Source: Methanosarcina barkeri str. Wiesmoor | Lineage (GTDB): Archaea; Halobacteriota; Methanosarcinia; Methanosarcinales; Methanosarcinaceae | Reading direction: 5' to 3' | Assembly: GCF_000969985.1 (NCBI RefSeq) | Contig: NZ_CP009526.1 | Coordinates: forward strand, 3,534,001-3,598,000 | DNA length: 64,000 nt | Shown here: in pieces, positions 1 to 64,000 of the stretch | Numbering within the stretch: position 1 is the stretch's first letter | How the letters are laid out: each line of letters opens with the position of its first letter | The notes under the pieces: model-generated | Told to the model about the DNA's origin: nothing | Databases searched by the model: none | The model's input: the letters and a program-made list of their open reading frames with translations, nothing else | Program-made: the position numbers and the translations under genes

Positions 1-62
1 GATTGAGATAAATTGCAAAGATTAACTGTTATTTCAATGCTGATTTTGACAAAATATAGAGT

Positions 63-914
63 TTAATAAAGCTGCACAAACCCCTCCATCCTTTTTTGAT
101 AATACAAATACTCCTGGGCATACCCACAGTAGTGTCCGAAATATTCCCTTCCCCAGTCCCCCATACAGCTCATGTTTTTGCAGGTTTCAAAGTAACTGTC
201 ATCTATATGGTAATGCTGGATGATCTGTCTGATGTGGGTATCTACTGGAAAGGCTTCCATTTTATCAAAAGCGAAAAGAAGCACGCAGTCAGCAACCTTT
301 TCCCCAATGCCCCTGAGCCTCATAAGGCGTTCCCGCGCATACCTGTATTCCAGGCGGAAAAGCACGTCAAGGTCCAGCTCGCCCGACGCAACTTCTTCGG
401 CTGCGGCTATTATGTTCTGGGTCCTGAAGCCCAGCTTACATTTGTCAAGCTCGGCGGGATCGACATTTGCAAGAGTTTCAGGGTCAGGAAAGCTGAAATA
501 GCCTGGCTCGATTTCTTGACCGAAAGACCGGCTGAGCAGGTAGATTCTTTTCTGGATTGTGGGAATGCTTGAGGCTGTTGAGAGCATATAGGAAATAAGG
601 CATTCCCAGGGGTCCTGCCTGATCAGCCGCAGGCCCCGATATTTGCGGATTGCTCTGTCGATCAGCAGATCCCGGTTTATGCTTTCGTAGATTGAAGGCA
701 GATTATCGTCAAGGCGGAAATAGCGAGTAAGAAACTCGGGCTGAAGATTTGAATCAACAATCAGTTGCCCTTGGTCCTGAGAAAGCCGGATAACCTGGTC
801 TCCGACAACCCCTGTCCACCAATCTCCGTTTCGCTCCCATCGGAAGACCTGCCCGCAGTCGAGCGTATAGTTAAGATCAAAAAATTCGGGTTTAAGCCTG
901 TACGTCCAACTCAA
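63..914 (-). CDS. ogg: OGG1-family 8-oxoguanine DNA glycosylase / AP lyase
   Basis: This base-excision repair enzyme of 283 aa should remove oxidised purines and nick the abasic site. Residues 1-75 resemble the OGG N-terminal domain (DCGQVFRW at 19-26). The helix-hairpin-helix GPD fold follows: LSTASSIPTIQKRI at 111-124, LGFRTQNI at 161-168, then LRGIGEKVADC at 200-210 and PVDTHIRQII. By family precedent the catalytic lysine is Lys206 and the aspartate is Asp225. The start codon is TTG and lies inside the 3' end of the upstream kinase gene, overlapping it by 23 nt, so translation is probably coupled. The length fits archaeal OGG proteins with an N-terminal domain. Family assignment is firm; lesion preference is inferred. 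Confidence 0.9.
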   Translation of the reverse strand: MSWTYRLKPEFFDLNYTLDCGQVFRWERNGDWWTGVVGDQVIRLSQDQGQLIVDSNLQPEFLTRYFRLDDNLPSIYESINRDLLIDRAIRKYRGLRLIRQDPWECLISYMLSTASSIPTIQKRIYLLSRSFGQEIEPGYFSFPDPETLANVDPAELDKCKLGFRTQNIIAAAEEVASGELDLDVLFRLEYRYARERLMRLRGIGEKVADCVLLFAFDKMEAFPVDTHIRQIIQHYHIDDSYFETCKNMSCMGDWGREYFGHYCGYAQEYLYYQKRMEGFVQLY

Positions 915-2328
915 GCCCCCTGAGAAAAGTCCCTGCAGTTAACGTATCTCCCAGCCCTACCGTGGTTACGGGAAATCTGGAAAGCATTGTAGGCAACATG
1001 CAGATAATATAGTTCCCTTTTAAAGTATAAGCCCCCTGCCCAAGAGTTTTTCCATTAAAAGCCTTAAGGAAAGCTTGAACCTGTTCTCTTCCAAATGGGC
1101 TCTCCTGAAGTTTCGAAGCTTCCTCTTCCACAAATTTCCGCCCATCAAGCCTGCCTGAAGCTGCATACACGCCTGCACACCTGACTCCGAATTCTAGGGC
1201 TTCAAGCTTTTCTCGGGCTGCCCTCTGCAAAATTGAATTTTCGAATTCATCCATTTCAAATTCAGAAACTGCTCTGGAATTAAACTCAAAATTGGTTTTA
1301 AACACAGCCAGCACAAATTCCCTGGTATGGATTATGAGCCTCTGAAGCCCATTACCTGATGCCAGCCTGAAAGCTGCACTGGATATAGCACCTGCCTCCA
1401 TATGCAGAAGCCCCTCTCCGGGAACTCCATGAAAGTTATAAAACATTGCAAGTTCGTCTTCATTCATCCCAAGGCTATCAGAAAGTTTTGCAAACTTCAG
1501 AAAGACCGAATTTGCAATTTCTTTACTCGAAAAATGTCCGAATTCCAGGTGAATCTGAAGCTTATTGTTTTTGGTTTTCCAGCTTTTTAGCTGAGAGAAG
1601 GTATCATCAAGAATTGTCTTATAAGTGCGGCCATTGGGATAGTTCTCAAGCAGGAGATGAAAACCCGATATAAGTACGCCATCAAGTTCGCAGGCATGTT
1701 GAAGGGCATACTGCTCAAACGCAGGGTTGACAAAGAGCCTGAGATTCAAATGATCGCAGGTAGCTATGAAGCGGTTTTCCCTCGGAACCCTAACCTCGGT
1801 TCCGTACAGGGAAAATGTCTCCCCCTCAGAGAAATCAAATACGAAATGTATGGGTTCCTGGCTGCTGGAAAAAGCACCTTTATTTTCTTCAGGCACTTTC
1901 TTTGCGTTTTCCGTTCTCTGCATGGAGGGTTCCGGAAAATAGATCGCCTTTTTTGAGAAGAGGGAAAGCTGTGTTTTAGAGGGCACTGCAACATTCGGTA
2001 TTACTCTGGAAGCGCCTAGCTGAGAGAGAGCATTTGCCATTATTCCTGCGTTTCCTCCCATTCTTACTAAGGATTTTCCGAAATAGCGGCTTTTAAGAAA
2101 CTCGAAAACGGACTGCTCAAAAACAAGCCACTCGGCCCCACATCCATTTTTCATACAGTAGGCAAGCCCTGCTACAAAATCCGATTCCGAAAAGATTTTA
2201 CCGGGGGGGTTCTTGATTTTGTCAAGGATTTCAGCCTCTTCGAAAGTATCCAGCAGTTCCGAAATCTCGGCCCCGCTGATCCGGTACACCGAATCTATAT
2301 TAACATTATATCCGCAAAGTATGTTCAT
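892..2328 (-). CDS. ADP-dependent phosphofructokinase/glucokinase family protein (second paralogue)
   Basis: This 478-aa protein belongs to the archaeal ADP-dependent sugar kinase family (ADP_PFK_GK, ribokinase-like fold). The N-terminus has the substrate-site motif YNVNIDSV, the middle has RMGGNAGIMANAL, and the C-terminus has TVGLGDTLTAG near residue 460, where the GxGD aspartate is the expected catalytic base. It is a diverged paralogue of the next gene upstream, with which it shares each of these motifs in the same order. An insertion rich in Lys, Glu and Ser sits near residues 130-165. The ATG start at 2328 follows a weak AGGACC ribosome site. The substrate (fructose-6-phosphate, glucose or another sugar or nucleoside) cannot be told from sequence. 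The gene runs into the OGG gene. Confidence 0.82.
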   Translation of the reverse strand: MNILCGYNVNIDSVYRISGAEISELLDTFEEAEILDKIKNPPGKIFSESDFVAGLAYCMKNGCGAEWLVFEQSVFEFLKSRYFGKSLVRMGGNAGIMANALSQLGASRVIPNVAVPSKTQLSLFSKKAIYFPEPSMQRTENAKKVPEENKGAFSSSQEPIHFVFDFSEGETFSLYGTEVRVPRENRFIATCDHLNLRLFVNPAFEQYALQHACELDGVLISGFHLLLENYPNGRTYKTILDDTFSQLKSWKTKNNKLQIHLEFGHFSSKEIANSVFLKFAKLSDSLGMNEDELAMFYNFHGVPGEGLLHMEAGAISSAAFRLASGNGLQRLIIHTREFVLAVFKTNFEFNSRAVSEFEMDEFENSILQRAAREKLEALEFGVRCAGVYAASGRLDGRKFVEEEASKLQESPFGREQVQAFLKAFNGKTLGQGAYTLKGNYIICMLPTMLSRFPVTTVGLGDTLTAGTFLRGLELDVQA

Positions 2329-2430
2329 CTAATCAGGTCCTGTATCCATGGGAATAGGAAGCAAGTGGAAGGCAAATTGGAAGCAAGTGAGAAGTGAATG
2401 GTGGGCATGCGGGAGGTAAGTGTAAGGCAA

Positions 2431-2475
2431 ATGAATGGAAAGTAAATGAATGGAAAGTAAATGAATGGAAAGTAA
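2431..2475. repeat. 15-bp tandem repeat, three copies
   Basis: Three exact copies of ATGAATGGAAAGTAA lie head to tail between the two ADP-dependent kinase genes. Degenerate versions (GGCAAATTGGAAG, GAAGTGAATGG) precede them from about 2360. The block separates the kinases by 182 nt. No function is evident; replication slippage is the likely origin. Confidence 0.85.
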
Positions 2476-2510
2476 ATGTCGACTTCGGAGAAGTCAAAGA
2501 GAATTTATTT

Positions 2511-3980
2511 TCATGCCTGATCCTGCTTCATTCTTGCAAGCATAGCTACAAAAGCTCCTGCCGAGATCGCATCGCCTATCCCAACCGTTGCTTTGGGTTT
2601 ATCTACCACTTTGGAAGGAATTAAAACCGCATCATGGTCAGGCCCATAGAGGTATCCGTATTCGAACTCCTCAGGGGTACAGAGTTTCTTCCCTACGCAG
2701 TAAACCTTGAAGTTCTCCAGGTCTTCCAGGCCTTTACTTGAAACCGGGACCTCCAACCCTGCTTCTACGCCCTCAAGATTCTCAATTTTTCCTTTAAGAG
2801 CTTTGGCACCGGCTAAGGTTGAGGAAAAGAGCAAAGCATCCCGATGTTCTTTAAGTGTAAGAGGATGGCCTTTTGCAAGGATACAGATGTAAAAGCCAAG
2901 AGAATGCACATGGACCCTTTCAAGCGACAGGTCCTTTAAAAGCTGGACAGCCCCCTGGTAAAGCGAGGTTATCCCGGTCTCTTCTTTTCTTATCACGGAA
3001 TAAGAGAGTTCTTCATGTCCCAGGACGTTGAGGGCATTTGCCACTTCTACGGTATCGAGACCCAGGGAATGAACATGTTTGGCAACAATTTCAGTCAGTA
3101 TAGCCCTTCTGATTACCCGGTTCTGAATGGATGTAAGTTCTACATGAATACGAAGTTCAGGGTTTAAAGCCTTGAGTTTCTCAATAGCTTTCAGGGAATG
3201 CGAAACATAGTCCTTATACGTAGACCCATCTTCGTACTGCTCTTTTATCATCTGGTAACCTGAAAGCATTGCCCCATCAATTGGAAAAAGTGAGTCCAGG
3301 TGCTCATAGATTTCTCTGTCCATGTCAAGACGTATCCATTTGGGGCGGGAGGAGATTATAAGGCGGTTATCTCTTGGAATCTGGAATTTTCTTCCACCGC
3401 AGGTTACTTCCATGCCTTTGGAATACTCAAAGATCCAGTTGACTTTTGACTCGGTTCCGGGTTTGAAGGCTTCTCGTGGGGGTTTAAGTACGACATTTCC
3501 ATCTTCTACCTTAGGGTGCAGAAGATTGTCAGAATCCACAAAATATTCTGCCTGTTCTTCAGAAAGCCAGGGAATATACGCCACCACTTTTTTTATCCTT
3601 AGGCGGGCAAGAAGATTGGAAATTATCCCTGCCTGGCCTCCCATGCGTGCATAATCAAAACCCAGATTCTCTTTCAACCATTCATGAATATCTGAGGTAT
3701 GAGTAGGAATTTCAGCAGCTTTTCCTTCTCGCATGGAAATAAGCAGGCGAGCCATAAAATCAAGAGGTTCTTTTATTTCTCTAGGATATGTTTCAACTCT
3801 TGCCTGAACGTCAGCCTCATTAAAGAGCCCTATAAGCATAGACAGTTCTTTGTCTGTAAGGTGCTTGATAGCATCGATATTACTGTTATAAGCTACAAAC
3901 ATACCTTCCAGATAAGGAAGGGCTTTTTTGACATTGTAAAAAGCGTCATTGTGACGCTGTTCCCATTCTTGTATATTCAC
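2511..3980 (-). CDS. pfkC: ADP-dependent phosphofructokinase
   Basis: This 489-aa kinase should phosphorylate fructose-6-phosphate (possibly also glucose) using ADP, in the modified Embden-Meyerhof pathway of methanogens. It carries YNSNIDAIKHL at residues 31-41, RMGGQAGIISNLLARL near 106, and TVGIGDAISAGAFVAML at the C-terminus, which contains the catalytic GxGD motif. The length is typical for the family. The start is GTG at 3980, preceded by a GGGGGTTT purine stretch. It heads a minus-strand set (pfkC, paralogue, ogg) with 182 nt to the paralogue. The symbol follows archaeal usage; PFK versus bifunctional PFK/GK activity cannot be separated by reading. Confidence 0.85.
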   Translation of the reverse strand: MNIQEWEQRHNDAFYNVKKALPYLEGMFVAYNSNIDAIKHLTDKELSMLIGLFNEADVQARVETYPREIKEPLDFMARLLISMREGKAAEIPTHTSDIHEWLKENLGFDYARMGGQAGIISNLLARLRIKKVVAYIPWLSEEQAEYFVDSDNLLHPKVEDGNVVLKPPREAFKPGTESKVNWIFEYSKGMEVTCGGRKFQIPRDNRLIISSRPKWIRLDMDREIYEHLDSLFPIDGAMLSGYQMIKEQYEDGSTYKDYVSHSLKAIEKLKALNPELRIHVELTSIQNRVIRRAILTEIVAKHVHSLGLDTVEVANALNVLGHEELSYSVIRKEETGITSLYQGAVQLLKDLSLERVHVHSLGFYICILAKGHPLTLKEHRDALLFSSTLAGAKALKGKIENLEGVEAGLEVPVSSKGLEDLENFKVYCVGKKLCTPEEFEYGYLYGPDHDAVLIPSKVVDKPKATVGIGDAISAGAFVAMLARMKQDQA

Positions 3981-4132
3981 TTGATAAACCCCCTGGAAAT
4001 ATTGATCTGAATCATAGATCTAAACCTGAAATAATTTTCAGGGATTGGGGAAAAAACGGATTTTTCCCCAAGTAATTTTGCTTAAATTTCGAATTAATCT
4101 TGTTTACATTTTTTATGCCCTTTATACCTGTT

Positions 4133-4183
4133 TTCAGTCCTGTAGTCAGTAATGTAATTTCAGTCCTTTAGTCAGTAATGTAC
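4133..4183. repeat. Direct repeat between argJ and pfkC
   Basis: TTTTCAGTCCTGTAGTCAGT at about 4132 recurs as TTTCAGTCCTTTAGTCAGT at about 4159, both followed by AATGTA. A weaker third echo (CCTGTAGTCAACACTG) lies near 4210. The block sits in the 265-nt space downstream of argJ and upstream of pfkC. It could be a remnant or a regulatory tandem; no protein is encoded. Confidence 0.6.
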
Positions 4184-4245
4184 TGCAGTAAGTCGTATAA
4201 TGGGTTAAACCTGTAGTCAACACTGCACCAGACTATGTTTCATCA

Positions 4246-5433
4246 TTAAGTCGTATATTCAGAGTTAATCCTGACATAATCATAGGTCAGATCGCAACCC
4301 CAGGCTATTGCCTGTTCCTTTCCCAGATTAAGGTCAAGGGTAATGACAATTTCTTCATTTGCCATTATTTTTTTCAAAAGCTCTAGATCCGAAGAACTGG
4401 AAATCTCGCCGGAATTTACAAGTTCAACCTCTTCTCCTCCTCCTGAAAAAGAGAGAGCAAGCCTTTCCTGTTCAAGTTCCGAACCTGAGTAGCCTGCAGC
4501 GGCTACAACCCTTCCCCAGTTGGGGTCCTTTCCGAAAATTGCAGACTTAACCAGAGGAGAACGTACAATTGCCTTTGCAGCAAGTTTAGCGTCCTCGTGT
4601 GTTTTTGCGCCAACTACCCTAGCTTCAATAAGTTTTGTAGCACCTTCTCCATCTTTTGCCATTTTCTTGGCAAGCTCGGTGAAGACGTAAATCAGCCCCT
4701 CCTCAAAGTCATCCAGACAGTCCATACAGGGCTTGACTCCAGACTTGCAGGTGGAAGTAAGGAGTACCATGTCGTTTGTACTTGTATCCCCGTCCACCAC
4801 AACCATATTGAAAGTTTTATCCACTGCTATTCTGAGAGCAGCATCCAGGACGTCGGCAGGCACTTTCGCATCGGTATATGCAAAACAGAGCATAGTTCCC
4901 ATATTGGGCTCGATCATCCCCGAACCTTTGGCAATGGCTCCTATCCTGATCCCGCAGTCCATCTCAATAGCTACTTCTTTTACGACTCTATCCGTAGTCA
5001 TCATTGCTTTTGCAGCTTCACGGCTGCACTCAGGAGAACTGCCCAGACCATTGAGGACTTCAGGAAGATGTTCCGTGATTAAGGAAACATCAAGCCTTCT
5101 GCCAATTACCCCTGTCGAGGCAACTGCAACCGTGTCAGCTTCAAGATCAAGTTTCTGGGCAAGTACGGATGCCATTTCCATAGCATCCAGAAAGCCGTCA
5201 TCACCTGTAAAGGCGTTAGCATTTCCGCTATTTACAATTAATCCCGAAAGACGGTGATGAGTCTCGATTACTCCCTTACTAAGGGTAACCGGAGCTGCTG
5301 TGACCTTATTTTTTGTAAAAACGCCTGCTGCCGGCCCCTTTGCAAGAATAACAGTCAATCCCAGTTTTCCGGCTTTAATTCCGTTTGCAGATACGCCTTT
5401 TACTGCACAGATTCCACCTTCGATTTCTTTCAT
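4246..5433 (-). CDS. argJ: Arginine biosynthesis protein ArgJ (ornithine acetyltransferase)
   Basis: ArgJ recycles the acetyl group from N-acetylornithine to glutamate, and in bifunctional forms also makes N-acetylglutamate from acetyl-CoA. The 395-aa reading starts at the ATG at 5433, preceded by AAAAAGGAGAG with good spacing. An in-frame ATG 33 nt upstream would overlap the CBS gene and lacks such a site. The autoprocessing region reads KGSGMIEPNMGTMLCF, so Thr180 is the expected nucleophile of the beta chain; the preceding residue is Gly rather than the usual Ala. DKTFNMVVVDGDTSTND and KDPNWGRVVAAAGYSG are further family signatures. It lies 19 nt behind the CBS gene and downstream of argC, suggesting an argC-CBS-argJ unit. 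Confidence 0.95.
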   Translation of the reverse strand: MKEIEGGICAVKGVSANGIKAGKLGLTVILAKGPAAGVFTKNKVTAAPVTLSKGVIETHHRLSGLIVNSGNANAFTGDDGFLDAMEMASVLAQKLDLEADTVAVASTGVIGRRLDVSLITEHLPEVLNGLGSSPECSREAAKAMMTTDRVVKEVAIEMDCGIRIGAIAKGSGMIEPNMGTMLCFAYTDAKVPADVLDAALRIAVDKTFNMVVVDGDTSTNDMVLLTSTCKSGVKPCMDCLDDFEEGLIYVFTELAKKMAKDGEGATKLIEARVVGAKTHEDAKLAAKAIVRSPLVKSAIFGKDPNWGRVVAAAGYSGSELEQERLALSFSGGGEEVELVNSGEISSSSDLELLKKIMANEEIVITLDLNLGKEQAIAWGCDLTYDYVRINSEYTT

Positions 5434-5452
5434 GAAAGACTCTCCTTTTTCC

Positions 5453-5917
5453 TCAGAGCTTTGCAAGACCTTTGATAATATCGCCGCGAGTAATGATTCC
5501 CACCACGCGGTTGTCCTCAGTTACAGGAAGCCTGTTGATCCTGTGCCTTATCATATGCTCGGATGCCTCTTCAATCGATGCCTCGGAAGAGATCGTGTGC
5601 ACATTCCTTATCATAATCTCTTCTATCTTTGTGGAACCCACATCAGAGAGCATCTTCTTCGTTTCTTCCCAGCCAAGAAGTTCCCTGATAGGAACCTCTA
5701 TAACCTCAAAGGGACTTGGAAGCCAGAGTTCCCCCTTTTCGGGGAGTATCAGCAGTTTTAGCAGGTCCGCCTCACTTATAATTCCTACAAGCTCTTCACC
5801 TTCAAGGACAGGTGCTCCACTCACATTGTTTTCTTTCAGGATTCTTGCCGTTTCCCGGACTGTATCATCAGGCTTGCAGAAAACAACGTTCGGGTTCATG
5901 ACATCTTTTACCTTCAT
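5453..5917 (-). CDS. CBS-domain pair protein
   Basis: This 154-aa protein is almost entirely two CBS motifs, which bind adenine nucleotides and act as energy or ligand sensors. The first (MKVKDVMNPNVVFCKPDDTV to about residue 57) contains VSGAPVLEGEELVGIISEADLL. The second (IEEIMIRNVHTISSEAS, about residues 95-152) contains RINRLPVTEDNRVVGIITRGDII. The linker at 58-92 is hydrophobic and proline-rich. No enzymatic domain is attached. It sits between argC and argJ with only 19 nt before argJ, so it is probably co-transcribed and may tune arginine synthesis; that role is inferred from position only. Confidence 0.9.
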   Translation of the reverse strand: MKVKDVMNPNVVFCKPDDTVRETARILKENNVSGAPVLEGEELVGIISEADLLKLLILPEKGELWLPSPFEVIEVPIRELLGWEETKKMLSDVGSTKIEEIMIRNVHTISSEASIEEASEHMIRHRINRLPVTEDNRVVGIITRGDIIKGLAKL

Positions 5918-5994
5918 CTGACTATACCCCTTGAGACAAATTTTATTCTTTAATTTAATCCGTCACCAGTTATATTTTCTTGCTTTGGTTATGC

Positions 5995-7008
5995 TTACGG
6001 AGCCGTAGCAGGCATCCAGAGCCCACATGTCTCATCCAGCCCGAACATGAGGTTCATATTTTGGATAGCCTGTCCTGAAGCGCCTTTGACCAGGTTATCG
6101 ATTGCTGAAAGCACGACAACCCTGTTATTTTCTTTATCCGCTTCAAAGCTTATATCGCAGAAGTTAGAACCTCTGACTGCAGTTAGGGAAGGAACTCCTG
6201 AAGGGAACCTTATAAACGGCCTGTCCCTGTAAAATTCCTCGTAAATCGTCTTTAAGTCGTCCGTGGAGAGTGTCTCCTTTGTAAAGAGGTGAGCAGTTGT
6301 AAAGATTCCCCTGATAGATGGAATTACGTGTGGAGTGAAATTAATGTTCCTGAGCTTTCCTTCAAGCCCGGTCAGTTCCTGGACAATTTCAGCTCTGTGC
6401 CTGTGGGCTGTAAGTTTGTATGGGATGATATTTTCCGCCAGGTTTGGATAATGTGAGTTTTGAGTGGGCGAGATCCCTGCTCCTGAGATTCCTGTCTTGG
6501 AATCAAAAACCGCAATATCGATAAGTCCAGCTGCTGCAAGCGGTGCTGCTGCAAGAATTGAACCTGTAGGAAAACATCCTGGGTTTGCCACGAAATTCTC
6601 TTTTGCAACTTCGGGGTGGAGCTCTACAAGCCCGTAAACGGCATTCCTTGGGTCACTATGCTTTATCCCGTAGATTTTCTCAAATTCCGAGGTTTCAAGC
6701 CTATAGTCTGCGCTAAGGTCAACAACCTTAGTGTTGCCATCAAGCAGTTCAGGTACATAGTTCATGGCAGATCCGTGAGGTACTGCAAGAAAGACTACAT
6801 CACAGCGCTCCCTGATATCTTCAGAATCAGGATTTTCATAATTTAGGTCGAGAAAACCTTCAAGATGCCTATGGGTGCTCGTTACGGGCTTCCCTGCCAG
6901 GCTTCGGGAAGTTGCCAGCTCCAGCTTAACATTTGGGTGGTTAACGAGCAAGCGCAGAAGTTCTCCTCCCGTATATCCCGAAGCTCCTATTATTCCAGCC
7001 TTGATCAT
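5995..7008 (-). CDS. argC: N-acetyl-gamma-glutamyl-phosphate reductase
   Basis: ArgC reduces N-acetylglutamyl phosphate to the semialdehyde with NADPH, the third step of arginine synthesis. The N-terminus IIGASGYTGGELLRLL is the Rossmann nucleotide loop. FVANPGCFPTGSILAA carries the active-site cysteine (Cys145), and HRHRAEIVQEL matches the conserved His-containing segment. The length of 337 aa is standard. I chose the ATG at 7008; a GTG three codons upstream (7017) is in frame, but the AGG of CACAGGCAG is better spaced for the ATG. It is the first gene of the argC-CBS-argJ series, with 77 nt before the CBS gene. Confidence 0.94.
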   Translation of the reverse strand: MIKAGIIGASGYTGGELLRLLVNHPNVKLELATSRSLAGKPVTSTHRHLEGFLDLNYENPDSEDIRERCDVVFLAVPHGSAMNYVPELLDGNTKVVDLSADYRLETSEFEKIYGIKHSDPRNAVYGLVELHPEVAKENFVANPGCFPTGSILAAAPLAAAGLIDIAVFDSKTGISGAGISPTQNSHYPNLAENIIPYKLTAHRHRAEIVQELTGLEGKLRNINFTPHVIPSIRGIFTTAHLFTKETLSTDDLKTIYEEFYRDRPFIRFPSGVPSLTAVRGSNFCDISFEADKENNRVVVLSAIDNLVKGASGQAIQNMNLMFGLDETCGLWMPATAP

Positions 7009-7754
7009 AAGTGTCACTGCCTGTGTAATACTAATACAAGATAATTAAATTTGTTATTGGAAATTTGTTATTGGAAAAGTCAAATATAAAATCTGTTTTG
7101 GTTATTTATTGATGTCACGGGATCTGCTCGAAAAGCTGGCTCCGGCTGCAGAGCCATATCTTTTTCTTCTTAAATACAGTTTTTCAAAGGAGATATCAGC
7201 TTGTAATCAATATCATTAGATATTCTTTTCATAATTGAATTATAAAGGAAATTAAATATGAGCTCTTGTAATCGAATTAGAAAGTGAGTTAGATGTGTTG
7301 AGTTAGATATGCTTGTTCATAAACAGATCTCAAAGAAAACCTACTTGAGAATTGAGAATTTTTCCTGAAAGCTTCTGCCTTGAGTCCATACCTACTGCTG
7401 ATTACCTATCGTAAAGGATCAGAAGTTTAATTTCCGCGGCCTAGAGCATCTAGTTAGAAGCCGCCTAATCATAAGGTAGTCATATAAAGGAAATTCCCCA
7501 AATTTATTAGTAAATTAAATTGTGAAGGTTTTCTTTCATTATTTTATAGAGAACGATTCATATAATTTTAAATTAGTAAGACTTAAATTTTTTAATATAT
7601 AAATATATTCCAGATGAGAATTGCTAAGGCACTTAGCGCCGGAAACGGAAAGTTCACAGGTAGTTCACAGGTAAATGATTTTATCTTTAGAGAATCTTTT
7701 ACTATATAGGAAAATTTGCTATATACCTCTTAAGTTTCAGGAAGAAAAAAAATC
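7009..7754. other. Intergenic space between argC and the deoxyribosyltransferase gene
   Basis: This divergent promoter region of about 745 bp is AT-rich and holds no convincing gene. A 35-codon frame at 7112-7219 (starting MSRDLLEKLAPAAEPYLF) has coding-like codon use and may be a decayed gene start, but it has no clear ribosome site. GTTAGATATGCTT-type short direct repeats occur near 7290. TATA-like runs (AATATATAAATATATTCC near 7593) could serve the plus-strand gene. I see no tRNA or rRNA. Confidence 0.4.
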
Positions 7755-8177
7755 ATGAATAAGAAGAAGACAATATATCTTGCAGGCCCCCTCTTCAGCC
7801 ATGCAGAACTTGATTATAACCGTAAACTGAAGGATTTACTGCTCAGGAAAGGCTTTTCGGTTTTTTTGCCCCAGGAAGATGCAGAGGATACCATAAACGA
7901 ACGCGAAAAACTGAACCAGGAGTGTATTTTCAATAAATGTGTAGAAGGTGTGGACGGTTCTGATATTGTAGTTGCAGTCCTTGATGGTGTAGATGTAGAC
8001 TCAGGAACTGCCTGGGAGATAGGCTACGCTTATGCAAAGGAAAAGCCGGTTATCGGGGTTCGAACAGATTTTCGTTCTCTCTCCGACGGAATTGTTAACC
8101 TTATGGTAGAGATGGCTATAGTCTCCCTTGCAAAGAATGAAGACGAACTGCTGAAAATAATAGAAAAATTCCGGTAA
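7755..8177 (+). CDS. Nucleoside 2-deoxyribosyltransferase family protein
   Basis: This 140-aa protein matches the nucleoside deoxyribosyltransferase fold (N-glycosidic bond exchange or hydrolysis in nucleotide salvage). YLAGPLFSHAELDYNRKLKDLL forms the N-terminal nucleotide-binding strand and helix. GSDIVVAVLDGVDVDSGTAWEIGYA holds the family signature, with Glu88 in the position of the catalytic nucleophile and Asp82 nearby. PVIGVRTDFR is the usual next strand. The ATG start at 7755 has AGGAAG upstream. Family members include DNPH1-like hydrolases, so transferase versus hydrolase activity is open. It appears to be monocistronic. Confidence 0.88.
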   Translation: MNKKKTIYLAGPLFSHAELDYNRKLKDLLLRKGFSVFLPQEDAEDTINEREKLNQECIFNKCVEGVDGSDIVVAVLDGVDVDSGTAWEIGYAYAKEKPVIGVRTDFRSLSDGIVNLMVEMAIVSLAKNEDELLKIIEKFR

Positions 8178-8249
8178 CTATTACTGGCTTCTAACTGTTT
8201 CTGTTCCCTAAAGTTTTGGTCCCAACTTTTCTTTGGTCCCAACCTTCTT

Positions 8250-8915
8250 TTCCCAGAGCTACTTTTGACCTGAACTACTTTTTCCGTTCATCAGAATTTA
8301 CTCTTGAAGACAAAATCACAGATAACATATCAGGAAATCAAATTTGTGTTGGCGCACTCCATTCTCCCCACTATCCATTAAATTACGGACCACTTTTTTG
8401 AACTCCTGTTCATATGTAACAAAGTCTTTATGGATAAGAGGAATTCAAAGCGCCTCAGACTGTGCATAAACCAGGTAAGGAATAATGTCATGGGAACCAC
8501 GCCTCTGAATTCCCCTGAAGTTCAGAAGATGGGAGACCTTCAAAAGGTGGGATACCTCAAAACCTTTCGAGAGTGCCCTATAACATGCGAGACAACCATC
8601 CTTTCCGCCGGTCCATGAAACAATCACATGACCTGTATATTTCTTGCTTTCATTGATATTGCTTTCATTGATATTGCTTTCATTGATATTGCTTTCATTG
8701 ATATTGCTTTCATTGATATTGCTTTCATTGATATTGCTTTCATTGATATTGCTTTCATTGATATTGCTTTCATTGATATTGCTTTCATTGATATTGCTCT
8801 TATCGATATTGTTTTCATCGATATGGCTTTTATCGTTCGTAGTTGAAGTTAGGAAAGCACGATTATCCGTGAGCGGAAACAAAGAGAATGAAGAGGAGTT
8901 ATAAAGATGACCCAT
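8250..8915 (-). pseudogene. Decayed diphthine-ammonia-ligase-like PP-loop ATPase with repeat expansion
   Basis: The open part (8445-8915) encodes a leader, a block of pentapeptide repeats, then VIVSWTGGKDGCLACYRALSKG, a PP-loop motif of the diphthine-ammonia ligase (DUF71) family. The frame continues to AQSEAL and stops at a TGA (8445-8447). Reading through that stop restores family-like sequence, IPLIHKDFVTYEQEFKKVV, so a sense codon (probably GGA, Gly) has become TGA. Further downstream (minus sense) the frame meets more stops and resemblance fades by about 8250. Intact family members are roughly 220-250 aa and begin just before the PP-loop. The pentapeptide block between the ATG and the PP-loop is not a family feature. 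I read it as a dead gene. Confidence 0.75.
8646..8840. repeat. 15-bp tandem repeat, ten perfect plus three degenerate copies
   Basis: The unit GCTTTCATTGATATT is repeated perfectly ten times (8646-8795), then in degenerate form (8796-8840). On the minus strand it encodes NINES pentapeptides inside the PP-loop pseudogene. Because the unit is a multiple of three and lacks stops, several frames stay open on both strands; the plus-strand frames rich in FIDIA or SLILL are artefacts of the repeat. Confidence 0.95.
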
Positions 8916-9078
8916 ATAATAATGAAGTGTTAAAATCTTCTCTTCTTAATTAAATATGTAATTATCAAATTGAAATTAGTTGATAAAAGATCAGCAGAAG
9001 CTAAAATCTATAACGATTATTAAGTAAAAAAATTTTAATATAGTATGCCTGACATAGTAACTACTGGAGGTTAAAATA

Positions 9079-9249
9079 GTGACCTTTGTGAACGGCTATA
9101 CTTTTAGAAAAGTGAAAACTTCACATGGGCCTGATATGTACGTCTCCAGATATGGGAAGCTGGTAAAGATCGTGCCATTCAGTCCACAGGTGGAGTTCTC
9201 CGAAAAATACACCAGTGACTTGATCCACCAAATCGAGTCAATGGAGTGA
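9079..9249 (+). CDS. Small conserved-looking protein, 56 aa, GTG start
   Basis: A 56-codon gene starts with GTG at 9079, preceded by CTGGAGGT at a good distance. The product begins MTFVNGYTFRKVKTSHG and ends DLIHQIESME. It has no signal peptide, membrane segment or Cys pairs. A terminator-like hairpin follows about 65 nt after the stop. Codon use and the strong ribosome site support a real gene. I recognise no family; the alternating charged and hydrophobic pattern suggests a small folded beta-rich protein. Function unknown. Confidence 0.6.
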   Translation: MTFVNGYTFRKVKTSHGPDMYVSRYGKLVKIVPFSPQVEFSEKYTSDLIHQIESME

Positions 9250-9314
9250 AATAATAACAAGTTATTCCGACTTTTTCTTTTTGATTCGGACCTATTTTTG
9301 TGAAAGCCTCTTTT

Positions 9315-9347
9315 CAGGCCGAAGCTCTTTCGGTCTGGCATTTTTTA
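9315..9347 (+). terminator. Hairpin with T-run after the small gene
   Basis: CAGGCCGAA and TTCGGTCTG form a nine-position stem with two G-T pairs around a GCTCT loop, followed by GCATTTTTTAG. Archaeal termination mainly needs the T-run; the hairpin adds support. Confidence 0.5.
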
Positions 9348-9659
9348 GACTATTTTCACTATATATATAACTTGTGCTTTCTATAATTTTTTATACACAG
9401 TTTTTACGCTCAGGAATTTACAGGAATTTTCAGGTTAGAGTACCTGGTTTATGAAAGCATTTGTTAACTTTACATAGGTAAAAGAAGAATTAACAAATAG
9501 AAATCCGATAAAATGATCTTCAATTAAAGAGAAAAGTATAAATGTTAGAAATTAATGGGAAACCAGCAAGTTAATCCGAGTATAAGGAAAATCGATAAAC
9601 TGGCCCAATATAAAAGAAAGTCGATTAATTGCTCCAAAATATAAAGGAAAGTTGATGAA

Positions 9660-10082
9660 TTGATCAGAAGCTACAGGAAAACCGATCTTGAAGAAATGGT
9701 AAGGATCTGGTACGAAGCCTCCATTAGTGCCCATTTCTTTATCCCTGCCTCGTTCTGGGCTTCGCAAAAGAACACAATGAAGGAGAAGTACTTTCCACTC
9801 GCCGAAAACTTTGTTTTTGAGGAAAAAGGACAGATCGCAGGATTCATCTCCCTTGTTGGAGAACATGTCTGCGCCCTTTTCGTAGCGCCGGACATGCAGG
9901 GTCGAGGAATTGGCAGAGCTTTTCTCAAATATGCAAAGGCCCTGAAAGGAAGGCTCTCTCTCAAAGTTTACAGGGAAAACGAGAGTGCCCTTCACTTTTA
10001 TGAAAAGTGTGGGTTTGTGGCGGCTGGCGAAGAGGTTGATGAGTATACAGGTTGCGCGCAGATTTTGATGGAATGGAAATAA
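9660..10082 (+). CDS. GNAT-family N-acetyltransferase
   Basis: This 140-aa protein is an acetyl-CoA dependent acyltransferase of the GNAT fold. It opens with MIRSYRKTDLEEMVRIW, typical of strand 1 and helix 1. Motif A reads ALFVAPDMQGRGIGRAFLKYA, with QGRGIG as the CoA pyrophosphate loop. YRENESALHFYEKCGFVAAGE is motif B. The start is TTG at 9660, with AAAGGAAAG about ten bases upstream. The substrate is unknown; the YjaB/YiiD-like layout fits small-molecule or peptide N-acetylation. A possible paralogue lies at 50868-51311. Confidence 0.88.
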   Translation: MIRSYRKTDLEEMVRIWYEASISAHFFIPASFWASQKNTMKEKYFPLAENFVFEEKGQIAGFISLVGEHVCALFVAPDMQGRGIGRAFLKYAKALKGRLSLKVYRENESALHFYEKCGFVAAGEEVDEYTGCAQILMEWK

Positions 10083-10221
10083 AATCAGGGAAATCCAAAA
10101 ATAGAAAGGATAGAAAAGATCCGTTTTGACGGGCTGGAGATTTAAACACGTTATTTTGATGAACTGAGAGACTTAAATGCATTCTGACAGTGGGAACCAT
10201 AAAAAAGACTGAAATCAAAGT

Positions 10222-10254
10222 TGCGCTGGCGCACCCCGCAGCAAGTTAGCGGGG
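10222..10254. other. Two adjacent GC-rich hairpins
   Basis: TGCGC-TG-GCGCA (10222-10233) is directly followed by CCCCGC-(9 nt)-GCGGGG (10234-10254). Both stems are perfect and stand out in AT-rich DNA. They could be a terminator for the acetyltransferase transcript, a small RNA or an element end. No T-run follows at once. Confidence 0.5.
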
Positions 10255-10282
10255 TATTAGAATGAAATAAAAAACTATGGGA

Positions 10283-10436
10283 CTTACTAACTCTTCTTAC
10301 TAACTCTTCTTACTAACTCTTCTTACTAACTCTTCCTACTCTAACTCTTCTTACTAACTCTTCCTACTCTAACTCTTCTTACTAACTCTTCTTACTAACT
10401 CTTCTTACTAACTCTTCTTACTCTAACTCTTATTCT
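10283..10436. repeat. 13-bp tandem repeat array
   Basis: The unit TTACTAACTCTTC recurs about eleven times. A 15-bp variant (CTACTCTAACTCTTC) is interspersed. There are no spacers of unique sequence, so it is not a CRISPR array. It is pyrimidine-rich on the plus strand and non-coding. Confidence 0.9.
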
Positions 10437-10456
10437 TAGCAAAATATTGCTATTGA

Positions 10457-10573
10457 CAGAAAATAGCGATCAAAAGATTGACTGCAGAACTTTCTGAGCA
10501 ATTCAGAAAATCAGCGGAGCCGGAGAAGAAAATTAAAGAAAACCTGCAGGGCTTGGGTATAAACTCTGATTAG
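10457..10573 (+). pseudogene. Probable C-terminal remnant of type I restriction methylase HsdM
   Basis: An open stretch of 38 codons without a start reads IKRLTAELSEQFRKSAEPEK, then KIKENLQGLGINSD and a stop. This coiled, charged end followed by a short GLG-type tail resembles the C-terminus of HsdM subunits of type I restriction systems. A TGA lies directly upstream in the frame and nothing of the methylase domain is left. The assignment rests on remembered family endings and is tentative; the coding character is clearer than the identity. Confidence 0.4.
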
Positions 10574-10640
10574 TCGTTAGAAATTGATAGATTGATCATC
10601 AGTTAAGGAATTTCTACCTGAATTTTTTTGATTGAACTCT

Positions 10641-10767
10641 GTTCCAGCTCATGTTATTTTAATATTATATACAACTGCATACATCTTCGGTTAAGTGAAG
10701 AATCATGGCAAATTACGTCAATTTCCTCAACATTTGCCAAATATTTTAATAAATAATGAGCTGGAAC
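10641..10767. mobile_element. Small inverted-repeat-bounded element (MITE-like)
   Basis: GTTCCAGCTCAT (10641-10652) is matched perfectly in inverse by ATGAGCTGGAAC (10756-10767). The interior is AT-rich and non-coding, and the subterminal TTTTAATATT and ATATTTTAATAA are partly complementary. I cannot see a target-site duplication, so this may instead be a structured RNA or a terminator-like region. Confidence 0.4.
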
Positions 10768-10987
10768 AAGGTATCGATTTCATGTAAACATGTCAAAATT
10801 TAAGGCCGGCTTCTAATATAAAATCGATAATAAAGTCGATAATAAAATCGATAGCTTTCAGGCAAGAAAATTCCCTAACCGATGACCAATGTATACAGCT
10901 GTTATGGAAATGAACAGGATTTTCATGATCCTTCAGCTCTGAAGATGCATGGAAATCAATATAAATTAATAACCAGATAGCAGTCAT

Positions 10988-12082
10988 ATGAACCATGATG
11001 AAGACAGTAAAGTTGGTGAAGATGAGTTATCCTTGTCCGAGTTTCTCGTGCCGGATACAACGGAGATAAAGGAAATAAAAAGTATTTACGAGAATGAATA
11101 CGAATATAGCGAGTATCTGAGTGAAATCGAGATTTCAATTGCCGAATATTACTACAACTATAACCGAAAGTTAACGGATAAAGATGTCATAAAGGCATTG
11201 AAGAATATCAAGCTAAACCGCGACAAGCAAATTAGTTTCTTTGAAAAAGCCCTTGAAAAAAAAATTGTAAAAAGCCTTGTCGAACCTCTTGAGGAAAACC
11301 TGCTTTTCGACCATGAATTCACCCTTGTCATTGACTATGTTTTGTGGGTCATTGATAACAGGTCCTGGATTGAGGACAAACAAGCTTATGTTAAGTGGAT
11401 CACATATGTCCTTGGCTTTTTTTCAGAGGAAGAAGAGAAAAAATACGAAAGGCAGTTCAAAAGATTTGCACGCAAAATGGGCATATCCGGGGCTCAGGTT
11501 GATATGCTTCTCATGAAAAAAGAAATGGCTGATGATTTCTTTGACGAGGAAGATATTTTTGGAGAAAGCTTATTAGAAGTGCTTGATCCAGACGAAATTT
11601 TTAGCGAGGAAAGAACAGCAGATGACCTTGAAACCGGTTTCTTTTTAATGAATGATGATGAAAAATTCGATTTCTTGCTGGACAAAGGCCCGGATTATGT
11701 TGAACTTGTCCAAGACTATGTCACGGAACTTGCGGAAAAAGAAGAGTTTGAGAAAATTCAGGACTTTTACAAAAAGTTCAATGAAAAGAATAAAAACTTT
11801 TTCCCTCTGCATTTTATTGTTGGGTCTGCCTACCTTAACAATGACCCTGCTCTTGCAATATCCTATTTTGAGAAAACTCTGAAGGCTACTGAAGATTCCG
11901 AAGAATTCCCCCCGGAAATGAGAGAGGAACTGAAAAGATATATGGATATTCTAACAAAACTCCTCCTTGAAGAAGCTACTGAAAAAGTTGAGGAAAAAGT
12001 CGTTGAAAGCAAAAAAAGCAAAAGGAGCCGGAAATCTGGAAAAAAAGCCTCAAAAAATAATTCTAAAAGCGAAAAAGTCTAA
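10988..12082 (+). CDS. Acidic protein of unknown function with TPR-like C-terminal helices
   Basis: This 364-aa protein is not recognised. It is acidic and helical through residue 340: the N-terminus has ENEYEYSEYLSEIEISIAEYY, the middle has FFDEEDIFGES and LEVLDPDEIFSEE. A segment near residues 278-300 (SAYLNNDPALAISYFEKTLK) looks like a TPR helix pair. The last 25 residues switch to a Lys/Ser-rich basic tail, which suggests nucleic-acid or membrane contact. There is no signal peptide. Upstream, TATAAATTA at about 10960 lies 26-28 nt before the ATG and no ribosome site is visible, so the mRNA may be leaderless. Confidence 0.72.
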   Translation: MNHDEDSKVGEDELSLSEFLVPDTTEIKEIKSIYENEYEYSEYLSEIEISIAEYYYNYNRKLTDKDVIKALKNIKLNRDKQISFFEKALEKKIVKSLVEPLEENLLFDHEFTLVIDYVLWVIDNRSWIEDKQAYVKWITYVLGFFSEEEEKKYERQFKRFARKMGISGAQVDMLLMKKEMADDFFDEEDIFGESLLEVLDPDEIFSEERTADDLETGFFLMNDDEKFDFLLDKGPDYVELVQDYVTELAEKEEFEKIQDFYKKFNEKNKNFFPLHFIVGSAYLNNDPALAISYFEKTLKATEDSEEFPPEMREELKRYMDILTKLLLEEATEKVEEKVVESKKSKRSRKSGKKASKNNSKSEKV

Positions 12083-12519
12083 TATTTTTCGTTTTAAATC
12101 TTGTCATGTTCAGTGAGATTTTCGATAAACGACCTGCATTTGAATGGTAAGCTTCTGCTTTACCATATTTTTCAATTCCCAAGTTTCGCTTCCCGAGTTC
12201 CACTTCCCGAGTTCCGCCTCGGGAGCACGATGCCCTTTTCGCTGCGCTCAAGAGGGCTGAATTATAAATATCTCTGACCCGTACAACCATATCACCATAC
12301 CTGGTTTTTCTTATCACGCTCGACGAAGGAGAGCGGTCTTTCCGATAATATCATAAAAGAAGAAACAGAGAACTAAACGCCGGCCTGCTAAAAACGAAAT
12401 GCAAAAGGTCTTTACAAGTTGATTTAATTTGTAACATAAGATATTTATTTATAATTTATATTGAACTTGTGTTCCCCTATTGACAGAGAGCCTTACTAAA
12501 TATAGTCTAAGATGAGAGA
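12083..12519. other. Intergenic stretch with two hairpins
   Basis: The 437 bp are non-coding as far as I can see. CCCGAG-(6 nt)-CTCGGG (12206-12223) and GCCCTTTT-(10 nt)-AAGAGGGC (12232-12257) are stable hairpins in a locally GC-rich island, preceded by direct repeats of CTTCCCGAGTTCC. They probably mark the 3' end of the upstream transcript. The last 100 bp are AT-rich, with TATTTATTTATAATTTATAT near 12440 as a promoter candidate for the Mrr-like gene. Confidence 0.45.
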
Positions 12520-13863
12520 ATGAATCAAGAGCTTATACTTGAGAATCTAAATGGTTTTGAATTTGAAGAACTTATAGCAGATATCTTTAGGAAGAAGGGA
12601 TTTAAAAACGTAGTAGTCACACAACGTACAAACGACGGTGGAAAAGATATCATAATGGATGAAGTTTCTCCTTATGGAGAAATAATTAAAGCTGTAGTGG
12701 AGTGTAAGCATCATAAAAATGGGATAGGAAGACCTGTAGTTCAAAAATTACATTCTGCTGTATCTACCTTAGAATACTCTGGAAAGAAAAAAGGGTATAT
12801 TGTATCTTCCAGTACTTTTACTGATACTGCTGTTGATTATGTAGAAAAAGTAAACAAACAATCAAACAATTTGGTATTAGAACTAATTGATGGTAAGAAA
12901 TTAAAAGAAATTGCATGTGATTTAGGTGTAAATTTAAAAAATGGTGTTATAGAAGCAATTAGTAATAAAAGCGTATCTTATTCTTCAGAATCATTTATTA
13001 AAACAAGCACTTTAGAGTCTAATTTTAACAATGTTAATAATATAAAAAAAGATCAAGTTTCAGTTGAAGATTTAAAAACCACATTTCATCCAATTTATTA
13101 TATCAATTATGATGTAGATTCACAGTGCTCCACCTCTGTAGGAGTAATACATGAAGAATCAGGAAACGGACAGTTAATAATTGATGGTAGAACCGGCAAT
13201 GAATTGAGAAAAGAACTTAGAAACTTTCTTTTAAAAAACATAAACAATGAAAAAGAAATTACAAATGGTAGTTGTTTACAATATAAATTAGAGTTTCAAA
13301 AAAATGAAAATGAGTTGAAAAATCAAGCAATTTCAGAAATCATTAATTCACGCACAAAAAACGTAACTTATAAAGGAAAAAATAATGTTACTTACAACAA
13401 AAAATGTACTCCAAGACCCAAAGATATTACTATCCATGACTGTAGATCATTGTATTATCCTGAATGGACTTTAAACATCAAAGCTAAACAAAAAAACTAT
13501 ATTGTATCATTTTTAGAATCAGCTGGAGACTTTATTAAATTAAGAAACGATACAAAAGTTTGTCAAATCTGCAATCATAAAATTGAAAAAAATAGATGGT
13601 ATTGCACATATTGTGGGTCTATCATTTGTAAAAAACACCTTAAAGTAACAAGACTTAGAAAAGCAAGGATTTGCACCAATTGTTCTATAACTAAAAGTTT
13701 TTTTGGCGCTAAAAAATATTTTGAGTCTAATGAGGAACTCGAAACTTTCAATAATTACTATGCATCATTGCCTCTGTATAAAAAAATATGGGAAAATTCT
13801 TACCTTGTATATTCTATTGTATTCATAATTATAATTGGACTTTATTTTTTGTTTTTGAATTAA
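12520..13863 (+). CDS. Mrr-like restriction endonuclease with zinc-binding domain and C-terminal membrane helix
   Basis: The 447-aa product begins with a restriction-endonuclease-fold domain of the Mrr type (about residues 8-125). NGFEFEELIADIFRKKGFKN is followed by GGKDIIMDE (Asp43) and VVECKHH (Glu61, Lys63), giving the D-ExK nuclease core. Residues about 130-340 are low-complexity, Asn/Lys-rich and unassigned. Near residues 346-392, CQIC...WYCTYCGSIICKKHL...CTNC makes a Cys/His zinc-binding, treble-clef-like domain. The extreme C-terminus (about 427-447) is one hydrophobic helix, YSIVFIIIIGLYFLF. Such nucleases usually act in defence against foreign or modified DNA. Base composition is markedly more AT-rich than neighbours, suggesting transfer. 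There is no partner methylase beside it. Confidence 0.82.
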   Translation: MNQELILENLNGFEFEELIADIFRKKGFKNVVVTQRTNDGGKDIIMDEVSPYGEIIKAVVECKHHKNGIGRPVVQKLHSAVSTLEYSGKKKGYIVSSSTFTDTAVDYVEKVNKQSNNLVLELIDGKKLKEIACDLGVNLKNGVIEAISNKSVSYSSESFIKTSTLESNFNNVNNIKKDQVSVEDLKTTFHPIYYINYDVDSQCSTSVGVIHEESGNGQLIIDGRTGNELRKELRNFLLKNINNEKEITNGSCLQYKLEFQKNENELKNQAISEIINSRTKNVTYKGKNNVTYNKKCTPRPKDITIHDCRSLYYPEWTLNIKAKQKNYIVSFLESAGDFIKLRNDTKVCQICNHKIEKNRWYCTYCGSIICKKHLKVTRLRKARICTNCSITKSFFGAKKYFESNEELETFNNYYASLPLYKKIWENSYLVYSIVFIIIIGLYFLFLN

Positions 13864-14481
13864 CAAAAATTTCTAAAAATTAAACCTATTTAATAATAGA
13901 TCTCATCCAAAACCAATTTAGTTTCAATTTAAAAAGTATCACAGTTAATTCATCCTAGATTCGGCAGGTAAACATATATGTTAATATAATTATAGACCCC
14001 TTGAAAAATGATTAGTTTTTAAGGGATATTAAACCTTATTTGCCAAATATAATGTAGTGTCAGCCCTCTCCCAGTTAAGGTACATTCATTAAATGATCTA
14101 TTTGCTGTTTAAATGACTTAAGTACTTTAATTGGTAAATTAAACGTTGATTTATCCCTACTTTTAACATTGAATTTTGTATGGATGAAAATGACATCATA
14201 TGCCTTATTTATAAATAAACATAAATTGTAAAAGAATAAAGTATTTATCTCACTTTTTTATTGATTTAAAAGAGTATTATAGATTATTTATTTAAAAAAT
14301 TGATTTTTAAAGTGTACCTTAATTGGGGAAACTCTAAATGCATACCTATCATTTAAAATAAGCATTGTATGCCCTTAGTTTTGGTACTGATTTGGAAGGA
14401 CCCTATATTCTTATGTACATAATATTGAACTGTTCTCGTTATGGTTGCCTTTTCTCCGATAAAAAATCAGAACTTTCATTC
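13864..14481. other. AT-rich intergenic region right of the Mrr-like gene
   Basis: No gene is supported here. It contains a MITE-like element (14070-14327), then a short TACTGATTTGGAAG-ACCCT motif (14383-14406) that recurs at about 50766. From about 14405 onward the sequence belongs to the surface-gene 3' block repeated at 21.6, 35.9 and 43.1 kb. Confidence 0.55.
14070..14327. mobile_element. MITE-like element, about 258 bp
   Basis: CCCAGTTAAGGTAC at the left end is matched in inverse at the right end by GTACCTTAATTGGG, with one mismatch. The interior is AT-rich with no reading frame. The size and the lack of a gene fit a non-autonomous element. A target duplication is not obvious. Confidence 0.5.
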
Positions 14482-14521
14482 AAAAAAGAAAGGAGGAAAA
14501 CAGCTTTATTCGGCTGCCTCC
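14482..14521 (-). terminator. Terminator of surface gene A
   Basis: In minus-strand sense, GGAGGCAGC-CGAATAAA-GCTG-TTTT-CCTCC folds into an interrupted hairpin and is followed by TTTCTTTTTTG. The same structure ends genes B, D, E and F. Confidence 0.6.
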
Positions 14522-14577
14522 GCCCAGAAGGTTATTGTCCTTTTCTATTCCCAGATCCTACATAATCAGCTGGATAT
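14506..14577 (-). pseudogene. Vestige of the gene-D type C-terminus behind gene A
   Basis: In minus sense the DNA matches the last codons of gene D (ADYAGSGNKKGTITFWAEAAE). One base is missing in the A/G run, so the frame breaks after the GN(K/R)K segment. It lies about 90 nt after the stop of gene A. It shows that gene A's ancestor ended in the gene-D C-terminal domain. Confidence 0.7.
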
Positions 14578-14666
14578 GAGAAAGTTTTTCTCTATTTCCC
14601 TTCGTTCTTTCATTCCTTTTCCCATACATTCCTTTTTTCCTTTAAGCAACTGTTTTTGTTACAATT

Positions 14667-17600
14667 TTATGTAATTTTTATATATTCTGTTTTTGTTACC
14701 GTGTTCTTGCCTTTAACATTCTTTACTGTCAAGTTAACAGTATATGTTCCTGCCTTGGAATACTTGTGAATCGGATTCTGGTGGAATGACTTTGATCCGT
14801 CTCCAAAATCCCACCTCCATTTAGCAGGTATTCCTGTGCTTGTGTCAGTAAAAGTAACCTTTAATGGTGCTTTTCCTGATGTTGGATTCGCAGAAAAGTT
14901 TGCAACCGGTTTTGTTATTACTTTTATATATTCTGTTTTTGTTACCGTGTTCTTGCCTTTAGCATTCTTTACCGTCAAGTTAACAGTATATGTTCCTGCC
15001 TTTGAATATTTATGAACCGGATTCTGAAGGAATGACTTTGATCCATCTCCAAAATCCCATCTCCATTTAGCAGGTATTCCTGTGCTTGTGTCAGTAAATT
15101 TAACCTTTAATGGCATTTTTCCTGAGGTTGGAGTTGCAGAAAAGTTTGCAACCGGTTTTGTTATCACTTTTATATATTCTGTTTTTGTTACCGTGTTCTT
15201 GCCTTTAGCATTCTTTACTGTCAAGTTAACAGTATATTCCCCTGCTTTTGAATACTTATGAATCGGATTCTGGAAGTATGACTTTGATCCATCTCCAAAG
15301 TTCCAGAACCAGGAAGTTGGAGAGCCAGTACTTGTATCAGTAAATTTAACCTTTAATGGTGTTTTTCCGGAAGTAGGCGAGGCTGTAAATGCAGCTACTG
15401 GCTTTGCTGAAGATTGGCTACCAACATTAATGTACCCAGTTTTTACCTCCGAATCGCTTCCATCCTCGTTGGAAACCGTAAGGTTGACAGTGTAGGTACC
15501 GGCTGCAGTGTAAGTATGAGCAGGGTTCTGCTCGGTAACGTTAGTACCATCTCCGAAGTCCCAGAGCCAGGAAGTAGGTGAACCAGTCGACTGATCCGTA
15601 AAGTTGACAATGAGAGGCACAGTACCGCTCGTTACATCAGCTATGAATGCAGCAACCGGTTCTGCAGGCGTAGATGGTTCGGATACTGTGATATAATCGG
15701 TCTTTACCTCGGAATCGGTCCCGTTTGCATTTGCAACCGTAAGGTTGACAGTGTAAGTACCGGCTGAAGTATATGTATACGAGGGGTTCTGCTCAGTTGA
15801 GTCTATAGTTCCGTCGTTATTAAAGTCCCATTCCCATGTATCCGGCGATCTGGTGGACAGGTCGGTGAAATTCACAATCATAGGTCCGATTCCCGATGTC
15901 ACGTCGGCCTCAAAGTCCGCCACCGGTGCCTCTGTCAGCGGGTAACAGGCGACGCCGTTCCACGTCGGTGTGGTGAAGCCGGTAGCGCTTTCGTAGTAGT
16001 ACGCCACTAAGTTGGTGCACCCAGATGCCCATCTGCTGCCCATCGTCGGAGCGTTGCCCATGAACGTCATGGATGTCAGGGCGGTACAGCTGCGGAACGC
16101 ACTGCTGCCGATGCTGGTGACATTGTTTCCTATGGTCACAGAGGTAAGATTGGTGCAGTCGCGGAACGCGCTACCACCAATGCTGGTGACGCTGTCCGGG
16201 ATGGCTATCAAGGTCAGGGCAGTGCAGCCATAGAACGCACTGCTGCCGATGCTGGTGACATTATTTCCTATAGTTACAGTTGTCAGTCCAGAGCAGTCGC
16301 TGAATGCAATGTCGCCGATTGTTGTGACGCTGTCCGGGATGGTTACAGTTGTCAGTGCAGAGCATTGGCGGAACGCACTGCTACTAATGCTGGTGACATT
16401 GTTTCCTATGGTAACCGATGTCAGGGAGGTGCAGCCATAAAACGCACTGCTGCCGATGCTGGTAACATTATTTCCTATAGGCACAGAGGTAAGATAGGTG
16501 CAGCCATAAAACGCACTGCTGCCGATGCTGGTAACATTATTTCCTATAGGCACAATTGTCAGTCCGGAGCAGTCGCGGAACGCACTGTCGCCGATTGTTG
16601 TGACGCTGTCCGGGATGGTTACCGAACCGGTCTTTCCTGATGGACATTGTATCAACGTTGTGATGTCCTTGTTGTACAAGACTCCATCGATGCTAGCGTA
16701 TATACTGTTGTCGTTATCGACATCGATCGCGGTCAGAGCAGAGCAACCAGAGAACGCAGAACTGTCTATGTTCGTAACCCCGCTGCCGATGGTCACAGTT
16801 GTCAGTCTGGAGCAGTCCTGGAACGCATAGTCGAGGATGGTTGTGACGCTGTCCGGGATGGTTACAGTTGTCAGGGCAGAGCATTGGCGGAACGCAGAAT
16901 TACCTATGCTGGTGACACCGCTACCGATGTTCACTGAGGTAATGGAGATGCAGCCCTGGAACGCACTGCTGCCAATTTTGGTGACGCTGTCCGGGATGGT
17001 CACAGAGGTCAGGGCAGCGCAGCCCTGGAACGCATAGCTGCCGATGCTGATGACATTATTTCCTATGGTCACAGAGGTAAGGGCGATGCAGTCGCAGAAC
17101 GCAGAATTGCCGATGCTGGTGACATTGTTTCCTATGTTCACCGAGGTAATGGAGATGCAGCCCTGGAATGCGCTGGTGCCGATTGTTGTGACGCTGTCCG
17201 GGATGGTCACAGAGGTCAGGGCAGTGCAGCCGTAGAAAGCGCTGTCGCCGATTGTTGTGACGCTGTCCGGGATGGTTACCGAACCGGTCTTTCCTGATGG
17301 ACATTGTATCAACGTTGTGATGTCCTTGTTGTACAAGACCCCGTCGATGCTAGCGTACATACTGTTGTCGTTATCGACATCGATCGCGGTCAGAGCAGAG
17401 CAATCAGAGAACACAGAATTGTCTATGCTCGTAACCCCACTTCCGATGGTCACTGTTGTTAGTCCGGAGCAGTCTGGGAACACATAGCTGCTGATGGTTG
17501 TGACGCTGTTCGGGATGGCTACAGAACCGGTCTTTCCTGACGGACATCGTATCAAAGTTGTGACGTCTTTGTTGTACAAGACTCCATCGATGCTAGTGTA

Positions 17601-20315
17601 CACACTGTTGTCGGCATCGACATCGATCGCGGTCAGAGCAGAGCAATCAGAGAACGCAAAACTGCTGCTGCTCGTAACCCCGCCGATGCTCGTAACCCCG
17701 CCTCCGATGGTAACTATTGTCAGTCCAGAGCAGCCGCAGAACGCAGAGCTACCGATGCTGGTGACGCTGTCCGGGATGGCTACAGTTGTCAGAGCAGAGC
17801 AGCTTCGGAACGCGCTGGTGCCGATGTTGATGACACCGTCCGGGATGGTCACTGTTGTCAGAGCGGAGCAACCTTGGAACGCGCTGGCACCGATATTAGT
17901 GACACCGCTACCGATTTTCACTGTGGTCACCGAAGGACAGTTATAGAACGCCCCGTCGCTAATTGCTGTGACACCGCTGCCAATGGCCAATGTGGTCAGA
18001 GCAGAGCAACTAGAGAACGCATACTTGCCAATACTGATAACGCTGTTCGGGATGGTCATAGCTGTCAGAGCGGAGCAGCTCATGAATGCATAATCGCCTA
18101 TGTTTGTGACGCTGTTCGGGATGGTCACTGTTGTCAGAGCGGAGCAACCCTGGAATGCGCTGGTGCCGATAGTAGTGACAGGCAGTCCCTCGATCTCCGC
18201 GGGTATGATGACAATACCATCTGACCCTATGTATTTAGTGATGGTGATAGAGCTGCCGTCACTGGTGTAGGTAAAATCACTGGCAGGAGAGGCCTGCTCT
18301 TTCACGATGATGTAGTCGCTCTTGACTTCGTCACCGCTTCCTGCAGGGTTGCTCACCGTCAGATTGACGGTGTATGTTCCCGCGGTCGTATATGTGTAGC
18401 TCGGATTCTGCATCGTACTGTCAATTGTACCGTCATTGTTGAAGTCCCACTGCCAGGAGGACGGCGAGTTCGTAGACAGGTCAGTGAACTGCACGCTGCT
18501 TCCTATTAAAGTAGTCACTGGGTCAGCTGAGAAATCAGCCATAGGTGGCAAATATTCCACTGAGATCAGATTGACCCTGGTGACAGTATCCGAAGCCGCC
18601 AGGTTAGAGGCGGTCATAGTCACTGTATAGTTACCAGCGGCATTATATGTCCAGGGGGGATTCTGCTCGTACGAGTCGATTATGCCATCGGACTCGAAGT
18701 CCCAGGCCCAGCTGACTGGTCTGTTGGTGGTAAGGTCAGTGAACTGCACGGTCAGCGGAGCGGAGCCGCTGGTCACATCAACGGAGAAATCGGCTACCGG
18801 TGAGTCCGGCAGGACGGGGACAATGTAATCGGCCTTGGTTTCGGTGTTCGATCCACCGGTGTTGGATACCGTCAATGAGACAGTGTATGTGCCGGGGGCC
18901 TCGTAGGTGAACGAGGGGTTCTGCTCAGTTGAGTCCACAATCCCATCGTTATCGAAATCCCAGGCATAGTCAAGTATTACACCAGTGCTCTCATCATGGA
19001 ACTGTACCGTAAGCGGTGCGGTTCCGGAGGTCACATCGGCAGTGAAGTTAGCCACTGGTGCACTAACCACACCAATGTTGATGACGCCAACCGCCTCCAG
19101 GTCTAATCCGCCTGAACCCCAGGTCACCCAGCCATCATAGATGGGGTTGCCCTGGGAGTCCTTGAAGTCCCCGCTGCCCGGAATATCCACTATTCGGACA
19201 TAGTTGATGGAGTTAAGGTCTACGCTCCCATTCAGCACTTCGGGTGCCTGCGCAAGGTTGCTCAGGTCAAAGGGTGTGCCCCAGGAATCACCATAAGCAT
19301 TGACATGCTTCCCTACCAGGTTGTATACATCGGTGGGGTCTATACTCCCATATCCGCCTACTTGTCCGGAAGTCAGGGATATCGAGGGGAAGCGCGCAAA
19401 GACGATGCCGTCAGTGGATACCTCCACATAAGCTAGCTCGGCGAATATGCTCTCCGTGCCTGAGACGATGAAACCGTTCTCAAAAACCGCCAGGTCCGGT
19501 CCTTCGCCGTTAGCGATGGGCAAGTCGAACCCGAGGGTTACGGATCCAGGTAGTTCGCCTGCATTTATCTGATCTTGATCTAGATCTCCCAGGCTGACAA
19601 TGTCAAAGTTATCGCCGGTCACCGGACCGAGGGCCTTGCTCGGATCGGAAAACGGTGGCCCGATGCTCTGGTTAGCTGGAGAGTAGTCCACGACCGTGCT
19701 GGCCCAGGTTATAAATATAGGATTCACATTGCCGCAGTCGGTCTTGCCGTCACCGTTCGGACCTACGAAACCTGGTATCCCCGGATCGGGGGCTCCGGGA
19801 TTGGTGTTCTCCAGTGCGGTAGAATAAATATTGAGGATGGTCCCGTTGACGGTCACAGTGTCATCGCCTGTGGTATTTACCGTCCATGCAAATTCCTCCT
19901 CACTGGCAGATTCACCGGCAACATAGCTTGGTCCGTAGTCATAGGTACCGGATACCGTTTCGTCGGGCACTGTGACACTGTAAGTTATGGTGTCAGTGAC
20001 TCCGGTGAGGTTGACTGTGCCGTAAAAATCCAGGAATGTATAATCTTCCTCGGAAGTGTTCCAGATGTAACGTCCACTGTCAACTTCAGTAAGATTCCAG
20101 TCTGCAGGAAGGGCTTCATGTATTACGATGGAATCCTCGTCAGTATTGAAGGAAACTGTAAGGGTTACATTGTAGGTATTTCCGTCAGATACTTCTGAGG
20201 GAGTAATCGTTCTTGTTATTGTTGCTTCACCGGTAGCAACAGCTGGCATGGCCAGCATTGCTATGGAAAGTAAAAGCATGACTGTTGTCAGAACAAAAAA
20301 CCTTTTTTTTTGCAT
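14667..20315 (-). CDS. Giant secreted surface protein A: BspA-type LRR and PKD domains
   Basis: The 1882-aa product has a signal peptide (MQKKRFFVLTTVMLLLSIAM, cleavage near AVATG). Residues about 30-155 are a beta-rich Thr/Asp domain. Residues 155-415 form a module with PNGDGKTDCGNVNP, KALGP and ELAYVEVSTDGIVFARFP, like bacterial surface modules. Three PKD domains (about 415-670, WDFDNDG and YTY-x-TV patterns) precede roughly thirty BspA-type leucine-rich repeats (about 690-1450; consensus IGSSAFYGCTALTSVTIPDSV) broken by three DVDNDNSxYxSIDGVLYNKD inserts. Five PKD domains (about 1460-1882) end in KTEYIKIT. There is no C-terminal membrane anchor or sorting motif. The LRR DNA is visibly GC-richer than the PKD tails. 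Probably S-layer associated, binding or adhesive; the ligand is unknown. Confidence 0.88.
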   Translation of the reverse strand: MQKKRFFVLTTVMLLLSIAMLAMPAVATGEATITRTITPSEVSDGNTYNVTLTVSFNTDEDSIVIHEALPADWNLTEVDSGRYIWNTSEEDYTFLDFYGTVNLTGVTDTITYSVTVPDETVSGTYDYGPSYVAGESASEEEFAWTVNTTGDDTVTVNGTILNIYSTALENTNPGAPDPGIPGFVGPNGDGKTDCGNVNPIFITWASTVVDYSPANQSIGPPFSDPSKALGPVTGDNFDIVSLGDLDQDQINAGELPGSVTLGFDLPIANGEGPDLAVFENGFIVSGTESIFAELAYVEVSTDGIVFARFPSISLTSGQVGGYGSIDPTDVYNLVGKHVNAYGDSWGTPFDLSNLAQAPEVLNGSVDLNSINYVRIVDIPGSGDFKDSQGNPIYDGWVTWGSGGLDLEAVGVINIGVVSAPVANFTADVTSGTAPLTVQFHDESTGVILDYAWDFDNDGIVDSTEQNPSFTYEAPGTYTVSLTVSNTGGSNTETKADYIVPVLPDSPVADFSVDVTSGSAPLTVQFTDLTTNRPVSWAWDFESDGIIDSYEQNPPWTYNAAGNYTVTMTASNLAASDTVTRVNLISVEYLPPMADFSADPVTTLIGSSVQFTDLSTNSPSSWQWDFNNDGTIDSTMQNPSYTYTTAGTYTVNLTVSNPAGSGDEVKSDYIIVKEQASPASDFTYTSDGSSITITKYIGSDGIVIIPAEIEGLPVTTIGTSAFQGCSALTTVTIPNSVTNIGDYAFMSCSALTAMTIPNSVISIGKYAFSSCSALTTLAIGSGVTAISDGAFYNCPSVTTVKIGSGVTNIGASAFQGCSALTTVTIPDGVINIGTSAFRSCSALTTVAIPDSVTSIGSSAFCGCSGLTIVTIGGGVTSIGGVTSSSSFAFSDCSALTAIDVDADNSVYTSIDGVLYNKDVTTLIRCPSGKTGSVAIPNSVTTISSYVFPDCSGLTTVTIGSGVTSIDNSVFSDCSALTAIDVDNDNSMYASIDGVLYNKDITTLIQCPSGKTGSVTIPDSVTTIGDSAFYGCTALTSVTIPDSVTTIGTSAFQGCISITSVNIGNNVTSIGNSAFCDCIALTSVTIGNNVISIGSYAFQGCAALTSVTIPDSVTKIGSSAFQGCISITSVNIGSGVTSIGNSAFRQCSALTTVTIPDSVTTILDYAFQDCSRLTTVTIGSGVTNIDSSAFSGCSALTAIDVDNDNSIYASIDGVLYNKDITTLIQCPSGKTGSVTIPDSVTTIGDSAFRDCSGLTIVPIGNNVTSIGSSAFYGCTYLTSVPIGNNVTSIGSSAFYGCTSLTSVTIGNNVTSISSSAFRQCSALTTVTIPDSVTTIGDIAFSDCSGLTTVTIGNNVTSIGSSAFYGCTALTLIAIPDSVTSIGGSAFRDCTNLTSVTIGNNVTSIGSSAFRSCTALTSMTFMGNAPTMGSRWASGCTNLVAYYYESATGFTTPTWNGVACYPLTEAPVADFEADVTSGIGPMIVNFTDLSTRSPDTWEWDFNNDGTIDSTEQNPSYTYTSAGTYTVNLTVANANGTDSEVKTDYITVSEPSTPAEPVAAFIADVTSGTVPLIVNFTDQSTGSPTSWLWDFGDGTNVTEQNPAHTYTAAGTYTVNLTVSNEDGSDSEVKTGYINVGSQSSAKPVAAFTASPTSGKTPLKVKFTDTSTGSPTSWFWNFGDGSKSYFQNPIHKYSKAGEYTVNLTVKNAKGKNTVTKTEYIKVITKPVANFSATPTSGKMPLKVKFTDTSTGIPAKWRWDFGDGSKSFLQNPVHKYSKAGTYTVNLTVKNAKGKNTVTKTEYIKVITKPVANFSANPTSGKAPLKVTFTDTSTGIPAKWRWDFGDGSKSFHQNPIHKYSKAGTYTVNLTVKNVKGKNTVTKTEYIKIT

Positions 20316-21250
20316 TTCTATTCCTCTTTTTTCATAGGGGATTCAGTCTACCTGCGCGGAAATTTCCGGACCCCCGAAGATTTGGTAATCGGTTTGCTCG
20401 GGCAGGAAATTTTTTTGGTTCAAGGATTTTCGGACCTTTGAAGAAAGCAGGAAGCTACTGAATTTTGTTATTCTGTTTTTTATTCTCGCGGATTTTGAGG
20501 ATTCCGGGATCAGCCGGTTTTGAACTACTTAGCTGTAGAACCTTAATTTGACAGAAGCATATATATTATAATGTATAAATGGGCTTCAAGCTTCGGTTTT
20601 CTTTATACAATTTAAATTTATAAATTATGTTTATAGATTTTTGATATATTTCATATTACCAAAAGGTAATGTGCCAATGCAATGTGTTTTTTGTAATAAA
20701 AACTGTATTAATTAATAAAATTTGTCAAATTAGTGGTAGAAAGTTTCGGTGACCTAACAGATAATGATAGCATTTCAAAATCCGGAAAAATGCCGAATAT
20801 GAAAAACACAGCTCGAATTAAAATTCGCCCTTTAAGCAAAAATGCTTCAATACTTGTCAAGATCTTTGGTGAAGGGCATACCTAACTTTCAGTTCGTTTA
20901 AAACAAATTTCAGGCAAGAGCCGTGTATAGGAAATAAGTGCTTTTAGTTTCTTTTTTGAGATCCTCCTATGTTTTTATGGGGTTGGCGGTTGTTCTGGGC
21001 GAAAGAATCGGGCCTTATTTTTTGTATGGTGAGGCTATCGAATCAGATTTCGGACCTTTTTGAAGCGTCAGACCAACCGAATTATTTAGGAATTTTCGTA
21101 TCTTAGCTGGATACAATTCTTAATATGGAATGACTTTGTCTAAATGTTCCAAGCTTTTCAGAAATATTTTATTTAGCTAATTAGATACAATTAAACAGAT
21201 TAATATTTGTAGCTTCTACAAATAAAAATCTTTGGCTAATTATTCTTATC
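20316..21250 (-). promoter_or_regulatory. Long leader of surface gene A
   Basis: No gene is visible. In minus sense the block runs from a conserved promoter-like element (21223-21250), past an inverted repeat ATTTGTAG-CTT-CTACAAAT (21205-21223), a CCGAAA-type motif near 21055, a distal CCC(A/T)TA...AGGAGG copy near 20965, a second CCGAAAA motif near 20430, and a proximal CCCCTATGAAAAAAGAGGA beside the ATG. It is nearly identical to the leader of gene E. Confidence 0.5.
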
Positions 21251-21690
21251 CTTATGGATAACACGTTCCTTCAAGACCCTGAAGGAATGAAGGAAATTTT
21301 TCAGATTCTATTCCTGATTTATTTTCACCGTCTATCCGTTTCCCTGTTATTGAGCATGCTCCGGTTTCTGCTGTTGTTGACTCAAATAAATTTCTGTTTC
21401 AGTTCGACTTTTCAGGAGTTTTTCGTCGATCTTGGATATGTTATATCAGCAGGGACAGCAACAGAGCAAAATATTGGAATTATCACATACATAAAAAATA
21501 CTTTAATATCGTGTAAAAAGAAAACAAATTGGATAAAAAATCTATGTGGGTACAAATTGTTAATGCTTGATGACACTGCTTTTAGTTTTCCTTCATAAGT
21601 TCTTGGACACACAATATTCTTATGTACACAATATTGAACTGTTCTCGTTATGGTTGCCTTTTCTCCGATAAAAAATCAGAACTTTCATTC

Positions 21691-21732
21691 AAAAAAGAAA
21701 GGAGGAAAACAGCTTTATTCGGCTGCCTCCTC
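21691..21732 (-). terminator. Terminator of surface gene B
   Basis: In minus sense AGGAGGCAGC-CGAATAAA-GCTG-TTTT-CCTCCT then TTTCTTTTTTG. Same hairpin as behind gene A; here the AGGAGG arm is one pair longer. Confidence 0.6.
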
Positions 21733-21786
21733 CCAGAAGGTTATCATCCCTTTTTATTCCCAGATCCTGCATAATCAGCTGGATAT
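21715..21786 (-). pseudogene. Vestige of the gene-D type C-terminus behind gene B
   Basis: In minus sense GCTGATTATGCAGGATCTGG encodes ADYAGSG as in gene D, continuing to NKKG. A one-base loss then produces TGA TAA instead of continuing to ITFWAEAAE. Located about 90 nt after gene B. Confidence 0.7.
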
Positions 21787-21875
21787 GAGAAAGTTTTTCT
21801 CTATTTCCCTTCGTTCTTTCATTCCTTTTCCCGTACATTTCTTTTTTCCTTTAAGCAACCGGTTTTGTTACAATT

Positions 21876-24800
21876 TTATGTAATTTTTATATATTCTGTT
21901 TTTGTTACCGTGTTACGTCCTGCTGCATTCTTTACTGTTAAGTTAACCGTATATGTTCCTGCCTTTGAATACTTGTGAATCGGATTCTGGTGGAATGAAT
22001 CTGATCCATCTCCAAAGTCCCAGCTCCATTTAGCAGGTATTCCTGTACTTGTGTCAGTAAATTTAACCTTTAATGGTGCTTTTCCTGATGTAACACTGCT
22101 GTTGAAGTTTGCAACCGGTTTTGTAATCACTTTTATATATTCTGTTTTTGTTACCGTGTTTTTGCCTTTAGCATTCTTTACTGTCAAGTTAACAGTATAT
22201 GTTCCTGCTTTTGAATATTTGTGAACCGGATTCTGAAGGAATGACTTTGCTCCGTCTCCAAAGTCCCATCTCCATTTAGCAGGGATTCCTGTGCTTGTGT
22301 CAGTAAAAGTAACCTTTAATGGTGCTTTTCCTGAGGTTGGACTCGCAGAAAAGTTTGCCACAGGTTTTGTAATCACTTTTATATATTCTGTTTTTGTTAC
22401 CGTGTTCTTGCCTTTAGCATTCTTTACTGTCAAGTTAACAGTATATATTCCTGCCTTTGAATACTTGTGAACAGGATTCTGTAGGAATGACTTTGACCCG
22501 TCTCCAAATTTCCAGAACCAGGAAGTTGGAGAGCCAGTGCTTGTGTCAGTAAATTTAACCTTTAATGGCGTTTTTCCTGAAGTAGGCGACGCAGTAAATG
22601 CAGCTACCGGCTTTGCTGAAGATTGGCTACCAACATTAATGTACCCAGTCTTCACCTCTGAATCACTCCCTTTTGCATTTGTAACCGTAAGGTTGACAGT
22701 GTAGGTACCGGTTGCATTATAGGTATGCGAAGGGTTCTGCTCAGTTGAGTCCACAGTTCCGTCGTTATTAAAGTCCCACGAATAGGACGAAACGGTGCCT
22801 GTGGACTGGTCGGTGAAATTGACTGTCAATGGCGCATTACCTGATGTTATGTCTGCAGAGAAGTCAGCAACAGGCGAAGAGAGAGAGTCCTTGAAGGCAT
22901 AGACTTTCTGATCCGCTCCGATACTGAAAAGCATACCGTCCGAAAGTGCTGGGGTAGATCCTGCATGTGGAGTGTGCCAGGCTACTTCTCCCGTAAAGGC
23001 GTCCAGAGCATAGAGGTCATTGTAACCGAAGTATCCGTTGCCTTCGGTTCCGACGTAGACAAGCCCGTCAGCTACCGCAACAGAACATGTCCAGCCTCCT
23101 ATTCCCCCGTTCTCTCCTGTCAGGGAAGGGGTTTCCCAGACTTTTTCTCCCGTACTTGCGTTGAAGCAGTAGGTCTGCACATTGGAAAAACCAGAGCAGC
23201 CTCCACAAACATAGACATTTCCGTAGGCAAATGCAGGAGTTGAGTCTGTCCTTTCGATATTTTGCTGCCAGATTATGCTCCCGTCAACAGCGTCCAGGGC
23301 AAGAAGGTCTCCGTCTCCGTAGAAGTTGTAGGTTGTCAGGTAGAGGACCCCGTCTTTATAAGCAGGGGATCCACAGAAATTCTGTTCTATATTATTAATG
23401 TGCCATACCTGATCTCCTGTTACTGCGTCCACGCAGTAAGCATGGCCTGCATAAGAAGTCCCATATCCCCAGCTTGTCAGGTAGAACTTTCCGTCCGCGT
23501 ATGCAGGGACGGACTGAGCATCTCCGACGACTTCAAAACTCCAGAGCAAGTATCCGGTGTATTCGTCAAGACAGTAATAATGGCTTCCATCCCAATCGCT
23601 AAAGATTACCATACCATCCGCAATAGCAGGTCCACTATTAACCGCACCCTGACTTCCCACAGTATCATTGAAACACCAGATTTTTTCTCCGGTTTCTGCG
23701 TCGTAACAGCCAAGTTCGGGGCCAGTGGCCGTAAAGACCATGCCGTCATCATAAGCAGGGGAAGCCCACGAACCGTATACGGCTTTCGGAATGCTGACGT
23801 TCCACAGAATATCTCCACTAAATTCGTCCAAGGCTACTAACTGGGGAATATCCTCCGTGCTCTCTTCCATTCCTGCGGTCCCGCATATCACAAAGACTTT
23901 TCCTCCGGCCGCAACAGGGGAGGAACTGCTGATTGCATCAATGTCCTCACTTATCCACTCGGTCTGATTGGTCTTGGGCCCGCTTTCTGAGTAGCCAAGG
24001 TGGTCAACCTTTCCATGGAACTGGTACCAGGAATTCTCAGGAATGGACTCGTTTTTCTGCTCTTCAACATAATTTGAGTAGGGAAGGACCAGAGGGTACT
24101 TATCAGTTCCTGCATCAGCAGTGTAAGCCGTATCCCCTATACCGTCCCCATTTGAGTCGCTTCCTGCGTAGTCATCGTAGTAATTACCTATATACCCTGT
24201 CAGTTTTGTTCCATTCCAGACATATTCTACTGGTTCGGAGCTCTGGAAGAATGAGTCTGACCCTCCGGATATATGGTCGTTTGAACCTCCCATTTTCTTT
24301 CCATTGTTGTTGATGAAGGTGTTCTTATAGATCCGGTTGTCTCCTGTGCTATCAAGAACAGCTGCAAAGTCCCAGCAGTTGGAAATATTATTCTGCCGGA
24401 GAGTGTTTTCAGTTCCCTGTAACCATACCCCTTCGGCGCAGTCATCTATAAGGTTGTCTTCTATCAGTACGTTCTTTGCATTGACGTTAATTGCAAAGCA
24501 CATCTCTTCGGTCCCTGTAATTTCAAAGCCGCTGAACTCAACGCCGTCAGCACTTATGGTTACGCCTGAAGAGTCTATGAAACCCGAAGCGTTCAGGACA
24601 GGGTCCTTGATGCCTTTTAGAGTCAGATTCTTGTCGATGGTCAGGACTTCGTGATACTCCCCGGGATATACCTTGATGATGTCTCCGGAATCGGCTGAAT
24701 TAATAGCTGCCTGGATAGACTCCCCTCTTTTAATCGGCCAGGTAGTCGGAACTTTGACTGCGTAAATGTAGTCTTCGGCAACTTTTTTATCCGTCCCGTG

Positions 24801-27785
24801 TTCGTTCTGGACGGTAAGGGTCACTGTGTAAGTACCTTCTGCAGTATAGGTATGGACCGGGTTTACTTCAGTTGAAGTGTTTCCGTCCCCAAAGTCCCAG
24901 AGGAATTTGTTGGCGTTAAAGGATCTGTCTTTGAATGAAACAGTCAGAGGAAAAGAACCTGTCTGTTTGTCCGAACTGAAGTTTGCTTCTGGAGGAAGAG
25001 CCTCGCCCTGTCCGATGCAGTACAGGTATCCATTATCTGTTCCGTAGTAGACCTTTCCGTCGGAAAGAGCTGCACCCTGCAGGGTGTATGCAGAATCCTC
25101 CGGTGGGTTGTAGTGCCATGCAAGGGTCCCGTCAGGGTTCAGGCAGTAAATCGAGCCGTCAACTATGGCTTCTGTGAAATAGATGTACGGATCGCCATTC
25201 TCTACCGAAAGAACAGGTGAAGACTTTACTCCTCCGCTAATCGGAGTTTCCCAGATTACAGTTCCATCGGAATCGTTCAGGCAGAACATTGACCCGGTCT
25301 CGCCGTGTTCTCCATGTCCCACATAAACTCTTCCATCATACACAACAGGGGTAGATGTCGAAAAGCCAATTGAGGTTGCCCATCCACTATCAAGGAACTG
25401 CCCTGTATCAGGGTTAAACCCTACTTTGAAGCAGTAACCTGTTTCCTGTCCTCTTTCCGAAGAGGTGTACAGGGCACCTTCAGCGTAGGTTACGGAGCTT
25501 CGGAACATTCCAGGGTCGGAAAGTGCAAAAGAGATGTCGGAACTCTTGCTGAAGTCAACCTCATCTACGAAGGTACCTGTATCTTTTTCGAGGCAGACCA
25601 TTTTACCTTCGAAGACCGGGTAGACCAGGTAATTTCCGACAACTACTGCCCCGCTCCAGAGAAAACCTGACATGTTATTGTTTTCATGCTTCCAGACAAG
25701 GTTTCCGCTGTCGTCGTAGCAGTAGTAGTATTTGGTTCCGGTTCCTCCTTCAAGCCCGTCTCCGATGTAGAGTTTGTGGTCAGAATATGTGATTGGACAC
25801 TCCAGGTTGCCGTCGGTTACGTGTGCTTTCCAGAGCTCGTTTCCGTTTTCCTGGTCAAAAGCGTAGAGATTTCCTTCCATGGTAGGGACAAACAGTGTTC
25901 CGTTCCCGATGGCGGGGGTCGAGGTTTGTGTCAGGTCTCCGCCAAGTTCCTTTGACCAGATAAGGTCTCCGGTCTCTTTGTTAAATGCCCAGACAGAAGC
26001 GTTTCCGGCAGTTACGAAAACCGTATTTCCGGAAATCACTGGCGGGACATTTATGCCTCCGCTCCCGCAGGGTTCCTGCTCCGAAGAAGTCAGATTCTGC
26101 CAGAGGAGTTCCGGGTCCTGGGTTGGGACAGAATTGAATGTGTATCCGGTATGAGAGCTGTCTTTCTGGAACTGAGACCATCCGGATTCAGTAACCGTTT
26201 CGCTTACCGTAATATAGTTGGTTTTTGTTTCGGTGTCGGAACCCCCGTCACCTGTGACCGTCAGGCTGACGGTGTAAGTTCCTGTGCTGTTATAGATATG
26301 GCTCGGGTTTGTCTCGTTTGAGTCCACGGTTCCGTCTGAATCAAAGTCCCAGGCCCAGGAAGTTATTCCATCGCCTGAGGATAGGTCCGTGAACTGGACT
26401 GTCAGTGGTGCTGTACCGCTTGTCACATTCGCTGTGAAATTGGCAACTGGAGCTCCGGAAAGTGGTTCGCTTACGACGATGCACTCTGTCTTTACTTCAG
26501 AATCGCTTCCATCTGCATTTGCAACCGTAAGGTTGACGGTATAGTTTCCGGCTGATGCATATACATGTGAGGGGTTCTGCTCGGTATCAGTCGAATTGTC
26601 TCCAAAGTCCCATAGCCAGGATGTAGGTGTATTTGTGGACTGGTCAGTAAAATTAACCGTGAGAGGAGCATTGCCAGAAGTCGGTGTTGCTGAAAAGCCT
26701 GCAACTGGAGCTGAAGGCGTTTCGTGCGTTTCTGAACTCCCGTAGTTTTCATTTGAAGATATTAGCGGATCGTAGTCAGTGCCGAAACTGGAAGGCACAG
26801 TATAAGACATGTCACCGATTCCGTTTCCGTCACTGTCAGACCCTGAGTAGGCAGTGCCCCAGTAGTTGCCCAGGTATCCGGTGTGGGTTGTACCGTTGTA
26901 AGTGTATTCCATGGGTTCAGTGGAATTCCAATAGGTTATAGCTGGAGGTGTACCGGACATACCAGAAGTGTTCGCGAAATTGTTCAGGTATATTTTATTG
27001 CCATCACCCGCATTTTTCACAACGTTTATAGCAATTCCATTTGAAACTATATTGTTTCTTACTATAGTATTATTCTTTGCAGTTGTTGAATAAAGTGCAA
27101 TTGCTGCTCCTATATCGTTCAGGAAGGTGTTGTTTGCAACTGTGGAATTTTCCCCTCTTAGATAAACTGGATTGCAGTTGTTGAAAATATTGTTTTCAAT
27201 AATATTTTCAGTTGCTGTATTTGGGATATATAGAGAAAAAGCTGATGTAATATTTGAAACAATATTATTTTTAAAAGTATTGTTTTTTCCACCAATGCTA
27301 ATACCAGAATCAGAGCAATCATCAAATACACAATTTCTAACTATGCAGTCATTAGCGTTAATACTTATTGGACTCATTGGAACATTAATTGCCACATTTT
27401 GAATGATACAACCCGGACTTTGGTAGATTGTGATTCCGTTAGGTTTTTGCCCAGCAGTTTTTAGCATTCCTGTGAAATTCTCTATTACACAATTTGGTGC
27501 TGCCCCGTTACTTCCTCCTACACCTAATATCTGGCTATTGGACTTAATAATCACTCCATCTCTGCTCTCACCCTTGAATGTTAGATTCGGCACTTTAATA
27601 ATTTTATTATCGCCGATCTCATATACTCCATTCATGACAAAGATAGTATCTCCGTCTGCACAATTGTCCAGAGCATCTAAGATTTCCTGAGATGTGTCTA
27701 CATTCCAGGTCTTTGCCGATGCTGGTGACACTACCATTATTGAACTTAATATTACAATTATAAAAATATAATATATTGTTTTCAT
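21876..27785 (-). CDS. Giant secreted surface protein B: NosD beta-helix, PQQ propeller and PKD domains
   Basis: The 1969-aa product has a signal peptide (MKTIYYIFIIVILSSIMVV, cleavage near SASA/AK). Modules in order: NosD-type right-handed beta-helix (about 24-345, NTFKNNIVSNI repeats); two PKD (357-530); PQQ-type beta-propeller (about 532-925, opening WSQFQKDSSHTGY); PKD (933-1015); a second beta-helix (about 1015-1250, SIQAAINSADSGDIIKVYPG); a second propeller (about 1248-1640, WYQFHGKVDHLGY); four PKD (1637-1969) ending KTEYIKIT. The order is a near-duplication of helix-PKD-propeller. NosD helices often bind carbohydrate; the propellers need not bind quinone. It starts 233 nt after gene C without the long leader or a terminator between, so C and B are probably co-transcribed. 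No membrane anchor is seen. Confidence 0.88.
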   Translation of the reverse strand: MKTIYYIFIIVILSSIMVVSPASAKTWNVDTSQEILDALDNCADGDTIFVMNGVYEIGDNKIIKVPNLTFKGESRDGVIIKSNSQILGVGGSNGAAPNCVIENFTGMLKTAGQKPNGITIYQSPGCIIQNVAINVPMSPISINANDCIVRNCVFDDCSDSGISIGGKNNTFKNNIVSNITSAFSLYIPNTATENIIENNIFNNCNPVYLRGENSTVANNTFLNDIGAAIALYSTTAKNNTIVRNNIVSNGIAINVVKNAGDGNKIYLNNFANTSGMSGTPPAITYWNSTEPMEYTYNGTTHTGYLGNYWGTAYSGSDSDGNGIGDMSYTVPSSFGTDYDPLISSNENYGSSETHETPSAPVAGFSATPTSGNAPLTVNFTDQSTNTPTSWLWDFGDNSTDTEQNPSHVYASAGNYTVNLTVANADGSDSEVKTECIVVSEPLSGAPVANFTANVTSGTAPLTVQFTDLSSGDGITSWAWDFDSDGTVDSNETNPSHIYNSTGTYTVSLTVTGDGGSDTETKTNYITVSETVTESGWSQFQKDSSHTGYTFNSVPTQDPELLWQNLTSSEQEPCGSGGINVPPVISGNTVFVTAGNASVWAFNKETGDLIWSKELGGDLTQTSTPAIGNGTLFVPTMEGNLYAFDQENGNELWKAHVTDGNLECPITYSDHKLYIGDGLEGGTGTKYYYCYDDSGNLVWKHENNNMSGFLWSGAVVVGNYLVYPVFEGKMVCLEKDTGTFVDEVDFSKSSDISFALSDPGMFRSSVTYAEGALYTSSERGQETGYCFKVGFNPDTGQFLDSGWATSIGFSTSTPVVYDGRVYVGHGEHGETGSMFCLNDSDGTVIWETPISGGVKSSPVLSVENGDPYIYFTEAIVDGSIYCLNPDGTLAWHYNPPEDSAYTLQGAALSDGKVYYGTDNGYLYCIGQGEALPPEANFSSDKQTGSFPLTVSFKDRSFNANKFLWDFGDGNTSTEVNPVHTYTAEGTYTVTLTVQNEHGTDKKVAEDYIYAVKVPTTWPIKRGESIQAAINSADSGDIIKVYPGEYHEVLTIDKNLTLKGIKDPVLNASGFIDSSGVTISADGVEFSGFEITGTEEMCFAINVNAKNVLIEDNLIDDCAEGVWLQGTENTLRQNNISNCWDFAAVLDSTGDNRIYKNTFINNNGKKMGGSNDHISGGSDSFFQSSEPVEYVWNGTKLTGYIGNYYDDYAGSDSNGDGIGDTAYTADAGTDKYPLVLPYSNYVEEQKNESIPENSWYQFHGKVDHLGYSESGPKTNQTEWISEDIDAISSSSPVAAGGKVFVICGTAGMEESTEDIPQLVALDEFSGDILWNVSIPKAVYGSWASPAYDDGMVFTATGPELGCYDAETGEKIWCFNDTVGSQGAVNSGPAIADGMVIFSDWDGSHYYCLDEYTGYLLWSFEVVGDAQSVPAYADGKFYLTSWGYGTSYAGHAYCVDAVTGDQVWHINNIEQNFCGSPAYKDGVLYLTTYNFYGDGDLLALDAVDGSIIWQQNIERTDSTPAFAYGNVYVCGGCSGFSNVQTYCFNASTGEKVWETPSLTGENGGIGGWTCSVAVADGLVYVGTEGNGYFGYNDLYALDAFTGEVAWHTPHAGSTPALSDGMLFSIGADQKVYAFKDSLSSPVADFSADITSGNAPLTVNFTDQSTGTVSSYSWDFNNDGTVDSTEQNPSHTYNATGTYTVNLTVTNAKGSDSEVKTGYINVGSQSSAKPVAAFTASPTSGKTPLKVKFTDTSTGSPTSWFWKFGDGSKSFLQNPVHKYSKAGIYTVNLTVKNAKGKNTVTKTEYIKVITKPVANFSASPTSGKAPLKVTFTDTSTGIPAKWRWDFGDGAKSFLQNPVHKYSKAGTYTVNLTVKNAKGKNTVTKTEYIKVITKPVANFNSSVTSGKAPLKVKFTDTSTGIPAKWSWDFGDGSDSFHQNPIHKYSKAGTYTVNLTVKNAAGRNTVTKTEYIKIT

Positions 27786-28018
27786 ATTACCGCCTTACTT
27801 TTAGAACCTGCTACGAAATTATCTATGCCAACTGATCGTACATTGGGACTCTTATTAACGACTTTGAATCCTGAAAATCAAATTTACAATAGAAAACATG
27901 CAGAGGTTATTCTGTGACGAGCCCTGATCCCATCCGTAAAAAGAGTAAAGAAAATACAAAGATACTTTCTACAGATATACGGTCAGTGGCCGACTCTCAA
28001 AAAAGAAAAAAGATTATG

Positions 28019-29857
28019 TTATGGTGTTGCCACCAGTTTAACATAATCTGTCTGAATGTTTGAATGCGTGACGAATCCATCATCTTCACCATTCTGAACA
28101 ACTAGCACAGTTACGTTGTTCGAATTGTCAATGTAATTTCCGATGTTCGATATTACTCCTCCATTCAACGAAAATTCATACTGTACATTTGCGCCTTCAT
28201 TCAGTTCTTCATATGTTGATAATGCATTGTTCCATATGTACAACTTGGCACCGTAGACATAATCAGTACTATACGCATAGCCTTTCCATGTTACATTGAT
28301 AGAAGTAATCCACGGCTTCTCATTGTCATCAATCTTGAATACAAACCGATGCGCAGAATAATAGCCCTCATCAGTTGTTTCACTAGATGCGTAGTTATTA
28401 TCATCTGCCTTAATGGCATCTTTTTCACCAGAAGAGAACTCTATCGTCGGGTCCGTAGCAGTAGTAGGTGTATCATCTATCTGGTACTTGTAAGCCCACA
28501 TGTCCGTACTTCTGTTAAAGTCGTAGCGAGTATAGTTGGCACAGCCGCAGAGGTATCCACCGTCGTTACCATAGAAGACCCAGCCGCCTGAAATTACGGC
28601 TCCGGCCAGACAGTAGCGATTAGTGCCCGGGGAGGTTTCACTCCAGACTGTAACCCCACTGCTGTTCACGCAGTAGATACCGCCGCTCCCGGAGTTCGTG
28701 GTGACGTAGATGTACTCATTGCCAGGGCCATAGAAGGTCGATATTGCGGGAGAGCTCTGTACCGGACCTACGGAATTGTTCCAGATTTCAGTTCCATCGG
28801 ATGCGTTCAGGCACCAGAGTTTACCCGTAGAGAAGCCGTTGTTGTTACCCACGTAAACCCTGCCGTTGTAGTATGCAGGAGTGGAGGTACTGTATCCGAT
28901 GGATTCGCTCCATTTGTTAGACGCATCGAACTGGCCCGTGTTCGCATTAAAGCCCAGTGAATAGCAGTATCCTGCCAGGGAGGTGAAATAGATCCTGCCG
29001 GTCTCTTCACTGTAACAGATTGAGGAGCGGATCTCGTTTACGTTAAAGCCAAAGACCGTTGAGGCGTCGATTTCCTGAACAGTCTCTACTTCGTAGTTTG
29101 TGAAGTTCGTATAGTTTACCGAAACAAGGTGGCCGGCATCGTCACCATAGACTGCATAGTCCCCGATGATTGCCGCACCTGCCCAGTAGTATCCTTTTGC
29201 GGATGAACAGTCCCTTTCCCATTCCTTTACCATGTTAGTGGGGTCAGTTACGTTGTAACAGTAGTACTTTCCTCCGTCGCTCAGATTCACAGGATCTACA
29301 GAACTCATGTTTACCGAACCGAAGAGAATGTGCTTGTTTCCGTTACTATCTTCTGCATAGGTAATCGGCGTAGAAAACTGGATGGAGGTTGAGGCAATTA
29401 CAGACCCGCTATCAGAAATAGATCCAGTAGATGCATCGACAGCAATAAGGTCAGGGTCAGGATCACTACCATATCCGGTATTCACCACAAAGATATGCCC
29501 GTTACCTGCAGCCGGTGCAGCATTCTGAAAACCTGGATTTCCGATGTCAACCGACCAGCCTCCGACCGAAGTCCCGTCTTTATAGTATTTGGCAAGATTA
29601 CCGTCCGACGCAACCGCATATACGTAGTCTCCGTACACAATTGGACTCGCGTCAATTCCTACCCATCCACCGCAGATATCATGTTGCCAGGACATAGTCG
29701 AGTTAGGGGTGGCTATTGGAGCACTGTCTCCTGTAATTCCACTGTTTACTTTGTCTTTCTGGAACTGTGCCCAGTCGGAACCCAGTGCCGGCTGAGAAGC
29801 CACCACCAGGAGCAATGTCATAAAAATAAAAAATATTTTCAGTGTATGTTTGTTCAT
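28019..29857 (-). CDS. Secreted PQQ-propeller surface protein C without PKD domains
   Basis: At 612 aa this is the shortest of the array. The signal peptide (MNKHTLKIFFIFMTLLLVV, cleavage near ALGS) is nearly the same as in gene E. One PQQ-type beta-propeller (about 28-440) opens with SDWAQFQKDKVNSG and contains repeated GRVYVGNNNGF-type strands. The last 170 residues (DFNRSTDMWAYKYQIDDTPT to YVKLVATP) are a separate beta-sandwich-like domain found in no other gene here. There is no PKD domain or anchor. The ATG is preceded by TAGGAGAGACGAAAAT. It has its own long leader and runs into gene B. Confidence 0.85.
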   Translation of the reverse strand: MNKHTLKIFFIFMTLLLVVASQPALGSDWAQFQKDKVNSGITGDSAPIATPNSTMSWQHDICGGWVGIDASPIVYGDYVYAVASDGNLAKYYKDGTSVGGWSVDIGNPGFQNAAPAAGNGHIFVVNTGYGSDPDPDLIAVDASTGSISDSGSVIASTSIQFSTPITYAEDSNGNKHILFGSVNMSSVDPVNLSDGGKYYCYNVTDPTNMVKEWERDCSSAKGYYWAGAAIIGDYAVYGDDAGHLVSVNYTNFTNYEVETVQEIDASTVFGFNVNEIRSSICYSEETGRIYFTSLAGYCYSLGFNANTGQFDASNKWSESIGYSTSTPAYYNGRVYVGNNNGFSTGKLWCLNASDGTEIWNNSVGPVQSSPAISTFYGPGNEYIYVTTNSGSGGIYCVNSSGVTVWSETSPGTNRYCLAGAVISGGWVFYGNDGGYLCGCANYTRYDFNRSTDMWAYKYQIDDTPTTATDPTIEFSSGEKDAIKADDNNYASSETTDEGYYSAHRFVFKIDDNEKPWITSINVTWKGYAYSTDYVYGAKLYIWNNALSTYEELNEGANVQYEFSLNGGVISNIGNYIDNSNNVTVLVVQNGEDDGFVTHSNIQTDYVKLVATP

Positions 29858-30623
29858 ATTTTCGTCTCTCCTATTTTGTCATAGGGGTTCAGTCTACCTG
29901 CGCGGAAATGTCTGGACTCCCGAAGATTTGAAAAGCGGTTTGACCGGACAGGAAGTTGTTTTTGGTTTAGGGTTTTCGGACCTTTGAAGAAAGCAGGAAG
30001 CGACTGGATTTTGTTTTTCTGTTTTTTATTCTCACGGATTTTTGTCTAGGATCAGCCGGTTTTGAAGTATTTGGCTTCAAAATCCCGGTGATCAAACAGA
30101 AGATAACAGCATTCAAAATCCGGAAAAATACTGATTTGAAAACACAGCCCCAATTAAAAATCTAGCATACTCTTTAGGTAAAATTTATATGTTTCTCATC
30201 AAAATTTTTGCTGAAGAATCTACCTGACTTTCCTGATTCCAGGAAAGAATTCAGGCTAGAGCTGTGTAAAGAAAAATAAGTGCTCAGTTTCTTATCTTTT
30301 TGAAGACCTCCTGTATTTTCATAGGGTTGTCAGTTGGTCTGAGCGGAAGAGTCTGTCTGCATTTCGAATTCTATATTGCAATCAGATAAGGTTTCGGACC
30401 TTTTTGAAGTGTCAGAACAACTGGAGTTTTAAAAGTTTATCTGGAACATATGCTGCGGAAATTTTGATATTTCCTGAAATGTATCTGATTGAACTAATTG
30501 TATCTGATTGAACTAATTGTATCTGATTGAACTAATTGTATCTGATTGAACTAATTGTATCTGATTGAACTAATTGATTATTTTGGAGTTCTATAGATAA
30601 AAATCTTTGGCTAATTATTCTTA
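29858..30623 (-). promoter_or_regulatory. Long leader of the C-B unit
   Basis: No gene is seen here. The block repeats the leader plan of A, D, E and F: promoter-like element (30598-30623), CCGAAA motif near 30395, distal CCCTATGAAAATACAGGAGG copy near 30310, CCGAAAA motif near 29970, and a proximal copy next to the ATG. It contains the 19-bp tandem repeat at 30481-30575. Confidence 0.5.
30481..30575. repeat. 19-bp tandem repeat, five copies
   Basis: GTATCTGATTGAACTAATT is repeated five times without mismatch. A single related unit (ATCTGATCAAACTAATT) occurs at the matching place in the leader of gene D (about 35325) and ATTAGATACAATTAAAC in those of A and E, so expansion happened only here. 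Confidence 0.92.
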
Positions 30624-30684
30624 GCCAGTTGACTAATAATTTATCTCCTATCTCTTTTAGTATAAATTTTGAAATTTAATTTTC

Positions 30685-30724
30685 AAAAAAGAAAGGAGGA
30701 AAACAGCCTTATTCGGCTGCCTCC
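30685..30724 (-). terminator. Terminator of surface gene D, overlapping its last codons
   Basis: In minus sense CGGAGGCAGCC-GAATAA-GGCTG-TTTT-CCTCC then TTTCTTTTTTG. The left arm is the coding sequence for the final EAAE residues, so the stop codon sits in the loop. Confidence 0.62.
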
Positions 30725-33700
30725 GCCCAGAAGGTTATTGTCCCCTTTTTGTTCCCGGAACCAGCATAATCAGTCGGAACCTGTAAAGCTACTGAAGTGT
30801 TTTCCTGACTGTTCCTTCCTACTACTTTCCAGTAATTATCCCATAGCTGAGAGTCCAGCATCAGTCCCTGGCTGAAAAGCTCATCTCCAGCAGAGAAGTC
30901 GCAGACTATGGCTGTAACATTTACGTCGCAGCTTCCTCTGTTTTTGAGATTTAGATACTGGAGCTCACTGTTTTTTCCAGGGTACAGTTCCCCAAAATCC
31001 AGGGCTGAAGGAGAGACCTCGAGAGAAATCACCGGAATAATGGTTACATTCAGGGACACACTTGATGACCCTTTCTGGCTCCCTGAAGAAGCTTCCTCAA
31101 CAGTGATACTATCCGTAAGTTCGTTATTTGTCTCATTCGATTCGGCTATCACATCCCCCGCATCTGCGCTTACCTTAACGCTGTAATCCCCAGACTTAAC
31201 CGGTTTCCACGAGAAATTAACAGCAGTGCTACTGCCCGATACAATCCCTGATACGGTGCTGGTATCCACAACAGCGCCGTTTACGGAAAGGGTCGCGTTA
31301 AAGATTACAGCATCACTTGCGCCGATGTTGTTGATGGTGGCGCCGATGTTGCATGAGGTATTTGCATTAACACCGGACGGCGGGATAATGGAAGAAACAA
31401 TGAGATCAGGCTGGTCCCCCAGAGTCGAAGAGTCGGTTACCGTGATATAGTCTGTTTTTACCTTGGAATTACTTCCCTCTGCGTTTGTAACTGTGAGGTT
31501 CACGGTGTAATTATCTGCGGCAGTGTAAGTATGAGCCGGGTTTTGCTCGGTGGAATCCACGTTTCCGTCGCCGTCAAAGTCCCAGGACCAGCTTTCAGCA
31601 CCATTGGACTGGTCGGTGAAATTAACAGTCAGGGGAGCTTCACCAGAAATCGTATTGGCTGTGAAATCAGCAACAGACTGGCTTGAAGAGTATGCATAGA
31701 CTTTGCCGTCTTTACCGACTGAGTATACAACCCCATCGACGATTGCAGGTGTACTGCCACCCCCTTTGTCCTGCCAGATTAGCTCTCCGGTGTAGGCATC
31801 AAGACAGACGAGACCGGAACCTCCGGTCCCTACGTAAACCTTGCCGTCGGCAGCCGCAGGCGAGCAGGTCCAAAACCCGATGTTGTCTTTGGGATCGGTC
31901 TCCCAGACCAGTTCTCCTGTTGTGGCATTGAAGCAGTATGTAATATAACGAGAATAACCACTGCTTACATATATATTCCCATAAGCATAGGCCGGGGTCG
32001 AATCTGTACCTGTGATGGAGGTGTTGGACCACAATACTGAACCGTCAGTGATATTCAGTGCATAAAGCTGTGCACTTTCTCCTTCCGGGTTGTAGGTCGT
32101 AAAGTAGACAGCATCGTCGGTTATCATCGGAGATCCGCAGGGGTTGCTGCTTATATTGGCATGTTTCCAGATCTCCTCACCGGTATCTGCATTGAGGCAG
32201 TAGACCAAATTTTCACCGTCATCACTGAAGCCATGCCAATAAAGAACATAGACTTTATCGTCCTTATACGCGGGACATGACTGCGCATAAGATGAAACAG
32301 GTGCACTGAAATTCCATAATTCTTCTCCGGTGGATTCCTCGAAGCAGAAGTACTGGTTACCCTTCCAGTTAGATGAGAATACCTTCCCGTCTGCAACCAT
32401 TGTGCCGCCGTTTACCGAGTTGTAAGTGGTACCCTCAGGGTAGTTGTTCAGGCCACACCATACTTTCCCGTCGTCATAAACAGGTGAAGACCAGGAACCA
32501 TAAAAACCACCGCCATCCGCTTCACCGTGATCGGTAAGGACGGCTCCGGTCTGCTGGTTAAGACTGCGGATGACAGACATTCCGGTATCGTTGTCATTGC
32601 AGTTTACAAAGATCCTGCCCCCTGATACTGCAACCGAAGAACTTCTAACAGCACCGATGTTGTCACTTACCCAGAGTCTGGTGGCTGTTGATGGTGCAGA
32701 TCCTTCGGAAAAGCCACTGTGCTGTGCATCTTTCTGGAACTGCGGCCAGGAATCGTTTGTAGCCCATTCGGGAACATTCCAGGGCTCGACTATTATAATA
32801 CCGGATTTCTTAACAGTATTACTTTCGTACTGGCTTGAAACGGTGAGGGTTACGCTGTACGTGCCATCTTCGGCATACTGATGGGTCGGGTTCTGAAGGT
32901 TTGAGGTAGTATTGTCACCGAAGTCCCAGGACCAAGTGGTCGCAGAGTTGGTATTATATGAGGTATCGGTGAATTCAACTGATACGGGACTTTGAGTGCC
33001 GGAAACACTATATGAAAAGTCCGCTACCGGAGTTATCTGATCCGTGACATTGATAAGTCCTGTTCTTGTGGATGTATTGGAACTGCCAGAACCTATAACA
33101 GTGAGGCTTACCGTATATAAGCCGTTATTTTCATATATATGATAAGGGTTCGTCTCGTTCGAAGTGGTATTGTCTCCAAAGTCCCAGAGCCATCCGTCTA
33201 TACCATAGCCGGTGGATTCATCGGTAAACGACACGTTGAGCGGGGCCTTTCCGAAGGTGTTTTCAGCGGAAAAGTCTGCAACAACAGGATTGGAATCGCT
33301 TCTTTTGAGGGCGAAAGTACAACCCGCCGCTCCTTTCCACTCATTGTTTCCAAAAAATAAATACCCCTGCTTAATAACAGCCCCGCCAAGAACATATTGC
33401 TGCATACTCTCAGGAGGAGTCCAGTGCCAGACTTCCATGGCATCGGTGTTACTCGCATTGTCCCTCAGACAGTACACCGTTCCGTTTTTGACATTTGTTG
33501 TAAAGTAGATGTAAATGTCTCCTGTTGAATTCTCATAGTATGTGGACACTGTGGGCGAAGACTGGATGATGCCGTTTGCAGTGTACTTCCATATTTCCGA
33601 CAGGTCTGATGCATTCAGACAGAAAAGACAGGGCTCACCACCAGATTTGAACATCTTGCCGACTCCGACATAGAGCCGTCCATTATATATGGCTGGGGTC

Positions 33701-34644
33701 GAAGTGCTTGGCCCTATACTATGTGAAGCCTTATCGGTCCTGACAAACTTCCCTGTGCTTTTATCAAATCCTATTACACAGCAATATCCGGAGGTCGTCG
33801 TGAAGTAACAGCGACTGCTGTTTTCATCATATGACACCGACGACTGGATCTGGCTTCCGCTATTCGGTATCGAGAAGACAGCAGATACGTTAATCTCATC
33901 CACAAGCTCACCCGTATTCTTGTTGAGGGACGTCAGGTTCATATCCTCCCCTCCGAATACAAGGTAATCGCCGATTACTGCAGCTCCTGCCCAGTAATAA
34001 CCGTCTCCTTCATAACTCCAGCACTGGGTTCCATTGTCATAGTAGCAATAATAAGCAGATGGGTTCCCATAGCATGTTCCAAAATAGATCCGGTGGTCTT
34101 CATATACAACGGGGGTGTTTAACTGTGAATAAGACCCCCCAAGTCCTGTTATATTCCATAAAAGGTCCCCGTTTCTAATATCATATGCAGAGAGTTTTCC
34201 CCTGGAGCTTTCGGGGTAGAATATCGTTCCGTTACCGTAGCATGCAGGCCCAAGATTCTCTCCGGATGTAACGGTGTTCCATATATATTCTCCCGTCGTG
34301 ATGTTATGGACACTTATATTGTGGCTACACACGGATACTAAAAGATCATCTAAAACAAGGGGGTCCGTATTCATGTATCCCGTATGCGTAGACCATATCA
34401 GGTCAGGGTCATCAATAGGACCTGCCTGCGATGTAACCCCGGTGTGATAGAGGTTGTTCTTGAACATCACCGTATCCGATGAATCAGGCATAGGTGCGAC
34501 TGCAACAGGTGTTTCACCACCTTCTCCGCCTGATGAACCTCCGCCTAATAGCCAATCTGAAGTCATTGCAGATGCCGGGATAATTGCCATCATCAGAAGA
34601 AGTATTGTGCAAAGAATGGGTATTTTACTTTTCATTTTTTTCAT
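30709..34644 (-). CDS. Giant secreted surface protein D: two PQQ propellers, PKD, CARDB and intact C-terminal domain
   Basis: The 1311-aa product has a signal peptide (MKKMKSKIPILCTILLLMMA, cleavage near ASA). Modules: propeller 1 (about 50-450), two PKD (451-620), propeller 2 (about 630-985, opening WPQFQKDAQHSGF), PKD (986-1070), CARDB-type adhesion domain (1076-1180, PDLIVSSIIPPSGVNANTSC), and a C-terminal beta-sandwich (about 1190-1311, PSALDFGELYPG to FWAEAAE). Unlike A, B, E and F it lacks the repetitive PKD tail. Its C-terminal domain is the one whose 3' vestige lies behind the other four genes, so D probably keeps the ancestral end. It has its own long leader and a terminator overlapping the last codons. 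Confidence 0.88.
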   Translation of the reverse strand: MKKMKSKIPILCTILLLMMAIIPASAMTSDWLLGGGSSGGEGGETPVAVAPMPDSSDTVMFKNNLYHTGVTSQAGPIDDPDLIWSTHTGYMNTDPLVLDDLLVSVCSHNISVHNITTGEYIWNTVTSGENLGPACYGNGTIFYPESSRGKLSAYDIRNGDLLWNITGLGGSYSQLNTPVVYEDHRIYFGTCYGNPSAYYCYYDNGTQCWSYEGDGYYWAGAAVIGDYLVFGGEDMNLTSLNKNTGELVDEINVSAVFSIPNSGSQIQSSVSYDENSSRCYFTTTSGYCCVIGFDKSTGKFVRTDKASHSIGPSTSTPAIYNGRLYVGVGKMFKSGGEPCLFCLNASDLSEIWKYTANGIIQSSPTVSTYYENSTGDIYIYFTTNVKNGTVYCLRDNASNTDAMEVWHWTPPESMQQYVLGGAVIKQGYLFFGNNEWKGAAGCTFALKRSDSNPVVADFSAENTFGKAPLNVSFTDESTGYGIDGWLWDFGDNTTSNETNPYHIYENNGLYTVSLTVIGSGSSNTSTRTGLINVTDQITPVADFSYSVSGTQSPVSVEFTDTSYNTNSATTWSWDFGDNTTSNLQNPTHQYAEDGTYSVTLTVSSQYESNTVKKSGIIIVEPWNVPEWATNDSWPQFQKDAQHSGFSEGSAPSTATRLWVSDNIGAVRSSSVAVSGGRIFVNCNDNDTGMSVIRSLNQQTGAVLTDHGEADGGGFYGSWSSPVYDDGKVWCGLNNYPEGTTYNSVNGGTMVADGKVFSSNWKGNQYFCFEESTGEELWNFSAPVSSYAQSCPAYKDDKVYVLYWHGFSDDGENLVYCLNADTGEEIWKHANISSNPCGSPMITDDAVYFTTYNPEGESAQLYALNITDGSVLWSNTSITGTDSTPAYAYGNIYVSSGYSRYITYCFNATTGELVWETDPKDNIGFWTCSPAAADGKVYVGTGGSGLVCLDAYTGELIWQDKGGGSTPAIVDGVVYSVGKDGKVYAYSSSQSVADFTANTISGEAPLTVNFTDQSNGAESWSWDFDGDGNVDSTEQNPAHTYTAADNYTVNLTVTNAEGSNSKVKTDYITVTDSSTLGDQPDLIVSSIIPPSGVNANTSCNIGATINNIGASDAVIFNATLSVNGAVVDTSTVSGIVSGSSTAVNFSWKPVKSGDYSVKVSADAGDVIAESNETNNELTDSITVEEASSGSQKGSSSVSLNVTIIPVISLEVSPSALDFGELYPGKNSELQYLNLKNRGSCDVNVTAIVCDFSAGDELFSQGLMLDSQLWDNYWKVVGRNSQENTSVALQVPTDYAGSGNKKGTITFWAEAAE

Positions 34645-35390
34645 TATTTATTTCTCCTACGCTTTACATAGGGTTCGGGCCATCCTGCTGGGTAATTTTC
34701 GATCACCTGGAGGTTGAAAGAAATGTTTTGGATCGGAACGGGGTTTGTTTTTGGTGCAAGAATTTTCGGACTTTTGAAGAGAGCAGAATGGGCTAAAATT
34801 TGGTTTTTCTGTATTTTATTTTCGCGGATTTCGGGATCGGCCGATTTTGAAGGATGTGAATTTAAAATTATGGGGATCAAACAGACGATAACAGCATTTA
34901 AAAATCCGGAAAAATGCTGAATGAAAAACACGGTTCGAATTGAAAATTAAAAATAAGTCTTCAAGTAAAGATGCTTTGATGTAAGTAAAGATGCTTTGAT
35001 GTAAGTAAAGATGCTTCCATACTTATCTAAATTTTCGCTGAAGACATACCTACATTTTCAGTTTCAGGAATAAATTCAGGCATAGAACCATGCGAAGAAA
35101 AATAAGTGCTTTCAACTTCTCATCTTTTTGCTAACCTCCTGTGTTTTCATAGGGTTGTTTGCTGGTCTGGGAGGAAGAATCTGGCCGATTTCAAGTTTAG
35201 TGAAAAAGGCAGATCAGGTTTCGGACTTTTTTGAAGCACCAGACAAGGACGATTGGAAGAATTTATTGAAATATATGCTGCAGAAAATTTTTCTTCTTTA
35301 AAGTTTCGGGATTTATCAGTAATATCTGATCAAACTAATTAATTATTTGACCACTTTACAGATAAAAATCTTTGGCTAATTATTCTTATC
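34645..35390 (-). promoter_or_regulatory. Long leader of surface gene D
   Basis: This is the most diverged leader. It retains the promoter-like element (35363-35390), CCGAAA motif near 35222, distal CCCTATGAAAACACAGGAGG near 35140, CCGAAAA near 34763, and proximal CCCTATGTAAAGCGTAGGAG beside the ATG. A 20-bp unit AAGTAAAGATGCTTTGATGT is repeated 2.8 times at 34963-35018. Confidence 0.5.
34963..35018. repeat. 20-bp tandem repeat, 2.8 copies
   Basis: AAGTAAAGATGCTTTGATGT occurs twice in full and once in part. The matching place in the leaders of A and E has one diverged unit (AAGCAAAAATGCTTCAATAC). Confidence 0.85.
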
Positions 35391-35909
35391 CTGGTGGTTA
35401 ACACAGTTCTTTAGAATCCTTAAGAAAAGAAAGAAATTTTTTAGCTTCTATTCCCTATTTCTTTTTCACCGGCTATTCGTTTCCCTATACTTAAGCATGC
35501 CCCGGTTTCCGCTTTCGTTAAGAATGACCTCATAGGCGGTTTGCCTGGGATCTTACATCGTTAACGAGCACTAAGTTGTTTGCGGGATATAATTCAATTC
35601 ATTGTTCTGTACTTCTGTTTCAGCTCAACTCTTCAGGAAGTTTTCATCGATCTTGGAGTTATAGTCAGCAATAACAACAACAGATAAAAAGATTGGAATT
35701 ATAACTATATAAAGAAAACTCTAAAGAAGGTTATGTAAATAGAACATAAGTTGGATAATAAATCTGGGTGAGTAAAAATTGTTGATGCTTAATGACACTG
35801 GCTTTCAGTTCAACTGAATAAGTTTCCATGTACACAATAATTGAACGGTACACAATAACTGTTCGGTAAGGTTGTCTTTTCTCCTGTAAAAAAACCTGAA
35901 CTTTAATTC
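35391..35909. other. Spacer between leader D and the 3' block of gene E
   Basis: No gene is seen. The block is collinear with 21251-21690 and 42568-43200, including TTTCACCGGCTATTCGTTTCC and TTCTGTTTCAGCTC segments, so it is part of the duplicated intergenic unit. It carries about 100 bp that are missing from the A-side copy. Confidence 0.45.
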
Positions 35910-35950
35910 AAAAAATAAAGGAGAAAAGCAGCTTTATTCGGCTGCCTCCG
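35910..35950 (-). terminator. Terminator of surface gene E
   Basis: In minus sense GGAGGCAGC-CGAATAAA-GCTG-CTTTT-CTCC then TTTATTTTTTG. It is slightly weaker than the other copies. Confidence 0.5.
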
Positions 35951-36006
35951 CCCAGAAGGTTATTGTCCTTTTTTTGTTCCCGGAACCAGCATAATCAGCT
36001 GGATAT
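35934..36006 (-). pseudogene. Vestige of the gene-D type C-terminus behind gene E, frame still open
   Basis: In minus sense it reads YPADYAGSGNKK then RTITFWAEAAE and a stop without interruption, matching the end of gene D. A TAG closes the frame a few codons upstream, and the stop of gene E lies about 90 nt before it. Confidence 0.7.
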
Positions 36007-36096
36007 GAGAAAGTTTTTCTCTATTTCCCTTCGTTCTTTCATTCCTTTTCCCATACATTCCATTTTTTCCTTTAAGCAACTGTTTTTGTTACAATT

Positions 36097-39000
36097 TTAT
36101 GTAATTTTTATATATTCTGTTTTTGTTACCGTGTTCTTGCCTTTAACATTCTTTACTGTCAAGTTAACAGTATATGTTCCTGCCTTGGAATACTTGTGAA
36201 TCGGATTCTGGTGGAATGACTTTGATCCGTCTCCAAAATCCCACCTCCATTTAGCAGGTATTCCTGTGCTTGTGTCAGTAAAAGTAACCTTTAATGGTGC
36301 TTTTCCTGATGTTGGATTCGCAGAAAAGTTTGCAACCGGTTTTGTTATTACTTTTATATATTCTGTTTTTGTTACCGTGTTCTTGCCTTTAGCATTCTTT
36401 ACTGTCAAGTTAACAGTATATGTTCCTGCCTTTGAATATTTATGAATTGGATTTTGTTGGAATGACTTTGCTCCGTCTCCAAAGTCCCATCTCCATTTAG
36501 CAGGTATTCCTGTGCTTGTATCAGTAAATTTAACCTTTAATGGTGCTTTTCCCGATGTAACACTGCTGTTGAAGTTTGCAACCGGTTTTGTTATCACGTT
36601 TATATATTCTGTTTTTGTTACCGTGTTCTTGCCTTTAGCATTCTTTACTGTCAAGTTAACAGTGTATATTCCTGCTTTTGAATACTTGTGAATCGGATTC
36701 TGTAGGAATGACTTTGCTCCATCTCCAAAATTCCAGAACCAGGAAGTTGGGGAGCCAGTGCTTGTATCAGTAAAGGCAACGTTTAATGGTGTTTTTCCTG
36801 AAGTAGGAGACGCAGTAAATGCAGCTACTGGCTTTGCTGAAGATTGACTGGATACCTTAATATACCCAGTTTTTATATCAGAATCATTTCCATCCTCGTT
36901 GGAAACCGTAAGGTTGACAGTGTAGGTACCGGTTGCAGTGTAAGTGTGGACTGGATTCTGTTCGGTAGCGTTAGTACCATCCCCGAAGTCCCATATCCAG
37001 GATGTAGGTGAGCCAGTCGACTGATCCATAAAGTTGACAATGAGAGGCACAGTACCACTGGTCACATCAGCTATGAATGCAGCAACGGGTTCAGGTTCTA
37101 CAGGCGTAGAAGATACAGTGATATAGTTAGTCTTTACAGTGCTATTGCTGCCAATTGAGTTCTTGACAGTGAGATTTACGGTATAGTTACCTGCCTCATT
37201 ATAGGTATGCGAGGGTTTCTGTTCGGTTGAGTTTGCTCCGTCCCCGAATTCCCAGATCCAGGAGGTCGGTGTGCCTGTGGACTGATCGGTAAAGTTAACC
37301 GTAAGCGGAGCAGTTCCGGCAGTTACATCAGCAGTGAAAGCAGCAACCGGTTCTGCAGGCGTAGATGGTTCGGATACTGTGATATAATCGGTCTTTACCT
37401 CGGAATCGGTCCCGTTTGCATTTGCAACCGTAAGGTTGACAGTGTAAGTACCGACTGAAGTATATGTATACGAAGGGTTCTGCTCAGTTGAATCCGCAGT
37501 TCCGTCGTTATCAAAGTCCCATGCCCAGGTATCCGGAGAGCTGGTGGACAGATCAGTGAATTTCACAATCATAGGTCCGATTCCTGATGTCACATCGGCC
37601 TCGAAATCAGCCACTGGTGCCGCTGTTAACGGGTAACAGGCGACGCTGTTCCACGTCGGTGTGGTGAAGCCGGTAGCGCCTTCGTAGTAGTACGCCGTCA
37701 GGGAAGTGCTTCCAGATGCCCAGCTACTGCTAACTGAAGAAGGAGCATTGCCCGTGAACATCACCGAGGTAAGGGCGTTGCAGTCGCGGAACGCACTGCT
37801 GCCGATGGTGGCGATTTTGTTCGGTATGGTCACCGAGGTCAGGCCGGTTTTGCGGAACGCATTGCTACCTATCTCGGTGACATTGTCCGGTATGGTTACT
37901 GATGTCAGGGCGCTGCAGCCGTAGAACATATAAGAGGGGATCTCATCAAGGCCAATCCCTATGGTCACCGAGGTCAGGCCGGTGCAGCCGTAGAACAGCC
38001 TTGATTCGACGTTAGTGACACTGTCAGGTATAGTTACTGAGGTCAGTGCATTGCAGTCACGGAACGCATAGCTGTCGATGGTTGTGACGCTGTCAGGTAT
38101 GGTCACCGAAGCCAGGTTACTGCACTGGTAGAACGCGCTGTCGCCGATGGTTGTGACGCTGTCAGGAATGACCACCGAGATCAGGGCGCTGCAGCCATAG
38201 AACATTCTATCGTCAATTTTAGTGACATTATTTCCTATGGTCATCGAGGTCAGGCCGGTGCAGCCGTTGAACGCATTGTTGCCGATGGTAGTCACGCTGT
38301 TCGGTATGGTCACCGAGGTCAGGCCGGTGCAGCCGTAGAAAGCACTGGAGCCGATGGTTGTGACGCTGTCCGGTATGGTTACCGAGGTGATGTTGGTATT
38401 GCTCTTGAACACGCTGTCGCTGATAGCGGTGACCGGCAGGTTCCCTATCGTGCTCGGAATGACGACATCGCCGCCCGGTCCGGAGTAGCCGGTTATGGTC
38501 ACCGAGGTACCGTCGGAGAGATAGGTAAAGTTATCGACCGGTTCGGCTACGGTGATATAGGCCGTCTTAACTTCACTGTCACTGCCCCAGGGGTTGCTGA
38601 CATTCAGTTTGATCGAGTAGGTACCCGGCGTATCGTAGGTATAACTGGGGTTCCTTGCAGTGCTGTCTACAGTACTGTCGTTGTCGAAGTACCAGTCCAG
38701 CGCGTTCGCGCCCACGCCCGTATAGGTAAACTTTACCGTGAGCGGTGCGCTGCCATAGACGATGTTCGAGGTGAACTCGGCGGTCGCGGCGGTGAGTGCT
38801 GGGTAGCACGGGACTTCGTTCCACTCAGGGGTTGTGAAGTTAGTAGCGCCTTCGGAGTAATATGCCACTAGGTTGGTGCCCGATGCCCAATTGCTGCCGA
38901 CCGTCGTCGGCGCATTGCCGTTGAACATCATGACAGTAAGGTTGGTGCAGCCGTAGAATGCACTGGAACCGATAGTGGTAACGCTGTTCGGTATGGTCAC

Positions 39001-41625
39001 TGAGATCAGGCCTGTGCAGCCGTAGAACGCACTGGAGCCGATAGTGGTAACGCTGTTCGGTATGGTCACCGAGGCCAGGCCTGTGCAGCCATAGAATGCA
39101 CTGGAACCGATAGTGGTGACGCTGTCCGGCATAGTCACCGAGATCAGGTTGGTGCAGCCGTAGAACGCACTGGCGTCGATAGTGGTGACACTGTCCGGTA
39201 TGGTCACAGAGGTCAGGGAGGTGAGGGCCTTGCACGCGCTGGCACCGATAGTGGTCACCGGCAGGCCATCGATCTCACCGGGTATTGTCACGTCGCTGTC
39301 CGGTCCGGAGTAGCCGGTTACGGTCACCGAGGTGCCGTCGCTGGTGTAAGCCCAACCGTCAGCGTGAGCCTCAGTCACGGTAATGTAGTTTGTTCTGAGC
39401 TTACTGTCGCTGCCCCATGGGTTGTTGACATACAGAGTGGCCGAGTAGGTACCCGGTGTATCGTAGGTATAACTGGGGTTCCTCGCAGTGCTGTCCACAG
39501 TAGCGTCGTCGTCGAAGTACCAGGACAAAGCGTTCGCACCCACACCCGAATAGGTGAACTGTACCGTGAGCGGTGCACTGCCGAAAATGGTGTTGGTCGA
39601 AAAGTCAGCGGTTGGGGAGCCTATTGGATAACACGGCTTGCCAGCCCAACTCGGTGTGGTGAAGCCGGTAGCGTTCTCACAGTAGTACACCACCAGATTG
39701 GGACAATTATAGTTCCAGTTGCCACTAGCACTCGGTGCGTCGCCCTCGGCCTCAAACACCATGGCGTCCAGGGAGGGGCAGTCACGGATCGAGTAGCTGG
39801 TAATAGAAGAAAGCCTGTGGCCAACAGTTATCGTTTCTAAGGAGGGGCAGTTCCGGATATTGTTCGTTGAAATAGATGGTACTCCGCCCGTGTAGATCGA
39901 GATAAGGTCCTCGCAGTTCTGGAACTGGTAGAGTCCAATGTCGGTGACGCTGTCAGGAATGACCACCGAGGTCAATGGTGTTCCTTGAAACACCCTGTCG
40001 GCTATTTTTGTGACAGGAAGACCATCTATCTCATCGGGTATGATCAGATCGCCAGCCGGTCCGGTGTAGCCGGTGATTGTTATCGAGCTGCTACTGTTAG
40101 TATATGTTAAATAATCTTCCAGAGGCTTCGCTTCGATCACGGTGATGTAGTCGGTCTTGAGTTCCTGAACGCTGCCTGTCGACTTGTTAATCGTCAGATT
40201 GACGGAGTAGTTACCTGCGGCACTGTATGTATATATAGGGTTCCGTTCCGTGCTGTCCACGTTTCCGTCGTTGTCAAAGTCCCACTGCCATGCGGTCGCC
40301 CCGACGCTATAGTCGGTGAACTGAACCGTCAGTGGAGAGGAGCCGTAGGTAGTGTTGGCAGCAAAGCATATTGCAGGATCATCAAGAGCGAACAGGTAAC
40401 CCGCATCATTGCCATAGTAGACCATGCCGTCGGAGATCGCCGCACCCTGCAGGCTATACTGCTTCATACTGCCCGGCGGGAAGAACTCGAACCGCACGAT
40501 GGGTTCGGTGTTGCCCGGCATGTCTTTGAGGCAGTACATACCGCAAGAGGCATCGTTTGTTGTGAAATAGATGTAAATCTCCCCGTCGCCATCATCATAG
40601 TAGGTCGAGATGGCAGGAGATGATTGCACCTGGGCACCTACAGCATAGGACCAGATTATTTGCAGGGAATCGGCGTCAAGGCAGTACAGGGAACCACCGC
40701 AGCCCACATACACACGATCGTTGTACACGGCAGGGGTGGAAGTGGAGCTACCCGACATCGTCCCGGAGCCCTTTACGCTCTTGACGAAGGTACCAGTGCC
40801 GGAGTCGAATCCTACATAGTAGCAGGAGGAACCGGCAGCGAAGTACAGCCTCCCGGTTGATTGGTCATAGCTCATGGAGGAACGGATATTGCCGGTGCCG
40901 GAGCTGAAGATGGTACCGGTGCTCACATCTTCCATAACCGTCCCGGTGTACTTGTTGACTGAGACTAGGTGGCCGTTATCGCCACCGTAGACGAGGTAGT
41001 CGCCTACCACGCAAGCGCCGGCCCAGTAGTATCCCGCATTGCTGGTGCAGGCACGCTCCCATACGAACGAGCCGTCAGTGGCATTCACGCAGTAGTATGA
41101 ACCGACGCCGCTGGAAAACCAGGTTCCGAAGTAGATGTTACCGGAGTCGTAGATGATAGGCGTGTTCACCTGAGCTTTCTCGCCGCCCAGTCCAGTGGAG
41201 TTGATCCAGACCTCTGCGCCGGTGGAGATGTTGAGTGCGGCGATGACGCCGTTTCTGGTGCCGACGAAGATCTTGCCGTCGGCGACCACAGGCGTGGCCA
41301 GAACGAACCCGCCAGCTACAGTGTGATTCCATATTTGATCCCCTGTGGTCTTGTTGAAGGCGAAAGCTACGCCATTAGCGACGGTGTAAACGACATCGTC
41401 GACGACCACCGGCGTTGTATCGATCCCGCTCATCCCACTAGATTTTGTAAGGACAGCGAAGGCATAACTGCCATTATTGCTTATCGGGCCAGCCTCATCA
41501 GTTATTCCGGAGTTGTAATTGTCTTTCTGGAACTGGGCCCAGTCGGACCCCAGTGCCGGCTGAGCAGCCGCCACCAGGAGCAATGTTATACAAATTAGAA
41601 ATATTTTCAATGTATGTTTGTTCAT
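36097..41625 (-). CDS. Giant secreted surface protein E: PQQ propeller, three BspA-LRR blocks and nine PKD domains
   Basis: The 1842-aa product has a signal peptide (MNKHTLKIFLICITLLLVAA, cleavage near ALGS). Order: PQQ-type propeller (about 28-412, opening SDWAQFQKDNYNSG); PKD (413-495); LRR block 1 (498-667, diverged); PKD (667-750); LRR block 2 (755-940); PKD (945-1030); LRR block 3 (1030-1335, about a dozen repeats); six PKD (1335-1842) ending KTEYIKIT. Each LRR block closes with a cysteine-containing cap (ATGFTTPTW, then ACYPL). The two PKD domains between LRR blocks have WYFD where the others have WDFD. The propeller-LRR-PKD order joins the propeller of gene C and the LRR/PKD part of gene A. 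No anchor is seen; the PKD tail is nearly identical in DNA to that of A. Confidence 0.88.
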   Translation of the reverse strand: MNKHTLKIFLICITLLLVAAAQPALGSDWAQFQKDNYNSGITDEAGPISNNGSYAFAVLTKSSGMSGIDTTPVVVDDVVYTVANGVAFAFNKTTGDQIWNHTVAGGFVLATPVVADGKIFVGTRNGVIAALNISTGAEVWINSTGLGGEKAQVNTPIIYDSGNIYFGTWFSSGVGSYYCVNATDGSFVWERACTSNAGYYWAGACVVGDYLVYGGDNGHLVSVNKYTGTVMEDVSTGTIFSSGTGNIRSSMSYDQSTGRLYFAAGSSCYYVGFDSGTGTFVKSVKGSGTMSGSSTSTPAVYNDRVYVGCGGSLYCLDADSLQIIWSYAVGAQVQSSPAISTYYDDGDGEIYIYFTTNDASCGMYCLKDMPGNTEPIVRFEFFPPGSMKQYSLQGAAISDGMVYYGNDAGYLFALDDPAICFAANTTYGSSPLTVQFTDYSVGATAWQWDFDNDGNVDSTERNPIYTYSAAGNYSVNLTINKSTGSVQELKTDYITVIEAKPLEDYLTYTNSSSSITITGYTGPAGDLIIPDEIDGLPVTKIADRVFQGTPLTSVVIPDSVTDIGLYQFQNCEDLISIYTGGVPSISTNNIRNCPSLETITVGHRLSSITSYSIRDCPSLDAMVFEAEGDAPSASGNWNYNCPNLVVYYCENATGFTTPSWAGKPCYPIGSPTADFSTNTIFGSAPLTVQFTYSGVGANALSWYFDDDATVDSTARNPSYTYDTPGTYSATLYVNNPWGSDSKLRTNYITVTEAHADGWAYTSDGTSVTVTGYSGPDSDVTIPGEIDGLPVTTIGASACKALTSLTSVTIPDSVTTIDASAFYGCTNLISVTMPDSVTTIGSSAFYGCTGLASVTIPNSVTTIGSSAFYGCTGLISVTIPNSVTTIGSSAFYGCTNLTVMMFNGNAPTTVGSNWASGTNLVAYYSEGATNFTTPEWNEVPCYPALTAATAEFTSNIVYGSAPLTVKFTYTGVGANALDWYFDNDSTVDSTARNPSYTYDTPGTYSIKLNVSNPWGSDSEVKTAYITVAEPVDNFTYLSDGTSVTITGYSGPGGDVVIPSTIGNLPVTAISDSVFKSNTNITSVTIPDSVTTIGSSAFYGCTGLTSVTIPNSVTTIGNNAFNGCTGLTSMTIGNNVTKIDDRMFYGCSALISVVIPDSVTTIGDSAFYQCSNLASVTIPDSVTTIDSYAFRDCNALTSVTIPDSVTNVESRLFYGCTGLTSVTIGIGLDEIPSYMFYGCSALTSVTIPDNVTEIGSNAFRKTGLTSVTIPNKIATIGSSAFRDCNALTSVMFTGNAPSSVSSSWASGSTSLTAYYYEGATGFTTPTWNSVACYPLTAAPVADFEADVTSGIGPMIVKFTDLSTSSPDTWAWDFDNDGTADSTEQNPSYTYTSVGTYTVNLTVANANGTDSEVKTDYITVSEPSTPAEPVAAFTADVTAGTAPLTVNFTDQSTGTPTSWIWEFGDGANSTEQKPSHTYNEAGNYTVNLTVKNSIGSNSTVKTNYITVSSTPVEPEPVAAFIADVTSGTVPLIVNFMDQSTGSPTSWIWDFGDGTNATEQNPVHTYTATGTYTVNLTVSNEDGNDSDIKTGYIKVSSQSSAKPVAAFTASPTSGKTPLNVAFTDTSTGSPTSWFWNFGDGAKSFLQNPIHKYSKAGIYTVNLTVKNAKGKNTVTKTEYINVITKPVANFNSSVTSGKAPLKVKFTDTSTGIPAKWRWDFGDGAKSFQQNPIHKYSKAGTYTVNLTVKNAKGKNTVTKTEYIKVITKPVANFSANPTSGKAPLKVTFTDTSTGIPAKWRWDFGDGSKSFHQNPIHKYSKAGTYTVNLTVKNVKGKNTVTKTEYIKIT

Positions 41626-42567
41626 ATTTTCGTTTCTCCTCTTTTTTCATAGGGGTTTCAGCATGCCTGCGCGGAAATTTCCGGACCCCAAAATATTTGG
41701 TAATCGGTTTGTCTGGGCAGGAAATTGTTTTTGGTTCAAGGATTTTCGGACCTTTGAAGAAAGCAGGAAGCGACTGAATTTTGTTATTCTGTTTTTTTAT
41801 TCTCACGGATTCTGAGGATTCTGGGATCAGCCGGTTTTGAACTACTTAGCTGTAGAACCTTAATTTGACAGAAGCATATATATTACAATGTGTAAATGGG
41901 CTTCAAGCTTCGGTTTTCTTCATACAATTTAAATTTATAGATTGTGTTTATAGATTTTTGATATATTTCATATTACCAAAAGATAATGTGCCAACGCAAT
42001 GTGTTTTTTGTAATAAAAACTGTATTAATTAATAAAATCTGTCAAATTAGGGGTAGAAAGTTTCGGTGACCTAACAGATGATGATAGTATTTCAAAATCC
42101 GGAAAAATGCTGAATATGAAAAACACAGCTCGAATTAAAATTCGCCCTTTAAGCAAAAATGCTTCAATACTTGTCAAGATCTTTGGTGAAGGACATACCT
42201 GATTTTCAGTTCGTTTAAAACAAATTTCAGGCAAGAGCCGTGTATAGAAAATAAGTGCTTTTAGTTTCTTTTTTGAGATCCTCCTATGTTTTTATGGGGT
42301 TGGCGGTTGTTCTGGGCGAAATAATCGAGCCTTATTTTGTATATGGTGAGGCTATCGAATCAGGTTTCGGACCTTTTTGAAGCGTCAGACCAACCGAATT
42401 ATTATGGAATTTTCGTATCTTAGCTGGATACAATTCTTAATATGGAATGACTTTGTCTAAATGTTCCAAGCTTTTCAGAAATATTTTATTTAACTAATTA
42501 GATACAATTAAACAGATTAATATTTGTAGCTTCTACAAATAAAAATCTTTGGCTAATTATTCTTATC
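41626..42567 (-). promoter_or_regulatory. Long leader of surface gene E
   Basis: It is nearly base-for-base identical to the leader of gene A. It contains the promoter-like element (42540-42567), inverted repeat ATTTGTAG-CTT-CTACAAAT (42522-42540), CCGAAA near 42368, distal AGGAGG copy near 42283, CCGAAAA near 41745, and proximal CCCTATGAAAAAAGAGGAG beside the ATG. Confidence 0.52.
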
Positions 42568-42797
42568 CTTATGGATAACACGCTCCTTCAAGACCCTGAA
42601 GAAATAAAGGAAATTTTTCAGATTCTATTCCTTATTTATTTTCACCGTCTATCCGTTTCCCTGTTATTGAGCATGCTCCGGTTTCTGCTGTTGTTGACTC
42701 AAATAAATTATAAAAGTTTTTTCTGTGCGTTCAAGTAGTTAAATGAGCACTAAGTTTTTTGCAGGTTGGAATTCAATTCGTTGTTCTGTACTTCTGT

Positions 42798-42854
42798 TTC
42801 AGCTCGACTTTTTCAGCTCGACTTTTTCAGCTCGACTTTTTCAGTTCGACTTTT
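42798..42854. repeat. 14-bp tandem repeat, four copies
   Basis: TTCAGCTCGACTTT is repeated four times, the last with one change (AGTTCGACTT). The matching place in the spacer at 21.4 kb has a single copy. Confidence 0.9.
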
Positions 42855-43061
42855 CAGGAGTTTTTCATCGATCTTGGATATGTTATATCAGCAGAGACAG
42901 CAACAGAGCAAATATTGGTATTTTCACATATATTAAAAAATACTACTGAATATTGTGTAAAAAAAATAAGTTGGATAAAAAATCTATGTAGGTACAAATT
43001 TTTAATGCTTAATGGCACTGCTTTTAGTTTTCCTCCATAAGTTCTTGGACACACAATATTC

Positions 43062-43143
43062 TTATGTACACAATATTCTTATGTACACAATATTCTTATG
43101 TACACAATATTCTTATGTACACAATATTCTTATGTACACAATA
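43062..43143. repeat. 17-bp tandem repeat, about five copies
   Basis: ACACAATATTCTTATGT is repeated about five times, ending in ACACAATATTGAACTG. The corresponding site at 21.61 kb has about one and a half copies. Confidence 0.9.
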
Positions 43144-43200
43144 TTGAACTGTTCTTGGTAGGGTTGTCTTTTCCCCTGTAAAAAACCTGAACTTTCATTC

Positions 43201-43242
43201 AAAAAAGAAAGGAGGAAAACAGCCTTATTCGGCTGCCTCCTC
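43201..43242 (-). terminator. Terminator of surface gene F
   Basis: In minus sense AGGAGGCAGCC-GAATAA-GGCTG-TTTT-CCTCCT then TTCTTTTTT. Confidence 0.6.
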
Positions 43243-43297
43243 CCAGAAGGTTATCATCCTTTTTTTGTTCCCGGAACCAGCATAATCAGCTGGATAT
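43225..43297 (-). pseudogene. Vestige of the gene-D type C-terminus behind gene F, frame still open
   Basis: In minus sense YPADYAGSGNKK then RMITFWEEAAE and a stop. It is closest to the copy behind gene E, with Met for Thr and Glu for Ala. Confidence 0.7.
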
Positions 43298-43386
43298 GAG
43301 AAAGTTTTTCTCTATTTCCCTTGGTTCTTTCGTTCCTTTTCTCGTAAATTTCTTTTTTCCTTTAAGCAACCGGTTTTGTTACAATT

Positions 43387-46300
43387 TTATGTAATTTTTA
43401 TATATTCTGTTTTTGTTACCGTGTTACGTCCTGCTGCATTCTTTACTGTTAAGTTAACTGTATATGTTCCTGCCTTTGAATACTTGTGAATCGGATTCTG
43501 GTGGAATGAATCTGATCCATCTCCAAAGTCCCATCTCCATTTAGCAGGTGTTCCTGTGCTTGTGTCAGTAAATTTAACCTTTAATGGTGCTTTTCCCGAT
43601 GTAACACTGCTGGTGAAGTTTGCAACCGGTTTTGTTATCACTTTTATATATTCTGTTTTTGTTACCGTATTGCTGCCTTTAGTATTCTTTACTGTTAAAT
43701 TAACAGTATATGTTCCTGCCTTTGAATACTTGTGAACCGGATTCTGTAGGAATGACTTTGATCCGTCTCCAAAGTCCCATCTCCATTTAGCAGGTGTCCC
43801 TGTGCTTGTGTCAGTAAATTTAACCGTTAATGGTGTTTTTCCTGATGTAACACTGCTGTTGAAGTTTGCCACAGGTTTTGTTATCACTTTTATATATTGT
43901 GTTTTTGTTACCGTGTTCTTGCCTTTAGCATTCTTTACTGTCAAGTTAACAGTATATATTCCTGCCTTTGAATACTTGTGAATCGGATTCTGTAGGAATG
44001 ACTTTGATCCATCTCCAAATTTCCAGAACCAGGAAGTTGGGGAGCCAGTGCTTGTATCAGTAAAGGCAACGTTTAATGGTGTTTTTCCTGAAGTAGGCGA
44101 CGCAGTAAATGCAGCTACTGGCTTTGCTGAAGATTGACTGGAGACCTTAATGTACCCAGCTTTTACCTCCGAATCGCTTCCCTCCTCGTTGGAAACCGTA
44201 AGGTTAACAGTGTAGGTACCAGCTGCCGTGTATTTGTGGACTGGATTCTGCTCTGTGCTGTCGATAGCTCCATCGTTGTCAAAATCCCAGTCCCAGGAAG
44301 TTATGCCTTCTCCAGTGGACTCATCAGTGAAGCTTACAGTCAGGGGAGCTTTTCCTGTACTCACATTCGAGCTGAATTTTGCTTCGAGGAGAGATCCTTG
44401 AGTTTCCTTGAAAGCGTATATTTTCCCGCTTCCAATGCTGAAGACCATTCCATCGGCAATTGCCGGGGAGCAACCGCAACCCTCGTAACTCCAGACCTGT
44501 GAGCCTGTTTCAGCATCAAATGCGTAGAGTGTTGAAGAGCCAGTAAAGAGTCCGGAAGCAGCCCCGCCAGTAAATACTTTTCCATCCGCAACAGCTACAG
44601 AACAGGCCCAGTCTCCGATATTGTCAGAAGCGTTTGTTTCCCATAGGCTCTGTCCATCGGAAGCATCAAGGCAATATGTCTTTAGTTCACTGTATCCTGA
44701 AGTTCCTGTCGACAAATATACTTTCCCTTCTAATACTGTTGGTGTCGAATCTGAAGGAGATACATCTGACCTTCCCCAGAGAACACTTCCGTCTGTCAGG
44801 TCAAGCTTGTAAATTCCGTCCGAGGTACCAAAACCGAATACAGTAACGTACAGCCCCTCATCAGTAATTGTTACGGAGCCGCATGGGCCGTTTTCAAACC
44901 CGTCATTTTTCCAGATCGTTTCTCCTGTTTCGGCATTTACACAGTAGACTGCGTTTGTGGAACTCCAGCACGTCAGGTACACTTTGCCGTCTTTGTAAGC
45001 AGGAGTGCCCTGTGCATAGGCTCCGTCTACTTTGAAAGTCCACAGGAGCCCTCCGTTACTTTCGTCAAGGCAGTAGTAATTTCCTCCGTCCCAGTCACTT
45101 ACAAAGACTTTTCCATCTCCAATTGAAGGTCCACCGTCGCAGGAAGCAAGGTCTGTTGGGTTATGGAAAGTCCAGATGACTTCTCCGGTTGAAGCGTTTA
45201 TGCAGTATGTCTGTTTGCCTGCAGATGCGAAAACTTTTCCTGAATCATATGCAGGAGAAGACCATGAACCCCATTCGGGAGCCTCAACCGTCACATTCCA
45301 TACTTCTTGTCCCGTATTCTCGTCAAAAGCCACAAGCTGTCCGTATGAAGTTAGAGGGTTGCCATATTCGTCAGTTGGTCCGTTGCAGAGGCAAAAGACT
45401 TTTCCTTCAGCAATAGCCACGCTTGAACTCGGAACAAGGGAATACGTATCATTAAGAGGTTCGGCAGTCCAGGCAAGGTTAGCGCTGTCCGGAGCAGTGG
45501 AGCTTGTATACCCGCTGTGCTGGGCATCCTTGTGGAACTGGTACCAGCCCTCAGAGGTTACCGGCTGTTCCTGTTCCTCCTCAGTGACTTTGATCATGTC
45601 CTGGATTTCCTTGGCATCACTACCGTTTCCATTGCTGACGGTCAGTTTGACAGTGTAACTGCCTGTGTCATTGTAAATATAGCTAGGATTCTGCTCCTTG
45701 CTGTCGACCGTTCCATCGTTGTCAAAATCCCATGCCCAGGATGTCGGAGCACCTGTAGATTTGTCTGTGAACTGAACTTCAAGAGGTGAGTTTCCGGAAA
45801 GTGGGGATCCGCTGAAACTAGCACTCGGTGCCGTGGACGCTTGCGAATCTTTAGTAGTTAACCCAAAAACGTATTTTTTATCCGCTCCAAAATATATCCA
45901 GCCGTCCGATATTGCAACTCCCTGAAGAGAATACTGTGTCTTTTTTGCATCTTTGTAACTCCATACAAGTTCCGGGCTTGTGGAACCTGCTAAGTCCTTT
46001 AGGCAGTACACACCGCCTGTAGCGTTGTTTACTGTGAAGTATATATATACCTCCCCGTCCCCGTCATCATAGTAGGTTGAGAGGGCTGGGGAAGATTGGA
46101 CTACATTTGCTGGATAATTCCAGATCACACCACTCAGGTCGGAGTCAAGGCAGTAAACTCCTTTTCCTGCACTGTACATTTGAGCACCTGTACCTATGTA
46201 GATTCTTCCTTTATAGTAGGTAGGTGTGGTGGTGGAGTACCAAACTTTTTCGCTGTGTTTATCGTTGGTATTAAATGTTCCGTCTGCTGGGTTAAACCCA

Positions 46301-47112
46301 ATAGCGAAACAATATCCTCCTGTGGACGTGAAGTAGATCCTTTTTAATTCTTCAACGTATAGTACTGATGATCTGATTTTCCCACATGTTACCCCGAACT
46401 CTTCAGAAACATCTATTTCGGAGATGTCAGCTCCTGTGTCCTTATTTACGGAAATAATGTGTCCATCATCGTCTCCATAAATGAGGTTGTCCCCGATTAC
46501 CGCAGCTCCTGCCCAGTAGTAAGATCCCTGAGTGCTTGTCTGAGTGGTAGATGTTCTGCTCCATATTTCGTTGCCTTCTTCGTCATAGCAGTAATATTTG
46601 TGCCCGCCCATTGCTTCTCCGAAATATATTTTGCCTTCAGAATAAGTAATCGGGGTGTCAAGTTGCTTACCGCTGCCTACAGTCTTATTCCATTTCAAGG
46701 TTCCTGTTTTCGCATCAAAAGCAAAAATCTTTCCATCAGAGGTAGGCACAAAGATTATTCCGTTTCCAACTGCCGCACTTCCGATAGTGAAGCCAGCACT
46801 TCCACTTGTACTCTGTTCCCAAGCAAGTGAGCCTGTGGTCCTGTCAAACGCATATATGTGGTTGTTACCCGCCAAAACATACATCATTTCTCCTGCCACT
46901 AGAGGAGCCGAATCGATGTTCCCTCCAAGGCTATAATTCCAGGAAAGCAAGTAGTCTGTTGGGTCAGTTATGGGTGCCCTGTCCGTAGTTACACCTGCAT
47001 GGTATACATCTTTCTGGAACTGTGTCCAGTCTGAGCCCAGTGCTGGCATAGTAGCCGTCACCAGGAACAATAATAAACAAATAATAAATATTTTCAATGT
47101 GTTTTTATTCAT
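43387..47112 (-). CDS. Giant secreted surface protein F: two PQQ propellers and PKD domains
   Basis: The 1241-aa reading starts at the ATG at 47112, which gives a clean signal peptide (MNKNTLKIFIICLLLFLVT, cleavage near ALGS) and follows AATAGGAGAAATG. The frame stays open 96 nt further upstream (to 47208), but that stretch is leader sequence. Modules: propeller 1 (about 28-425, opening SDWTQFQKDVYHAG); PKD (427-515); propeller 2 (about 520-905, opening WYQFHKDAQHSGY); four PKD (905-1241) ending KTEYIKIT. The propeller-PKD-propeller plan matches gene D; the PKD tail matches A, B and E. It is the most upstream intact member of the array and has no anchor. Confidence 0.87.
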   Translation of the reverse strand: MNKNTLKIFIICLLLFLVTATMPALGSDWTQFQKDVYHAGVTTDRAPITDPTDYLLSWNYSLGGNIDSAPLVAGEMMYVLAGNNHIYAFDRTTGSLAWEQSTSGSAGFTIGSAAVGNGIIFVPTSDGKIFAFDAKTGTLKWNKTVGSGKQLDTPITYSEGKIYFGEAMGGHKYYCYDEEGNEIWSRTSTTQTSTQGSYYWAGAAVIGDNLIYGDDDGHIISVNKDTGADISEIDVSEEFGVTCGKIRSSVLYVEELKRIYFTSTGGYCFAIGFNPADGTFNTNDKHSEKVWYSTTTPTYYKGRIYIGTGAQMYSAGKGVYCLDSDLSGVIWNYPANVVQSSPALSTYYDDGDGEVYIYFTVNNATGGVYCLKDLAGSTSPELVWSYKDAKKTQYSLQGVAISDGWIYFGADKKYVFGLTTKDSQASTAPSASFSGSPLSGNSPLEVQFTDKSTGAPTSWAWDFDNDGTVDSKEQNPSYIYNDTGSYTVKLTVSNGNGSDAKEIQDMIKVTEEEQEQPVTSEGWYQFHKDAQHSGYTSSTAPDSANLAWTAEPLNDTYSLVPSSSVAIAEGKVFCLCNGPTDEYGNPLTSYGQLVAFDENTGQEVWNVTVEAPEWGSWSSPAYDSGKVFASAGKQTYCINASTGEVIWTFHNPTDLASCDGGPSIGDGKVFVSDWDGGNYYCLDESNGGLLWTFKVDGAYAQGTPAYKDGKVYLTCWSSTNAVYCVNAETGETIWKNDGFENGPCGSVTITDEGLYVTVFGFGTSDGIYKLDLTDGSVLWGRSDVSPSDSTPTVLEGKVYLSTGTSGYSELKTYCLDASDGQSLWETNASDNIGDWACSVAVADGKVFTGGAASGLFTGSSTLYAFDAETGSQVWSYEGCGCSPAIADGMVFSIGSGKIYAFKETQGSLLEAKFSSNVSTGKAPLTVSFTDESTGEGITSWDWDFDNDGAIDSTEQNPVHKYTAAGTYTVNLTVSNEEGSDSEVKAGYIKVSSQSSAKPVAAFTASPTSGKTPLNVAFTDTSTGSPTSWFWKFGDGSKSFLQNPIHKYSKAGIYTVNLTVKNAKGKNTVTKTQYIKVITKPVANFNSSVTSGKTPLTVKFTDTSTGTPAKWRWDFGDGSKSFLQNPVHKYSKAGTYTVNLTVKNTKGSNTVTKTEYIKVITKPVANFTSSVTSGKAPLKVKFTDTSTGTPAKWRWDFGDGSDSFHQNPIHKYSKAGTYTVNLTVKNAAGRNTVTKTEYIKIT

Positions 47113-48182
47113 ATTTTCATTTCTCCTATTTTTTTCATAGGGTTCAGCCTGCCTGCGCGGAAATATCCAGTCATCTGTACTTATAGCGATTTTAACCTGA
47201 CTGGACATAGTTCAAGATTTTTCGGATCTTTGAAGAAAGCAGAAATGGCTGGATTTTCTTTTTTACTCTTCCAGATTTTGGGGATCAGCCTTTTTCATGT
47301 AAATTTTTATAAACTTGTAGTGACGAATAGAAAATATCACTTCTATGCGTCTCCAGAATCTGGAAAAGTATTGATTGTGAAAAGCACAACTCTAAAATAA
47401 AATTTAAATGTATTCTTCCAGTAAAATTTAAACAAGCTTTAAAAATTTACTGAATGATAGCCCCAATTTCCAGTTTTCAGGAAAAATTTCAGGTTAAGGG
47501 CTGTGTAAAGAAAATAAGCACTTTCATTTTTTCCTTTTTTGATGACCTCCTATGTTTTTATAGGGTTGACGGTTGACCTGGGCGGAGAGCTCGACCTAAC
47601 TTCGAGTTTTACGAAGAGTACATATCGGGTTTCGGAACTTTTAGAAGCGCCAAGCCAAGCGAATTATTGGGATTTAATGATTTAAGATTTTTTAGCATCT
47701 GGAGTTTTATCCTGCAACCTTACCATCTGCCATCTGGTAAATATTTTTGCTCTTCGCTATTTCAAGTAGGTAACTTACATTGATCTCCTAAATCGAAGTA
47801 GCATATCCAAAATCTATAAACATTTATGATTGAAAATCACATTCAAGCTTGATGTTTCTCTTTATAGCCTAGCTACTTTATAACTGATCAATTATTTTCA
47901 ATCCCCACAAAACAGCGAAGAGCCAATATTTTCATGCACAACTTTGGATAACACATATAGTAATTCGCGACTTTATTTAGACCTTTATTATCTTTTCGAA
48001 TATAAGTTTTAACATAAAAATATTACAGTTTTTATACTTAGGTTTTAGCTGAATATGGATGGCATTGTCGGATTAGAGGAAGCTTTTTCCCGGAAGTTCT
48101 ACGATTTTTCAGGAAAACTTTATTAGATAAATTAATATCATAACTATCTTTCCAAATAAATATCTTTGGCTAATTATTCTTA
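47113..48182 (-). promoter_or_regulatory. Long leader of surface gene F
   Basis: It has the same plan as the other leaders: promoter-like element (48157-48182), CCGAAA-type motif near 47635, distal CCCTATAAAAACATAGGAGG near 47560 followed by ATGAAAGTGCTTATTTTC (a 12-codon frame, MKVLIFFTQPLT), CGGATCTTTGAAG near 47225, and a proximal copy beside the ATG. About 300 bp between 47650 and 48157 are unique and AT-rich. Confidence 0.5.
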
Positions 48183-48279
48183 CCTTACAGGCTAACAACA
48201 TCTTTTCCAATTAAAAATCAAATTGAAGGCTGCCATACCACAATAAACAAGCTGTACGACAATTATTGATAGTAACCTC

Positions 48280-48360
48280 TAATTTGACAGAAGCATTCAT
48301 CTAATAATGTGTAACTGGGTCTCATGTTTCTTTTTTCTTCATACAATTCAAATTTATTAT
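48280..48360 (-). other. Fragment of a further surface-gene leader
   Basis: AATTTGACAGAAGCAT (48290), AATAATGTGTAA and TTCTTCATACAATTCAAATT match the leader interiors at 20553-20620 and 41862-41930 in the same order. No surface gene is attached; the transposase frame begins just after it. This appears to be a leftover of a seventh unit. Confidence 0.6.
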
Positions 48361-48376
48361 AGTGCTTTTTTCTTAA

Positions 48377-49162
48377 CTCTTAGTCAAGCATACTCCTGGT
48401 ATTGGGGGGATAAAAATAAAGAACGGTAGTAGTTCATGGGGTAAATCGTTTTGTACTCTTGATATAATTGGAACTTCTCACTTAACACTTGACGTAATAG
48501 ACATCAATAGTTTGAACAAGAATTATTCTCTTTTAATCGAATCTTTATTCAAAAGACTTAAAACGATAGGTGTAAAAACAGGAACAGCATACCTTGATAA
48601 AGAATTTTTTAACACTGATGTGATTTCAAAATTGGATGAACTTAAAGTCAATTTTATTATAGCAGCTAAATCGACTCAGGTTATCAATAGAGAACTTAAA
48701 AATCATCAAAAAGAGTATGGAAATACTTCGACTATTTTTGAATATCAATTTCAGAAAGGAGGACCTTCTTTCAATGTTGTGGCAATATATAATGATAAAA
48801 AGAAAAAGTATCTTCTGTTTGCTACAAACAAAAAAGCAGAATCAATTGAGAAATTTGAAAAGATGATTCCTGAAGAATATAGAAAACGATGGAATATAGA
48901 AACTGGATATAGAGTGAAAAACGAGTTTAAGATACGATCATGTACAAAATCTCCAGTAGCAAGAGTATTGTTCTTTATTATTCAATGCATAATGTACAAT
49001 GTGCTAAATATGCTAAAGGCAGTTCTAGAAATTATAGCTTATGAGCTAAAATCATTAATAAATGAAGAAATAAACAAAGTTGTAAGATATGGAATAAAGT
49101 CGCTGAATTTTATTCCTGTTAGTGTGTTACTGGATTGTTTGAGATGGGCCAATGAAGTTTGA
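48377..49162 (+). pseudogene. 5'-truncated IS4-superfamily (ISH3-like) transposase
   Basis: The open frame extends upstream of the first possible start (TTG at 48512) to 48377, reading VKHTPGIGG...SWGKSFCTLDIIGTSHLTLDVIDI. The N-terminal part, with the DNA-binding region and probably the first catalytic Asp, is missing. TAYLDKEFFN fits the second DDE aspartate region. YRKRWNIETGYRVK matches the Y-2-R-3-E signature around the catalytic Glu. The C-terminus is complete (LLDCLRWANEV). The gene is therefore dead unless helped in trans. It sits at the right edge of the surface array. Confidence 0.8.
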
Positions 49163-49183
49163 GATGGGTCAATGAAAAAAGAA

Positions 49184-49204
49184 ATCGAGTGCTACGCACT
49201 CGAT
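49184..49204. terminator. Perfect hairpin after the transposase
   Basis: ATCGAGTGC-TAC-GCACTCGAT is a perfect nine-pair stem with a three-base loop, 21 nt after the transposase stop. It may be the transposase terminator or part of the element's right end. Confidence 0.6.
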
Positions 49205-49439
49205 TAACTATAATATAACTTATCTCAAATTAAAATTTAAGAACATCATAGCGTATGCTATAAAATTACTCAATGTGATCTGATTTTTTGAAAAATGTAA
49301 GTGAAAGTTATAGCTTAAGAATTTTAAAATCTGAGCAATAATATAGTCTACTTTGAAAATTAGCGGATAAAAAGTAAGTTCAATTTGTTTTTATAATTCG
49401 GAAGTCAGTCTGATCGGAACTACTGAACTTTATGATTAC

Positions 49440-50354
49440 TTATTTAACCGGGTTGGAAATATACCATTTTGGGATGCATGTTTCAAACCCATCATACCAT
49501 TCCAGAACATTTTTAGCTTGCCTGAGCATCGTGTTGATTTCTTTGTTTCCGAATTTGATTGCCCCGGGAATTGATGAAAGCTGGTTGCTCGCAACATATA
49601 AAGCCATCAATTTGAAAAATAAAGCGGGCACTTTATGATGAAAATAGCCGTTTATGCGTCCTGATGCAAATAAGGCACTTATATCTGCACACCAGGTAAT
49701 ACGGTTGAATTCTTCCCAGGGGTCACCGTAGTCAAGCCTGTTAAAATCAATGATTCCCAGCTCTCCGGACTTTGTAATAATCATATTTCCAACATGATAG
49801 TCCCCGTGTTGGAAGCACTGAGGGCGATTTTCCAATAAATATCTGTTTTGTTCGATATACTCAATTATTTTATCTGCTCCCTCCAGGTGAATCCCACAAG
49901 CTTCATAATAGGCGATATTTCTATTTATTTTTTGATTGAAATGATCTGGCCATGAGATCTGATTTTTTGCCGCAGGAACCTGGTGAATAATTCTTAATAT
50001 TTCTCCCGCTTTCACACCAAGCCTGTATTGCTCTTTGCTGTTCAGCTCCGGAAGGATATATTCTGCATCTTTCCCTGTAATCCAGGTTAGTAAAGAATAA
50101 ACGGATTGACCGTTATTGCAAATTCCGAAATTAATGGGACGCGATATCAAAATATCAAGGTTATCAAGCTGTTTTATTGCTTCAAAGTCCTTTTTCTTGT
50201 TCTCATACTGAGAGATGTCCGATATTCTTAGTAATAATTCTCTTCCATCTGCACTTCGGATATAATATTTCTGATCGTTTGACCATCCCTTATTAATTGG
50301 CTCGACTATTTGCCATTTACAAGCGCCAGGAATTTCATTATAAAGTTTAATCAC
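49440..50354 (-). CDS. Aminoglycoside-phosphotransferase (APH) family protein
   Basis: This kinase-fold protein of 304 aa has HGDYHVGN at residues 183-190 (catalytic loop) and IIDFNRLDYGDP at 201-212 (metal-binding Asp), both diagnostic of the APH/choline kinase superfamily. KGWSNDQKYYIR at 22-33 is the glycine-containing loop and LLLRISD (39-45) holds the usual nucleotide-strand position, with Arg where Lys is common. I chose the GTG at 50354, preceded by AGAGGTG at five bases. The frame is open to another GTG at 50405 without a ribosome site. The substrate is unknown; such genes are often called resistance genes without proof. Confidence 0.86.
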   Translation of the reverse strand: MIKLYNEIPGACKWQIVEPINKGWSNDQKYYIRSADGRELLLRISDISQYENKKKDFEAIKQLDNLDILISRPINFGICNNGQSVYSLLTWITGKDAEYILPELNSKEQYRLGVKAGEILRIIHQVPAAKNQISWPDHFNQKINRNIAYYEACGIHLEGADKIIEYIEQNRYLLENRPQCFQHGDYHVGNMIITKSGELGIIDFNRLDYGDPWEEFNRITWCADISALFASGRINGYFHHKVPALFFKLMALYVASNQLSSIPGAIKFGNKEINTMLRQAKNVLEWYDGFETCIPKWYISNPVK

Positions 50355-50427
50355 ACTAACACCTCTATGAAAATTAAAACTTGATATCGCCATTTGTTCA
50401 GTCACAACTTTAGAGGTTTTTTATAAA

Positions 50428-50494
<67 letters not shown>

Positions 50495-50552
50495 GTTGAA
50501 CGAATATTCTCAAGAAAGGACACGGAAAACAGTTAATGGAAAAAATAAACAC

Positions 50553-50788
50553 ATGAAACCTATCCGTTTGTTCCCTCTCTTCTCAATTATTTTTGCTACT
50601 GCTTCAGGCTGTGTTTCAGAAAACGGACATTTAGGAACCTATGACAATGAAACAGAGGCTCTCTCATGTTAGAGACGGGATTCAAAAGTTGTGGACTGAA
50701 CTGCGTGGAAGGCTGGAGCTTTATTGCGAAGTGGACAGGAGTGAAAATTGCTGACCTTTATTTTAGTACTGATTTGGAAGTACCCTAA
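50553..50788 (+). pseudogene. Broken lipoprotein-type molybdopterin oxidoreductase
   Basis: The first 39 codons (50553-50672) give a lipoprotein signal with lipobox ATASGC (Cys20), then a stop after ALSC. Shifting frame (50666-50788) gives GFKSCGLNCVEGWSFIAKWTGVKIADL, which matches the sulfite-oxidase-type molybdopterin-binding domain around its conserved Cys. The rest of a normal domain is missing on both sides. I read this as a frameshifted and internally deleted relic. The identification rests on the CVEGW...WTGV motif. Confidence 0.6.
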
Positions 50789-50867
50789 ATTATAGAGCCA
50801 TTACCTCAGTGAAAACTTGAAGTTATATCTCAATCATTCCTTAGCGACTCGCTTATGCTCAAAACCA

Positions 50868-51311
50868 TTAGAAATCTTTCTTTAGATAAACCATGTCAAT
50901 AAGTTGTTCACCACATTCGAAAATTGGATGATTATAATTATCAATATAAAAATTTTTAACGCGATGTGACATAACAAATCCGCAATGTTTATAAAACTGA
51001 ATAGTAAGAGGACTATCTCCCGTACCAACAAGCATGGTTTTGCATTTGCCTTTATAATATTCAAAGATGAATTTTACAAGTTGCTTCCCGTAACCTTGTC
51101 CCTGATACTTTTCATAAGTTGCTATATTTTTTAATTCGTATATACCATCATCTTCACGTGTTACCACACAGAGACTTTTCAAATCGCCATCATATAAAGT
51201 AAACATATCCCCGTGATCTAAATATTTATCAATCATATCTTCTTGTTCGTCTGCTAAAAGCAATAAATCAAGAAATTGTTTTTTGTTATCTAAAACTATT
51301 TCAATTTTCAT
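50868..51311 (-). CDS. GNAT-family N-acetyltransferase
   Basis: This 147-aa protein carries the GNAT CoA loop in [25 protein letters not shown] (QGQGYG near residue 75) and motif B in [21 protein letters not shown]. The N-terminus ([20 protein letters not shown]) and [12 protein letters not shown] strands fit the fold. The length is typical. The ATG at 51311 has no clear ribosome site, so the transcript may be leaderless. It diverges from the kinase-fold gene across an array of palindromic repeats. The acceptor substrate is unknown. Confidence 0.85.
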
Positions 51312-51449
51312 GGCAAATCTCGGCTGGTATAAATAATTGGAATTTCACTGTTGGGTGAAAACCAAATTATCAATCAATTTTAAAATTATCGTAGGATAAA
51401 TGATGTAGAAATTACAGTTAAACACCAACAACAATATTAATATATCCAC

Positions 51450-51622
51450 ACTATAGTATAGTTTACCCAATATAGTATACAGTTTAATATATAGTGTGCA
51501 GTTTAAAAAATATTGTAGTTTAGCCAATACAGTACACTGTTTAAAATATATTGTGGTTTTCCCAATATAGTATACTGTTTTAAATATAGTATACTATTTA
51601 TCCAAATATAGTATACTATTGT
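51450..51622. promoter_or_regulatory. Array of about nine 19-20 bp palindromic motifs
   Basis: Variants of ATATAGTATACTGTTT begin near 51452, 51471, 51489, 51510, 51526, 51546, 51566, 51585 and 51606, a spacing of 19-21 bp, about two helical turns. The core AGTATACT is self-complementary. The array lies in the 439-bp divergent promoter region between the GNAT and kinase-fold genes, where no gene is seen. It could be an operator array, or a slippage-built repeat. Confidence 0.6.
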
Positions 51623-51750
51623 CAGTATTGCAGAATCAAAAAACAAAGCTGGCATTTGCTCTCTAATAAAAATACTTGGAGATAAGAGCACATTGCGAGG
51701 AAAAAGATACAATTCCAGAGTATTTCTGGATAAGTGGAGGGTAATTTAAG

Positions 51751-52704
51751 TTGGCATCTCTCCATGTTAATACTTTAAACCCTGGTGATCCTTTTAGGGA
51801 CTGGCTTGTTAAAGAAGTTGTTGGGGATAGGCTACGGAATAAAAATTGCTCTGTTAATGTTTTTAAATACAATTCCTCCCATACGGTCTGCAAGTACCAA
51901 TTCAAGGGTGAACATTTTAGCGTTATGGCAAAATTTTTTGCCGAACCTACTGGCCAGTTGAAAGATTATAATCCATATAAAGGTATGATGAATGAGTACC
52001 GGAACCTTAAAAAGGCTGCGTCGGTAATAAATGTTGCCCGACCTCTTGCAATTAATAAGAATTTCAACTGCGTCCTTGTAACGGAACATATACCTGGTAA
52101 ATCTCTGGGCTGGTGTATCCGACATGAAGAAAAGCTATATGAGAGGCTTTCTGCAGTTGCGCATATGCTCCGACAGCTTCATGAAAACACAAAATCTTCC
52201 TACAATAAGGAAAATGAATTCAGAAATTATCATGAAGTTCTTGGTCAGCTGAAACTGGACAATGGCACTAGAGAGACTTTCAATAAATTACTTGGAGAGT
52301 GGTGGTATAGTTCTCTGCTCAACAGGGAATACGGCTGCATGGTTCACAGGGATGTTAATCCTTCAAATTACATATTTTGCAAAGGTAAACCCTATGCCCT
52401 TGATTTTGAAAGCTCCTGGTTCGAGGCGCATCCGATCAGAGATCTTGGAATTCTAGCTGCAGAGCTTAAAAACGAGTTCGAGCTGCATATGGGAGGAGGG
52501 GAGAAAGCTGAACCGTATATAGGGAATTTCCTATGGGAATACAGCAGCGATGAAAAAGATTTTTACTATATTACCAGAACTTTGCCTTTTTTCATGAGTA
52601 TAGGACTCCTCCGCTCAGCAAGGCTTCATCAGGGCTGCCATAGAAACTACCTCATCAAAGAGGCACATGAATGTTTAAAGGGAATTAATACAGATAAAAA
52701 ATAA
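51751..52704 (+). CDS. Kinase-fold phosphotransferase (APH/LPS-kinase-like)
   Basis: The 317-aa product has a protein-kinase-like fold. VMAKFF puts the nucleotide lysine at Lys61 and NEYRNL a helix-C Glu at 82. VLVTEHIPGKSL at 108-119 is the hinge, MVHRDVNPSNYIF at 197-209 the catalytic loop with Asp201 and Asn206, and ALDFESS at 216-222 the metal loop. The layout is closer to APH and lipopolysaccharide kinases than to Ser/Thr kinases. The start is TTG at 51751, with GGAGGG 9-14 nt upstream. The C-terminal codons are echoed downstream of the stop. The following HAD gene begins 138 nt later on the same strand and may be co-transcribed. Substrate unknown. Confidence 0.82.
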   Translation: MASLHVNTLNPGDPFRDWLVKEVVGDRLRNKNCSVNVFKYNSSHTVCKYQFKGEHFSVMAKFFAEPTGQLKDYNPYKGMMNEYRNLKKAASVINVARPLAINKNFNCVLVTEHIPGKSLGWCIRHEEKLYERLSAVAHMLRQLHENTKSSYNKENEFRNYHEVLGQLKLDNGTRETFNKLLGEWWYSSLLNREYGCMVHRDVNPSNYIFCKGKPYALDFESSWFEAHPIRDLGILAAELKNEFELHMGGGEKAEPYIGNFLWEYSSDEKDFYYITRTLPFFMSIGLLRSARLHQGCHRNYLIKEAHECLKGINTDKK

Positions 52705-52802
52705 GAAATTATCTCCAAAGAAGCATGTGAGTACTTAAAGACAATGTTAGCGCTTAAAGGCAATGTGAGCGCTTAAAGGCAATTAATTACGGATAAAACA
52801 TG
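52705..52802. repeat. Duplicated 3' end of the kinase gene plus 19-bp repeats
   Basis: Just after the stop, ATCTCCAAAGAAGCATGTGA encodes ISKEAC and continues EYLK, echoing IKEAHECLK of the kinase C-terminus. GAGCGCTTAAAGGCAATG-type units follow two to three times, then AATTAATTACGGATAAAACA echoes AATTAATACAGATAAAAAAT. It is a local duplication that has decayed. Confidence 0.6.
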
Positions 52803-52842
52803 AAGTAGAAGCTTAAATGAAAGGGATACGGGAGGAAAGAGC

Positions 52843-53592
52843 ATATCGGAGAATTACGGACCTGAAGTAAGCAAGGATGAAGTTACATTTCTTAGTCATT
52901 CTCTTGCAAAGGGAGAGGAGGCATTTGAAAGCTATCCTATAAAAGGGGTTATCTTTGACTGCTACGAGACCCTCATTGATATTCATACTGATGAACATAG
53001 TCTGGAGACATATAAAGTACTGAGCGCATGGCTTGCCTATCAGGGAGTGAAAATCGAGCCCGAAAAGCTTTGGGATACGTACATGTTTAAGGTCAGGCAG
53101 GAAATGGAGAATTCCAGGGAAGTGTATCCAGAGATCAAGGTAGAGGAAATCTTTGCAGAGATTTGCAGGGAAAATTCGATCTGGAATATTGACGAAAACA
53201 GCCTGGGAGTAGAAGCCTCAAGGGTCTTTCGGGCAGCTTCTATGCGGAAACTCCGGGCTTTTCCCCAGAGCATCAAACTGATTGAACATTGCATAAATAT
53301 TCCCAAGTGTGTAATCTCCAATGGGCAAAGAGTTTTTTCCGAACTGGAACTTAGGTTTCTTGGGCTCCACGACTATTTTGACTTTGTTATCTTCTCGTCG
53401 GATGTAGGATACAAAAAACCTGACCTCAGACTTTTTATGACTGCGCTCAAAAGGATGGGCCTTGAACTCGAACCCAAATGTGTCGTGTCAATAGGAGACT
53501 CTAACGAAAACGAGCTAGCGCCTGCAAAAAAACTGGGAATGCGCACCATGAATATTAAAGAAGCCTGGGAGCTATTCGGATTGAAAGATTGA
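52843..53592 (+). CDS. HAD-superfamily hydrolase with no canonical start codon
   Basis: The frame encodes a full HAD phosphatase-type protein of about 249 aa. Motif I is GVIFDCYETLID (nucleophile Asp39, Tyr in place of the second Asp as in haloacid-dehalogenase-type members). Motif II is CVISNGQR, motif III GYKKPDLRLF, motif IV VVSIGDSNENEL. The frame is open from 52803, yet contains no ATG, GTG or TTG before a GTG at 53047, which lies after motif I. The strong site GGGAGGAAAGAGC is followed by ATA at 52843, so I place the start there. Either ATG has mutated to ATA, or ATA is used, or the gene is being lost. Substrate unknown. Confidence 0.72.
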   Translation: MSENYGPEVSKDEVTFLSHSLAKGEEAFESYPIKGVIFDCYETLIDIHTDEHSLETYKVLSAWLAYQGVKIEPEKLWDTYMFKVRQEMENSREVYPEIKVEEIFAEICRENSIWNIDENSLGVEASRVFRAASMRKLRAFPQSIKLIEHCINIPKCVISNGQRVFSELELRFLGLHDYFDFVIFSSDVGYKKPDLRLFMTALKRMGLELEPKCVVSIGDSNENELAPAKKLGMRTMNIKEAWELFGLKD

Positions 53593-53727
53593 TTCCATAA
53601 AATATTCTGTCTTCAAAAAAGTAATATTTGGGAGAAGATTCACTCGGTGATTCTCCCAATCACTCATATTTATCGGTTCTTTTATCAGTCCTACGGCATA
53701 TTTTTTTATGTAAACTGTCAGAAATCC

Positions 53728-54600
53728 TCAGGCAATACCTTTCAACTCTTTTCTTCGAACAGCCGGATTCCACCAGATCACAGCGGAGCGGTATTTCCTG
53801 ATACACGGCCCTTCTCCTGAGTCACGGTACAATGCCTCTCGAATAATTTCTTCAATCTCAGGTGTGACCTCCTTATAGATTGAGTAGAAAACCCTGTACA
53901 TCCTGAGCATGTTCTCAGGTGATCTTATACTTGTATAATCAATAAACCTAACATAAGGGACTCTTCCACATGTGTAAAGGAGATTATAGATCAAAGGGTA
54001 TTCCGGGTACTGGGGACGAGGTGTGTTGCCCATGATTTTCTTCCAGAGTTCGGCTTCAAATGTCTGCTCTGTGCCTACTCCACCAACCACACAGCAGTGT
54101 CCCTGTGTTACCTCTTCCATCCGGCTTATCTGGGTCATAATGTCACGAAACATCCATATGACGGTTGAGGTGATAGTAAGGTCATACCGTTCCCTGAAAT
54201 CTTCAATATTCACATCCTGCCAGATTTTTGGGATAATATCATAGTTATTCACTCCGGCTTCCACAGCATTTTGAGAGATCATACGGATCATTCCTTTTGA
54301 AGGCTCAATAGCAGTTATATGATCAACCTTCTTTGCGAAGGGGATTACAAACGTTCCCGGGCCTGCACCAACTTCAAGAACTCTTGAGTGAGGAGAAACA
54401 ACTCCATGGAGAGCGAGTGTAGAGTATACTGACTCTCCGAACTCGTAATTGTTTGTCCGCCTGGATTCCGAGTAATCCACTGCCCTTTCACTCCAGTCAT
54501 CGAGCTCATAGTCCCTGAACATAATTTTAGACCGGGCATCATAGTTGTCTTCCCAGAATCTAACCCAATCTACAGGGGCTGTAAGAGAGTCGGAAGTCAT
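53728..54600 (-). CDS. Class I SAM-dependent methyltransferase, second of a pair
   Basis: The 290-aa product has motif I VLEVGAGPGTFVIPFA, post-I acidic loop ITAIEPSKGMIRMI and the next strand YDIIPKIWQDV, all typical of Rossmann methyltransferases. YDLTITSTVIWMF is motif IV. A W-rich N-terminal region (VDWVRFWEDNYDARSK, YSESRRTNNYEF) precedes the core. The ATG at 54600 overlaps the TGA of the first methyltransferase (ATGA), so translation is coupled; the ATG 15 nt upstream is less likely. It is a paralogue of that gene (shared YS, GPG, IEP and IIPK-WQ-V positions). The pair is divergent from a nickel/peptide-type ABC transporter. Substrate unknown. Confidence 0.86.
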   Translation of the reverse strand: MTSDSLTAPVDWVRFWEDNYDARSKIMFRDYELDDWSERAVDYSESRRTNNYEFGESVYSTLALHGVVSPHSRVLEVGAGPGTFVIPFAKKVDHITAIEPSKGMIRMISQNAVEAGVNNYDIIPKIWQDVNIEDFRERYDLTITSTVIWMFRDIMTQISRMEEVTQGHCCVVGGVGTEQTFEAELWKKIMGNTPRPQYPEYPLIYNLLYTCGRVPYVRFIDYTSIRSPENMLRMYRVFYSIYKEVTPEIEEIIREALYRDSGEGPCIRKYRSAVIWWNPAVRRKELKGIA

Positions 54601-55403
54601 GCTACTTTCCACCATAGTACACCCATCCTGCCGCTAACCTGATATATGCCTTCATTAGCGTGATTTTGCACGTATTCCTGAATAATCTCTCTGTCCCTGG
54701 AGTCCAGAGGTCGATGTTTTTCGACACGTTTTTCAACCGAAGTAACTGCCGAGGTAACTGACCGATTAAGTGTGTAATCGATCACATCAACGTTAGGGTA
54801 CATTCCAGAATCATTGAGAATATTGAAAACTGTGATGAACTGATCAAACTCACCCTCATTGATCCCGAAAGCTTCCGTTAGTTTGAGTGTCTCTGAAGGA
54901 GCTTCGAACCCATGAGCAAGACAACAGTACCCTCTGGATACTGCCTCCATTCGTCGGATATGCGAAAGAATGTCCGAAAATTGCCAGAGTGCATGGCAGC
55001 AGATAACCAGGTCATAGTTTTTCGAATAAGCTGTCTCATCTACTTCCTGCCAGGTCTTTGGGATTATTTCAACATTGGAAAGCCCTCTGTTCTGCGCATA
55101 TGACATCAATGCTGCTGCCATCCTTTCCGCAGGCTCGACAGCGGTCACCCTGCATACCCTCTCTGCAAATGGGATCGTTATTGCACCTGGGCCTGATGCA
55201 ATATCTAAAATATGCCAATCCTTCTGCAGTAGCCCTTCCTTTTCAAACAGGTTGAGGATATTACGGCCATGGTTACAGTCACTTGCCAGTACCATATCAG
55301 AATAATCCTCTGCCCTTTGATTCCAGTAGTTAGTGGTAGAAAGCCTATTCATCTCACCGATGCCTGAAGCCCAGGCCGTCTCCCAATCGATCTGCGTAAC
55401 CAT
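54597..55403 (-). CDS. Class I SAM-dependent methyltransferase, first of a pair
   Basis: The 268-aa product opens MVTQIDWETAWASGIGEMNR, has motif I ILDIASGPGAITIPFA, the acidic loop VTAVEPAERMAAAL and VEIIPKTWQEVDETA. YDLVICCHALWQFSDI is motif IV. The ATG at 55403 follows GAAGGAATAAT. The gene is 268 aa against 290 for its downstream partner, and their shared motifs suggest tandem duplication. The stop overlaps the start of the partner. The position opposite the ABC transporter genes (152 nt divergent spacer) suggests that it modifies the transported ligand or a metallophore, but that is inferred from context. Confidence 0.86.
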   Translation of the reverse strand: MVTQIDWETAWASGIGEMNRLSTTNYWNQRAEDYSDMVLASDCNHGRNILNLFEKEGLLQKDWHILDIASGPGAITIPFAERVCRVTAVEPAERMAAALMSYAQNRGLSNVEIIPKTWQEVDETAYSKNYDLVICCHALWQFSDILSHIRRMEAVSRGYCCLAHGFEAPSETLKLTEAFGINEGEFDQFITVFNILNDSGMYPNVDVIDYTLNRSVTSAVTSVEKRVEKHRPLDSRDREIIQEYVQNHANEGIYQVSGRMGVLWWKVA

Positions 55404-55555
55404 ATTATTCCTTCAAAATTATTAATTAACTAAATATTAGTATTAAGATATAATAACTTATTTCTTTATTATAATGAAATATATGAAAAGAAATATAAAT
55501 AGTAACAACATACACCCTGTAATTTTCATAACAAAAGATACGCAGATGTAGCAAG
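55404..55555. promoter_or_regulatory. Divergent promoter region, methyltransferases / ABC transporter
   Basis: The 152-bp spacer is very AT-rich. AAATATAAAT at 55491-55500 is a TATA candidate for the transporter. TATAATAA (55449-55456) and TTATTATA (55466-55473) form an inverted repeat with a nine-base gap and could be an operator for a shared regulator, although AT-rich sequence gives such repeats by chance. Confidence 0.4.
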
Positions 55556-56494
55556 ATGACCATGATTCTTGATGTTCAACAGTTGTGTGTACATTTTCCC
55601 GTTTCAAGCACCGTCGTCCGGGCGGTTGATGGGGTTGACATTAACATCGAACAGTCCGAGACACTTGCAGTTATAGGAGAGAGCGGTAGCGGAAAATCGG
55701 TACTGGGTCTGGCGCTACTAGGGCTGCTGCCTGCAAATTGCACTGTAAACGGAGTTATACGATATCATGGGGATGATCTTCTAACCCTTTCTGAAACTGA
55801 ACTTGAAATGATCCGTGGCAGAAAGATTGCATGGGTTCCTCAGAACCCCGCAGGAGCAATGAATCCTTCGATGACTGTGGGAAACCAGATAGGAGAACCG
55901 ATCTCTCTCCATATAGAAAAAGACAAAAATAAAATTAGAAAGAAGGTTCTTGAACTCCTTAAATTCATCAGAATAACTCCCCCTGAGGAAAGAATAAACT
56001 CCTATCCTTATTCATTCAGTGGCGGAATGCTTCAACGCTCACTTGTAGCTATGGGAATTTCAGGCCATCCGGAAGTGCTTATTGCAGACGAACCTACAAA
56101 GGGTATAGACATAATGAATAAGCAGGCTATCACCTACCTTCTTCGAGCTTTACGTGATGAAGGAATTACTCTGATTATCATCACGCACGATCTCCCATTT
56201 GCCAAAAACCTCGCGGATAGAATTGCAGTTATGTATTCCGGGAGGATAGTGGAAATAAGAGGGAGGCAGGAATTTTTTGATGGGCCACTGCATCCTTATT
56301 CCAGAGGGTTACTTCGTTCGCTCCCTGAAAACGGTCTTCACCCTATACCATCCGTAACAGGAGATTCAGAAGAAAACGATGGAGGCTGTAAATTTCGGTT
56401 TCGATGCGCATCTGCAATAGAAAAGTGCAGGGTCGAACCTCCTCTTATTCATCTTCTGGAAGGATCGGCTGTCAGGTGCTGGCTGTATGATTGA
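55556..56494 (+). CDS. ABC transporter ATP-binding protein, nickel/peptide type (NikD/DppD-like)
   Basis: The 312-aa ATPase powers a five-part importer with the next four genes. Walker A is GESGSGKS (residues 41-48), the Q-loop region is VPQNPAGAMNPSMTVG, the signature FSGGMLQR, Walker B VLIADEPTKGID, and the switch ITHDLPFAK. HPYSRGLLRSLP and the C-terminal cysteine-rich GGCKFRFRCASAIEKCRVEPP are the oligopeptide/nickel subfamily extension that often binds an Fe-S cluster. The ATG at 55556 is followed by a second ATG two codons on. The stop overlaps the frame of the next gene. Confidence 0.9.
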   Translation: MTMILDVQQLCVHFPVSSTVVRAVDGVDINIEQSETLAVIGESGSGKSVLGLALLGLLPANCTVNGVIRYHGDDLLTLSETELEMIRGRKIAWVPQNPAGAMNPSMTVGNQIGEPISLHIEKDKNKIRKKVLELLKFIRITPPEERINSYPYSFSGGMLQRSLVAMGISGHPEVLIADEPTKGIDIMNKQAITYLLRALRDEGITLIIITHDLPFAKNLADRIAVMYSGRIVEIRGRQEFFDGPLHPYSRGLLRSLPENGLHPIPSVTGDSEENDGGCKFRFRCASAIEKCRVEPPLIHLLEGSAVRCWLYD

Positions 56495-56508
56495 AGGGAG
56501 AAAGTCTC

Positions 56509-57423
56509 ATGATTGAAGGAAGAGGCCTGACCAAGATATTCGCTCCCAATTCCCCAGGAAAAAACAGGATCATCGCTGTTGACGATGTAAATATCAGGAT
56601 CGAAGCAGGAGAAACCCTTACTCTTGTAGGAGAAAGCGGATGCGGAAAGTCTACTCTCTCAAGACTGCTCCTCTTGCTTACTCCTCCAACACGGGGAGAG
56701 ATATTCTTTGAGGGTCAGGCTCTTACAAGACTGAAAGGGAAAGAACTCCGCTCTATCCGGAAAAAACTTCAGATTGTGCCTCAACAGCCTGAAAGCTCCC
56801 TGGATCCCAGATGGACGATAGCTTACTCAATCTGCGAACCTTTCCGCATACATCCTGATTCGTTACACGGAAGGCAGATGGATGAAGAGCTAAAAAGGCT
56901 TCTTAGGCTCGTTGGGCTCGAACCTGAGCAGGCAGCCAGATATCCTCACCAGCTCAGCGGTGGAGAACTGCAACGCGCAGTTATTGCTCGTGCTATCGCA
57001 CTTGAGCCTTCACTTCTCATATGTGACGAACCGACTTCAATGCTTGATGTTTCCACTCAGGCATCTATTATACACCTCCTGAAAACACTCCAGCAAGACC
57101 TCGGATGTGCCCTTCTCTTCATTACTCACGACCAAGGGCTTGCACACGCTATTGGAGACCGGACAGCTGTAATGTTTGCCGGGCAGATAGTAGAAGAGGG
57201 ACAGGGTATTCTGGATAGGCCATACCACCCATTTACTTGCAGAATCACATCTGTCTCTGATTCCGGTTCCTTACCACCATCTGAACCTCAAGGGACAAAG
57301 ATTCCAGGTTCATGCGTATATTATCAATTCTGCCCGGAAAAGACAGAAAAATGCCTTCACAGCCCTGAAATGCTGGAATATGGAGATAGATGGGTGCGTT
57401 GCCATAACTTTTCACCTGCTTAA
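56509..57423 (+). CDS. ABC transporter ATP-binding protein, nickel/peptide type (NikE/OppF-like)
   Basis: The 304-aa partner ATPase has Walker A GESGCGKS (41-48), Q-loop VPQQPESSLDPRW, signature LSGGELQR, Walker B LLICDEPTSMLD and switch ITHDQGLAH. The C-terminal extension carries the subfamily cysteines (GSCVYYQFCPEKTEKCLHSP). I chose ATG at 56509, which has AAGGGAG eight bases upstream; an in-frame TTG at 56491 lies before the end of the previous gene. It forms a heterodimeric ATPase with the preceding gene product. A 251-nt gap with direct repeats separates it from the binding-protein gene. Confidence 0.9.
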   Translation: MIEGRGLTKIFAPNSPGKNRIIAVDDVNIRIEAGETLTLVGESGCGKSTLSRLLLLLTPPTRGEIFFEGQALTRLKGKELRSIRKKLQIVPQQPESSLDPRWTIAYSICEPFRIHPDSLHGRQMDEELKRLLRLVGLEPEQAARYPHQLSGGELQRAVIARAIALEPSLLICDEPTSMLDVSTQASIIHLLKTLQQDLGCALLFITHDQGLAHAIGDRTAVMFAGQIVEEGQGILDRPYHPFTCRITSVSDSGSLPPSEPQGTKIPGSCVYYQFCPEKTEKCLHSPEMLEYGDRWVRCHNFSPA

Positions 57424-57683
57424 TTAATCGTACACTCTCACTTGATTAATCATACACTCTCACTTGATTAATTGTACACTTTCGATATATCTCCTGATAG
57501 ATTTTAGTGGTACAACCACAATCAGAGTGCTTACTCCAATAAATTATCCCGTATTGTCCCAACAAATTATCCATCCCAACAGGTTATCCAAAATTAAGAT
57601 GATTACTCCAAAACTTCCTATGTATGTAAGTTTTTGCAGAGTTTGATGTTGATACATAACAGTATCAGGTGTGATTGGTAAAT
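57424..57683. other. Spacer with 22-bp repeats before the binding-protein gene
   Basis: TTGATTAATCATACACTCTC-type units (about 22 bp) occur three times at 57421-57485. They are followed by CCAATAAATTATCCC, CCAACAAATTATCC and CCAACAGGTTATCC (57536-57592). No gene is seen. The spacer may hold an internal promoter that allows higher synthesis of the binding protein. Confidence 0.55.
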
Positions 57684-59234
57684 ATGAAACGAAAAGAGGG
57701 AATTCTTTTTATTTTGCTGGCTCTCGTTGTCTTGGGAGCAGGTTGTACGGACAAAGAACAAAAAGGAGATAATCAAACATTGTCCATCTCGGGTCAATGG
57801 AGTCCCACCTCTATTGATCCTCACATATCGGGGACTGTTCCTCAAAGGCTCGGGTACGTAGAAACTCTTGTAGGAGTTGATTATGAAGGAAAGATTATCT
57901 CAAATCTTGCAAAATCATGGGAAGTCTCCAGTGATGGAAAAAAATGGACATTCAAATTGAGAGAGGGCGTTTTATTCCATGATGGGACACCTTTCACAGC
58001 CGAAATAATGAAAAAATCTCTTGAAAGGTCCTTTATCCAGTCGGCATCAACATTCGGAAAAATTCCTGTAACGTCGATTGAGGTTCCTGATAACCTAACA
58101 TTAGTAATCAACCTCAATTCAACTTTCCCTGCACTTCCTGCTTATCTTTCCAAAGGAGAAAGTGCTGCTCTTGCCCCAGGATCTTATGATGCAAGCGGAA
58201 ACGTCACAAAGCCTATCGGCACAGGGCCTTTTATCTTTGAATCCTGGAAACCGAACGAAGAAATTGTTATCGTCAAGAATCCCGATTACTGGGGACATGT
58301 TGCTTCAGTTGATAAAGTGGTATACCGGGTAATTCCTGAAGTACTTACAAGAAAGATGCTCCTTGACAGTAAGGATATTCAAATAGCAATGATTCTTTCG
58401 CCTGATGTTGCCGATAAATATAACGAAAAGGCTGATTATACAGTCCTTGAAGAGCCGATCGCTCGTGTAAGGATGATAGCGTTCAATACGGAAAAGGAGC
58501 CCTTCAGCGATAAAAAGGTACGTCAGGCTGTTAATTACGCTATAGATCGGGAAGCAATAGTGAATTCTGTTCTTTACGGATACGGAACCACAGCATCAGG
58601 ACTTTTTCCTCCTCAGTTTTACTGGGCAAACAAGGATATTGCCCCTTATACTTACGACGTGGAGATAGCAAAAACACTCCTTGATGAAGCAGGATGGACC
58701 GACTCGGATGGTGATGGGATCCGTGATAAAAACGGCAAGCCTATGAAGATTACATTAGTTACTTATTCTGAAAGAGCAGAACTGCCGTCGATCGCTGAGG
58801 TGATCCAGCAGCAGCTTAAGAAAGTAGGCATAGAGACAGAACTTAAGGTCCTCAATACCGATGCCGCAAATACCCAGAGGAATAAAGGAGATTTTGATAT
58901 TTACCTCGCAGGAAGGGGACTATTTTTCGTACCTGATCCTGATGAGATAATGATGACAGACTATCATTCAAGTGGCACATCAATCGACGGTTGGGGAGCA
59001 TATCGCTGGCACAACGACACTGTAGATCAGCTGATTGAGCAGGCCCGAACCACTTCCGATGAAGCTGCCAGAAAAAAACTCTATGATGAAGTTCAATCAA
59101 TTGTTGTCGAAGAAGCGCCGGTTGCGTATCTTAACTACTACGTTAATATCGACGTCACAACTTCGAACATAAAAGGATATCGTCTCCATCCTACAGAGTG
59201 CTCTTTCGACCTTCAGAACGTCTCAATTTCCTGA
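57684..59234 (+). CDS. ABC transporter substrate-binding lipoprotein, nickel/peptide type (SBP_bac_5)
   Basis: The extracellular solute receptor is 516 aa from the ATG at 57684 (an in-frame TTG lies nine bases upstream). The lipobox LVVLGAGC anchors it to the membrane through Cys21. SPTSIDPHISGTVPQRLGYV, LAKSWEVSSDGKKWTFKLRE and GVLFHDGTPFTAEIMKKSLE are the classic family-5 start; PIGTGPFIFESWKPNE and RQAVNYAIDREAIVNSVL the hinge and second lobe; DGIRDKNGKPMKITLVTY the third. The family binds peptides, nickel complexes or opine-type metallophores; the ligand cannot be read from sequence. Confidence 0.9.
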   Translation: MKRKEGILFILLALVVLGAGCTDKEQKGDNQTLSISGQWSPTSIDPHISGTVPQRLGYVETLVGVDYEGKIISNLAKSWEVSSDGKKWTFKLREGVLFHDGTPFTAEIMKKSLERSFIQSASTFGKIPVTSIEVPDNLTLVINLNSTFPALPAYLSKGESAALAPGSYDASGNVTKPIGTGPFIFESWKPNEEIVIVKNPDYWGHVASVDKVVYRVIPEVLTRKMLLDSKDIQIAMILSPDVADKYNEKADYTVLEEPIARVRMIAFNTEKEPFSDKKVRQAVNYAIDREAIVNSVLYGYGTTASGLFPPQFYWANKDIAPYTYDVEIAKTLLDEAGWTDSDGDGIRDKNGKPMKITLVTYSERAELPSIAEVIQQQLKKVGIETELKVLNTDAANTQRNKGDFDIYLAGRGLFFVPDPDEIMMTDYHSSGTSIDGWGAYRWHNDTVDQLIEQARTTSDEAARKKLYDEVQSIVVEEAPVAYLNYYVNIDVTTSNIKGYRLHPTECSFDLQNVSIS

Positions 59235-59283
59235 TGTGGGTATTCTACCCACCACTTTTTCATTTAAAAGAGTTTGAGTGAGA

Positions 59284-60228
59284 ATGATACGTAGAATTAT
59301 ACTGAACCGTCTGTTTCAAATGATACAGGTTATGGTAGGGATATCTCTCATCACTTTTACAGTAATTTCCCTTTCTCCCGGAGATCCAGCTGAAATTACG
59401 CTCAGGGCTACCCTTGGTACCGAAAGTCCACCTAAAGAGGCAGTAGCCATACTTCATAAAGAGATGGGGCTTGACGACCCCTGGTATGTCAGCTATCTAA
59501 AATGGATTTCAAGGGTTGTGCATGGAGACCTGGGATATTCCTATCAGACAAAAAGGAGCACTCTTGAAGAGATCAGGCATGCTCTGCCCACGACCTTCTA
59601 TCTCGCCTCTCTTTCAATGTTATTCTCGGCTATCATAGCTATCCCTCTTGGAATTGCAGCAGCTCTGAGGCAGAACGGGCCTGTAGATCATCTCTGCAGG
59701 CTTACTTCAATAGTCTGCCTATCGAGCCCTGAATATTTTATTGCTATAGTTTTTATGCTCATCGGAGGCATCTATCTAGACATCTTTCCGGTTGCAGGAA
59801 CAGGAGGAATAGAATACTTTATCCTTCCATCCCTGACTCTCTCTATTGGTCTTACTGCAATTACAATGCGTATCATGAGGACAAGCATGATTGAAACGCT
59901 TGAGCAGGATTATATAAGGACAGCACGTGCAAAGGGGCTCAGCCGCAGAAAAATTGTTCAACGACATGCTCTAAAGAATGCACTTCTTCCTGTCATTATA
60001 TATATGGGAACCCAGTTCGGATGGATTTTCGGAGGGGCAGTTACTATTGAAACTATTTTTGCACTTCCAGGACTTGGGATGCTTCTTGTTAACTCTGTTT
60101 CTTCAATGGACATCATGGTGATGCAGGGATGTATGCTTACCTTCGCGGTGATCATAGTGCTTATTAATCTCTTTGTCGACCTAGCCCAGCTTTATCTTGA
60201 CCCATCAGTCCGGGCTCAGGGAGAATAA
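59284..60228 (+). CDS. ABC transporter permease, nickel/peptide type (NikB/DppB-like)
   Basis: The product is about 314 aa (ATG at 59284; an in-frame GTG is two codons upstream). It begins MIRRIILNRLFQMIQVMVGI with the first helix, followed by SPGDPAEI and the inserted loop typical of the DppB subfamily. Five more membrane segments follow. The EAA loop reads DYIRTARAKGLSRRKIVQRHALKNALLP, the contact site for the ATPases. GGAVTIETIFALPGLGMLLVNSV is the family C-terminal signature. It lies 49 nt behind the binding protein and 14 nt before its partner permease. Confidence 0.9.
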   Translation: MIRRIILNRLFQMIQVMVGISLITFTVISLSPGDPAEITLRATLGTESPPKEAVAILHKEMGLDDPWYVSYLKWISRVVHGDLGYSYQTKRSTLEEIRHALPTTFYLASLSMLFSAIIAIPLGIAAALRQNGPVDHLCRLTSIVCLSSPEYFIAIVFMLIGGIYLDIFPVAGTGGIEYFILPSLTLSIGLTAITMRIMRTSMIETLEQDYIRTARAKGLSRRKIVQRHALKNALLPVIIYMGTQFGWIFGGAVTIETIFALPGLGMLLVNSVSSMDIMVMQGCMLTFAVIIVLINLFVDLAQLYLDPSVRAQGE

Positions 60229-60242
60229 TAGGGAGAATATAT

Positions 60243-61121
60243 ATGGAACACTCATACTTTGACGAAAAACTGGCAGTTTCCGAAATGAAAAGAGTATGGG
60301 GAGTTTTGCGGAGCAATATAACGCTTACAATAGGAGTTCTGCTGTTTATTCTTATCTCCATGATGGCTGTAACGGCTTCGGCGATTTCCCCGCATGACCC
60401 TGCAGAGATGCATCTTGAAGAAAAGTTATCTCCTCCATCGGCATCTTTTCCTCTTGGGACGGACCATTTTGGAAGGTGTATTTTCAGCCGTATATTATAT
60501 GGTGCACAGACTTCATTCTTCATTGCGGTTATTTCAACTCTAATTATCGTGCCTGCAGGAATTATCATAGGAATGTATGCAGGTTATTTCAGTAGGTGTG
60601 ATGCTTTCTTGATGCGATTGGCAGATATCTTTCTTGCCTTCCCCAGTATAGTTCTTTCAATTGCGATTGTGGGAGTTGTAGGCCCAAGTCCTGCAGGAAT
60701 TATTCTATCTCTTTCCATTCCTGGCTGGGCAAAATATGCACGATTAATCCGGGGATCCACTCTCTCACTGAAAAATAGCGGATTCGTCGAGGCAGCCAGG
60801 GCAATTGGAGCATCTGATAAATACATTCTTTTCCACCATATTCTTCCCAACAGTTATGGACCTATTATTGAGATTGCAACTCTTGGGTTAGGATCCAAGA
60901 TTATTTCAATTTCCGGTCTTGGATTTTTAGGGCTTGGAATTCAGCCTCCTACCCCGGAACTGGGAACAATCCTGAAAGATGGACTTGTATATCTTCAGAC
61001 TGCTCCTATGATGGCTTTATCTTCAGGAGGCATGATCATGCTGTTTGTTCTTGCGGTAAATCTCATCGGTTCCGAACTGAGATCGATTACTGATCCCCGG
61101 TCTGATACGATAGAATTTTAA
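60243..61121 (+). CDS. ABC transporter permease, nickel/peptide type (NikC/DppC-like)
   Basis: The 292-aa product starts at ATG 60243, after AGGGAGAATATAT. The first helix (TIGVLLFILISMMAVTASAI) leads to ISPHDPAEMHLEEKLSPPS and FPLGTDHFGRCIFSRILYGA, the DppC signature. The EAA loop is GFVEAARAIGASDKYILFHHILPNS. It ends GLGFLGLGIQPPTPELGTIL and a last helix. It completes the importer DE-A-B-C order in one plus-strand operon. Confidence 0.9.
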   Translation: MEHSYFDEKLAVSEMKRVWGVLRSNITLTIGVLLFILISMMAVTASAISPHDPAEMHLEEKLSPPSASFPLGTDHFGRCIFSRILYGAQTSFFIAVISTLIIVPAGIIIGMYAGYFSRCDAFLMRLADIFLAFPSIVLSIAIVGVVGPSPAGIILSLSIPGWAKYARLIRGSTLSLKNSGFVEAARAIGASDKYILFHHILPNSYGPIIEIATLGLGSKIISISGLGFLGLGIQPPTPELGTILKDGLVYLQTAPMMALSSGGMIMLFVLAVNLIGSELRSITDPRSDTIEF

Positions 61122-61546
61122 CTGGCAGGCAAAGAAAATAAAAAAAGAGGAGTTCAGCCCCTAAAAATTCGTTTCTACCCGATGGTATTTCAGCCTCTAA
61201 AAATTCATTTCTGTCTAAAATTATGATGTTTTTTGCTTTCCCAAATAATATAATAACAAAATCGAAAAAATATTTGCAATATCCAGTAATTGGAAAAACT
61301 TCCAGAGTAATTAGGTACATTTATACGCTGATACTTTAATATGCTGGCAAATTATACGCTGGCAAATTTGTTTTTTCGGATAAAAATGCAATCAACAGAA
61401 GCAAAAAGTATATTCTTATAAAATACTGGAGCGGCATTAAAAAGTAAGAAATATTTACGTTATCCAAAACCAGATATATTTAAATAATCGCAAGCACTCT
61501 AAACCCCAAGAATTCTTACACTATTTCCCAATCATGGAGTGTCTTT
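61122..61546. promoter_or_regulatory. Intergenic region and valS promoter
   Basis: The region is AT-rich and has no gene. A direct repeat, TTCAGCC(C/T)CTAAAAATTC(G/A)TTTCT, lies at about 61152 and 61189 just after the transporter operon. GCTGGCAAATT(A/T)-type repeats occur near 61342-61368. ATATATTTAAATAATCGC at about 61485 is a strong TATA candidate, giving a start near 61512 and a short valS leader with GGAG eight bases before the ATG. Confidence 0.5.
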
Positions 61547-64000
61547 ATGACAGAATCAGAAATTCCAAAAGAATATAATGCAAGTGAGGTTGAGGAAAAG
61601 TGGATGGATAAATGGGACCTCTCCATGTACCATTTCAACTGGGGAGAAGACCCCCGTCCCCAATACATTATCGACACCCCACCTCCTTATCCTACAGGTA
61701 ATTTCCATATAGGAAATGCACTTAACTGGTGCTATATCGACTTTGTTGCCCGATACAAACGTATGCGCGGGTACAACGTAATGTTCCCCCAGGGCTGGGA
61801 CTGTCACGGCCTGCCAACTGAAGTTAAGGTTGAAGAAATTCATGGAATCACGAAAAATCAGGTTCCACGTGCCGAGTTTCGCAAGATGTGCAGGGAACTG
61901 ACTGCAGGAAATATTGACAAGATGCGTAAAACAATGCTGCGTCTGGGCTTTTCCGTAGATTGGAGTAACGAATTTATTACTATGGATCCCTCATACTTCG
62001 TAAAAACGCAGAAATCCTTTGTCAGGATGTATAATAAGGATTACATTTACCATGAGGAACATCCTGTCAACTGGTGTCCCCGCTGTGAAACTGCTATTGC
62101 TTTTGCAGAAGTCGAGTATGAAACAAGGCAAACAAAGCTTAATTTTGTCCACTTCGACAAGGTAGACATTGCAACAACCAGGCCGGAACTTATGGCAGCC
62201 TGTGTTGCAGTTGCAGTAAACCCTGAAGACAAACGTTACAGCCAGTATGTCGGTCAGGAGATTACAGTACCTCTCTTTGGCCAGAAAGTGACTCTGATTG
62301 CCGATGAGGATGTTGAGCCTGAATTCGGTACAGGCGCTGTAATGATCTGTACTTTCGGGGATAAGCAGGACGTACGCTGGTGGGTGAAATACGAACTTCC
62401 CCTCATAAAAGCCATCGACAAACAGGGCAAGATGACAAAAGCGGCAGGCAAGTATGAAGGCCTGAGCATTGCCGAATGCAGGGAAGCTGTAGTTGCAGAC
62501 CTGAAGGCTGCAGGTTTCCTCTATGACCAGAAACCTCTGGAACAGAATGTCGGGCTCTGTTGGCGCTGTGACACCCCGATTGAAATCCTTTCGGAGCCTC
62601 AGTGGTTCGTAAAGATCGACAACGATGCAATCCTGAAAGCTGCGGATGAGATCAAATGGTATCCTGAATACATGAAAGTCAGGCTTCAGAACTGGACAGG
62701 CACAATGGAATGGGACTGGTGCATTTCCAGACAGAGGATCTTTGCAACTCCAATTCCGATCTGGCACTGCAAGAAGTGCGGGGAAGTAATGGTTGCAGAA
62801 GAGAGCTGGCTTCCGATTGACCCTAATGAGGCTGCCCCAAAGAAAGCCTGCGCCTGCGGATCAACTGAATTTGAGCCTGAAACCGATGTGCTGGACACCT
62901 GGATGGATTCCTCGATTACGGCATTACATGTTACTGGCTGGGAGAGTGAGCATGACCTCCGCCTGCCTGCGCAGATCCGTCCACAGGGTCATGATATCAT
63001 CAGAACCTGGGCCTTTTACACAATCCTGCGGAGCCTGGCTCTTGAAGGCAAGAGACCATGGGATTCTATAGTGATTAATGGTATGGTGCTCGGGCCTGAC
63101 GGACATAAAATGAGCAAGTCCCTTGGAAACGTTATCTCTCCTGAAGAAGTAACCACAAAGTACAGCGCCGATGCTTTCAGGCAGTGGGGTGCAGTTGGTG
63201 GTTCCACAGGTTCGGATGTAATGTTCCGCTGGAAAGATGTGGTTTCAGCTTCTCGTTTCCTCCAGAAGATGTGGAGTATCTACCGTTTCTCAATGTCTCA
63301 CCTGAAGGGCTTCGGACAGGAAGATGCCGAAAAATTCCAGAAGGACTCTCTCCATATAATTGACAGGTGGCTGCTGAGTAAACTTAATAGGCTTGTAGAC
63401 ACCGCAACAAAGGAGCTTGATGATTACCAGTTTGATTCTACTTTCAAGGCCATACGAGGTTTTGCCTGGGAAGTCCTTGCTGACAACTACCTGGAACTCG
63501 TAAAAGGCAGGCTTTATGGTGATGATCCAGAAGGCAAAAGAGCAGCCCAGTATGTGCTCTACAGGACAACTAAAACTCTCTCGCTTCTGCTTGCACCTTT
63601 TATACCCTTCTTTGCAGAAGAGCTGTACTCCAGACTTAGCGACGAAAGCGTCCATACACAGGCCTGGCCGGCAGTCGATGAAAGTTTAATAAACGAAGAA
63701 GCCGAAGCTGCAGGGGAACTGATTAAAGAGATCACAGGTGAGGTCCGCAGATACAAGTCAGAACTGGGAATGGCACTTAATGCTCCTCTGAAAAAGCTTG
63801 AGATATACAATGCAGATATTGATACAGGGGATATCGCAGGCGCCGCAAACTCGAAAGTTGAGTTGATGGAAGGGGCTCCTTCCTTTGAATATGTGCCAGT
63901 GGAAGTTAAACCCAATATGGGGATTCTGGGCCCCAGATTCAGAAAAGATGCAGGTGCTGTAGTTAAAGCTCTCAAAGCCGAGAGTCCTGCTGCAATTGAA
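61547..64000 (+). CDS. valS: Valyl-tRNA synthetase, 5' part (runs off the window)
   Basis: The enzyme charges tRNA-Val. The frame is open from ATG 61547 to the last base, 818 codons, and the C-terminus is missing. [13 protein letters not shown] holds the HIGH-type motif (HIGN at 54-57). [16 protein letters not shown] and [17 protein letters not shown] begin the editing (CP1) domain that removes threonine. WCKISRQR-like [18 protein letters not shown] leads to a Cys pair region (CKKC...CAC near 406-440). The class I KMSKS motif is in [10 protein letters not shown] near 520. WASFYTILRS-type [11 protein letters not shown] precedes it. Length and motif order are those of archaeal ValRS. Confidence 0.97.

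Follow-up and report, generated by a model that had tools for sequence, protein, structure and literature searches.

The window, the whole 64,000-nucleotide stretch that was analyzed, is part of contig 2 (4,874,815 bases) of the Methanosarcina barkeri str. Wiesmoor genome (G000), which is 99.95% complete. The ORF list and its translation place an open reading frame (ORF) of 156 codons on the minus strand at 8445–8915, terminated by a TGA at 8445–8447. Three neighbors in the window were scanned. They are a nucleoside 2-deoxyribosyltransferase-like protein, an acetyltransferase, and one protein without a match. The features of the locus, in the direction of the gene, are as follows.

8853–8915, minus strand: first 21 codons of the ORF, starting with the ATG at 8915; this apparent N-terminus is conserved flanking DNA and no part of the ancestral gene (comparison with L004 and L005)
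8852–8853, no strand: 5′ deletion junction; about 150 bp gone relative to L004, including the start codon (BLAST and alignment)
8362–8852, minus strand: ancestral coding remnant, with leader, array, PP-loop, and the downstream part to the 3′ junction (DNA comparison with the syntenic orthologues L004, L005, and L008; translation)
8796–8840, minus strand: three imperfect 15-bp units, TNDKS, HIDEN, and NIDKS, preceding the perfect array (read from the sequence)
8646–8795, minus strand: ten perfect 15-bp units, AATATCAATGAAAGC, encoding NINES (repeat scan, translation)
8598–8618, minus strand: PP-loop motif SWTGGKD, 3′ of the array (translation; PF01902 and TIGR03679 matches; coordinates counted from the sequence)
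about 8540–8557, minus strand: 18-bp in-frame tandem duplication, found in none of the nine genus orthologues (repeat scan and alignment)
8445–8447, minus strand: in-frame TGA; Gly in all nine genus orthologues (translation, orthologue alignment)
8357–8362, no strand: 3′ deletion junction; about 560 bp (versus L005) to 650 bp (versus L004) gone (BLAST bounds; finer ends by eye)

A 56-residue piece of the protein was searched against 30 genomes of the genus. Close orthologues, with 75–86% identity over the 56 residues, are present in nine genomes besides the window remnant (G003, G008, G010, G012, G013, G021, G022, G024, and G029). Eight of these nine genes have no internal stop codon, and the one in G008 has a single TAG. 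Synteny is unbroken on both sides of the remnant relative to G003 (L004) and G029 (L005), as seen by BLAST and alignment, and relative to G013 (L008), as seen by BLAST. The DNA that is missing relative to these three falls within the gene and its near flanks. The 3′ deletion measures at most 662 bp (L004 1755–2416) or 566 bp (L005 1755–2320) from the BLAST ends, and about 644 and 563 bp, respectively, by eye. It removes L004 coding nucleotides 1755–2154, which is around 133 of 255 codons, together with the stop codon and some spacer. Past the TGA, 27 family-like codons continue in the same frame (8444–8364), and the resemblance then ends.

The ORF scores 20.6 bits against Pfam PF01902, under the cut-off of 23.2. 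The score rises to 26.9 bits on read-through of the TGA and covers only profile positions 2–75 of 219, so a full-length PF01902 domain over the cut-off is lacking in the window. The remnant scores 21.1 against TIGR03679 (cut-off 197.3). A match to the Pfam pentapeptide-repeat family PF13599 (21.6 bits against a cut-off of 38) was rejected and is attributed to the five-residue periodicity.

With intact syntenic orthologues and several disabling lesions, the window copy is very probably a decayed, non-functional gene for a PP-loop ATP pyrophosphatase of the DUF71-B12 type, whose leader minisatellite was recently expanded. We infer the absence of function from the lesions. The sequence-only reading had already described a PP-loop pseudogene with a TGA in place of a probable Gly codon and family-like sequence after it. 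This is borne out, and more strongly than proposed, with the start codon and the C-terminal half deleted; that reading had not noticed either deletion, the loss of the start codon, or the 18-bp duplication. Recoding of the TGA was considered and rejected, because both deletions kill the gene regardless. To our knowledge, there is no TGA recoding in Methanosarcina. That the TGA is a sequencing or assembly error is extremely improbable: a single codon differs, as such an error would have it, but this would leave the duplication and the two deletions, whose flanks are conserved, unexplained. It is also highly unlikely that the 156-codon ORF encodes a live, shortened protein consisting of the NINES repeat and the PP-loop half. 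The reading frame is uninterrupted over 8445–8915, and the dN/dS of the remnant against its relatives is below 1. However, the ORF starts at an ATG (8915) that is part of the flank and that neither L004 nor L005 has, the C-terminal region bearing the conserved GENGEFH motif is lost, and the PF01902 score is under the cut-off.

The window and the nine genus orthologues all have the PP-loop of the DUF71/COG2102 family (PF01902), SxGGKD, in the form SWTGGKD. The two intact orthologues that were scanned, L004 and L012, match PF01902 over its full length (175.3 and 175.7 bits). Against TIGR03679 (Dph6), two intact orthologues score 143.7 and 141.8 and do not reach the equivalog cut-off of 197.3. 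According to excerpts of PMC3541065, Dph6 has the motif EGGE/D-x-E, and the DUF71-B12 subgroup has ENGEF/YH in its place. All eight aligned intact orthologues have GENGEFH there; the region is deleted in the window. More distant relatives have GE[NDYF]GE[FY]H where the motif region was located. On these profile scores and motifs, the orthologues are of the DUF71-B12 type and not diphthine-ammonia ligases, the identity assumed in the sequence-only reading. Calling every methanogen PF01902 remnant a diphthine-ammonia ligase is a mistake that this case corrects. A role of DUF71-B12 in salvage of B12 or pseudo-B12 is given as a prediction only in the same excerpts. A neighborhood of B12 transport or salvage genes, a mark of DUF71-B12, finds weak support: among 10 chosen neighboring ORFs from 7 loci, there was one FecCD permease (L096, Methanolinea). 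Two neighbors were scanned at Methanosarcina loci; one is an ABC-2 transporter and the other a tRNA synthetase, and neither is a B12 gene.

The other PF01902 gene of the genome (C2:2308222–2308872) scores 298.2 against TIGR03679 and has the motif GEGGEYE. By these marks, it is the true Dph6 of the genome and belongs to a different subfamily. The suggestion that the decayed copy was redundant is therefore not supported, as the intact Dph6 is of another subfamily and the lost copy was no spare Dph6. A family search of the window genome finds the remnant and the Dph6 gene only, with no second DUF71-B12 gene.

Losses were also seen elsewhere in the genus. We fetched 29 loci around the neighboring nucleoside 2-deoxyribosyltransferase-like gene and compared 8 of them. 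The gene is absent at the syntenic place in G004, G025, and G027 (L122, L123, and L124). A putative scar, made up of the last approximately 8 codons and the stop, gave local alignment scores against L005 of 38 in G025 and 34 in G004 (shuffle maxima 22 and 23). Against L004, the scores were 36 in G025 (shuffle maximum 27) and 23 in G004 (maximum 24, which is not above chance). In G027, the best alignments start beyond the stop. The scar, weaker in G004 than in G025, moderately favors a deletion over an originally empty site. In G010 and G012, the gene is absent at the syntenic locus and present on another contig. L057 (G023:C18:5463–6013) is a frameshifted remnant of the same gene with multiple stops. 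From these comparisons, the gene has a patchy distribution in the genus and has decayed more than once.

CbiZ was considered as an explanation for the loss and rejected. Of the 30 genus genomes, 17 have its domain, PF01955: the window genome, the 9 genomes that hold a full-length orthologue, and 7 of the 19 without any trace of the gene. It is absent in G023, which has a remnant (counts uncorrected for relatedness and completeness). The co-presence of CbiZ and DUF71-B12 in Methanosarcina is unlike the exclusion in bacteria that excerpts of PMC3541065 report.

The ten perfect NINES units ahead of the PP-loop, pointed out in the sequence-only reading, are confirmed at 8646–8795. Tandem Repeats Finder (TRF) gave the array a score of 332, with 12.5 copies and 95% matches. 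The self-match run at period 15 is 140 bases long, compared with at most 12 in five mononucleotide shuffles of the window (periods 10–30). A two-unit NINES pattern with up to 3 mismatches occurs in one of the 30 genus genomes, at this place only. It is absent from the 29 others because the units differ between species.

The leaders of the orthologues are hydrophilic, and they show a five-residue periodicity where they are long enough. Examples are DESEIDESEIDESEIDESKIDESKIDKGR in G003, NEKSKNEKSKNEKSK in G010, and DKGKVDKEKIDKGNLDEEDVDEEEVDEKKVDEEK in G008. The units of G003 and G029 are the 15-bp unit of the window with a few differences; in their sequence, the intact leaders differ from NINES. 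The spacing from the start codon to SWT is 17 residues in G012 and in G030 and G031 from a sister genus; 22 in G021 and G013 (from the ATG; 37 if the upstream GTG is used); 27 in G010, G022, G024, and L077; 32 in G029; 42 in G003; and 67 in G008. The equivalent spacing in the window is 82, as there are 78 residues to SWT from the residue that aligns with residue 5 of G003, against 38 in G003. All of these spacings fit 17+5n, with n = 0, 1, 2, 3, 5, and 10, and n = 13 in the window. This is the behavior of a variable-number tandem repeat (VNTR), and it is seen in L077 and in all but one of the 12 family loci L045–L056, which makes 12 of the 13 loci examined. The exception is a more divergent family member in G055 (228 bits), which has a spacing of 5 and no leader. 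Beyond the family, where start codons are uncertain, no periodic leader was found by eye. No report on the leader or the decay of this gene was found among the literature matches listed.

Judged from these alignments, the array is a minisatellite of the genus, and in intact genes it varies in steps of one or more full units without loss of frame. The window has the longest array of all the loci compared, and this array is of the same kind as the intact leaders. Since the intact leaders vary in copy number, no single distance between start codon and PP-loop can count as normal in this genus. The earlier view of an abnormal repeat explosion that pushed the PP-loop from its normal place is thus not upheld, given that intact orthologues have a variable in-frame pentapeptide leader there. 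The sequence-only reading had named an intact, expressed orthologue bearing this pentapeptide insertion as the finding that would refute its view. Such orthologues exist in kind, but they have fewer and different units, and they do not revive the window copy.

Two of the loci deserve separate mention. The contig of L077 (DNNJ01000042.1) is labeled as Clostridiales bacterium UBA10612. Its gene has a leader spacing of 27 and shares 87% identity with the G003 protein, and the contig is probably a mis-binned methanogen contig. L011 (G008:C1:2391104–2391796, minus strand) is a long-leader orthologue, otherwise complete, with a single in-frame TAG where the 8 aligned orthologues have Gln. In Methanosarcina, TAG can encode pyrrolysine. 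The L011 gene may be alive with pyrrolysine, or it may be freshly dead.

To date the expansion, we used the divergence of the remnant. The window branch has an estimated 0.109 synonymous substitutions per site (bootstrap 0.016–0.231). If the ten units had stood for the whole of this branch, around 16 changes would be expected (2 to 35 over the bootstrap interval), and none is observed. Ten identical units with zero changes therefore mean that the last expansion was recent, barring homogenization. Pairwise dN/dS is 0.29 between the remnant and L004, 0.21 between the remnant and L005, and 0.14 between L004 and L005. The window branch has a dN/dS of 0.31 (bootstrap 0.07–2.0), against 0.20 and 0.10 for the two intact branches (joint bootstrap median 0.14, 0.04–0.37). 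The value of the window branch lies above those of the intact branches in 83% of bootstraps, which fits a recent death but is not significant. The low dN/dS of the remnant counts against a decayed gene to this extent: either the death of the gene was recent, or freedom from constraint is undemonstrated. As to whether the repeat grew before or after the gene died, a question raised in the sequence-only reading, the array type is older than the death and the final expansion is recent; with one genome per species, dN/dS dating does not settle the order of death and last expansion.

The lack of substitutions, together with an array that no other locus matches in length or in its ten identical units, could also be taken to mean that the pentapeptide expansion was a pathology, which displaced the PP-loop and either brought about the death of a redundant diphthine-ammonia ligase or came after it. 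This account overlaps with the one we prefer, because both hold that the gene is dead. We consider it quite unlikely. Intact leader arrays reach n = 5 in G003, and n = 10 is found in G008, which is complete but for one TAG. The subfamily is DUF71-B12 and not Dph6, and the deletions are enough by themselves to kill the gene. To take a repeat in a dead gene as the cause or the result of its death, although intact relatives carry the repeat, would be a mistake.

In the explanation that we prefer, a 15-bp minisatellite in the intact gene encodes a low-complexity leader ahead of the PP-loop. The minisatellite gains and loses whole units, presumably by replication slippage. The frame survives such changes because 15 is a multiple of 3, and the variation in leader length is tolerated. 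In the window genome, which is close to G003 and G029, the gene was lost, with two deletions, one nonsense codon, and a small duplication, and the last expansion of the minisatellite was recent and led to ten identical units; we infer the order of these events. A bolder proposal is that the leader is a slippage-tuned disordered spacer in living Methanosarcina, and that the window holds an extreme allele which arose in the live gene before the deletion. This is rather unlikely. Overall, the locus combines ordinary gene decay with ordinary repeat slippage; the pseudogene is well explained, and its repeat is of a common kind. In a genus of archaea known for satellites, it offers a small, partly datable case of a minisatellite within coding sequence.

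Other repeats are present in the window. A second minisatellite-like repeat, of the GGGACCAAAGAAAA type, lies at 8215–8250 in the spacer downstream of the gene. It is also found in the spacers of L004 and L005, with more copies in L005 by eye. Further tandem arrays are at 10283–10431 (13 bp), 30480–30576 (19 bp), 43051–43145 (17 bp), and 50428–50494 (4 bp). Of these, the 19-bp (5.1 copies), 17-bp (5.6 copies), and 4-bp (16.8 copies) arrays are perfect. Repeats of 246 bp and 69 bp recur in the window (14676–15368, 21885–22584, 36106–36819, and 43396–44095; 16072–18180 and 37958–39255). In excerpts of PMC6749651, repeats of such sizes are mainly those of Methanosarcina surface-layer proteins.

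The array can be compared with the satellites described in the same excerpts. There, Methanosarcina is prominent among archaea, with 1908 satellites in nine genomes, mostly with short units. The density per Mb is 71.7–89 for M. barkeri and M. vacuolata and 7–60 for six other species. The window array shares with these the short unit, the tandem arrangement, and the occurrence of many per genome in the genus. It differs in that it lies inside a coding leader, has a unit of 15, and preserves the frame. With DUF71-B12, as described in the excerpts of PMC3541065, the intact orthologues share the PP-loop, the C-terminal GENGEFH (8 of 8), and a full-length PF01902 domain (2 of 2). In contrast, the window copy is without its C-terminal half, the neighbors scanned in Methanosarcina are not B12 genes, and the leader is a variable repeat. 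Common to Dph6 (TIGR03679) are the Pfam family, the PP-loop, and a weak match of the window remnant, whereas the two orthologues tested stay below the cut-off that the genome's own Dph6, with its 298.2 and GEGGEYE, exceeds. Related structures are those of the N-type ATP pyrophosphatase PF0828 (3RJZ, 3RK0, 3RK1) and of PH1257 (2D13), which match the intact G003 orthologue with E-values of 3.6e-30 and 1.2e-29. The match begins at G003 residue 39, past the leader, and at residue 7 of the chain.

What the first reader, a model, noticed from the sequence alone, without database searches (positions are those of the whole stretch)
12520..13863. Membrane-tethered Mrr-type nuclease with a zinc-binding domain
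The D43 / E61-x-K63 nuclease core is coupled through a long Asn/Lys-rich linker to a Cys/His zinc domain and a single C-terminal helix, in AT-rich DNA beside a probable hsdM remnant and repeats. A nuclease held at the membrane could cut incoming DNA at entry. I do not know this architecture as a described defence family.
Basis: partly seen in the sequence, partly recalled or inferred. Interest (0 to 1): 0.65.

Follow-up and report, generated by a model that had tools for sequence, protein, structure and literature searches.

The report
Membrane-anchored Mrr-type nuclease of archaea
This gene encodes a DNA-cutting enzyme of the Mrr restriction type that carries an uncharacterised middle domain, a zinc domain and a membrane anchor at its tail; the same four-part design is conserved across salt-loving and methane-producing archaea, often on their plasmids, so it is probably an undescribed relative of restriction enzymes that attacks foreign DNA from the membrane, although no activity has been tested.

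Summary
ORF 12520-13863 (447 aa) starts with an Mrr_cat PD-(D/E)XK nuclease (Pfam E 6e-27), followed by a Cys/His zinc domain and a C-terminal transmembrane helix. The hsdM remnant is also real: it lies at 10474-10570, and a sister species keeps an intact hsdM there.

The "long linker" is not a linker. Residues about 183-340 are a conserved domain distantly related to PepSY-type archaeal proteins.

All four parts are conserved together in full-length homologues: 4 of 31 species of the window's genus, one other genus of its family, about 45 haloarchaeal genomes, and at least 70 of 72,556 PLSDB plasmids, including one from Methanocaldococcus. The catalytic D/E/K and eight zinc ligands are near-invariant, dN/dS is about 0.2-0.3, and the most hydrophobic segment is at the extreme C-terminus in every full-length member. 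Haloarchaeal copies move between host families. Most sit alone in plasmid backbones. The closest copy outside the genus ends a UvrD/McrC/McrB-like gene run beside BREX genes.

Best reading: a tail-anchored, Mrr-type DNA restriction enzyme. Cutting DNA at entry is plausible (bacterial SNIPE is a precedent) but untested. I found no description of this architecture. New variant of a known kind.

The parts
12520..13863 (+). Gene for the 447-aa tail-anchored Mrr-type nuclease
   Evidence: full-length homologues
12541..12912 (+). Mrr_cat PD-(D/E)XK nuclease domain, residues 8-131, with D43, E61 and K63
   Evidence: Pfam 6.1e-27; residue conservation
12952..13065 (+). Variable Asn/Ser-rich linker, residues about 145-182
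   Evidence: poorly conserved columns in A1
13066..13539 (+). Middle domain, residues about 183-340, distantly PepSY-like, with invariant NNV.Y...C.P...D motif
13561..13683 (+). Zinc domain, residues 348-388: C-x2-C-x10-C-x2-C-x4-C-x2-H-x11-C-x2-C (FYVE/zinc-ribbon-like spacing)
13801..13857 (+). C-terminal transmembrane tail anchor, residues 428-446
   Evidence: hydropathy in all full-length members; helix 418-446, pLDDT about 84, in an otherwise unusable single-sequence model
10474..10570 (+). Remnant of the hsdM 3' end (last 30 or so codons); intact hsdM in sister genome G029
10283..10440 (+). 13/15-bp tandem repeats next to the hsdM remnant
10988..12082 (+). Upstream 364-aa gene, no Pfam match; present in 24 of 31 species of the genus irrespective of the nuclease, so not a partner

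Best explanation
A single-protein restriction enzyme held on the cytoplasmic face of the membrane by a C-terminal tail anchor. The N-terminal Mrr-type PD-(D/E)XK domain cuts DNA. The PepSY-like middle domain and the cross-brace-type zinc domain most likely recognise a DNA feature or a membrane-proximal partner and control the cut. It probably attacks foreign DNA (virus genomes or incoming plasmids), and haloarchaeal plasmids carry it as a weapon against rival elements or as protection for the host. Shown here: the domain order and its conservation, near-invariant catalytic and zinc residues, purifying selection, and the hydrophobic tail in every full-length member. Inferred: DNA cleavage, zinc binding, membrane insertion with the nuclease inside, restriction function, and action at DNA entry.
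For: Mrr_cat in 38 of 38 aligned proteins. D43/E61/K63 kept in 35, 37 and 38 of 38. PADLOC type IV mREase and PDC-S02 models match the nuclease part in 21 of 21. dN/dS 0.31 with G029, 0.18 with G001, 0.21 with G006. C-terminal hydrophobic segment in all full-length members. Patchy: 4 of 31 species of the genus plus a remnant in G005. Next to an hsdM remnant here and an intact hsdM in G029. In G403 (50% identity) it is the last of four co-directional genes, UvrD-PDDEXK, McrC, McrB-like AAA, nuclease, beside PglZ and BrxL. Two haloarchaeal copies also follow a UvrD-PDDEXK gene. Plasmid-borne with transfer between host families. No match in phage records and no full-length one in viral contigs. 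SNIPE shows that a membrane-bound nuclease can cut phage DNA during injection (PMC13190303).
Against: No activity is known. Most haloarchaeal copies lie among plasmid backbone genes (DUF6166 and small hypotheticals) and not in defence islands. A related two-domain archaeal family keeps the middle domain but has lost the catalytic Glu, so that domain also serves non-nuclease roles. The structure could not be modelled (mean pLDDT 36). The winged-helix N-domain of classical Mrr is absent.
Confidence: 0.55

Rival explanations
1. Plasmid maintenance or transfer function: the protein acts on the plasmid's own DNA at the membrane (entry processing, replication or segregation), with no defence role.
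For: Many copies sit in a shared haloarchaeal plasmid backbone (cluster 1/DUF6166 near 21 of the loci); next to MCM on pMEFER01 and near orc1/cdc6 on two plasmids.
Against: About ten haloarchaeal genomes and the genomes of the window's genus carry it on the main chromosome; the genes around it vary even among plasmids; no conserved partner was found; in G403 it lies with McrBC-like and BREX genes.
Confidence: 0.2
2. Abortive-infection effector: normally silent, activated by membrane or DNA damage signals through the PepSY-like and zinc domains, then degrades the cell's own DNA.
For: Tail anchor and extra sensor-like domains; Mrr of E. coli is known to damage host DNA under stress (my own knowledge, not tested here).
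Against: No immunity or partner gene is conserved; nothing here separates self from non-self targets.
Confidence: 0.15
3. Non-catalytic membrane sensor built on a nuclease fold, annotated as a restriction endonuclease only by homology.
For: A related REase-fold plus PepSY-like family (A6) has lost the catalytic Glu; Pfam NA-iREase1, an inactive REase family, also matches weakly.
Against: D43, E61 and K63 are near-invariant in this family and the nuclease domain is under purifying selection.
Confidence: 0.08

Closest known systems
Mrr type IV restriction enzymes (E. coli Mrr, Haloferax volcanii Mrr; persistent Mrr group HG9 of Methanosarcina, PMC10609329)
   Same: Mrr_cat PD-(D/E)XK catalytic domain with D, E-x-K
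   Different: Here the nuclease is N-terminal, with no winged-helix N-domain, and is followed by PepSY-like, zinc and transmembrane parts. The genome also has Mrr_cat genes elsewhere, the best at C2:119871-120230.
SNIPE (PMC13190303)
   Same: Single-protein membrane-bound nuclease; working model of cutting DNA as it enters
   Different: SNIPE is bacterial, with a GIY-YIG nuclease, DUF4041 and an N-terminal membrane segment; this is archaeal, with a PD-(D/E)XK nuclease and a C-terminal anchor. No domain is shared.
COG4741 archaeal nucleases (PMC1189080, proposed as a membrane-associated guardian against foreign DNA)
   Same: Archaeal PD-(D/E)XK nuclease with one transmembrane helix, nuclease predicted cytosolic
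   Different: COG4741 has an N-terminal helix and a minimal YraN-like nuclease at the C-terminus, and no zinc or PepSY-like domain is described.
PADLOC PDC-S02 candidate proteins and mREase_IV
   Same: The nuclease domain matches (E 2e-14 and 3e-8)
   Different: Only the nuclease portion of those models is covered; the rest of the architecture differs.
Archaeal REase-fold plus PepSY-like proteins (A6 family, 350-420 aa)
   Same: Homologous over nuclease fold and middle domain (hhalign 97%, E 1.5e-11)
   Different: Catalytic Glu lost; no zinc ligands and no C-terminal anchor in the copies read.

Membership tests
Mrr-type (type IV) restriction endonuclease | Mrr_cat domain with PD-(D/E)XK residues | tested here: met
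   PF04471 6.1e-27; D43/E61/K63 conserved
Mrr-type (type IV) restriction endonuclease | Winged-helix N-terminal domain of classical Mrr | tested here: not met
   Mrr_cat starts at residue 8; no other domain precedes it
Mrr-type (type IV) restriction endonuclease | Cuts modified DNA and restricts foreign DNA | not testable with these tools
   needs biochemistry and plating or transformation assays
SNIPE | GIY-YIG nuclease plus DUF4041 | tested here: not met
   neither domain in Pfam scans of P0001 and 37 relatives
SNIPE | Membrane localisation | tested here: inconclusive
   predicted tail anchor in all full-length members; localisation not shown
COG4741 membrane nuclease | N-terminal transmembrane helix followed by minimal C-terminal nuclease | tested here: not met
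   nuclease at residues 8-131, helix at 428-446
FYVE zinc finger | Eight-ligand cross-brace spacing | tested here: inconclusive
   FYVE chains are the top PDB hits of the family profile, E 0.03 upward, but Pfam FYVE scores 14.4 bits against a cut-off of 27.8 and zinc-ribbon models score similarly
FYVE zinc finger | R(R/K)HHCR phosphoinositide-binding motif | tested here: not met
   RWYCTYCG here, TYCxNCG in haloarchaea
PepSY domain | Match to Pfam PF03413 | tested here: inconclusive
   no direct match of the middle domain; homologous A6-type proteins score 18.6-23.1 bits against a cut-off of 24

The most novel reading that the evidence does not exclude
An undescribed archaeal entry-restriction system: a tail-anchored Mrr nuclease whose PepSY-like and zinc domains detect DNA or secretion machinery at the membrane and cut virus or conjugative DNA as it enters. 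It would be the archaeal, PD-(D/E)XK counterpart of SNIPE, spread by haloarchaeal plasmids.
Probability: 0.25. Interest if true: 0.8.

Novelty: new variant of a known kind. Interest (0 to 1): 0.52.

Why it matters
If it works as proposed, a widely spread archaeal gene now labelled only "restriction endonuclease" would show that archaea tell foreign from own DNA by where it is, at the membrane, as SNIPE does in bacteria, with an unrelated nuclease. It is present on plasmids of laboratory haloarchaea (Halobacterium salinarum NRC-1 VNG_RS11845 and R1 OE_RS11340; Haloarcula marismortui pNG600 and Natrinema sp. J7-2 pJ7-1), so the idea can be tested directly, and it may help explain restriction barriers in archaeal genetics.

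Tried and rejected
Single-sequence AlphaFold model: mean pLDDT 36, unusable apart from the C-terminal helix. Virus origin: no phage record matched; viral-contig scans gave no full-length relative, only proteins sharing the Mrr_cat domain. Upstream 364-aa gene as partner: rejected, present in 24 of 31 species of the genus. Middle domain against PDB and Pfam directly: nothing significant. Copies of the genus share part of the flanking DNA but the downstream side in the window differs, so no mobile-element boundary was defined. Genome-contig scan gave only Mrr-domain neighbours and one doubtful partial match. Literature searches found no paper describing this architecture, within an open-access library only.

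Full report
WHAT IS THERE. The ORF 12520-13863 on the + strand encodes 447 aa. Residues 8-131 are an Mrr_cat PD-(D/E)XK domain (PF04471, E 6.1e-27, 94.5 bits, cut-off 21). No Pfam family passes its cut-off in residues 150-447, and NCBIfam has no match at all.

THE FAMILY. Searching with the C-terminal 289 residues alone, without the nuclease, finds 50 of 393 genomes of the phylum; most of the encoded proteins align end to end with P0001. Full-length copies are in G029 (94%), G001 (85%), G006 (83%, split over two contigs), G403 (50%, another genus of the same family) and some 45 haloarchaeal genomes, at 29-34% in those aligned. Plasmid records show the same: 77 with a match, 71 covering at least 80% of the query, and 72 records matched by the C-terminal part alone. 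Those listed are haloarchaeal apart from Methanocaldococcus fervens pMEFER01. They are annotated "restriction endonuclease". No phage record matches, and scans of viral contigs gave no full-length relative.

ANATOMY. In the 38-row alignment A1 the catalytic residues D43, E61 and K63 are kept in 35, 37 and 38 rows; the D43 exceptions are the distant L093-L095 group. The eight zinc ligands C348, C351, C362, C365, C370, H373, C385, C388 are kept in 35-38 rows. Their spacing resembles FYVE fingers: FYVE chains lead the PDB list for profile A2, but at E 0.03 and worse, and zinc ribbons score similarly. I therefore call it a zinc domain of FYVE or zinc-ribbon-like spacing, not a FYVE finger; the FYVE lipid-binding motif is absent. 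That domain is homologous to part of a family of 350-420-aa archaeal proteins (A6): hhalign A2 against A6 gives 97% and E 1.5e-11 over nuclease fold and middle domain, A4 against A6 97%. Single A6 members score just below the PepSY cut-off, so "PepSY-like" is a lead and not a proven assignment. A6 proteins lack the catalytic Glu. A third group of about 540 aa joins N-terminal zinc ribbons, Mrr_cat, the middle domain and a row of C-terminal Cys/His clusters. The most hydrophobic 19-mer lies within 6 residues of the C-terminus in every one of the 37 sequences printed, as expected of a tail anchor with the nuclease on the cytoplasmic side.

SELECTION AND AGE. Against G029, G001 and G006 dN/dS is 0.31, 0.18 and 0.21 over the whole gene, and below 1 in each of the four segments. 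Within the genus it is patchy: 4 of 31 species, plus a broken piece with in-frame stops in G005 at the matching place. GC is 27.8% against 42.9% for the window. On a FastTree tree of 55 copies, host family changes 24 times where 7 is the minimum and shuffled labels give 30 on average (lowest 25 of 500), and near-identical copies occur in different host families: frequent transfer among haloarchaea. The copies of the window's family form one group.

SURROUNDINGS. Window 10474-10570 matches the 3' end of an intact hsdM in G029 at 86%; that G029 gene carries N6_Mtase and HsdM_N. The 364-aa gene between remnant and nuclease is common in the genus without the nuclease. In G403 the nuclease gene ends a run of four co-directional genes with gaps of about 50 bp or less: UvrD helicase with PDDEXK, McrC (PF10117, 4e-75), a McrB-like AAA protein, then the nuclease; on the other side lie BrxL and PglZ of BREX. 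Two closely related haloarchaeal copies (L063, L080) also follow a UvrD-PDDEXK gene; that helicase is about 25% identical to the G403 one. Most other haloarchaeal copies sit in plasmid or variable surroundings, commonly a backbone with DUF6166 and small hypothetical genes, with no conserved partner. In 10 of 35 loci both flanking genes run in the opposite direction.

HOW IT PROBABLY WORKS. The conserved active site argues for DNA cleavage; the conserved tail argues for action at the membrane; the plasmid traffic, R-M remnant and G403 setting argue for conflict with foreign DNA. The most economical model is a one-protein restriction enzyme anchored at the membrane, with the middle and zinc domains giving specificity. 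SNIPE demonstrates the principle in E. coli with other domains (PMC13190303), and Kosinski and colleagues proposed it in 2005 for another archaeal family, COG4741 (PMC1189080). Steps not shown: cleavage, zinc binding, membrane insertion, target, protection. Rivals are plasmid maintenance or transfer, abortive infection, and a non-catalytic sensor.

NOVELTY. The catalytic domain and the idea of a membrane nuclease are known. The four-part architecture, its tail anchor and its archaeal plasmid distribution were not found described in the papers I could search, which excludes most subscription journals. Surveys of haloarchaeal and archaeal R-M genes discuss classical Mrr (PMC6471742, PMC10609329). 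Hence a new variant of a known kind, interest 0.52.

Noticed in passing
14667-20315 -, with other very long minus-strand ORFs at 21876-27785, 30709-34644, 36097-41625 and 43387-47208: Row of giant ORFs; the first is a PKD/BspA-type leucine-rich-repeat surface protein. The others were not scanned.
   Followed up: no
12520-12939 versus 12940-13863, compared with G029 (L056): Synonymous divergence from G029 is about three times lower in the nuclease part (dS 0.035) than in the middle and zinc parts (0.10-0.12); perhaps recombination, but only about three synonymous changes are involved.
   Followed up: no
10988-12082: 364-aa acidic protein without Pfam match, present in 24 of 31 species of the genus, often as several or broken copies.
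   Followed up: partly
L153, L155, L157, L158, L160, L100: Family of archaeal proteins with a nuclease fold lacking the catalytic Glu joined to the PepSY-like middle domain; function unknown.
   Followed up: partly
L093, L094, L095, L154, L159: About 540-aa proteins: zinc ribbon, Mrr_cat, middle domain and a long row of Cys/His clusters; another undescribed relative.
   Followed up: partly
L098 around 8135-8291: Broken remnant of the nuclease gene with in-frame stops at the matching place in G005.
   Followed up: yes
48512-49162: Fragment of an ISH3-family transposase.
   Followed up: no
8445-8915 -: 156-aa ORF with weak pentapeptide-repeat and diphthamide-synthase matches, perhaps a fusion or a decayed gene.
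   Followed up: no
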